Below, piece by piece: positions 1-33,509 of a stretch of 33,509 nucleotides of DNA. Origin of the DNA: Chitinophagaceae bacterium (GTDB taxonomy: Bacteria > Bacteroidota > Bacteroidia > Chitinophagales > Chitinophagaceae). Under the pieces are notes generated by a model, which searched no databases, was not told the DNA's origin, and saw nothing but the letters and a program-made list of their open reading frames with translations. The stretch spans positions 1 to 33,509 of the forward strand of contig JANXWM010000605.1 of the NCBI GenBank assembly GCA_025351145.1. The letters run 5' to 3'. Each line of letters starts with the position of its first letter. The first letter of the stretch is position 1. A program made the translations under genes and the position numbers.

Positions 1-1557
1 GGTTTGTATGCTTTGCAGTATGTTGTCTAATACCGTTGCAATGGAGTTCTTTAACTGCTGGTATTCTTCATAACTTACTATTTCGTAGCGGTAGCCCTGC
101 TGCTTTTTATTCTCCTGTAGTTTGATGTAACCGCTTTGTAATAATTCCGTGTGATGCCTTCTTACGGTGGTGCCTGGCATTCTTAACTGCTTACGGATTT
201 CTTTATTGGTAAAGGTGGTTTGCTTCTCTTGTTGCAACAGTTCTTTGAGTTGCTCAAAATAATTTCTTGTTGCTCCGCTTAGTTCATCTGCCTTTCTCAA
301 TAAAACATCTTTCATCAACTCGTTGGCTTCTGCTATATCTTCTAATGTGGTTTCGATATAAATTTCTCCTGTTGCTGTATCAGTTTTCTTTTCCCGTTGA
401 TGCTGTTTGTAAAAAGTGATAGCTTCTATAAAATGCAGGTAATGGGCATTGCTTCTTCTTGGCTTCAATACTTCATCGGGTATTTTTAAAAACTCTGCGT
501 ATGGATTGATTACTTTCACCGGCTGCATAATGCGTTGCACATTCTGCAAAAATACTTTGATACGGTTTTCTTCTGCTCTGTTTATTTTACCTGCACTGAT
601 ACTTCTTTGATACTCCATTATTTTTTCATCCTGCTCTTTGCTTTCATCTATGTAAATTAAAAAGCTACGGTTTGCATTGTCTTCGTAAATTCTTTCCTGT
701 GTGGTGCATCCTGCAACGGTTACAGGTCCTTTCACTTTAAACACCATTGTTTTGGTTACTCCCTTGCTGTCTTTCTGCGGTACTAATTTTATGATGTGCT
801 TTTTACTTATCAACTCTCTTAGTGCATACAGTACAGGCTCTGCCCCGTCCATATCTTCTATCAAAATAATTTTGTGCTGTAAATCGTATTCACCCATGTA
901 ATAAAGTGCATTGCTTGTAAAACTTGTACTGGGTACTTTATCTTCTTCAGGTATCAACTCTGCAACTTTTTCCTGCAGATGTGATTTACCTGCTCCTGAA
1001 CTTCCAAAACTTATAATGTGCAAAGGGTTTTCCATCAGCCTCGTTAAAAAAATAATGAACATCCGCATCCTGTTTTTTTCTTCGCCTATCACCCCGCTTT
1101 TTCCTATCAGGTCATTGGTTCGGTTTAATAAATTTTGTTCGCTGCTAAACGTTGTTGCTTCTTCTCTTTCGGATGATGATAATATTTTCTTTTGCTTCTC
1201 TGTTTTTGTTTGCTGTTCTTCCAACTGCTGCAACCTGTATAATTCCAACTGCCTTGTAATGTCTGCAATGGATTTTGTTATCTGTAATGTGCCTACTTCT
1301 AAACGCTCTGCTGCTTTGCGGATTAATTTTTCTACCTGCACATCGTTGTATAAATCTAAGTTGTGGTTGAGTGGCAAGGCTGCTAACTCTGCATTGTTCT
1401 GGTAGTGTTCAAACTTGCGGTTGATAACTTCTATTCGTATTGTTACCCTCAACCTGTCTAATCCGTCCATCCTTATACCGCCCAATATTGTAAAGCCTAA
1501 TTCTTCTGTGATGTAGGTAATTGTATTGGGATTGCTGATGTCTATTTTTAAATCCAT
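1..1557 (-). CDS. Partial P-loop ATPase / helicase-like protein with C-terminal winged helix (3' end outside window)
   Basis: The minus-strand frame is open from an ATG at 1557 to base 1, 519 codons with no stop, so the gene is cut by the window edge. A Walker A motif (GSSGAGKSHL) lies at about residues 181-190. An acidic Walker B-like strand (ILIEDMDG) follows, then an arginine-rich AAA-type stretch. Around residues 435-475 is a winged-helix segment (TFTNKEIRKQLRMPGTTVRRH) that probably binds DNA. The layout resembles the ATPase/helicase part of primase-helicase proteins on Bacteroidota integrative elements, but no primase domain is visible here, so the substrate is inferred. It is divergent from the XRE repressor at 1710 and has its own TAnnTTTG promoter. 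It probably belongs to an element extending left of the window. Confidence 0.8.
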   Translation of the reverse strand, partial: MDLKIDISNPNTITYITEELGFTILGGIRMDGLDRLRVTIRIEVINRKFEHYQNNAELAALPLNHNLDLYNDVQVEKLIRKAAERLEVGTLQITKSIADITRQLELYRLQQLEEQQTKTEKQKKILSSSEREEATTFSSEQNLLNRTNDLIGKSGVIGEEKNRMRMFIIFLTRLMENPLHIISFGSSGAGKSHLQEKVAELIPEEDKVPSTSFTSNALYYMGEYDLQHKIILIEDMDGAEPVLYALRELISKKHIIKLVPQKDSKGVTKTMVFKVKGPVTVAGCTTQERIYEDNANRSFLIYIDESKEQDEKIMEYQRSISAGKINRAEENRIKVFLQNVQRIMQPVKVINPYAEFLKIPDEVLKPRRSNAHYLHFIEAITFYKQHQREKKTDTATGEIYIETTLEDIAEANELMKDVLLRKADELSGATRNYFEQLKELLQQEKQTTFTNKEIRKQLRMPGTTVRRHHTELLQSGYIKLQENKKQQGYRYEIVSYEEYQQLKNSIATVLDNILQSIQT

Positions 1558-1586
1558 AAAAAAGTTTTTTTGTACTGTATAAGATA

Positions 1587-1617
1587 CAAATATAGCCTAT
1601 CAACCTTATTTACAAAA
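1587..1617 (-). promoter_or_regulatory. Bacteroidota-type promoter of the leftward ATPase gene
   Basis: On the minus strand TATATTTG (1594-1587) matches the TAnnTTTG -7 box. TTTTG (1617-1613) lies 18 nt upstream and fits the -33 element. The start codon at 1557 is 29 nt downstream of the -7 box. Confidence 0.6.
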
Positions 1618-1631
1618 CTTTTTTAGATTTT

Positions 1632-1659
1632 ATTGAAGCTTATTAGGTCTGTATATTTG
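1632..1659 (+). promoter_or_regulatory. Promoter of the XRE repressor gene
   Basis: TATATTTG at 1652-1659 matches the TAnnTTTG -7 box, with ATTG at 1632-1635 as a possible -33 element (16-nt spacer, slightly short). It sits back to back with the leftward promoter. The XRE protein made from here could therefore control both transcripts. Confidence 0.5.
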
Positions 1660-1709
1660 CCTTATCGCCTTACAATAGGTTGTTTTTATAGTCTATTCAA
1701 TACAGAACC

Positions 1710-2051
1710 ATGAGTACATTCGGCAAACGATTAAGAACATGCAGGGAAGCTAAAAACCTGTCGCAGCAAGATGTTGCTGCAAAACTTAAAACTTCATACA
1801 CCGTTATCGGCAAGTATGAACGTGATGAGATGATACCTTCTGTTGAAGTGGCTAAGAAGCTTTCTAAATTACTTGATACAACTGTCGGTTATTTACTTGG
1901 TGAGACAGAAGAAGTAAACATTTTAAAAGACCCTTCCATGTTGAAGCGGTTGAATGAGATTAACCTGCTTCCTGATGAAGAAAAAAAATCTATCCTCTCT
2001 ACTGTTGATGCTTTTTTAAGAGATGCCAAAGCCCGCAAAGCTTACGCATAA
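1710..2051 (+). CDS. XRE-family transcriptional repressor
   Basis: The 113-residue protein has an N-terminal HTH_3/XRE domain (about residues 6-61). The recognition region reads LSQQDVAAKLKTSYTVIGKYERDEMIPS, split around the usual turn and followed by the typical LAKLLDTTVGYLLG-like helix 5. The C terminus (about 65-113) is helical and charged and may serve dimerisation. Such proteins are DNA-binding repressors of phages and integrative elements. It is divergent from the partial ATPase gene with only 152 bp between the starts, so it probably autoregulates and controls that gene. A strong hairpin terminator follows immediately. Confidence 0.88.
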   Translation: MSTFGKRLRTCREAKNLSQQDVAAKLKTSYTVIGKYERDEMIPSVEVAKKLSKLLDTTVGYLLGETEEVNILKDPSMLKRLNEINLLPDEEKKSILSTVDAFLRDAKARKAYA

Positions 2052-2052
2052 A

Positions 2053-2078
2053 AAAACCGCAGCGATTGCTGCGGTTTT
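2053..2078. terminator. Bidirectional intrinsic terminator between the XRE gene and the RHS operon
   Basis: CCGCAGC (2057-2063) and GCTGCGG (2068-2074) form a 7-bp GC stem with a GATT loop. It is flanked by an A run on the left and TTTT on the right, so it can act in both directions. It separates the convergent XRE gene and the lipoprotein gene at 2088. Confidence 0.8.
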
Positions 2079-2087
2079 AATTTTCAA

Positions 2088-2402
2088 TCATTTTTTGTTT
2101 TTATCATACCACTCTTTCCATTTATCTAAGTCCTTTTGTGTAAATAAAATTGCTCCAAAATAATTCCCGTCTTTACTGGCTTTTATTGCTGTGGTTTTCT
2201 CCATAAACTCAATAGCATTTTTACAAGTTGCGGATGTATCAAAAAAATTCGTCTTTGCTATAGAATCTAAAATTGTATAGTTATGCTTGAAAACCGAATC
2301 AAATTCATTATTGCTTTTCATGCTGTTTTGCTGTCCATTACAAGCTATAATATTTACAAGCAGGAATACATAGAATAATATCAAACTTACTTTTTGCTTC
2401 AT
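2088..2402 (-). CDS. Small lipoprotein, candidate immunity partner of the RHS protein
   Basis: The 104-residue protein starts with a basic-hydrophobic signal peptide and a lipobox (VNIIAC, Cys at about 21), so it is probably a lipoprotein of the envelope. The mature part is polar and has no recognised domain; it ends in a Lys-rich helix (DKWKEWYDKNKK). Its start is 5 bp after the stop of the 1444-residue RHS gene and it is last in that operon. A small gene directly behind a variable RHS tip is the classic place for an immunity gene of a polymorphic toxin. That role is inferred from position only. It could equally be an unrelated accessory lipoprotein. Confidence 0.7.
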   Translation of the reverse strand: MKQKVSLILFYVFLLVNIIACNGQQNSMKSNNEFDSVFKHNYTILDSIAKTNFFDTSATCKNAIEFMEKTTAIKASKDGNYFGAILFTQKDLDKWKEWYDKNKK

Positions 2403-2407
2403 GATTA

Positions 2408-5400
2408 TTATTTCTTTGGGTTTTCAATCTTAGAAGTCACAGAAGTTATATTGTTGTTTTTAATTGTAACGGAGACCGATATGTTTTGACCATTCTGAAC
2501 ATAGGAAGTAATAAACGTTCCTGTTATTCTTCCTGATGCGTCTTGACTTGCACCTGGAGCAACAGTTGTTGCACCTCTTACCGTACCATTAATTGCATTT
2601 TCTGCATTGATACCATCCTGATGTGCATCATCATAGCCTTTGCCATCAAGTTGTTTGGATTGTTGTTCTATAAGCTCATGTCCCAATGCTCCTGCGGCAG
2701 ATACTCCTTTGCCTGTTCCAAACTTACCAACATCATCAACATCAATTTGAGATAAGGCATAACTACCAACAAGTACCTCTCCTTTACTTTCAACTAACCC
2801 TACTGTCACATCACCTTTCTTTAAGTCAGTTACACTTGACAACTGTTTGTAAAAAGCCTTTTGCTCTTTTGTCATTGTTCCTTTCTTATCTGTTTTTTCT
2901 AAAGTAACTAATCCATCCTTACCCACTTTTGTTTTATAAAATCCGCCCAATCCTGTATTCGATGTATTAACAAACTTATCTTTTGCAGTTTGTGCACCAG
3001 TTACAGTAAGACTGTCGCCATTAATGTCAATAAGTAAAATCGGATTATTTGCGGCAAACTGATATGGTGATAAGATGTAGTATTTTTCTGCAAATCTATC
3101 TTGTGTCCAAAACCTTCCTAATTGTGGGTCTTGCATTCGTCTGCCAAAATCGTAGAGTTCTAAGCCTGAACCATCGCTAAATTCTTTTGATTGTAATTCT
3201 TTGTTGTTGTATTTGTACTTATTTTCTGGTGAACCGTTCAAAGCCTTTGAAGATATTCCCGCCATTGTCAACCCGAACGGAGAGTAATCAGTAGTCTCCA
3301 GCAGCGGCCCCCTTGTATGCACCACCTGCAAATTATCAAAGAACACATCAACATTACTCTCGTTACTGCAATATACATACAAGTAACCACTTTTACCAAT
3401 GCTCACCGTTCGCTGATGGCTTTTTACTGCATCTGCTGTGGTGTTTATTAAATCAAAGCCACTGCCACTGCTAACAGGTTTAAACTGGTCGTCAAGCAAT
3501 ATCCAGTTAATATATGCTTTGGGTACACTCGCTAAAGAAGGGTTCGGCACACCATTTACCCAGGTATTCAATCCTCCCGATGTTGCAGTTGAACCATTAA
3601 GCGCCGAAGCAGTAGCTCCTTTTCCCGATCCTGCAACTGCTCCTGTACCGGCAAAGGCATTAATAAAGCTGGTAAGCGCAGATGAAATTAAATAGTTGTT
3701 ACTGGGGTTAGTTCCATTGCTATGCCAAAAAGATTTACCAAATATATCCACCACATCACCCGCCATTACCTTTAGCGTAATACCCAATCCTGTTTTATCA
3801 CCTGTAGCCCCATTCAACTTATAAACAAAATTACTTACCGCAGTGGTATTGGCATTAGGGTTATTATTATAAGGCGGGTTGCCATTATTGTTTACATAAT
3901 TTTTTCCGGTTATGCTTCCCCACGAAGCTATACGGTTTACACTAATGGTATCGGCATTATTTATAGCATAATAATTATTTTCAGTAGCATAGGCACTGCT
4001 GCTATTTTCAAAAGTAGCCGCCGGGTATGTATCCTGCTGTACCTGATCTGTCAGCACTACCCGTACATTACCCAAATGGTCTTTTTCAAAATAATCATAA
4101 TACATGGTATCACTTTGGCCTATTCGTTTTGCAGGCCTTGCCCTGCCTTCCTCCTGTGCTACAAACTGTAAAGTATCGTTTTGATAAATAAACATCCCCA
4201 GATAATCTGTTATAGTTGTTTTCACAGGGCTTATTGTATTGTCAACCGTAGTTTTCTTCAATTTGTTTCCCGCAGCATCGTAAGTATAAGTAATCGTCCC
4301 TTTACCGGTAACAGTAATTACATTGGGCAGGTTCAGAAAATTATAAGTTATACTGCTGATATTTTTATTATTGTCCTGTATTAAATTCCCATTGCCGTCA
4401 TAAAAATAATCCTGCGTGGTATTGTTGTTTATTTCTTTAAAATCACCGAGTAAACTGGTTGCATCATTTTGTCTATCGGTTACATAATTAAGCTTGTTGC
4501 TGTTGGTATTATACCCGTACTGTAAACTATCAATCAGAGAACTCGTATTCAGTTTCAGCCCCATTTGGTTCATCGTAAGGATATTACCGTTTTGGTCGTA
4601 AGTCATGCTGTGCAAGCTGTAGTCTATTCCCGCAGTTACATCCCAGGTACTGCCGCTTACATTTTGTGTAAAGTCTGCTTTTGTTAAGCGGTTCACATTA
4701 TCATAAGTAAACCCATAGCTGCGCATTGCACCATCACCGGCATTGCGCCATCTTACACCTGCTATATTGCCATTCAGTTGGGTAGAGTTGAAACCGTAAT
4801 CATAACAAAGCTCTTCACCAAACCAGTTGGCATTGGCCTCGTTCCTTGCATAGTCTTTATTAATACCCCTTAGCCAGCCTCTCACATTATATGTATAGTT
4901 TAGCCTGTCCAACGGGTTTGAAGTATAAGTGTACGCAGTTGTATTGGTTGCATCTACCGTTTGCCCGATCTTTTTCTGCTTTAACTGCCCTAGCTCATCA
5001 TAAAAATTATAGACTATCATTACTTCGGGGCTGTTGCCAATTTTCTCATTTACCTGTATCACCCTGCCAGCAGCATCATAACTCATTTTATTCAGCACTT
5101 TATAGCTCTGTGCATTAGTTCCACCTTTAGCGTGGCAAAGCAATGTCCTTACTACCTGCCCGCTAAAGCTGTACTGCATAATGGCAGTATCTTTTGCCCC
5201 GCTGTTGTTGGTGCTTTGTGTTTGTATTACCCTTGCCCGGTCGTCATAAAAACTTACCGTATACAAATTCGTACTGCTGCCAACTACATTTATTTTTGTT
5301 CCAGTGGGCATACCCCTTGTAAGGTTGGTAGCAGTTTGGGCTTGCGGATAAGGGAAGGTTGTATTATCTGCTGTATAGAAATAACTGGTGTTGCCATTGT

Positions 5401-6742
5401 AAGTTGTAATGGCCGAACTGCTTAAACCACTACTGCTGCCGCTTACCCATGTATAATCATCGTAGTAAGTTTGCGTAAGTATAGTATAACCGCTTGACGG
5501 GGTTGGGTAGGTAACACTTGTACCTGAAAGGTTCTGGTGATAACTTCGGTTATTAGCCTCTGTCCATAACCCTGAGAGTACTGACCTGTTCAATGAATCA
5601 TAATCTGTATACAGCCATTTACCCTGTATCCTTAAACTGCTGTCCTGTGTCATCACTAACCTGTCCCTTATATCATATACCAGCCATACTTCTCCTGCGC
5701 CGGGTACACGTTTTACTATCATCCTGTTCCTGCTGTCGTATTCATAACTGAAGCAGAGGTCTTTGGCAATCTGGCTGCTTGCCCATATGCTGTTATCAAA
5801 AGCCCAGTTATTGGCTTTCAGCCAGTCTGTTGCTTTGGGTTGTATCACACACCGCAGGTTATTTAAATCATCATATACATAATAAGTGCAGAGCCAGCCC
5901 CATGAACCCGCAGAAGGCGTTGCTGCCAACTGTACCTTTTTTAAAATTACTTGCCCTTCTTTATCTTTATATTCCACTACTTTGTTGCCCTGTTCGTCAG
6001 TAGTTACAGTTTCGTATAAAAGCCCTGCACCATAACTTGCGGTGCTTGTTGGTACAGTGCCACCTGTTAAACTGATGTTCCATATACGTACACTGTCTAA
6101 TGCATCATTTACTAAATACTGCATACCCGTACCCACACCATCACCCACCCAGTTATTACCGGGAGGGTATGCTTTGGTTACCCGGTTCAGTTGTGATGCC
6201 TCAAAATCTGTTTGACCGTAGAAATATTTTTCGCCATTGGTAACATCGTTAGTAGGGTTATAGGTACCCTTCATAAAATTATCCTGCTCGGTAAAAGGGT
6301 CTGTTTTAAAATTACCGTTATTACTTGTACTTACAAATGGCATGTACTTAAATACCTCCCTGCCAAAGGCATCATACAATACCGGGCTTACCATATCAAA
6401 ACCATTGGGGCTTACTCCCTTTGCAACTGTTTGCAGTGGCCTGCCCAGCCCGTCAAAATACTGTGTACTTTGCTTAACTTCCTGTACCGTTCTTGTAGGG
6501 CCGTTAAGAAATGTATCGTTGATATATGGCTTTTCTGCTTCCCATACACGCACATAATTAACAGTAATACTGCTGCCATAAGCAGCCGGTAACGTGTTTA
6601 CTGTTCTTGTTCCTGCGCCCGGTACTGTAACAGTTGTAGGGATAATTGTTTGTGCATGCAACTTTGGTAAAAAGCACAACATTACACAGGCTATGCCAAC
6701 AGTTCTTTGCAGATATTTTAAGTAAGGGTATCGCATAAACAA
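2408..6742 (-). CDS. Secreted RHS/YD-repeat protein with DUF6443-like N terminus and variable C-terminal tip
   Basis: The protein has 1444 residues. A signal peptide ends near residue 30 (PKLHA, then QT). Residues about 60-200 match what I know of DUF6443, the N-terminal domain of many Bacteroidota RHS proteins ([23 protein letters not shown]). YD repeats such as YDAAGR, YDQNGN and YDGNGN fill about 200-850. The RHS core end is clear at about 1170-1240 ([19 protein letters not shown], then [10 protein letters not shown]). The last roughly 200 residues are the variable tip, where toxin domains usually sit. It contains GHELIEQ near 1354 and AHQDG about 19 residues later, a zincin-like arrangement with Glu in place of the second His of HExxH. 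Metallopeptidase activity is therefore uncertain. It shares a transcript with the genes on both sides. Confidence 0.88.
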
Positions 6743-6815
6743 TTTCTTTTTTATTGTATTATCTTAATCCGTTTTATCCCTATAATCCCCCAAAATCCAC
6801 GTTCAGACAAAAGCA

Positions 6816-7355
6816 TTACTGAAACATCCTGTTCAACACTTTATTGCTCCATTTCGATTCGGGTCCAAATACACCATGAAGTTCCCCTTGTTCATTGATA
6901 AAATACATTTCGCCCGGTCCGCCCACTTCTTCATCAAAATGGTTGTTCAGGCTGGTATTGGTGAGCCAGGAAAATAAAGGGTTTTGCAGTGTATCGGATG
7001 CTTTATGCGTGTACATACCTTGCGTAATAATAACGCTGCTGCTAAGCATGGATTGGTACCATTGTGGCAGTGCTGCCACAGTATCATCAGTATAACCATC
7101 TTCGTAAGAAGGTACTGTAATAACTGCAACCTGCCCCGCATTAGCTTCAGCAACAGAATCTATCCTGTACAGGTAAGCACTGTCCTCTGCTGTTTGTGAA
7201 GCAGGCAGCACAGCAATAAATATTTTCTTTCCCTGGTATTCGTTTAAAGAATGGGCGGTACCGGTAATACTTGTAAAACTATAGTCGTATAAACTCCCCG
7301 GTAAAACAAAACCCGAAAGAAAAACAATAGCTATCGTAAGAAATAAGAGTTTCAT
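6816..7355 (-). CDS. Exported glutathione-peroxidase-like (thioredoxin fold) protein lacking the catalytic Cys
   Basis: The 179-residue protein begins with a hydrophobic signal segment (LFLTIAIVFLSGFVLPG). The rest resembles the glutathione peroxidase family: LYDYSFTSITG, then LNEYQGKKIFIAVLPAS, and near the end a C-terminal GPx-like FINEQGEL..FGP segment. In active members a Cys or selenocysteine follows the strand that here ends LPASQ; no Cys is present there or elsewhere in the protein. Peroxidase activity is therefore unlikely. It lies between two large RHS-type genes, 15 bp downstream of the first, in the same operon. I infer an envelope role for export, folding or binding, not redox chemistry. 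The fold assignment is moderately sure. Confidence 0.68.
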   Translation of the reverse strand: MKLLFLTIAIVFLSGFVLPGSLYDYSFTSITGTAHSLNEYQGKKIFIAVLPASQTAEDSAYLYRIDSVAEANAGQVAVITVPSYEDGYTDDTVAALPQWYQSMLSSSVIITQGMYTHKASDTLQNPLFSWLTNTSLNNHFDEEVGGPGEMYFINEQGELHGVFGPESKWSNKVLNRMFQ

Positions 7356-7370
7356 AAACCTATTTTTATT

Positions 7371-10300
7371 TTATAAACTGGATTCAACCAAAAGGGTGTT
7401 ACAACTATTAGTATTTACGGTTATATTATGAACCGTCATGCCGCAATTGGTACTCAATGCACAAGTGGTAAATGCGTAACCAACATTGCCTGCTGTTCTG
7501 TTCACAATAAGATCATAAGTCCCGGAGGGCAATGTTACTATAAGGTTCCCTGTGGTGGGTACCGTAAATGCAGTTTGCTGCAGGGTTACAGTATTGGTAT
7601 AAGTTGCAGTAAAGCCTGAGAGGTTTAAAGAATTTGTTATAGTAACAGATACAGGCACCGCAACATCGCAATTGGCAGGCTGGCCTGCATAGTTGTAACA
7701 GAATTTTTTGATCACATTTTTATCCTGGTCTTTAATTAACCGCACCCTGCCGAAGGCATCATATTCAAAATAACTAATACGGTTGTTTACATCGCATTGG
7801 CTGGTCATGCCAATTAGAGGCTGATAAGTGTAGGTGGTCATTTGTGCATCTGAAGGGTACAAACGGACTTCGTCTATACTTCCAACGCCACCGGAATTTC
7901 CATTAATGGTAATTGTTGTAGCTGTAGGAACAACAGCGTATTCATAGTAAGTCCACCCATTAATAGTTTTGCCCATTTTATACGTATTTGTGCATCCGTT
8001 AATAGTATATAGTCCATGTTTGCTCCAGAAAGAAACAATATAGCTTTTGCCAATGGTTAAGCCTGACTTACTTACTTTGTTTGTAGCTGTAATATATAAA
8101 GCCTTTTTCCCTGTTGGTGCGGTTGCATCTGTATCCTGAAAGGCCGAAAAAGTCCAGTTCCCTTTGCCATCAGCTTCAAAAGAGGTATAAGCTACAGAAG
8201 AAGAATCAGCATTTATTATAGCAGCTATGGGATAAGAACTGGAATAATCCCAGATATAAGAATTTAATACATCAGCCATTTTATGCTGCTGTATCATATT
8301 TCCATATCCATCATATTTTAAAAACTCAACACGTTTTTCAGATGGGTTGCTGCTAATTTGTAATTCAATGCTTTCCGGTAGCGTAAGCCCATTTCCAAAT
8401 ACTTTATAGTTAGTTCTTGTTTTACTAATCTGGGCTCCGTTTCGGGAAGTTATCTGATCTATAACAGGGGTAAGCATGAACTTCGAAATCAAACTTTGCC
8501 TTGCTGTTTCTGCTGCTCCCGTTAGTACAATATCCTGTGGGTATTTAATATCAGTTTGCAGTGTTTCATTTTTACTGCTTTGCGTAACAGTACTTGTTAA
8601 TTGATAATGTCCATTTGATGTATCGTAATTGTAAGTATTAATATTCTGGACATAAGAAGATGGGGTATTTTGATCATATACTTTTGTTGTGTCAGACTGG
8701 AGATAATAAAACTCACTGATTGTTTTATATCCTGATACGTAATATGCATTTGCGGCTAAAGTAACCAACGGGCTAGCACATTGAAGAATTTGGATACCTG
8801 TTTCAACTGACAATCCATAACCCGCACTTGATTTTGCCCCAAAAGTATATTTATTGCTGTTAGACTTAACCGCTATAAAATTACCGCTTGAATTTTTATA
8901 TACTGTACTTTTCAAAAGCTGACCTCTTCGCCAATCGTAAGTGCAGGATGGCGGATAAGGACGATATTCTTTCAGGTCATCCGGAAAGTCCGTAGCCGTT
9001 GTATAAGAATACTCAGTTTTGCCGTTTTCTCCATTTTCACCTGCTAATTCTGTTACATTCTGGTATCCGATTGAAGAGCCCTGCGTTTGCAGCAGAGGGG
9101 TTAAAGGATAACTTCTAACTTGCGCATAATTTGTAGCCCCGCAACCTGATAATATTTCAAATACATTAGCATAGTGATAGGGATTATTTACCAATACCCC
9201 ACTTGAGGCTGTATCGTTAAATTTAGTATACAGGTATTTTTTTACAGAAGTACTGATATTGTCATTACTTGTGATCCGCTTTATGCGGAGTCCCCCGATG
9301 GTTTTGTTAACCATAGATTGGGAGCCACCATTTCCCTGAGGCGGGTATTCATTCCAGTTAAGGTCTAAGTAAAAAAGATATGATGCATTTGGGTATCCCT
9401 GAACAAGTTCTCCTTTCCCAACAATTTTGTAAGTGCCATTAGCCAGATCAACTGTAGATGTACCATCTTTGATATACTGGATTGGAAAAGATGTTCCGTT
9501 AATACCTTCTATTGAAGCGGTATAACAAGTAGAATAACCGCTTGGAGATATTTGGCAGCCAGGTGGTTGCGTATGACCCATTGCAATTGAAGAAACAGTA
9601 ACTCTTGTGGTTCCTCCGGGTACACCACCAGATGTTGCATAAGACACGGTAAATGTATCAGCTAAGGTTTGCCCCGTTAAATATTGAAGACTGGCATATT
9701 TTCCTGCGGGTGGAGTAGGTATACTGTTATCAGAATTAGAGGCGTAAACTTTATTTGCCTCATACTCAAACAATGAGTACCCTCCTGTAGGATATATTAT
9801 CTTTTTTAATACTCCGGCCATCATATATGATTCATCCGAATGCCTGTCTGCTCCAAAAATTGTTATTGTCCCGTAAGGCGGTGTAGTTATATAAAATGAT
9901 TGGGGAAGCACACTGTTAGGAACCCCGTTGTAGTACCCCCACAAGTCCTGCGAATTAATAGTGGTTCCATAAGGATCCGCATTGGGAAGTTGTGTTGTAT
10001 TATACTCAAATTTGTATTTATTTCCTGAAGCAGCATTTGTAGCTGAAAATTCTGCAAGGCTGTCTAAAGTTAAGCGTCCCCCGTTTACATAATCATAGTA
10101 AAAAACAAATTTTCTTAGCGGATTAATTAAATCAACATTACTAAAGATATTGACTGCACTCAAACTGGTATCACCTGGCAAATCCGTTCTCCTTGTCGTA
10201 GCATCGAAAGTAATTTTTCCATTAGCAGATGTTATAGATTTTAATTTGGGAACGGTCATAAAGTTAGTCACTACATTCTTATCAAAAGAAGGCAAATGGG

Positions 10301-11204
10301 CGGGTGGCTGAGAACCGCTTTCATCCAAAATGAAGTTTATTGTCTCTGCAGATTTATTATTATAATTATACGAAATGGTATTATAATCCAAGGTTATCAA
10401 ATCATTGTTTGGGCTGTATATCTCCATCAAATACCATCCGGTTGTGGTTATACCTGTTTGTGCCGCATTATCATTTTTTTCAATAGCTGTTTTTTGCCCG
10501 TCTAATGAATTGCCAAACACATATTTTACACCATCAGGAGTAGTCAGGGTCCACCTTGCAATTTGATTCGCATTCACGCCGGATATATATTGATATTCTA
10601 TTTTAAGCGCTTCAAGTGGGGAAACAACAAACTGCCCATTTTCATTCATGAAAAATTTTCCCGAGTATTTTCCAAAATTGAAATAAAAAATATCGGGTTC
10701 AGCATCGGTTACCTGATCTTTTACCTGGTTTAACATCTGCAAATCTGCCTGGTCAGCATTTCCTGCACCAATTAAATAACTTGTCGTGGGGTTCAGGTTA
10801 GCTATATATTTTTTAGCTAAAGGAACAATGGTACTCCTGTTGTTAAAGTAGCCAGTGGGAACATCATCTGGAAAACCCCTCACACTTCTTGTTATTACTC
10901 CGCCTGCATTTAAACTCCACCCTATTCCAACCCATGAAGCAATCTCTTCAACTTTTATACCTCCGGCATGGTAAGACAGGTTAATTGGTAATTCAAGGTC
11001 CCTCCCTTTTAAGGTGTATAAGGGAATACTTATGCTTGGTATGCCTGTATAAAGGCCTACCGGAATATCCCCGTATTTCCCCAGTGCTGCTGCATTTGGT
11101 GAAGGAGGTATAAATTTCTTTAAACCGGGAGTAGTTTGAGCACTGCCATTCAATACAAAAAGCAGATTAATGGCTATCACCAAATTGATAAACTTTTGTT
11201 TCAT
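7371..11204 (-). CDS. Large secreted YD-repeat (RHS-like) protein
   Basis: The protein has 1277 residues with a signal peptide cleaved near residue 22 (NGSA, then QT). The N-terminal segment (PPSPNAAALGKYGDIPV, then LPINLSYHAGGIKVEE and WVGIGWSLNAGGVITR) is typical of Bacteroidota proteins annotated as RHS repeat proteins and related to SpvB/TcdB-type shells. About residues 1005-1110 look like a carbohydrate-binding beta-sandwich module (TSFEADGKGNW... to IDEVRLYP). A YD repeat follows (YFEYDAFGRVRLIKDQD) and then a Cys-containing beta-rich tail. No toxin-like tip is seen, so it may be a scaffold or partner of the 1444-residue RHS protein. It is 15 bp from the genes on either side of it in the operon. 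Confidence 0.85.
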   Translation of the reverse strand: MKQKFINLVIAINLLFVLNGSAQTTPGLKKFIPPSPNAAALGKYGDIPVGLYTGIPSISIPLYTLKGRDLELPINLSYHAGGIKVEEIASWVGIGWSLNAGGVITRSVRGFPDDVPTGYFNNRSTIVPLAKKYIANLNPTTSYLIGAGNADQADLQMLNQVKDQVTDAEPDIFYFNFGKYSGKFFMNENGQFVVSPLEALKIEYQYISGVNANQIARWTLTTPDGVKYVFGNSLDGQKTAIEKNDNAAQTGITTTGWYLMEIYSPNNDLITLDYNTISYNYNNKSAETINFILDESGSQPPAHLPSFDKNVVTNFMTVPKLKSITSANGKITFDATTRRTDLPGDTSLSAVNIFSNVDLINPLRKFVFYYDYVNGGRLTLDSLAEFSATNAASGNKYKFEYNTTQLPNADPYGTTINSQDLWGYYNGVPNSVLPQSFYITTPPYGTITIFGADRHSDESYMMAGVLKKIIYPTGGYSLFEYEANKVYASNSDNSIPTPPAGKYASLQYLTGQTLADTFTVSYATSGGVPGGTTRVTVSSIAMGHTQPPGCQISPSGYSTCYTASIEGINGTSFPIQYIKDGTSTVDLANGTYKIVGKGELVQGYPNASYLFYLDLNWNEYPPQGNGGSQSMVNKTIGGLRIKRITSNDNISTSVKKYLYTKFNDTASSGVLVNNPYHYANVFEILSGCGATNYAQVRSYPLTPLLQTQGSSIGYQNVTELAGENGENGKTEYSYTTATDFPDDLKEYRPYPPSCTYDWRRGQLLKSTVYKNSSGNFIAVKSNSNKYTFGAKSSAGYGLSVETGIQILQCASPLVTLAANAYYVSGYKTISEFYYLQSDTTKVYDQNTPSSYVQNINTYNYDTSNGHYQLTSTVTQSSKNETLQTDIKYPQDIVLTGAAETARQSLISKFMLTPVIDQITSRNGAQISKTRTNYKVFGNGLTLPESIELQISSNPSEKRVEFLKYDGYGNMIQQHKMADVLNSYIWDYSSSYPIAAIINADSSSVAYTSFEADGKGNWTFSAFQDTDATAPTGKKALYITATNKVSKSGLTIGKSYIVSFWSKHGLYTINGCTNTYKMGKTINGWTYYEYAVVPTATTITINGNSGGVGSIDEVRLYPSDAQMTTYTYQPLIGMTSQCDVNNRISYFEYDAFGRVRLIKDQDKNVIKKFCYNYAGQPANCDVAVPVSVTITNSLNLSGFTATYTNTVTLQQTAFTVPTTGNLIVTLPSGTYDLIVNRTAGNVGYAFTTCALSTNCGMTVHNITVNTNSCNTLLVESSL

Positions 11205-11219
11205 TAATTACGGTTTATT

Positions 11220-12698
11220 TTAAAATGTATACCCGATTCTAAATTTTAAAGCTTGTCCGGCAGGTATCTGCTTTGTTGCAAGAAAGTCATATAATATCTG
11301 CATATTTCCTTGCTTCTTTCCAACCTTATATTTTTTACTTATTCCCATCAGTACACTGCGTTGCCAAACATCTACATTCTTTAAATAATTAAGATTGCTA
11401 AACCGTTGCAGGTAGTTATATTCAAATCCTCCCGTTATCCAGATACTGCCTTTTGCTTTAATATCTATATAACTTCTTAGGCCAATGCCTTCACTGGTAA
11501 AATGGATATTACTAAATCCGCTACCCCAGCCAAGTTTATAACTTGCACCAATGCCTATAATACTTTTGTCATTCAGTTTATATCCGGCAGTTAAAGCTAT
11601 GTCGCTGGTAACTGGTAACAGGTAGCGGCTCTTTTCGCTTTGAATATTAAAGCCATATTCAAACCTTTGTAAAAATGATTTTGTATGCTGGCTGTTAGGT
11701 TTAAAATCAGGCATCGTCATATCGCTGCTCCCTCCGCCTAATTTGTTCAGCTTATCTTTCAGAACACTCATTTGCTGTTGTGCAGCTCCCAATTGTTGCT
11801 GCATATACTGTTGAGGGTTCATGCCGCCTCCACCAGAAGCAATTGTATTACCTAAACGCTGTTGTACCTGCTGTTGTACTAATGTTCTTGTCTGTAATCC
11901 AACCAAAGCCTGCGGTGTACCATAGTTTTCAGGTGTAGGAAATAAAAAGGCTAAATAACTATGCTTCTGCATAAAGTTTTGAAAAGCTGGCAGGTTTCTT
12001 ACTGTAGCTAAAAGCTTTTCTTCCATCTTCTTTTTATCATGCAGTATTGCTTTGTACTCCGTTAAGCGTTGCTGGTAATAATATACTTCTTTATTATACC
12101 CAAGCAATTCTTTGGCAAAGCCGGTATTGGCAAGGGTTGCTTTCAGTGTTGCTTCTCTTTCTTTGATGAAGCTTTGTATATCATTGGCCTGTTGCAATCT
12201 TGCCTGTAGCTCCTGCAATTGGCTGCTTACCTCTTGTATCTGTTGTAATTTATCACCAGTGATTCCCTGTAGATTAAGATTGGGTTGATTAAGAAACCTC
12301 ATCAATGTTTGCATGCTGTCAATGCCGGGTATATATTCGGTTAAGGGATGTGCAATTGTTTTATTTACCGATAATGTTAGTTTAGCCTGTAGCTCCTGGT
12401 ATTTACTTTGTGTCTGTGAAAATAATTCCTTGGCTTTGGAACTGTCGACCCCCTGTAATTTGCTTTGCAGTGTTGCTTCTTTCTGCTGCATGCGTTTTAG
12501 CAGTTTCTCACTTTGTGATTGCACACTATTAGTGACCTTATTGTATTGGTTGGTGAGGGATGTAATGGATTTAGAAGATATGTTTTGAATTGATTGGGTA
12601 AGTTGTTTTTGTTGGGATTGCAGAGTGGTATCAATACCTTGTGCATGAGACAAAACACTGATTAGAAAGGTACAGGCAAGAGTTATAACGAACCGCAT
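11220..12698 (-). CDS. Coiled-coil plus beta-barrel envelope protein, first gene of the RHS operon
   Basis: An in-frame ATG at 12764 would give 514 residues. I prefer the ATG at 12698 because it starts directly with a signal peptide (MRFVITLACTFLISVLSHAQ), giving 492 residues. About the first 300 mature residues are Gln/Lys/Leu-rich and read as long coiled coils (repeated LQSQQKQLTQSIQ-like heptads). The last about 150 alternate polar and aromatic strands (ALTAGYKLNDKSIIGIGASYKLGWG, split by turns) and end in GYTF. A C-terminal aromatic residue is typical of outer-membrane barrels. It may anchor or export the two RHS-type proteins encoded behind it, 15 bp downstream. I know no named family for it. 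Confidence 0.75.
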   Translation of the reverse strand: MRFVITLACTFLISVLSHAQGIDTTLQSQQKQLTQSIQNISSKSITSLTNQYNKVTNSVQSQSEKLLKRMQQKEATLQSKLQGVDSSKAKELFSQTQSKYQELQAKLTLSVNKTIAHPLTEYIPGIDSMQTLMRFLNQPNLNLQGITGDKLQQIQEVSSQLQELQARLQQANDIQSFIKEREATLKATLANTGFAKELLGYNKEVYYYQQRLTEYKAILHDKKKMEEKLLATVRNLPAFQNFMQKHSYLAFLFPTPENYGTPQALVGLQTRTLVQQQVQQRLGNTIASGGGGMNPQQYMQQQLGAAQQQMSVLKDKLNKLGGGSSDMTMPDFKPNSQHTKSFLQRFEYGFNIQSEKSRYLLPVTSDIALTAGYKLNDKSIIGIGASYKLGWGSGFSNIHFTSEGIGLRSYIDIKAKGSIWITGGFEYNYLQRFSNLNYLKNVDVWQRSVLMGISKKYKVGKKQGNMQILYDFLATKQIPAGQALKFRIGYTF

Positions 12699-12754
12699 AG
12701 GGTTTAGTTTTGATTGCTTTCGGGCAGCAAGATAAATCATATTTGCTAGCTCAA

Positions 12755-12776
12755 CAATAGCCATTTATGGCTATTG
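12755..12776. repeat. Perfect palindrome at the head of the RHS operon
   Basis: CAATAGCCAT (12755-12764) and ATGGCTATTG (12767-12776) are perfect 10-bp arms separated by TT. It lies 57-78 bp upstream of the preferred start at 12698 and covers the alternative ATG at 12764. It could be an operator or a 5'-UTR hairpin. No U tract follows on either strand, which argues against a terminator. Confidence 0.6.
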
Positions 12777-12844
12777 GGAAAGATACTTTTTTAACCGTTT
12801 TCTGAAATTTTACTGGTTCGAAAAATTAGTTAAAAAATAATAAA

Positions 12845-15800
12845 TTATTTTTTATGTTTCTTTAAACTATTCAATACCACCTGTGCAACTGATGCCCGTT
12901 TCCGGTCCATTTCTTCAGTGGTAACTGCATCATAGGACACATTCACGCGATACCCTTTCATGATTTTTTCTTGTGGCACTTCTTTTTTTACAGACTGATC
13001 TAAAAAAGAAAAAAGTGCGTCAGGAGTGAAGAACTCCACGTGCCGCTTTTCAAAATCGGCTATACCAATACTGCATTTTTTCTTGATTTTTTCCAGTTGT
13101 TTTATATCCCCTGAAATTGAAACTACCATATCATACTTTGCCTGGATACATTTTGAAATATTGTGCATTTCCCACTCGGCATCAGTAGTGATACAGATTT
13201 CAACTGCAATAGTCTTCCCGTCTCTGGTAAGCAAGACATCAACCTGTCCACTGCCATCAGGGAGCCCCATTTCAATGACTGCGGTATAGCCACTGGCTTC
13301 TGCCATCTTCTTAATTAGTGTTTGTAAATAGCGATGGGTAGAGAGGTCTTTTTCTGGTTTTGGTGATTCAGGTTCAGGAAGTGGTTCAACGGGTATCATT
13401 TCTTTAGGAACTATTGGCTCAATAACTACTGGTTTTTCTATCGGTATTTTTGGTGCTTCCTTCACAATCACTTTCGGCTTTTCACTAATACCAGTTTCAA
13501 TATGTAATGATTCAAATAAAAGTTTTTCAACTTCCTGTTTTGGGGTGGCATACTGTACGCGGGTTAAGGCAATAACACTATCTATTTTTTTGGTTCTTTC
13601 ATCTTTTGAAACTGAGGGTAACGGCAAGGTATTGAGTGAACAATCATACTGCGGTTGTTCAATAGAAATGACTGCTTCACCGCGACCTAAGTTTTGTAAG
13701 TCGGTAAAATCGAAATGCGAAAAACCGTCCTGCAAATTCTTTGCATCCGGTTCACCCACCCGAAAGACAATCCGGTTATTTGCGTTGCTCAATACACTAT
13801 TTAATAACTCAGTGTCTTCGCGTTGTATTTGCTGCAAGTCCTGATGGGAAAGGGTGAGGCCCACATTGTATTTCCTAATGCCGCTCAGCATCTCTTTGAT
13901 CGAAGGTGTAATGAAATTGTGGAATTCATCTAAGTAGAGAAAGATCGGGTGCCGTGTTGCATGTTGTTGCCGCCTGAATATGGCCTGGTGGATTTTTGAT
14001 AATAAGAGTGACCCCAGCAAGAAACTATTCTCCATACCGATCAATCCCTGTGAGAGTTTGAACAAAACAATTTTGTTTGAATTAAGTAAGCTTTCAAAAT
14101 CAATCCCCTTGTTCTGAATGACCATGTTACGGATACTCTTGGGACGCAGGAAACTATCAAGTCTCGTGAGAATCGGTCCAATCGAATTTGATTTTAATAA
14201 GGGGAATTCTTTCTGCCAGTAGTAGAGTACGGTAGGGTCAGTGACGTTTTTCAAGAAGCTTTGCCGGAATTCTTTTTCAATCAGGAATCTGCGTAAATCA
14301 TTTAACGTGCCGCCGCCTTTATTTTCAAGTATGGCCTGAATAGCATTGCCAAATACTGCACTCATTTGGTCTCCCCATGATGTTGCATATCTTCTGAAGG
14401 AAGCCACTAAATCAGAGGAGAGTATTTCCCGTTCAATATCCGTGTGGGCTTGTAAGATATTAAGCCCGATTGGAAATTCAGTATCTGCGGGGTCAAGCAA
14501 TACCATATCCTTCATGCGGTCTTCCGGTATCAGTGCTATCACATCATCAATTAAATCGCCGTGTGGGTCAAACAAGACTAAGCCAAGCCCCTTTTGTATA
14601 TCCTGTAGTATCAGGTTGGCAATGAGTGTTGATTTGCCGGTGCCGGTTGCACCAATAATATGCGTATGCTTGCATCTGTCTTCAACACTAACGGTCACAT
14701 TAGTTATAATGCCATTGTGCTGATTTTCACCAAGTATGAACGCTTTGTTTCTGGCAATGCCCGGAACTTCTTTTGTTTTGCGTGAACCTCCAAAGAGTTT
14801 TTTGGAAACGATATTCTCCGATGGAAAATGAAGTATTGTTGATAATTCATCAGTATTTAAAAGCATGCCTAAGCGATGCGATTCCCTCAAATAAATATCA
14901 TCAAGTCTTGTTTGGAAATCATAGGCTTCAGTTTGCAGCGGTATCAATTGATTATGTGTTCCCCTTGTACCATTCATTAATGCATAGCTCAGTTTCTCTA
15001 AAATCTTTGCTGCTTCATGTTGATAGGCTGCTTGTCCAAAGGCACGAACAGTGACCCCAAACAGTGGACTTTGTACTTTTTCACTGGCAATTTTTGGAGC
15101 TATAGGATCATCAGCAAAAAAGGAACTGCCGTCTGTTAGTGTTACGCCACTGATGATACTGTTTCTCCACTGATTCACTGTACCCTGAAAGAGAATTTGG
15201 ATACCTGCCTGCTCTCCGAATTGTAGCTGCTCTAAAACCCCAAATACACCCGTTAAGGGATCAATAGCGAAGTTTTTTGGGGTGTGTAGAGGGCGCACAA
15301 ATTCTTCTTTTAATCCAAAATCAATAAGTGCAATATGACCTTCCTCTTGCAGAATATTTTCAATGTAATTGTCTGAGCAAATGATGCTACAATCAGGAAA
15401 ATAAGAGATGATATATGTTTCAATAGTAGCGATATGAGCTTCATCACACACAAACTGCAGAATGATTTCTGTTCCCGTACCAATGATTTCAAAAGAGATG
15501 GGAGTATTGCAGGATGAAAGCATGATAATGAGGGCCTTCATTTTCTCCGGCGTTATCTTCCGTTCTTTGGGCAGCTTTACTTGCAGTGCTTTGAGTGAGG
15601 GTTCTTCGTCATAGATGAAGGGCTGTAATTCCTGATAGTCTAATACATTCACTTCATAGCTTGGTATGAGCTGTTTTGTTTTAAAGTTTTCCAAAAACCT
15701 GCTCACCCAGGTGTGTCGTTTGCCATCATCAATATACTCTGGCTGGTGGCCATGCCGAAAAAAAGGAATAAATGGTGGTTCCAAATAGACAGGGAGTTCT

Positions 15801-15871
15801 GAGACATACCATCCCCTGCCCCGGTATTCCCAGGTATAATACTGATAGGTGAAATATTCGGCTGCGGTCAT
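12845..15871 (-). CDS. TraG/TraD/HerA-type DNA-translocating ATPase fused to a C-terminal PD-(D/E)XK-like domain
   Basis: The protein has 1008 residues. About 1-390 are an unrecognised N-terminal region. The ATPase core follows: Walker A (GATGTGKSTL) at about 405, a conserved LFDPHGDL segment, and Walker B (FLYLDEFHNF) at about 643 with the sensor-like LTLSHQDLQQI. This is the pattern of type IV coupling proteins and HerA translocases. A Pro/Glu-rich linker (about 805-845) leads to a domain with VDVLL near 877 and IAVEICI near 889, the D...ExK layout of restriction-endonuclease-fold nucleases, but with Cys where Lys is usual. The nuclease call is an inference. It is the downstream partner of the 161-residue gene (9 bp gap). 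Coupling to DNA transfer or packaging is likely, but no relaxase or VirB4 gene is nearby. Confidence 0.82.
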   Translation of the reverse strand: MTAAEYFTYQYYTWEYRGRGWYVSELPVYLEPPFIPFFRHGHQPEYIDDGKRHTWVSRFLENFKTKQLIPSYEVNVLDYQELQPFIYDEEPSLKALQVKLPKERKITPEKMKALIIMLSSCNTPISFEIIGTGTEIILQFVCDEAHIATIETYIISYFPDCSIICSDNYIENILQEEGHIALIDFGLKEEFVRPLHTPKNFAIDPLTGVFGVLEQLQFGEQAGIQILFQGTVNQWRNSIISGVTLTDGSSFFADDPIAPKIASEKVQSPLFGVTVRAFGQAAYQHEAAKILEKLSYALMNGTRGTHNQLIPLQTEAYDFQTRLDDIYLRESHRLGMLLNTDELSTILHFPSENIVSKKLFGGSRKTKEVPGIARNKAFILGENQHNGIITNVTVSVEDRCKHTHIIGATGTGKSTLIANLILQDIQKGLGLVLFDPHGDLIDDVIALIPEDRMKDMVLLDPADTEFPIGLNILQAHTDIEREILSSDLVASFRRYATSWGDQMSAVFGNAIQAILENKGGGTLNDLRRFLIEKEFRQSFLKNVTDPTVLYYWQKEFPLLKSNSIGPILTRLDSFLRPKSIRNMVIQNKGIDFESLLNSNKIVLFKLSQGLIGMENSFLLGSLLLSKIHQAIFRRQQHATRHPIFLYLDEFHNFITPSIKEMLSGIRKYNVGLTLSHQDLQQIQREDTELLNSVLSNANNRIVFRVGEPDAKNLQDGFSHFDFTDLQNLGRGEAVISIEQPQYDCSLNTLPLPSVSKDERTKKIDSVIALTRVQYATPKQEVEKLLFESLHIETGISEKPKVIVKEAPKIPIEKPVVIEPIVPKEMIPVEPLPEPESPKPEKDLSTHRYLQTLIKKMAEASGYTAVIEMGLPDGSGQVDVLLTRDGKTIAVEICITTDAEWEMHNISKCIQAKYDMVVSISGDIKQLEKIKKKCSIGIADFEKRHVEFFTPDALFSFLDQSVKKEVPQEKIMKGYRVNVSYDAVTTEEMDRKRASVAQVVLNSLKKHKK

Positions 15872-15880
15872 TGGAGCTAA

Positions 15881-16366
15881 TTACACAACACTTTCTTTGA
15901 TCTGCCGTTCCAACTCGCTTAATCTCGCTCCTTTTTCTTCCATGACGGCATCAATAGCTTCTAAGACACATTGATGGACACAGGCACGGAACATGCTTTC
16001 TTCATCTGCTTCAAAGAATGACCGTTTGGCAGCCCGTTCATTTAAGTAATCACCTGCCTTAGTGAATTTTAATAGTGACCGCATAGCACTTTCTGTTTCG
16101 TAGAGCCACCAGGATATGAAAAAATCTTTGCCAAAGGGTGCGGCGCAAATATCAAAGACCAAATCAAAGTATTTGACGCGCAAATATTCCCGTGAAGCTG
16201 AAAACATACCTCCTTCTTTATGCTTGACCCGTTCTATTTTGGTGTCTGGCATTTGATGGGATTTGATGATTTCAGTTACCTGAGAATAGAATTTGTCGGA
16301 AGACATATTGAAGTACGGGAAGAGGTGCCCCCAATGAGAGAGCATTTGGGAAATAGGGATGGCCAT
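15881..16366 (-). CDS. Conserved-looking hypothetical protein, operon partner of the large ATPase
   Basis: The 161-residue soluble protein has no signal peptide or membrane helix and I do not recognise the family. It contains FDLVFDICAAPFGKDFFISWW, split by a likely strand-turn-strand, and a C-terminal helical part ending in a heptad-like stretch (EEKGARLSELERQIKE). The stop is 9 bp before the start of the TraG/HerA-like ATPase, so the two are probably co-translated and may form a complex. Confidence 0.72.
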   Translation of the reverse strand: MAIPISQMLSHWGHLFPYFNMSSDKFYSQVTEIIKSHQMPDTKIERVKHKEGGMFSASREYLRVKYFDLVFDICAAPFGKDFFISWWLYETESAMRSLLKFTKAGDYLNERAAKRSFFEADEESMFRACVHQCVLEAIDAVMEEKGARLSELERQIKESVV

Positions 16367-16663
16367 CGTTAGAGTTTTAAAGGTTATTATATGGTTTAAA
16401 AGCCAGCATAAATTTAATAAAATATTTTTTTAATATCTCAACTAAAATATTTAATTGCAGGAGTCGTATCAGTAATTTATTTTTTAAAGTCATTAAATTT
16501 CAATGTAACTACTACATTTTTTGTAACTGCAATTTTAAAAAAACGAATATAACAATGAGTCATTATGGTTGGCATAGAAAAAAGCGGTTATAAAAGAGTT
16601 TCAGGATATTTTTTTCGTAGGCGTATAGTTATAGTTTAGTAAATTTAAAAAAATCTACTTGTC
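16367..16663. promoter_or_regulatory. Divergent intergenic region upstream of the ATPase operon and the membrane protein gene
   Basis: About 300 AT-rich bases lie between divergent starts and must hold two promoters. I see only weak partial -7 matches (for example TAGTTTAG near 16634 on the plus strand) and no clear copy of the repeated 43-bp element. No gene is supported here. Confidence 0.4.
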
Positions 16664-17233
16664 ATGGCTCAAAATAAACTCTTTGATGATATTGACGATT
16701 GGGATAAAATAGACCTCGACAATGCAAAGTTTATTTTGGAAGAAGCGCGTACTTATGTCAGCTTTGTTATAGATGTGGGGGATAAGATAACTGATAAGGC
16801 ATTTAAAATTTTAGCACTACTCTTTCCGATTGAAAGTGCATTAATTGCTTTTGTGATTAATGAGAAAATGAAAGGCTGTATTCAAGATTATACAATAGCA
16901 AACTTGTTAATTTTTGTGGTGACGAGTATCGTGGTGATTATGTTTTATTTAGGTAAAATTGTATTGCCGAGATCATTTATGCCCAAGGGAAGGGCGCCAG
17001 TTGAAATTTGTAAAAATAAAGAGTTGCTTGGTATTCCTTCGGACGGGAGTACCGATGTTGCCGCTTTAAAATTAGCCCTGGTGTTAAATGAAATTGAAAA
17101 TTCACAAGCCAAAATTTATTTTAATAACAACCAGAATACTGTACGGATTACTGCTTTAAAACTATCCATGATGGCACTCGGTGGCATTGTCGTCATCGCC
17201 GTACTTACCCTGTGGGTTCACTTCTTTTTCTGA
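16664..17233 (+). CDS. Small membrane protein with three predicted transmembrane segments
   Basis: The 189-residue protein has an acidic N terminus (DDIDDWDKIDLDNAK). Hydrophobic segments lie at about 46-65 (ILALLFPIESALIAFVI), 79-101 (LLIFVVTSIVVIMFYLG) and 166-187 (LGGIVVIAVLTLWVHFFF). The loop between the second and third carries a Lys/Asn-rich helix. This layout, paired helices and a late C-terminal helix preceded by an amphipathic region, is reminiscent of SLATT-type or Pycsar-type membrane effectors. I could not match a signature, so the function stays open. It is monocistronic and divergent from the ATPase operon, a common position for a resident defence or exclusion gene on a mobile element. 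Confidence 0.7.
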   Translation: MAQNKLFDDIDDWDKIDLDNAKFILEEARTYVSFVIDVGDKITDKAFKILALLFPIESALIAFVINEKMKGCIQDYTIANLLIFVVTSIVVIMFYLGKIVLPRSFMPKGRAPVEICKNKELLGIPSDGSTDVAALKLALVLNEIENSQAKIYFNNNQNTVRITALKLSMMALGGIVVIAVLTLWVHFFF

Positions 17234-17635
17234 TCTTGTGTTTTTTATTACCGAATTTCATTCTGCGAACCACCTGGTATCATTGGATATGTTCCAGGCA
17301 GAGTTTCAGGTGTTGTGGGCCTGGGCTTTGGAGGAGGATCTTGCATAAAGTATACATTTAAATTTCATTCAAAACATAAATGTACATCATTTTTCAAATC
17401 CCTGGAAGCTATACTCCGCACAGTATAAGTTTGTGCATAAAGGAAAGCTGCCCGCACTATGCTGACTAAAGAACAAAGCGTACAAGTGTCACGCTTTGAG
17501 AGCCGGGATGAAACAAGTGACACAACAGGCGATGATAGTAGCAATACAGCTAAGTTCAAAATAAGCATTGCACATTTTTATGCTGCACGCAGTATAGTTT
17601 GATAAGTTTTCACATTTGACATTCCTTGCCCTCCG
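17234..17635. other. 400-bp non-coding region with paired inverted sites between convergent genes
   Basis: The region lies between the 3' ends of the membrane protein gene and the second ATPase gene, so it is not a simple promoter. It holds two related palindromic sites in opposite orientation. One is plus strand 17407-17439 with core TATACT, six bases, AGTATA. The other is minus strand 17599-17567 with core TATACT, six bases, AGCATA. They agree at about 23 of 33 positions by my count. Between them is a hairpin with 7-bp arms AAAGCGT and ACGCTTT at about 17476-17498. Short minus-strand frames exist (67 codons at 17365-17568; 32 Pro-rich codons at 17248-17346), but I cannot support them as genes. 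Confidence 0.5.
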
Positions 17636-18943
17636 TTAATCAAATAAACCAGGCTCTCTTTGTTCAACATTTTTGGGTTGATAATTTTCAAGTATTGCTT
17701 CCTCAACCAGTGCTTTTTCACTGCCATATTTCTGTCTGGAATGTGCAATCACTAATTCTTTACTTGATTTATTTTGTTTGTGTGGTGGCAGGGTTAGCGC
17801 ACTAAAAGGTTTTGAAGTTGCGCCATCAATCATCAGTTTAATATACATGGCATATTTGGGAAGGTTCACAAAATCATTCTCACTAAATGGTGGATGAAAT
17901 TCTTTAACAAGATACTTTGCATCTTCTGCACCAATCCGAAAAGAGATGAGCGTGCCTACGTTTCCAAATATTGCAGCACGTATTTTTTCATGAATTTGGT
18001 CAATGTATTGGTGGGTTAAAAATAATGATAGCTTATACTTTCTTGCTTCGGCTAAGATGTCTGCTAAAGATAATGAGATGAATGAATGCATTTCGTCAAC
18101 ATACAGATAGAATGGAATTCTGTCAGCTTCTTTTTGAGTTGAACGATGCAATGCTGCTAATTGAATAGCGGTCACCAACATGCTGCCCATAATGGAAGAT
18201 GCGTCTTCACCAATTTCACCTTTAGATAAATTTACAATGAGTATTTTTCTTTCATCTAACACCGCTTGCATATTAAAACTGGTGGCCTTTTGTCCAACAA
18301 TATTGCTCAATGGAATACTGGTTATAAATATGCCGGTCTTATTAAGTATTGGAGTAATGGCTTCTGATTTTAATGCGGGGCTATATTTATCAAATTCATT
18401 CTTCCAGAATGAAATAATGTGTTGATTGGTTACATAGGTCAAAACATTATTTCTAAAATAGAAGTTGGTTAACAAGGGTTGGATGTCGAGCAAGGTGGCA
18501 CCAGGGTATTCGAGGAGGGTTAGCAGTGCATAGCGGAGGATATATTCCAATCGTGGCCCCCAGGAATCAGCCCATATCTTTCTGAAGGTTGATATCAGAC
18601 CTGCTGCCACTAAATGATGATCTGCAGGGTTAATACCACTTAAGGGATTGAATGCAATCGCATGTTCAACATCTTTTGGATTGAAATAGATGACATCAGC
18701 TATTCTATTTTCCGGGATATAGTGTAAAAGCGTTTCAGCAATGTCTCCATGCGGGTCTATGACGCAAAGTCCATTACCTCTTTCAATATCTGAAATAGCC
18801 ATGTTTAATAACAGGGTTGACTTCCCTACTCCCGTCTTTCCAATAACATAGATATGACCAAAGCGGTCAGCATCTTTAATGCCAAAGGGTTGATGTGTCT
18901 CTCTCCAATCAGTTATGCCAATGGGGGTGAGTTCTGACATCAA
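17636..18943 (-). CDS. Compact TraG/TraD/HerA-like ATPase
   Basis: The 435-residue protein is essentially only the ATPase core of the same family as the 1008-residue protein. Walker A (GKTGVGKSTL) lies at about residues 33-42. It is followed by LCVIDPHGDIAETLL, and Walker B (FYLYVDEMHSF) lies near 281 followed by LSLFLTHQYIDQI. It has no N-terminal membrane anchor, unlike classical VirD4/TraD, and no nuclease tail. Encoding a short and a long member of the same translocase family in one block suggests division of labour, for example hetero-hexamers or two transfer steps; this is inference. Its start is 124 bp from the divergent small gene at 19068, and a partial copy of the shared regulatory element lies in between. 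Confidence 0.85.
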   Translation of the reverse strand: MMSELTPIGITDWRETHQPFGIKDADRFGHIYVIGKTGVGKSTLLLNMAISDIERGNGLCVIDPHGDIAETLLHYIPENRIADVIYFNPKDVEHAIAFNPLSGINPADHHLVAAGLISTFRKIWADSWGPRLEYILRYALLTLLEYPGATLLDIQPLLTNFYFRNNVLTYVTNQHIISFWKNEFDKYSPALKSEAITPILNKTGIFITSIPLSNIVGQKATSFNMQAVLDERKILIVNLSKGEIGEDASSIMGSMLVTAIQLAALHRSTQKEADRIPFYLYVDEMHSFISLSLADILAEARKYKLSLFLTHQYIDQIHEKIRAAIFGNVGTLISFRIGAEDAKYLVKEFHPPFSENDFVNLPKYAMYIKLMIDGATSKPFSALTLPPHKQNKSSKELVIAHSRQKYGSEKALVEEAILENYQPKNVEQREPGLFD

Positions 18944-18983
18944 ATAATTATGCAGATTTTACAGAGTTTTTATAAGGCAGGGG

Positions 18984-19015
18984 AATTTGCGTTATAGACA
19001 AATTTCTCTTTCTTA
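18984..19015 (+). promoter_or_regulatory. Shared regulatory element, copy 1 (partial)
   Basis: TAGACAAATTTC at 18995-19006, followed by a pyrimidine run and TTA, agrees with the consensus copies at 18 of 21 positions. AATTTG at 18984-18989 supplies the other half of an inverted repeat around TAGACAAATT. Unlike the other copies it has no clear GTTATCC block upstream. It lies between the divergent ATPase gene and the recombinase operon, so it may act on both. Confidence 0.6.
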
Positions 19016-19059
19016 TTTTTTTAAATTCTTTTTGTAACACTGTGTATGTATCAGCAATA

Positions 19060-19080
19060 AGCATTCAATGTTTGAATGCT
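19060..19080. repeat. Palindrome at the first start codon of the recombinase operon
   Basis: AGCATTCAA (19060-19068) and TTGAATGCT (19072-19080) are perfect 9-bp arms around TGT. The ATG at 19068 lies inside it. It could be an operator or a translation-blocking hairpin, and it also leaves open that translation really begins at the GTG at 19095. Confidence 0.5.
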
Positions 19081-19283
19081 TAGTCGTATATCAGGTGTAT
19101 TCAAAAGAACTAATTAATAGCATAATAATTTATTTTCAAGAACGGCATAACCAATCTATTTCCGAAGAGACAGCCGAAGGCTATTTAAATTCACTTGCTG
19201 ACTTATTTGGGGCCTTTGTAGCATTGGTCCGTGAACAGCAAAATTTGTATAATACTGATAATTCAGATACGATACAAGCGTAA
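19068..19283 (+). CDS. Small acidic protein co-encoded with the serine recombinase
   Basis: The 71-residue protein has a conserved-looking helical centre (SISEETAEGYLNSLADLFGAF) and no membrane segment or signal peptide. It ends 11 bp before the recombinase start, so the two genes are translationally linked. The ATG at 19068 sits in a palindrome; a GTG at 19095 would remove nine residues and begin VYSKELINSI, which may be the real start. The function is unknown. The position fits a directionality or accessory factor of the recombinase, but that is inferred from context alone. Confidence 0.68.
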   Translation: MFECLVVYQVYSKELINSIIIYFQERHNQSISEETAEGYLNSLADLFGAFVALVREQQNLYNTDNSDTIQA

Positions 19284-19294
19284 GAAAAGCAACT

Positions 19295-20848
19295 ATGAAA
19301 TACGCTATTTATTGCAGGAAATCAACAGATACGGAAGACAAACAGGTACTGTCCCTTGAATCCCAGGAACAGGAGCTTGTAACACTGGCAAAAAAGGAAG
19401 ATTTAGAAGTCACCTTAATATTAAAAGAAAAGATGTCTGCTAAAGAACCTGGCCGTCCCATCTTTAATAAATTACTTGCCGCACTGAATAAGAAAAAAAT
19501 TGACGGTATTCTTTGCTGGAAAATTGATCGCCTCACGAGAAACCCCATTGACGGAGGGCAAATTCAATGGATGATGCAATCAGGGAAAATACAGTGTATC
19601 AAGACATTTGAAAGAAGCTATTATCCTTCTGATAATGTGCTGCTCATTAATATTGAGCAAGCGATGGCAACGCAATATATTAGAGATTTGAGCACCAATG
19701 TAAAGCGCGGAAATCGGGCAAAACTGGAACGCGGAGAATGGCCTAATCGGGCACCCTTTGGATATGTAAATGATAAAGCAGCTAAAACTATTATCGTTGA
19801 TAAAAGGGCGGCTAAATATGTGGTGCGAATTTTTCAATTATATGCAACTGGCGGATATACACTTAAAGAAATAACCAATACACTTTACCAGGAAGGCTTA
19901 CGAACAAAGGGCGGAAATAAAATGGGTAAAAGTCATATTCACCAAATTCTGTTTAATAAATTTTATTGTGGATTGATGGAAAAAGAAGTCAAAACATATC
20001 AGGGTACACATAAAGCGCTTATTTCAATTTCTCTCTATAACCAAGTCCAGGATATGCTGTTAGGCAGGCAACACCCCCGCCCCAAAAAACACGTATATGC
20101 AGCCAGAGGGTTCCTTAAATGTGCCTCCTGCGGTTGTATGTTAACGGGTGATACCAAGAAAGGGTATATCTATTACTACTGTACCAATGGCAAAGGGAAT
20201 TGTGAGCAGCACAAAAAATATTTGCGCTCTGAGGAAGTGGACAAGTTGATTGGAGATGTCTTACTTGAATTAAAATTTGACCTCACCGATATAGAGTTAG
20301 CAAGTCAGGCTTATGCACAGAAAAATCAGGCGCAAGGCAATACTATGCAATCCATATTGGAGAAGCTCACCATTGAGGTAAATATGCTGTTAGACAAAGA
20401 GTCTATGCTGGTTGATGGGTTTAGCTCTAAGATTATACGGGAAGAGGTCTATACCGCAAAAATGAAAGAAATAGAATATAAGCGATTAGAACTGAACCAA
20501 CAGATACGGCAAATCGAAGGAAAAAATGGAAAATCAGCAATTACTTTCGAACAGATTAAAAGTGTGTTTTTAAACGGTAATAAAGCCGCAGAATTGTATT
20601 CTACAGGTTCTGAGGAAGGAAAAAGAAATGTACTAATTAGTTTACTTTCGAACATCCATATTGAAAACCAAAAAGTCCTTAGTTACCAATTCAAAAGCCC
20701 ATTTGACTTACTGGCTAAAACGCCTAAAAATGCCAATTTATTTGCAAAGCTGACACTGATAGACGCTATCCGAAGTGCACTTCTCATAAGTTCTGATTGT
20801 TCAATCATAGAAATGCAGGATTATAGGTTATTACGAGAAACAGGATAA
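19295..20848 (+). CDS. Large serine recombinase (resolvase/invertase family integrase)
   Basis: The 517-residue protein has all parts of a large serine recombinase. An N-terminal catalytic domain starts YCRKSTD (nucleophile Ser10) with the conserved WKIDRLTRNP at about 75-84. A recombinase domain (about 150-255) begins at APFGYV and includes LYQEGLRTKGG. A zinc ribbon (about 274-307) has CASCGC followed by two further Cys. A coiled-coil region lies at about 340-420. These enzymes integrate and excise elements by strand exchange between short attP and attB sites with a 2-bp core, so it is the likely mobility enzyme of the block. I could not locate att sites; they need comparison with an empty site. 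Confidence 0.93.
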   Translation: MKYAIYCRKSTDTEDKQVLSLESQEQELVTLAKKEDLEVTLILKEKMSAKEPGRPIFNKLLAALNKKKIDGILCWKIDRLTRNPIDGGQIQWMMQSGKIQCIKTFERSYYPSDNVLLINIEQAMATQYIRDLSTNVKRGNRAKLERGEWPNRAPFGYVNDKAAKTIIVDKRAAKYVVRIFQLYATGGYTLKEITNTLYQEGLRTKGGNKMGKSHIHQILFNKFYCGLMEKEVKTYQGTHKALISISLYNQVQDMLLGRQHPRPKKHVYAARGFLKCASCGCMLTGDTKKGYIYYYCTNGKGNCEQHKKYLRSEEVDKLIGDVLLELKFDLTDIELASQAYAQKNQAQGNTMQSILEKLTIEVNMLLDKESMLVDGFSSKIIREEVYTAKMKEIEYKRLELNQQIRQIEGKNGKSAITFEQIKSVFLNGNKAAELYSTGSEEGKRNVLISLLSNIHIENQKVLSYQFKSPFDLLAKTPKNANLFAKLTLIDAIRSALLISSDCSIIEMQDYRLLRETG

Positions 20849-20852
20849 GGGA

Positions 20853-20895
20853 GTTATCCACTGAATTTGTCTAATAGACAAATTTCCCTCCCTTA
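20853..20895 (+). promoter_or_regulatory. Shared regulatory element, copy 2
   Basis: The 43-bp element starts GTTATCC and ends in the TAGACAAATTTC-CCTCCCTTA block found at three sites. Here the central part is a perfect inverted repeat: AATTTGTCTA, one A, TAGACAAATT (20865-20885). It ends 33 bp before the XRE gene at 20929. The length and position suggest a repressor or activator site combined with the promoter. Confidence 0.75.
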
Positions 20896-20928
20896 TAAGT
20901 CATCTTATTATTTTCTATCATTTATTCT

Positions 20929-21186
20929 ATGAGAAATACAAACGTAAAATATCCAAATAACACCTTAAAAGAATATCGGTTACGAAGTGGGTTAACACAA
21001 GAACAGGTATCACAAAAACTTAACATGCAATGTGAAGGTAGATTGTCTCGTTGGGAAAAAGGACTATCGGTGCCGAGTCTTAGTAATCTCGGCAAACTCT
21101 CACAGATGTATCGGGTTAGCCCTGATCTGTTGTATCCTGAGATGTTTTTACATCAAGAGCCTGGTGTGCTTCCAGAAGCTGTGTAA
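20929..21186 (+). CDS. Small XRE-family regulator
   Basis: The 85-residue protein is almost only an HTH domain (about residues 11-70). The recognition part reads LTQEQVSQKLNMQ and LSRWEKGLSVPS, followed by a helix-5-like LGKLSQMYRVSPDLLYPE. It is one of two similar short XRE proteins in the block (the other at 28898); both follow a copy of the shared 43-bp element by 32-33 bp. It is therefore a candidate to bind that element and control the regulon, possibly including itself. It is followed by an ImmA/IrrE-like gene, a frequent partner of XRE repressors on mobile elements. Confidence 0.87.
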   Translation: MRNTNVKYPNNTLKEYRLRSGLTQEQVSQKLNMQCEGRLSRWEKGLSVPSLSNLGKLSQMYRVSPDLLYPEMFLHQEPGVLPEAV

Positions 21187-21320
21187 ATGCTTCTTCGTTT
21201 CTTGAGGAAACTCTTTCATTTTCGGAATTGAGATACTGTAAATATTGCTCTTTGGCAGAAGAGGTCATAAATCTATTTTATAGATCAATCCTGAATTTCT
21301 AAAATTTGATTTTTCAATAA

Positions 21321-21357
21321 AGTATGTTATAGTGTTTTTAAACTCAAAACACATACT
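21321..21357 (+). repeat. Inverted repeat immediately before the ImmA/IrrE-like gene
   Basis: AGTAT (21321-21325) and GTGTTTT (21332-21338) pair with AAAACAC (21346-21352) and ATACT (21353-21357). The hairpin ends at the base before the ATG at 21358. It may be an operator, or an mRNA structure that limits translation start. Confidence 0.5.
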
Positions 21358-21930
21358 ATGGAAACCAATTTGGAAAAACTCAGCAACTTTCTGCATAGCA
21401 AGTATGGAGTACAGGTTATCATCAATGATGCTGTCATTGACGGAATCGAAATCGCAGAATTGGTAAACCGAAATATATTGATAAATAAACAATCCCGAGG
21501 AGAGGCAGAAATTCTATTTGTCATCGCTCACCTCTTTGGTCACATGGTACAGTTTTCACATTATGAAAACTATCAATATCTTGTCGAAAAAGTAGCAGAA
21601 CCGAAACCACTTCGCTTATCTACTGATTTCAGAAAATCATTTTATGAGTATGAAGTTGAAGCGTACAGTATTGGTAAGGGACTAATGGAAATAGCTTTAG
21701 GCCCAGAAATAGTAGCTATACTTGATGAGAAATATCAAATATATTTAGACACTGATTTCTTAAGCTATTGGGACTATCTCACGACCGGCAAGCAAGCTTC
21801 TGTCGCAGAGTTTAATACACTTCTGTTACACAATTACAGTAACTGGAAAGGTAACTATCCAAATCAACTTCCAACCATTCTTCCTCCTGACACGATTGTT
21901 TTTTCTTTAATGAGCACGAAGGTTTACTAA
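21358..21930 (+). CDS. Degenerate ImmA/IrrE-like (zincin-type) protein
   Basis: In this 190-residue protein the segment ILFVIAHLFGHMVQF at about residues 56-70 aligns with the HExxH helix of ImmA/IrrE-type proteases (usual form AHELGH). Both His are kept at the right spacing but the catalytic Glu is Leu. A later YEYEVEAYSIGKGLM helix would supply the third metal ligand region. Active family members cleave XRE repressors to switch on element transfer. The position behind the XRE gene at 20929 fits that pairing. Without the Glu it is more likely a metal-binding or decoy form than a protease. A strong terminator follows. Confidence 0.7.
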   Translation: METNLEKLSNFLHSKYGVQVIINDAVIDGIEIAELVNRNILINKQSRGEAEILFVIAHLFGHMVQFSHYENYQYLVEKVAEPKPLRLSTDFRKSFYEYEVEAYSIGKGLMEIALGPEIVAILDEKYQIYLDTDFLSYWDYLTTGKQASVAEFNTLLLHNYSNWKGNYPNQLPTILPPDTIVFSLMSTKVY

Positions 21931-21966
21931 AAGATCTCCTGATATTATTTAGGGGATCTTTTTTAT
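21929..21966 (+). terminator. Intrinsic terminator after the ImmA/IrrE-like gene
   Basis: AAGATCTCCT (21931-21940) pairs with AGGGGATCTT (21951-21960) with one mismatch and a 10-nt loop, followed by a T run. Confidence 0.75.
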
Positions 21967-22046
21967 TTTTTCAGACACTATTTCTACTAAAGTTCGAGTC
22001 CTGTTCTGGTTCCTTCTTTTTTATCACATCTAACAATTATTAGACA

Positions 22047-22080
22047 TTCAAAAAGCCTTATATTTCAAAGGCTTTTTGAA
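22047..22080. terminator. Bidirectional hairpin terminator
   Basis: TTCAAAAAGCC (22047-22057) and GGCTTTTTGAA (22070-22080) are perfect arms with a 12-nt loop. The T-rich arm can serve as the U tract in either direction. Confidence 0.6.
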
Positions 22081-22214
22081 GTGAATTTATAAAATTACTA
22101 TTTGTAGCAAGTGCTGGCCTTGTGGGACGATATCGGAACATCTTTAACAATAAGCTCTGACTGCTTTGCTATTGGTGTAAGTAATTATACCAAACAAAAT
22201 ATAGCGTAATCATA

Positions 22215-22257
22215 GTTATCCCCGGAATATGATGGTAAAGCAAATTTCTCTGCCTTA
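22215..22257 (+). promoter_or_regulatory. Shared regulatory element, degenerate copy 3
   Basis: GTTATCC at 22215-22221 and CAAATTTC followed by TCTGCCTTA at 22241-22257 keep the 43-bp geometry. The 21-base 3' block agrees at 16 of 21 positions, and the TAGA half-site is lost. No gene starts within the usual distance to the right. Confidence 0.5.
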
Positions 22258-22358
22258 CATTCTATAAATTCTGTGGTCTGGGAGTATAACAGAAAAGGGT
22301 TTTTTTAAATTAGATGCCTTTGCTAAATGTACTAATGAAAATTGCTTGTTAAAAAAAA

Positions 22359-23258
22359 TTAAGAAATAATGCGATTTTTTTTAAGGTTGCGCCTTATTTC
22401 ATTAAAAGTCGTTTCTATTTTATCGCCTTCAAAATTAATGCACTGTAGCCCTGCTAAATTTGAAATTTCTTCAGATATATTTTCTTTTAAAATAATGACC
22501 TTATCAAATCCTAATTTGCCCTGAAATAATCCAGCTTCATGAATCACATTTTGACGTGCAATAAATTTACCATCAGCTAACTCGTCTTCAGCTGTAAATA
22601 TTAAGATTGCAAATACTGTTTCATTTAAAAATTCATCAAGAATTCTTATTATTGAATCGCCTGTTCTGGATTCTTTCTCAAAATACACAGTTTCCAATTC
22701 TAAATCGTTATCCAAAAAAAGTTGAATAGCTTGCCAAAGTTTACTCCGTCCGTGCCCAATAAATATTTTATTTTTTTTATTGCTCAAAGTTCCATTAGCC
22801 GATATTTTATTATCTTCTGAATGGGTAACAGCACTTTGATCGAATAATATTACGCTAGATAAAATACCACTTACTTTCTGTAATTGCACTGCCCCTGTTT
22901 TTACAGCATCATTAATGCTTCTGTATAAAAAAGTGCGACCATTAGTAATATGAGCAACTCTTTCAGCTTTTCCAGAAGTAACAAAATAAATCTTAAGAGA
23001 TGAGAACTCCCTCTCAAGTACTTCGGCCCATTCCAGTCCCAATAAACGATCATCTACAACTAATTCTTCACTGTCGGAACCATATTGACGAATATGTATC
23101 CAGGTACAGACTAGTTGATCAGGATGAAGTTGTGAGAGAATTTGCTTATAGTGCTCGGTTCCCCAGCATAAAATTGGATACTTTCCTTCTAGCCTAGTCG
23201 TGATAGTATTCTTGAAGTTTTCTTTTTCATCAATTATGATATGAAGAAATCTTTCCAT
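22359..23258 (-). CDS. TIR-like effector (Cap12/Pycsar-effector type TIR domain), second gene of the defence operon
   Basis: The 299-residue protein has an unrecognised N-terminal half (about 1-150). The C-terminal TIR-like domain (about 163-295) begins with KIFIGHGRSKLWQAI and SRTGDSII, then FAILIFTAEDEL, the signature RQNVIHEAGLFQGKLG at about 232-247, and a final VIILKE strand. This matches the family 'predicted nucleotide-binding protein containing TIR-like domain'. Its studied members are NAD+-consuming effectors of CBASS and Pycsar-type immunity. I infer NAD+ cleavage on activation. The start codon lies inside the end of the 1709-residue gene (29-bp overlap), so the two are translationally coupled. 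No cyclase gene is present, so activation must come from the giant partner. Confidence 0.82.
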   Translation of the reverse strand: MERFLHIIIDEKENFKNTITTRLEGKYPILCWGTEHYKQILSQLHPDQLVCTWIHIRQYGSDSEELVVDDRLLGLEWAEVLEREFSSLKIYFVTSGKAERVAHITNGRTFLYRSINDAVKTGAVQLQKVSGILSSVILFDQSAVTHSEDNKISANGTLSNKKNKIFIGHGRSKLWQAIQLFLDNDLELETVYFEKESRTGDSIIRILDEFLNETVFAILIFTAEDELADGKFIARQNVIHEAGLFQGKLGFDKVIILKENISEEISNLAGLQCINFEGDKIETTFNEIRRNLKKNRIIS

Positions 23259-26200
23259 ATTTATTATTTAATATCGGTAAAGAAATTTCAAACCTGGTAA
23301 ATTCAGCATTATTTTCGTCGGTGATTACTTCAAATTTACCTTCGTAAAAAGATAAAATATCACTTATCCGTTTTATTCCATATCCTCCTGGAGTATTCCT
23401 ATCAAAGGCCTGATTTTGTTCAACGCAAAGTCTTATATAATTATTTTCGCATAGAAAATAATATTTTATGATCTTATTTTTTAAAACGTGTTTCTTAATG
23501 TTATCAAAGAAGAGGCTGTATACATTTTTAAGCATACTCTTATGAATTCCTACAATAAAAAAAGGGATCGCAATTTCCTCTCCCATCAATAGGTCACACA
23601 CAAATGATACATTATTAGTATTCCTTTTTTCAATAAACTCATTTAACTGCTCAACCCATATTGCTTTAAAGTTACACATAAAGTCAAAGAAAAATCTGAA
23701 AACATCAGATTCAACAGACATAATATCTACTTTTATAAATTCAAGTTTCCTGATTAGATATATACTGTTTGATTCAAGAAATTTCTGATTGTCGGAAAAA
23801 TATTCATCAAGTTCATTCCTCACTTTTATAAGAGAGTCTTCATCCCTTTCAGTAAAAATTTTTTTAAAAATTCCAGGTTTAAATGTGGCGAGAAAGTCTT
23901 TAAATGCCATCATATACTTAAGAATCTCGGTTATTTTCGGATGGATGTTATCTGACCACTCATGCAAATCAGCGTTCCTTTTATCAGATTTATCAACTTC
24001 ATTAATTAAATTCTCAATATGACTATCTAAACATTCATGGCCATTTTCTGTTTCTTCATTTTTGAAGATCTCGCACACTTTAATACTTGCTAAAGAAAAT
24101 ATTATTTCTTCTGGGTCGGGTGTTATTTCCAAAATGTTAAAAAGTTGACGAAAGCTCTGATATTGGTAGGACCGAATTGGGGAAGCTTTAAAAAGTTCTC
24201 TTACAGAAATATAGATTAATGTTCTAAACGCCCTATCGATTCTATCCTGATGAATACTCTCGCGGTCTATAAAATTTTTATATAAAAAGTAAGTAAGATA
24301 ATTAATTGGTATTTTTTCATCCTGAACATAATTTAAAACCAAATTTAAAAAGTCTACAGTACAGAATTCATAGCGGTCCAAAAAGGAATATATTTTTAAT
24401 AAAGATGTTTTGTCCCACAACGTTTCAGTTATTCCATTAAAAATCTGCTTCAGATAATTTTTTAGATTTTCAATTGCATTGTTTGATATATCGATTCTAT
24501 TTATCACGGTCAATAAATATGGTTCATGAAGAATCACTGCAATCATTGAATTATAATCCTCAAATAATAATTCCGCTTTTTCAATCATGTCATCAACATC
24601 GTCTTTATACAATCTATAGCTTTCATATTTCCCAATAAAATTTCTAAGAATAAATATTTTCTGCTTATTCAGTGATTTCGGAATTTTAGTAGGAATATTA
24701 ATTTCATCATTACTAGTTGTATCTTCTGACTTAATTTCGATCTTTCGATGAAGGATATATTCCTTTATGGTTTGTGAAATTGTTTTTAAATATATATTGT
24801 CAAGCTCCTTCTCTTCTTGTATAAAAGGAAATAAATTTGATCCTGCAGGGTAAACCGGAATATTTATATTTATTCCAAAAAATATTTTTATAGGAATTTC
24901 TCCTCGCTTTGATTTAATCTTTTTGATTCTAGACAAAAATTCTCTTTGATAGTCATCTAGTCTGGCAATTATTGAAAGGACTATTATTTCGGACACGGGC
25001 AAAAAGCAAACACAATCTATCATCTGGACTAATGTCTCCCCTGACCATGATCCATCATCTAGAATGAGCACTCTTGAATTGCTCTTTTGTTTGCTTATGC
25101 TATTAAGAAATTTTGGCGGAAATGTAAATCTCCAGCCTTTGGGTGTATTTATTCTTGGAATAGGAAAGACTTCCACGTTTTTTTCACCGTTAGATTCTTT
25201 GCATATACTCGGAATATCATCAATGATTTCCATGGCACTGGAAAGAAAAGGAATAAATATAAAATCGATTGATAAATCAGGTTTTGAATATTCTATTTCC
25301 TGCTGCTGAATATTAACCTGGATACTTTTTAATAAATCTTCAATAGTTGTATTTGTCGATTTTATAATATCAATGTTTTTTTCAATCTTAATAATTGCTT
25401 TGTTGGGTATACCTTTTTGATATTTTGCATTCGAAATATTTGATTTTAAAATATCAAATTTTTTCATTAATAAATTACTTTCTTTTTTAAGTTCGTCAAT
25501 TTGTTTGCCTAGGTTACTTCTGTCATAATCGCTTTTTTCTTCATTTATACTTTTGAAGATTTTTTTTAAAAATCTATACCCATTGCTTTTATCAACTCTA
25601 TAGAGTTTTGAAGCGAAAATATAATAGGTATGATGCGTTGTATTATGTCGCATATGTCCAATATATAATACAGTTTCTACATCGATCAATGAAAAAAAGT
25701 CTTCCAATTTGAAGAGAATGTTAAGTGTTTTTCCAGTCTTTTTTTTGAGTGTTATCGGAGCATTAATAATGGGACTTATCCATATAACCTTTTTTTTATC
25801 AGGGGGCTCCAAAAACAATTCAGTAGGAGATTCAATTAGTGAGACAATATCATCATTTATTGAAACATATCTATCTTTTTTTATTCTGCAGTCAACAATT
25901 GTAAGAAAGGCACAAACTTCAATTGATTTCGAAACGCTTGTTAAACTATTTTTTATTTTGTTCGATAACCCTCCTGTAGAAATTACATCATTGACTACAA
26001 GAACCGAATCTCCATCATGAATATCTTTAAAAGGTTCTTCTTTTTCAAATTCATAATAATTAGAAAGAGGAATTAAATATAATGGAGTATACTCAAAGTC
26101 ATCACTTAGTTCGGTGTAAATATCTTTTACCTCTTTACCCAAAAGTTCGCTACTTAATGTAACTGTCAATATCTTATTAGGCCTTCTTTTTATGTGATCA

Positions 26201-28359
26201 TATGAAAATAATTTTTCATATTTCAAGATTAAATGGGTTGCCAAAAATCTTCTATATTCTTTCAGATATATTTTTTCAATAAAACTTAAAAACCTTTCTT
26301 GATAAAACCCGTTTGAAGCTAAAAACCAATTTTCATTTTCATCACTATGCAAAACTTTATTATAATTATGTGATTTACCTTCATCATCAGTATAAATAAG
26401 TTGCTTGAATGATATGCCATTATTTGATATCTCATTATTTATTATAGTATTTTGATATTCAATCAACGAATTAATAACATCAAAAAAATGAGTAACCTCA
26501 AATTTTAAATATGGTTTTCTTTCTTTAATTTGAATTGACAAAAAATGATTTTCGAAAATGTCATTTTGAAGATGTGCTATTTCAATCACATCTTCTTTTT
26601 TAGTCCAAATTTTATTTAAGATTTTTTGATTATTCAGGTTTTTCATACCTATCCAAAAAATTTTCAAATCCGGCAGTATGCAAGGAATTGGTTTTGACAA
26701 GTATTCAATCTCTGTCTTATAAATACCTTTAAATACTTTTTCCTTCGATTTTTCTTCAACTTCATAAATTGAATGATTAAGATCAGCAAATCCCTTAAGC
26801 GTTTTATAATCAGTAATATTAAAAACAATTGCTTGAACTTTGTTATTTATAAAGGAAGAGAGAGACAGATAATATAACAGATTTCGGCTAAATTCATGAT
26901 ATTTAATATCAATTCCAGCATAATCAAATATTACTAATGTATTTTCAATTGTTTCATTGAAATCCTTTAGGTGGCCCGAAATTTCTTTAAATATAAATGC
27001 CGTAATGTCGTTTTTTTCAGAAAAATCATTTTGGGCTTTAGTGTAAAGATCCAACAGACAAATAACAGTAATTTTAGCATTGTGCCGACTACTTTCTACT
27101 AGAAGTCTTGTGTCTTTTAATTCTATCGTTTCATTTTCTCTAGATGGAAAAATAATTGAAATCATTGTCCCTGGAAAAAATGTTGTGTTTTCGCCATATG
27201 TCACAATTTCGTCTAAGGAAATATTTGATTCACTAAAATCATAAATTATTTTACCATTTCCACTTTTCACCATTAGAAGGCCTTTATTTCTTCTTATTAT
27301 ATCCTTAATAACATATAAGCCACGTGGCAAAAAATCATGAAATAAAAGGTTTTCTCCAAATTCATTTCTAGATGTTGAAAGTAAAAACGAATATTCTAAT
27401 ATCAATGAATCAATATTTTTGGTATTTACTGATTCTTTAATTTCTTTTAGAATTTCAAAATGATCTGATCGTAATAATCTGGCATATTTTTCTTTCTTTT
27501 GGTTGTAATTTGAATCTGTGTAATAGTTTTTTCTAAGAGACTCTGGGATAGTAATTCCAAAATCTAAAAATGTATAGACTAAAAAGGATTTGTTTCTGTT
27601 TCGTTCGTAAAACTTTCGTTCTTCAAATCCTTTTTCATTCATTCTTCTATTCCAAACCCAATCGTTAATTTTTTCGTCAGCAATCTTCTTTTCATAGCCT
27701 ATTGAAATATAACATTCTTTTATTTTATCACTTTTGTCACCGTATCCGTGATGACAGCTATTGGTATAAAGTTCTTTGGTAATTATATAACTTAGAGAAT
27801 TGTTATCTATTTGATTCAAGCCTTCATTTTTTAAAGAATCCTTAAGTGTCTCAAGGAGAGAAATTTTCTCATTAATATTAGCTTGTATAATTTCAAATTC
27901 TTTGGAAGAGGTTTCAATTTCGTAATTGGATGCTTTTATCCTAAAAAATGGGATAAAATTTTCATTATAAAGTGGAATGAAGTCTTCTTTAATCTTCATC
28001 CCATTATTTTCAAATTCAACTAAGTTATTTCCTTTCTCATCATTAAAAACGTTCAATAAAGAACACTTGTATACCAAATTAGTGTAACATCTTTGTCTCC
28101 TACTGAATGTATTAGAAAGAGTACTAATTGTCGTAGCATCCTGAAGCCTAATCTTTACTTTTTTCTTTTTTTGAATAAGCTGAAATATCCAACCATAGAT
28201 AAAAGTTATTTCTGATATCGAAATCCATTCTAATTTTCTCATATCAAAATTTATCAATTTGCAATTGAAAGTATGCCGCCATTTCGACTCTTCGAGTCGG
28301 TTCATATCAACTGAAGTGAATTTTATTTCCAAGTCAATATCAACTGTATCTTGATTCAT
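23230..28359 (-). CDS. Giant GHKL-PRTase-PRTase-GHKL protein, putative sensor of a TIR defence system
   Basis: The protein has 1709 residues and an AT-rich gene. About 30-110 resemble a STAS-like domain that often precedes GHKL ATPases. A GHKL module follows: N-box KELYTNSCHHGYG near 200, DFGITIPESL near 263, RGLYVIKDI..NKG near 350. At about 780-797, DSVLVVNDVISTGGLSNK is the PRPP loop of type I phosphoribosyltransferases. A coiled coil (about 940-1020) leads to a second PRTase-like region, RVLILDDGSWSGETL near 1100. A long helical region follows, and the C terminus again looks GHKL-like: FFDNIKKHV near 1620 and TPGGYGIKRISDIL near 1660. It overlaps the TIR gene by 29 bp. I infer that it senses infection and controls the TIR protein, perhaps by making or binding a nucleotide. 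The order and number of domains are unusual. Confidence 0.8.
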   Translation of the reverse strand: MNQDTVDIDLEIKFTSVDMNRLEESKWRHTFNCKLINFDMRKLEWISISEITFIYGWIFQLIQKKKKVKIRLQDATTISTLSNTFSRRQRCYTNLVYKCSLLNVFNDEKGNNLVEFENNGMKIKEDFIPLYNENFIPFFRIKASNYEIETSSKEFEIIQANINEKISLLETLKDSLKNEGLNQIDNNSLSYIITKELYTNSCHHGYGDKSDKIKECYISIGYEKKIADEKINDWVWNRRMNEKGFEERKFYERNRNKSFLVYTFLDFGITIPESLRKNYYTDSNYNQKKEKYARLLRSDHFEILKEIKESVNTKNIDSLILEYSFLLSTSRNEFGENLLFHDFLPRGLYVIKDIIRRNKGLLMVKSGNGKIIYDFSESNISLDEIVTYGENTTFFPGTMISIIFPSRENETIELKDTRLLVESSRHNAKITVICLLDLYTKAQNDFSEKNDITAFIFKEISGHLKDFNETIENTLVIFDYAGIDIKYHEFSRNLLYYLSLSSFINNKVQAIVFNITDYKTLKGFADLNHSIYEVEEKSKEKVFKGIYKTEIEYLSKPIPCILPDLKIFWIGMKNLNNQKILNKIWTKKEDVIEIAHLQNDIFENHFLSIQIKERKPYLKFEVTHFFDVINSLIEYQNTIINNEISNNGISFKQLIYTDDEGKSHNYNKVLHSDENENWFLASNGFYQERFLSFIEKIYLKEYRRFLATHLILKYEKLFSYDHIKRRPNKILTVTLSSELLGKEVKDIYTELSDDFEYTPLYLIPLSNYYEFEKEEPFKDIHDGDSVLVVNDVISTGGLSNKIKNSLTSVSKSIEVCAFLTIVDCRIKKDRYVSINDDIVSLIESPTELFLEPPDKKKVIWISPIINAPITLKKKTGKTLNILFKLEDFFSLIDVETVLYIGHMRHNTTHHTYYIFASKLYRVDKSNGYRFLKKIFKSINEEKSDYDRSNLGKQIDELKKESNLLMKKFDILKSNISNAKYQKGIPNKAIIKIEKNIDIIKSTNTTIEDLLKSIQVNIQQQEIEYSKPDLSIDFIFIPFLSSAMEIIDDIPSICKESNGEKNVEVFPIPRINTPKGWRFTFPPKFLNSISKQKSNSRVLILDDGSWSGETLVQMIDCVCFLPVSEIIVLSIIARLDDYQREFLSRIKKIKSKRGEIPIKIFFGININIPVYPAGSNLFPFIQEEKELDNIYLKTISQTIKEYILHRKIEIKSEDTTSNDEINIPTKIPKSLNKQKIFILRNFIGKYESYRLYKDDVDDMIEKAELLFEDYNSMIAVILHEPYLLTVINRIDISNNAIENLKNYLKQIFNGITETLWDKTSLLKIYSFLDRYEFCTVDFLNLVLNYVQDEKIPINYLTYFLYKNFIDRESIHQDRIDRAFRTLIYISVRELFKASPIRSYQYQSFRQLFNILEITPDPEEIIFSLASIKVCEIFKNEETENGHECLDSHIENLINEVDKSDKRNADLHEWSDNIHPKITEILKYMMAFKDFLATFKPGIFKKIFTERDEDSLIKVRNELDEYFSDNQKFLESNSIYLIRKLEFIKVDIMSVESDVFRFFFDFMCNFKAIWVEQLNEFIEKRNTNNVSFVCDLLMGEEIAIPFFIVGIHKSMLKNVYSLFFDNIKKHVLKNKIIKYYFLCENNYIRLCVEQNQAFDRNTPGGYGIKRISDILSFYEGKFEVITDENNAEFTRFEISLPILNNKYGKISSYHN

Positions 28360-28476
28360 AAAATAGTTTATCTAACAAAATAGGGAATTAAATTAAAAAT
28401 CAAAAATGTATAAATGGCTTTGAGTTGCTCCTTGACTTTTTTTAATTCTTGTTTAATGATAGGAAAACGAAAAAAT

Positions 28477-28728
28477 ATGAGTCGAGTATGGTATTTGCTT
28501 TATAATGATTTTGATCCCTCAAAAAATATGCTTTCTACAGCTCAAATAAGCTTAAAAAAAAGGCTTTTAGCAAAAAATGAAATTGAGGCTAGAATTGAGG
28601 GATGCCAAAAGATAGCAACCCTGCTTATGTCAAAAGGTATGTTTAAGGCCTCGGACAATATTGGTTATCCTAATTCTTTTAAGATTGTCTTAGAAATTAA
28701 TATAACTGGTTTAAATCCTTCTGGTTAA
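28477..28728 (+). CDS. Small hypothetical protein divergent from the defence operon
   Basis: The open frame begins at an ATG at 28414, but I favour the ATG at 28477 (83 residues), which follows an A-rich leader with GGAAAA. The upstream 21 codons read as low-quality sequence. The protein begins MSRVWYLLYNDFDPSKN, has a Lys/Ala-rich helical middle and ends in a strand-like SFKIVLEINITG. I do not recognise it. It is about 115 bp from the divergent start of the giant gene and is followed by a clean terminator, so it forms its own transcription unit. It could be a regulator or third component of the defence locus; only position supports that. Confidence 0.55.
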   Translation: MSRVWYLLYNDFDPSKNMLSTAQISLKKRLLAKNEIEARIEGCQKIATLLMSKGMFKASDNIGYPNSFKIVLEINITGLNPSG

Positions 28729-28740
28729 TAACATGCTTTA

Positions 28741-28770
28741 TCAAGACTGCCAATATATTGGCAGTCTTTT
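28741..28770 (+). terminator. Intrinsic terminator after the small hypothetical gene
   Basis: AAGACTGCCAATA (28743-28755) and its exact inverse (28756-28768) form a 13-bp perfect palindrome followed by TT. It closes the cargo segment just before the next copy of the shared element. Confidence 0.75.
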
Positions 28771-28823
28771 AAATCTAATTGGAAGTTGGCTATAACATCA
28801 AGTAAATAAAGGAGATTTTATAA

Positions 28824-28865
28824 GTTATCCACAGATTTGCTTTATAGACAAATTTCCCTCCCTTA
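28824..28865 (+). promoter_or_regulatory. Shared regulatory element, copy 4
   Basis: GTTATCC, 14 bases, then the same 21-base block as copies 2 and 5 (TAGACAAATTTC plus CCTCCCTTA). ATTTG at 28835-28839 and CAAAT at 28849-28853 keep the outer arms of the inverted repeat. It ends 32 bp before the XRE gene at 28898. TTATCCACA here also matches a DnaA box, but the neighbouring copies do not keep it. Confidence 0.75.
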
Positions 28866-28897
28866 TTTCCTCTTTTGTTTTTGCATAGACTTTATGC

Positions 28898-29182
28898 ATG
28901 GAGATAGGTCGGTTTCCTAACAAGTTAAAAAAGTATCGAAGCATCACCGGGTATTCGCAAAAGAAAGTGGCGCAGTTGCTTGGTTTGAAAGATACCAGCC
29001 TCATTTCCCGATGGGAAAAAGGAGATTCGATACCAGGTACAGCGCATATATTTTATCTCAGCCGAATATACCACACCCTGCCACATATTCTTTTACATTC
29101 TTTCTGGAGCAGTATACAACCGGAAGAATACTTGTTGACTCAGGATGAGTCATTTAATACTAACGAAGCAATGAATCTATGA
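28898..29182 (+). CDS. Small XRE-family regulator
   Basis: The 94-residue protein has an HTH domain at about residues 8-62 with YSQKKVAQLLGLKDTSLISR and WEKGDSIPG, related in layout to the XRE protein at 20929. Its C terminus is short and acidic. It follows a conserved copy of the 43-bp element by 32 bp, exactly as its relative does, which supports joint or cross regulation. It is monocistronic and followed by a hairpin terminator at 29214-29237. It probably binds operators of the element. Confidence 0.86.
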   Translation: MEIGRFPNKLKKYRSITGYSQKKVAQLLGLKDTSLISRWEKGDSIPGTAHIFYLSRIYHTLPHILLHSFWSSIQPEEYLLTQDESFNTNEAMNL

Positions 29183-29213
29183 AAACAAAATAGCAGCTTC
29201 TGCTGCGTGTGTG

Positions 29214-29237
29214 AAAAGGACATGGTTGTGTCCTTTT
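29214..29237 (+). terminator. Intrinsic terminator after the second short XRE gene
   Basis: AAAAGGACA (29214-29222) and TGTCCTTTT (29229-29237) form perfect 9-bp arms with a 6-nt loop, followed by a T-rich stretch. Confidence 0.7.
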
Positions 29238-29293
29238 CTTTTGACCTTTTTTGTATCGGCAAATTATTCTTTAAAAAACTGGATATAAAAACG

Positions 29294-29339
29294 AACGATA
29301 ACGTAAAACGATAACGAATGATTAAAAGAACGATCGTTC
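29294..29339 (+). repeat. Tandem AACGATAACG repeats and adjacent palindrome upstream of the 79-residue gene
   Basis: AACGATAACG occurs at 29294-29303 and 29307-29316 (13-bp period). GAACGATCGTTC, a perfect palindrome sharing AACGAT, follows at 29328-29339. The set ends 49 bp before the start at 29389. Iteron-like or operator function are both possible. Confidence 0.55.
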
Positions 29340-29388
29340 CTTAACCGATACAACAAAAGGGATTATTAGTTAGGAAGGAATAGTATCT

Positions 29389-29628
29389 ATGTATAGTGAT
29401 TATGATCCACATGAAATAAAACTCGCCCATGAAATCTCGGAAACGCTCAATGACCAGAACTCCCTGGCACTCCACCTGCAGTATGTGCGCAAGTTCAAAG
29501 AAGGGTATCTGCGAAAGATTCTCAACAAAGTGATGTCGCTTGATGAAAAGAAGATTCGGAAAAACAGAGCAGCACTGTATACCTTTTTAGTTAACCAGGG
29601 TGCAAGCCATGGCAGTGCTGGGGATTAG
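29389..29628 (+). CDS. Small basic helical protein overlapping the RuvC-fold gene
   Basis: The 79-residue protein is rich in charged helices. The part LALHLQYVRKFKEGYLRKIL, then DEKKIRKNRAALYTFLV, resembles the C-terminal helical tail I associate with plasmid and phage DNA-binding or replication proteins in which 'R-x-x-x-A-L-F' follows a Lys/Arg stretch. That likeness is from memory and unverified. It overlaps the next gene by about 20-29 bp and follows iteron-like repeats, so the two genes form a small operon. A role in element DNA maintenance is a reasonable inference. Confidence 0.68.
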   Translation: MYSDYDPHEIKLAHEISETLNDQNSLALHLQYVRKFKEGYLRKILNKVMSLDEKKIRKNRAALYTFLVNQGASHGSAGD

Positions 29629-30082
29629 TACGAACACACGGCTCCTGGGGTTGGCAATTATCAATAGGAATGGTTTAGCAGAGTACTCAATTCGTCTGTA
29701 TAAATCTTCCTGGTCGCCGTCGAAAGCAAACCTGATGATCACCAGCCTGGAGCCGTGTGTGCGGAGATACTCTATCAAAAAAGTTGTTTTGTCAATACCG
29801 CCTGTACATCACCAAACAAAAGAATTCAATAATCTGATTTCTTGTTTCAAAGCATACTTCGCAGAGTTGCATATCCCGGTGTACACAGAAACAGGTGTAG
29901 CACTGAATCGACTTTGTTTGGAGCATGGCAAGAAAACGAAAAAAGCCATCATGAAATCGCTGGTTGAACGATTCCCTGAATTGCGCTTATGTTATCAAAA
30001 GGAACTGCGGAATAAAAACAAATATTATGTGAAGTTATTTGAGGCAGTTGGGGTGGCAGTCCTCCATGAAACAGTGAAATAA
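29609..30082 (+). CDS. RuvC/RNase H-fold protein with an altered first catalytic position
   Basis: From the ATG at 29609 the protein has 157 residues (a GTG at 29600 would add three). The N-terminal VLGISTNTRLLGLAII aligns with the RuvC opening strand (usual GIDPGTxxxG), but the first Asp is Ser. VVLSIPPVHH marks the next strand, where family members have an acidic residue, and the C-terminal part has FPELRLCYQKELRNKNKYYVKLFEAVG. RuvC-type proteins cleave Holliday junctions or other branched DNA. The loss of the first carboxylate suggests a non-catalytic or altered enzyme. A terminator follows. Confidence 0.68.
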   Translation: MAVLGISTNTRLLGLAIINRNGLAEYSIRLYKSSWSPSKANLMITSLEPCVRRYSIKKVVLSIPPVHHQTKEFNNLISCFKAYFAELHIPVYTETGVALNRLCLEHGKKTKKAIMKSLVERFPELRLCYQKELRNKNKYYVKLFEAVGVAVLHETVK

Positions 30083-30085
30083 TGC

Positions 30086-30118
30086 AACAAAGACAGGGCT
30101 CCCGCTCTGTCTTTTGTT
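30086..30118 (+). terminator. Intrinsic terminator after the RuvC-fold gene
   Basis: AAAGACAG (about 30089-30097) pairs with CTGTCTTT (30107-30114) around a GC-rich loop, followed by TGTTAT. It directly abuts copy 5 of the shared element, whose GTTATCC starts at 30116. Confidence 0.65.
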
Positions 30119-30158
30119 ATCCCCCATGTTTGCGTATTAGACAAATTTCCCTCCCTTA
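30116..30158 (+). promoter_or_regulatory. Shared regulatory element, copy 5
   Basis: GTTATCC at 30116-30122, 15 bases, then the 21-base block (TAGACAAATTTC plus CCTCCCTTA) identical to copies 2 and 4 at 30138-30158. It ends 64 bp before the ArdC-like gene at 30223, farther than in front of the XRE genes. Confidence 0.75.
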
Positions 30159-30222
30159 CAGAACCTCTCTGACTTACATACACTGCTCTATGAAATAAGT
30201 TCATTCACAAAAATTATCTACT

Positions 30223-31140
30223 ATGCAAACAAACAACACGCGTGATGTGTACACGCTGGTGACGAACCAAATCATTGCACAATTAGAAAAGGGTGTAATC
30301 CCCTGGCGCAAGCCCTGGAAAGAAGCGGGCATGCCGCAGAACCTGGTTTCTAAACGGCCATACCGCGGTATCAATCTCTGGCTCCTGGCATGTTTAGGAT
30401 ATACCACGAATCTCTTTCTGACCCATAACCAGCTGACGCAAATTGGTGGCAAGGTGAAGAAGGGTGAAAAGGGCCATTTAGTGGTTTTTTGGAAAGTGGT
30501 TGATAATACAAAGGAAGAAAAAGAAGCAGCAACGGATACAGCAAAGAAAACAACCTTGCTGCGGTATTACTGGGTGTTTAACGTGGAGCAATGTCAAGAC
30601 ATCACCGGCTACCTCATTGAATCTCCTGAGCAGTTTAATCACGTGATTTTGCCCTGCGAAAATGTGGTATCAAGCATGCCCCATCAACCGGCCATCCAGT
30701 TCAAAGAACCTGATGCCTATTACCATCCCGGCAAAGATTTCATCAACATGCCGAAGATGAAAACGTTTATCAATTCAGAAGCCTATTATGCAACACTTTT
30801 CCATGAGCTGGTACACAGTACCGGACACAAAAGCCGGTTGGATCGCAAAGAAGTGCAGTCCATGACACCCTTTGGATCAGACATTTATTCAACCGAAGAA
30901 ATTGTTGCTGAGCTGGGTACCTGTTATCTGACATCTCTCACTGGTATTGCACCAATGACGTTTGAGAACAATGCTGCCTATATCCAAGGCTGGATTGAAC
31001 GGTTACAAAATAACCCCAGTGTCATTGTCTATGCCTCTACGCAAGCGCAAAAAGCTACAGATTATATCTTGAATGTGCAGCCGGAAGAAACGGAAAGTGA
31101 GGTGACAGAATCAGATGCGACGGTTGAAGCGACTGCCTAA
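30223..31140 (+). CDS. ardC: ArdC-like antirestriction protein (ssDNA-binding domain plus zincin domain)
   Basis: The 305-residue protein has the two-domain layout of ArdC. The N-terminal domain (about 1-130) carries IIAQLEKGVIPWRKPW, then RPYRGINLWLL, and KKGEKGHLVVFWK, the ArdC ssDNA-binding signature. The C-terminal zincin domain has TLFHELVHSTGHKSRLDR at about 190-207, the HExxH motif, followed by STEEIVAELGTCYL with the third-ligand Glu. ArdC proteins protect incoming single-stranded element DNA from host restriction during transfer. The gene follows a copy of the shared element and is closed by a terminator at 31158-31187. The acidic tail (EETESEVTESDATVE) is unusual only in length. Confidence 0.9.
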   Translation: MQTNNTRDVYTLVTNQIIAQLEKGVIPWRKPWKEAGMPQNLVSKRPYRGINLWLLACLGYTTNLFLTHNQLTQIGGKVKKGEKGHLVVFWKVVDNTKEEKEAATDTAKKTTLLRYYWVFNVEQCQDITGYLIESPEQFNHVILPCENVVSSMPHQPAIQFKEPDAYYHPGKDFINMPKMKTFINSEAYYATLFHELVHSTGHKSRLDRKEVQSMTPFGSDIYSTEEIVAELGTCYLTSLTGIAPMTFENNAAYIQGWIERLQNNPSVIVYASTQAQKATDYILNVQPEETESEVTESDATVEATA

Positions 31141-31157
31141 GTTTGTGTAATAATTAC

Positions 31158-31187
31158 AAAACCTGAAATATTTATTTTCAGGTTTTT
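31158..31187 (+). terminator. Intrinsic terminator after the ArdC-like gene
   Basis: AAAACCTGAAA pairs with TTTTCAGGTTTT around a short AT loop and is followed by a T run. Confidence 0.75.
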
Positions 31188-31275
31188 TGTTTTGATTCCT
31201 AAAGACTCTTTAAGAGTATAATACTTTTGAATATAGTGTGAGTTTGATGACCTTTTTTCTAATCTTTTCATCCAT

Positions 31276-31306
31276 AAAAAAACTTAGTGAAAGTTGTTTC
31301 ACTAAG
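31276..31306 (-). terminator. Leftward intrinsic terminator for the DUF4760-like gene
   Basis: CTTAGTGAAA (31283-31292) and TTTCACTAAG (31297-31306) form perfect 10-bp arms with a GTTG loop. On the minus strand a T run follows the stem, giving terminator polarity for the gene whose stop is at 31455. Confidence 0.65.
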
Positions 31307-31454
31307 CTTTAAGAAAACTTATTACTAGAAGATTTAAAAATGGAAATGGTTAAATAGTATAATACAAATTAAAAGTGCATGATAATACACATAAAAAAGC
31401 TCTATTATTTCCACTGTTAAAGGCCCATAAATACTCAGCCTTTTCTTATCATAT

Positions 31455-32105
31455 TTAAAATGATTTCCCTTTTATTGTAGATTCAAATTTCATTTTAGCG
31501 TCCACTTTCAAAATTCTTTGATTTTCTTTTTCATGCATTTTAGTCCATTTGATCGCGATTTGTTGAAAGTTAACATAAGCTCTCCTGTCAACATTACGTT
31601 GTTTGTAATCAACATAGCTTTCTGTCCATTTAAAGAAAGATATAAGATTAAACCCGTCGTCATCATAACAAATTTGTTCATCAAAAACTTCCTTATAAAT
31701 ACCAATTGCCATTCTTTCATAAAAATTAAATATTTTAATGACAATTTTCTTCAATCGAATTTCTTCTTCTGGAGTTAATTTTTCCTCTTCTAAAATCTCA
31801 AGTAATTTTTTTTCTTTTGTGAATTCAAAAAAGTCTTTCTTGAAAAAATCTTTAAGTTCCCACAGCAAAGGATGCAATTCGTGACTGATATTTTGCAGGC
31901 TAAAATCCATTGCCGCCTTTCTTTTACTATAATGTAGATTAATCCTTATCTGAAAATAAACTAACAATACTCCCAAAAAAACAAAGTAGAAACCAATAAC
32001 CGTAAGATATTCAGGCAAAAGAAAATTAATAAATTTAGGTAATAACCACATAATTCCTATCGCAATAGCTGATAATGATATTAAGTATATTAATATTCTC
32101 CGCAT
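31455..32105 (-). CDS. DUF4760-like membrane protein
   Basis: The 216-residue protein has two N-terminal transmembrane helices (about 4-22, ILIYLISLSAIAIGIMWLL; about 34-53, YLTVIGFYFVFLGVLLVYFQ) and a cytosolic helical domain of about 160 residues. That domain has SKRKAAMDFSLQNISHELHP, a long Glu/Lys helix, and NFYERMAIGIYKEVFDEQI. This pattern (basic KRKAA after the membrane, ExxAIGI in the middle, final W-containing helix) is what I associate with DUF4760. Its function is not established, though membrane proteins of this layout are often near defence genes. It is downstream of an XRE regulator with a 33-bp gap and is probably under its control. Confidence 0.72.
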   Translation of the reverse strand: MRRILIYLISLSAIAIGIMWLLPKFINFLLPEYLTVIGFYFVFLGVLLVYFQIRINLHYSKRKAAMDFSLQNISHELHPLLWELKDFFKKDFFEFTKEKKLLEILEEEKLTPEEEIRLKKIVIKIFNFYERMAIGIYKEVFDEQICYDDDGFNLISFFKWTESYVDYKQRNVDRRAYVNFQQIAIKWTKMHEKENQRILKVDAKMKFESTIKGKSF

Positions 32106-32138
32106 ATTGTCAATTTAGATACAATAAGTTTATTTAGG

Positions 32139-32501
32139 TTATTCTTTCTTTTCTTGGTTCTCAATATATTTCATCAACAATTTGTTGTGCTCCGTTATAG
32201 TATCAAGAGTTGTGCGAACCGTTTCGAGGAATTCTTTTTGGTAGGTATAAAAATTTTCAATGTTTCCTTGCAAGGTGCCATGCACAGTTCCAAAGTTAAC
32301 GATGGCTGGTTCACTGCTTAAAATATCAACTGGCGAAACACCCAGCTCTTTTGCTACTCTTGCAAGTAATTCAGCAGTGAGTTTCGTTTGATTGGTTTCA
32401 ATACGAGAATAGGTGTTTTGCGCTATATCCAATCTGTTGGCCATATGCTCTTGGGAAAATCCGCGAATCTCCCGAATCATCTTAATCTTCTCTCCGTACA
32501 T
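32139..32501 (-). CDS. XRE-family regulator with C-terminal coiled coil
   Basis: The 120-residue protein has an HTH domain at about residues 5-62 (FSQEHMANRLDIAQNTYSRIE, split by the usual turn, then LARVAKELGVSPVDILS). A coiled-coil tail at about 80-118 probably dimerises it. This layout is common in Bacteroidota. A near-perfect palindrome directly upstream (32526-32550) is a likely operator for autoregulation. It is the first gene of a leftward pair with the DUF4760-like membrane protein. Confidence 0.88.
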   Translation of the reverse strand: MYGEKIKMIREIRGFSQEHMANRLDIAQNTYSRIETNQTKLTAELLARVAKELGVSPVDILSSEPAIVNFGTVHGTLQGNIENFYTYQKEFLETVRTTLDTITEHNKLLMKYIENQEKKE

Positions 32502-32525
32502 GAAATATTTTTTCTAAAAGTAACA

Positions 32526-32550
32526 CAAACTGGATAAAGTATCCAATTTG
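32526..32550. promoter_or_regulatory. Palindromic operator of the XRE / DUF4760-like pair
   Basis: CAAACTGGATA (32526-32536) and TATCCAATTTG (32540-32550) are 11-bp arms with one mismatch around AAG. They lie 25-49 bp upstream of the XRE start at 32501. A further TGGATAG half-site follows at 32551-32557. This fits a dimer site for the XRE protein. Confidence 0.65.
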
Positions 32551-32680
32551 TGGATAGGAAATTTGCATAAGGAATGAAACCTTTGAGAACACATACTAAA
32601 GCTATATGCGAAAAAATAAACCCTGCCTCTTATTATTTTCAGTACCAACCCCGATTCATCATCTTTTAAATAAATTAACC

Positions 32681-33265
32681 GTGAAAACTATACTGTTATT
32701 ATTTATGGCTGCTGTAGTTGCCTGTATTATTTCATGTGGAGGCAGTGCTAAAACAGTTACGCCTCCAAATAACGGCAGCGGTGGGAACAATAACCCTCCA
32801 CCACCTGTACCTAAAACGTTATCGTTTGGAGTGGATAGCCTGGTCAAAGATTTTGCTGTTCCAAAAGGGAAAGATACCGTGCAGGGTTCATTTTTAATAT
32901 TTTCTCCTGACACGAGCGCAATAATAACTTTAAACCGGGTGTATGCCTTGTTTGCGGATTCCACTACGACAAACACACTCACCCACTCTGTCATCCATTT
33001 GGTTAATAAAAAAACTGGTAGTGCAGTTGAATACCCTGTAACAAATGACCCCTCGCATACTGACGTGATAAACGCTATCCCCCAGCTTTCTGTTATTGAT
33101 GCTGAATTAGAACGTGGCACTACTTATAGCATGTATTTTACTGGCACTTCTCAACAAGTTGGTACCAATCAATTGTTGATTTTTTGTGATTATTCGCTAA
33201 ACGGTTTTAAAATGGCTCTGGGTGATAATGTAAATGTATACGGCCAAAGAGTTACTACATACTAA
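32681..33265 (+). CDS. Putative lipoprotein
   Basis: The frame opens at an ATG at 32606, but the GTG at 32681 gives a compact lipoprotein signal peptide: VKTILLLFMAAVVACIISC, with the lipobox Cys at position 19 from that start. I therefore place the start there (194 residues). After the Cys comes a Gly/Asn/Pro-rich linker with NNPPPPVPK and then a beta-rich domain (TLSFGVDSLVKDFAV, ITLNRVYALF) ending in LLIFCDYSLNG. This looks like a surface or periplasmic domain of the Bacteroidota lipoprotein type. No enzyme motif is seen, and the function is unknown. Confidence 0.7.
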   Translation: MKTILLLFMAAVVACIISCGGSAKTVTPPNNGSGGNNNPPPPVPKTLSFGVDSLVKDFAVPKGKDTVQGSFLIFSPDTSAIITLNRVYALFADSTTTNTLTHSVIHLVNKKTGSAVEYPVTNDPSHTDVINAIPQLSVIDAELERGTTYSMYFTGTSQQVGTNQLLIFCDYSLNGFKMALGDNVNVYGQRVTTY

Positions 33266-33316
33266 TGAATTACGTTACTTAGTCAAATTGTTATAGTCTC
33301 TAATTAAAAAAGCTTT

Positions 33317-33509
33317 ATGAGAATAAATCAATCGTTACTATTATCCCTTGCAGTATCCCATTTCCAAAGTGCTACCAGCAATACGAAGCAAACGAATAAG
33401 CTCTTTCTGCGTAATTACTTAACGGGAGTAACGAAGCTAAAAAGCATCGGAGCACTCTGTTTTTTATTCTTTATATGTTCAAGTAGTACCGTCGGCGCAC
33501 AAACCTGGC
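33317..33509 (+). CDS. Partial secreted protein (5' end only)
   Basis: From an ATG at 33317 the frame is open to the window edge (64 codons). The first residues are polar with basic patches (NTKQTNKLFLRNYL). They are followed by a hydrophobic segment and a cleavage-like end (IGALCFLFFICSSSTVGA, then QTW), typical for a Bacteroidota signal peptide. The start could lie further inside, nearer the hydrophobic segment. The mature protein lies outside the window. Confidence 0.55.
   Translation, partial: MRINQSLLLSLAVSHFQSATSNTKQTNKLFLRNYLTGVTKLKSIGALCFLFFICSSSTVGAQTW

Follow-up and report, generated by a model that had tools for sequence, protein, structure and literature searches.

Within a 33,509-nucleotide contig from a Chitinophagaceae bacterium, analysed here at its full length and referred to as the window, a single gene encodes both an ATPase of a DNA-translocase type and a C-terminal domain with a predicted nuclease fold. 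The coordinates of this gene, its parts and its main neighbours are collected in Table 1. An earlier, sequence-only reading had drawn the limits of the open reading frame exactly and had given no strand; the gene lies on the minus strand. The same reading had proposed a TraG/HerA-type ATPase core followed by a Pro/Glu-rich linker and a further domain, and this order agrees with the Pfam matches and with the position of the linker.

Table 1. The translocase-nuclease fusion gene, its parts and its recurrent neighbours in the window.
Feature	Position	Strand	Description or basis
Translocase-nuclease fusion gene	12845..15871	-	1008 aa from ATG; relatives in genome, viral-contig and Bacteroidota whole-genome searches
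N-terminal region, residues 1-380 (~380 aa)	14732..15871	-	no Pfam match
TrwB/TraG/HerA-type ATPase core, residues 389-709	13745..14707	-	Pfam
Pro/Glu/Lys-rich linker, about residues 790-842	13346..13504	-	sequence; variable in homologue alignment
Restriction-endonuclease-fold domain, residues 840-963	12983..13354	-	fold model, Foldseek, residue conservation
Codon of D878	13238-13240	-	
Codon of E891	13199-13201	-	
Codon of C893	13193-13195	-	
Codon of K907	13151-13153	-	
Basic C-terminal tail, residues 964-1008	12848..12982	-	KGYRVNV ... RASVAQVVLNSLKKHKK
Conserved partner gene, family F1	15881..16366	-	161 aa; 9 bp upstream of ATPase gene
Second, shorter TraG-like ATPase	17636..18940	-	434 aa; 33% identical to fused core, no nuclease domain
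Large serine recombinase	19295..20848	+	Resolvase + Recombinase + zinc ribbon
Small HTH gene	28898-29182		recurrent with F5
79-aa gene	29389-29628		recurrent with F5
Family F5 protein	29609..30082	+	RuvC-like, inferred from relatives; recurrent neighbour
ArdC-type antirestriction protein	30223..31140	+	ArdcN + MPTase-PolyVal; also in the island of G002

Four Pfam families match the ATPase core, all above their curated cut-offs: TrwB_AAD_bind (E 9.6e-13), DUF87/HerA (6e-9), T4SS-DNA_transf and TraG-D_C. A Walker A motif, GATGTGKS, lies at residues 407-414 and an acidic motif, YLDEF, around residues 646-650, so that the fused protein has the P-loop core with both motifs by which the TrwB/TraG/HerA translocase superfamily is recognized. 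The region that precedes the core is kept across full-length homologues and is partly common to TraG-like ATPases of Patescibacteria. It also occurs alone, as a 359-aa frame, at one locus (L009).

From its letters, the C-terminal domain had been described as having a restriction-endonuclease layout, with VDVLL followed by IAVEICI and with Cys in place of Lys. Both motifs are present, at residues 877-881 and 888-894, placing D878 and E891 13 residues apart. A fold of another kind had been named beforehand as a reason to abandon the idea. The AlphaFold2 model, built from a 32-sequence alignment, has the order helix, three strands, helix, strand with a core pLDDT of about 97, and a Foldseek comparison with the PDB returned mainly restriction-endonuclease-fold enzymes, four of the matches having E <= 0.001. 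These matches include AF1548, the small subunit of R.BspD6I, the repair endonuclease 2vld, Bax1, Can2, EcoT38I, Hjc and R2 retrotransposon proteins. By sequence, the domain has no credible Pfam match, with weak hints of CoiA_nuc and Tox-REase-9, and its profile found no match among PDB sequences.

The conservation of individual residues carries the assignment further. The Asp/Glu pair, whose loss from homologues would likewise have counted against the idea, is kept: D878 in motif II and E891 in motif III are invariant in 37/37 fused copies, as are E867, E901, N904 and K907, while H846 is kept in 36/36 and C908 in 36/37. Since the fused homologues are ~30-65% identical to the window copy within this domain, the invariance of six residues in all 37 indicates that the VDVLL/IAVEICI layout exceeds chance. 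The proposed exchange of Cys for Lys holds in part. In the window C893 does occupy the position of the motif lysine, but this is not a feature of the family, in which position 893 is S in 21 copies, C in 8, T in 4, and K, H, G and A in one each. Thus S, C or T is found in 33/37 copies and the motif III lysine in 1/37, the single copy (L090) with a canonical E-I-K. Cysteine as a catalytic substitute for lysine was ruled out, position 893 being unconserved.

Some families of the PD-(D/E)XK class are known to read (D/E)x(D/N/S/C/G) in motif III, their basic residue having migrated into the motif IV helix (PMC1913061). In the fused proteins E901, N904 and K907 follow one another with three-residue spacing in the helix after the motif III strand, and in the predicted model the invariant K907 is placed in this helix after strand 3, where it would serve as the migrated basic residue. 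Because position 893 varies and K907 does not, this reading is preferred over a cysteine variant, and the domain fits a migrated-lysine form of PD-(D/E)XK with predicted catalysis. DUF506, DUF790 and DUF1626 offer a parallel, in that all or some of their members have a motif III devoid of lysine and keep the basic residue of the motif IV helix, as here (PMC1913061). They are different proteins, and that work describes no fusion of them to a translocase of this kind.

A nuclease fold could also be retained for purposes other than cutting, with the domain binding DNA and the ATPase serving excision, partition or replication of an island. This would account for the missing motif III lysine in 36/37 copies, for the excisionase-type HTH_17 domain that stands in place of the basic tail in three relatives (L072, L085 and L147), and for the large serine recombinase that starts directly downstream of the fused gene, at 11-169 bp, in seven copies (L077, L079, L082, L083, L088, L148 and G347). 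It is harder to reconcile with the full retention of D878, E891, E867, E901, N904 and K907 across a divergent family, which is difficult to explain without catalysis or metal binding, or with the canonical E-I-K of L090, and we consider it improbable.

The gene upstream of the fused ATPase appears to be a constant companion. Its family was found in 32/36 loci and, among 34 tabulated fused copies, 31 are preceded by it, read from the same strand, in 30 cases within about 50 bp and in L082 at 902 bp; three have no detected partner, at least one of these lying at a contig edge. In most partner homologues the N-terminus is hydrophobic or a hydrophobic stretch is inserted internally, which predicts that they are usually membrane-anchored. 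The copy in the window has neither of these stretches and no obvious transmembrane segment. The partner has no credible Pfam match. Its predicted model combines a mixed beta-sheet with helices and, in a fold search, weakly resembled BamC, StfQ, DcrB and START-like folds, no match reaching E <= 0.001.

Further from the fused gene, a survey of the 25 most frequent neighbour families identified Resolvase and Recombinase as the commonest Pfam families. About 14 loci contain, besides the fused gene, a shorter, nuclease-less ATPase. On a Sulfitobacter plasmid (NZ_CP081110.1; L151), a relative of the short ATPase lies near a serine recombinase in a stretch from which the fused gene is absent, so the short ATPase and recombinase may form a module of their own as well. 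Other genes in the surroundings are more varied. The window at 22359-28359 (minus strand) holds a CAP12/Pycsar-type TIR protein (299 aa) that overlaps a 1709-aa gene of no credible family match; together the two genes may form a defence system. A block at 2408-12764 (minus strand) adjoins the fused gene and encodes a DUF6443 RHS-type protein (1444 aa) and proteins of 179, 1277 and 514 aa; the block adjoins the fused gene in G002 too, a genome of the same genus. Another contig of the window's genome (C493; L003) has a 464-aa gene related to the RHS block together with a decayed fragment of the C-terminus of the fused ATPase. In the G002 island (L153:14027-17511), a run of small genes resembles, by eye, a ubiquitin-like/E2/JAB/E1 cluster, the ThiF match of its last gene being weak.

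Such surroundings raise the main rival explanation, in which the partner and the ATPase-nuclease are island cargo that recognize and degrade incoming phage or plasmid DNA, like HerA-nuclease pairs. In PADLOC the fused protein matches mad8 from the MADS defence system best (2.6e-24) and HerA, DndH and SspH less strongly; the window has its CAP12/Pycsar TIR-domain gene, and neighbouring loci include DNA methylases, DndB, AAA_13/AAA_21 and JAB/ThiF genes. The PADLOC matches are, however, confined to the ATPase core, which is common to conjugative coupling proteins, and a search of ten window proteins for other mad genes gave mad8 on the two ATPases and otherwise a single weak mad3 match, also on the ATPase core. 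Furthermore, the defence genes differ from locus to locus, whereas the partner and fused gene form the constant set and the serine recombinase is the most recurrent neighbour. We therefore regard defence as rather unlikely. The sequence-only reading had left a choice between cutting of the element's own DNA for transfer and degradation of invaders, and the genomic setting favours element mobility.

The suggestion that the gene lies in a mobile block is borne out by its relatives, which belong to islands with serine recombinases; several of these islands interrupt comM, a transformation gene of the host. At eight of the loci that carry a fused copy, comM is broken at one exact point, between MNP and CPCG. 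For example, G002 carries the fused gene in a 42.4-kb island that splits comM (C1, about 59,737-102,166): the junction falls after the MNP codons and before CPCGYYN, a serine recombinase abuts the C-terminal half of comM, and the flanks, when joined, align gap-free to the intact comM of G000 with 481/609 bases identical. In G084 both ends also lie at this break point (C18, 18,437-67,718), and two such comM insertions are seen there side by side. One island end was placed at the break point in L077, L148, L076, L078, L090 and G143/L045. The same point is broken in L053 (G018), where a decayed stand-alone copy of the domain (L053:8176-8952), with F at the position of E891, lies beside the broken comM and an RHS gene. 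The break, next to serine recombinases, recurs in several phyla, and TTGCGTTGCC or its complement GGCAACGCA is found at the ends of several islands.

For the island in the window itself no end was found, and a search of the window with the comM-end motif gave a chance-level match. Its genome has an intact comM on one contig (C704) and a second, partial comM on another (C614), and its contig C737 carries a recombinase 67% identical to the comM-adjacent one. Mobile elements inserted in comM are known in other bacteria and have been read as blocking transformation (PMC4774983). Mobile elements are known to conflict with natural transformation, and the shared break point links the present family to this conflict (PMC4774983).

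The proposed search for the same fusion elsewhere, conducted in genome and viral collections and Bacteroidota whole genomes, reached six phyla. Full-length fused copies come from Bacteroidota, Acidobacteriota, Planctomycetota, Verrucomicrobiota and Patescibacteria, and Ignavibacteria contribute a partial one at a contig edge. The family is rare: of 396 genomes drawn from across the window's phylum, nine contain the domain, and in seven of these it is fused to this ATPase family. Its tree largely tracks the phyla and has long branches, and for these reasons the fusion looks old and long-range transfer is not evidently frequent. Many ATPases of Patescibacteria match the N-terminal region and core and not the C-terminal domain. 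Cultured isolates carrying the family include Lacibacter luteus, Mucilaginibacter phenanthrenivorans and Mesoflavibacter zeaxanthinifaciens. Scans of viral collections identified three viral-labelled contigs with the fusion, one of which (L148) has a comM junction and so resembles an island more than a phage. As a separate observation, a different HerA-type ATPase (L064, a 689-aa open frame) has at its C-terminus a related domain whose E-x-E motif lies in EVETGRSD; the same domain is found in a frame of 201 aa (L065).

Genes for conjugation were looked for in the islands and in their hosts. The relaxase family PF03432 and the VirB4/TraG family PF19044, by which a classical ICE is recognized, are absent from seven island-bearing host genomes; PF19044 was found in 7/14 control genomes. 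PF13814 is absent from G000 and G002, and no relaxase or mating-pore genes were seen among the window open reading frames scanned by Pfam or in the scanned part of the G002 island. The ComEC-type channel family is present in 8/8 genomes tested but also in 10/14 controls, and is weak evidence. These results bear on a further explanation, that an ordinary conjugative element uses the fused protein as its coupling protein and has its remaining parts outside the regions read. Its best ATPase matches are indeed type IV coupling proteins, a nuclease-less relative in Embleya adjoins PrgI-family and ATP-binding proteins, and typical companions of conjugation occur in the window (ArdC) and in the G002 island (SSB). 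Already weakened by the absence of both families from the seven genomes and from the scanned window and G002 regions, this explanation is very improbable.

Our main proposal is that a translocase-nuclease processes and moves island DNA, akin to TdtA and NurA of ICETh1, and we judge the chances of this to be evenly balanced. The fused protein would be a TrwB/TraG/HerA-class DNA translocase with its own PD-(D/E)XK-fold nuclease, the catalytic lysine of which would have shifted from motif III (E-x-K to E-x-C/S/T) to K907 in the motif IV helix. The partner, for which a membrane anchor is predicted in most relatives, probably serves as a dock for the ATPase ring, and the two would be a core part of islands integrated by serine recombinases. 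The ring would pump DNA, for export or for transfer from cell to cell, and the nuclease may nick or trim it at the same time. Support from this analysis comes from the fold prediction, the conserved residues, the gene pairing, the island setting and the absence of two conjugation families from seven hosts. Catalytic activity, membrane docking, and the direction and purpose of DNA movement are what we infer, and the suggested role in transfer draws on genomic setting and analogy. A more specific version is unlikely: the fused translocase-nuclease and its membrane partner would be a relaxase-free DNA export machine by which comM-breaking islands pass DNA to competent neighbours.

Several known systems resemble this arrangement in part. 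Coupling proteins of the TrwB/TraG/VirD4 type share the ATPase core, as seen in the TrwB_AAD_bind and TraG-D_C matches. Unlike them, the window protein has no obvious transmembrane N-terminus, has a conserved extra N-terminal region and a C-terminal nuclease-fold domain, and is accompanied by no mating-pore genes of the families tested. In MOBC relaxases (TraX, MobC), a restriction-endonuclease-related domain takes part in conjugative DNA processing (PMC12857230). Here such a domain is fused to the ATPase; likenesses are a Replic_Relax protein near the fused gene in L072 and a protein annotated as replication-relaxation directly downstream of the ATPase homologue in Embleya. Kinship of the domain itself with Replic_Relax was unsupported, with an hhalign probability of 0.2 percent in a low-power comparison with four Replic_Relax-type proteins only. 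HerA-NurA likewise couples a hexameric-type ATPase to a nuclease, and among PDB sequences the core matches HerA (4d2i) best. By comparison, the core described here scores better as TrwB/TraG, the nuclease is fused and is not identified as NurA, and in the place of a separate NurA partner the neighbouring gene belongs to family F1.

Among islands without a relaxase or mating pore, ICETh1 of Thermus is the one case found in which movement between cells has been worked out. How such islands move can be tested directly with the present family, a candidate machine of few parts that occurs in six phyla and in cultured isolates. DNA donation by ICETh1 of Thermus thermophilus requires both the ATPase TdtA and the NurA-like nuclease next to it (PMC5365140, PMC7767461). 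The systems share a mobile island, a site-specific recombinase, a ring-type translocase and a nuclease in one operon, and a restriction-modification enzyme alongside (PMC5365140, PMC7767461). ICETh1 has a separate NurA and an island in a tRNA gene, whereas the family described here has its PD-(D/E)XK-fold domain on the translocase chain, another partner and a serine recombinase. The likeness to TdtA drawn here is one of ATPase superfamily and of setting.
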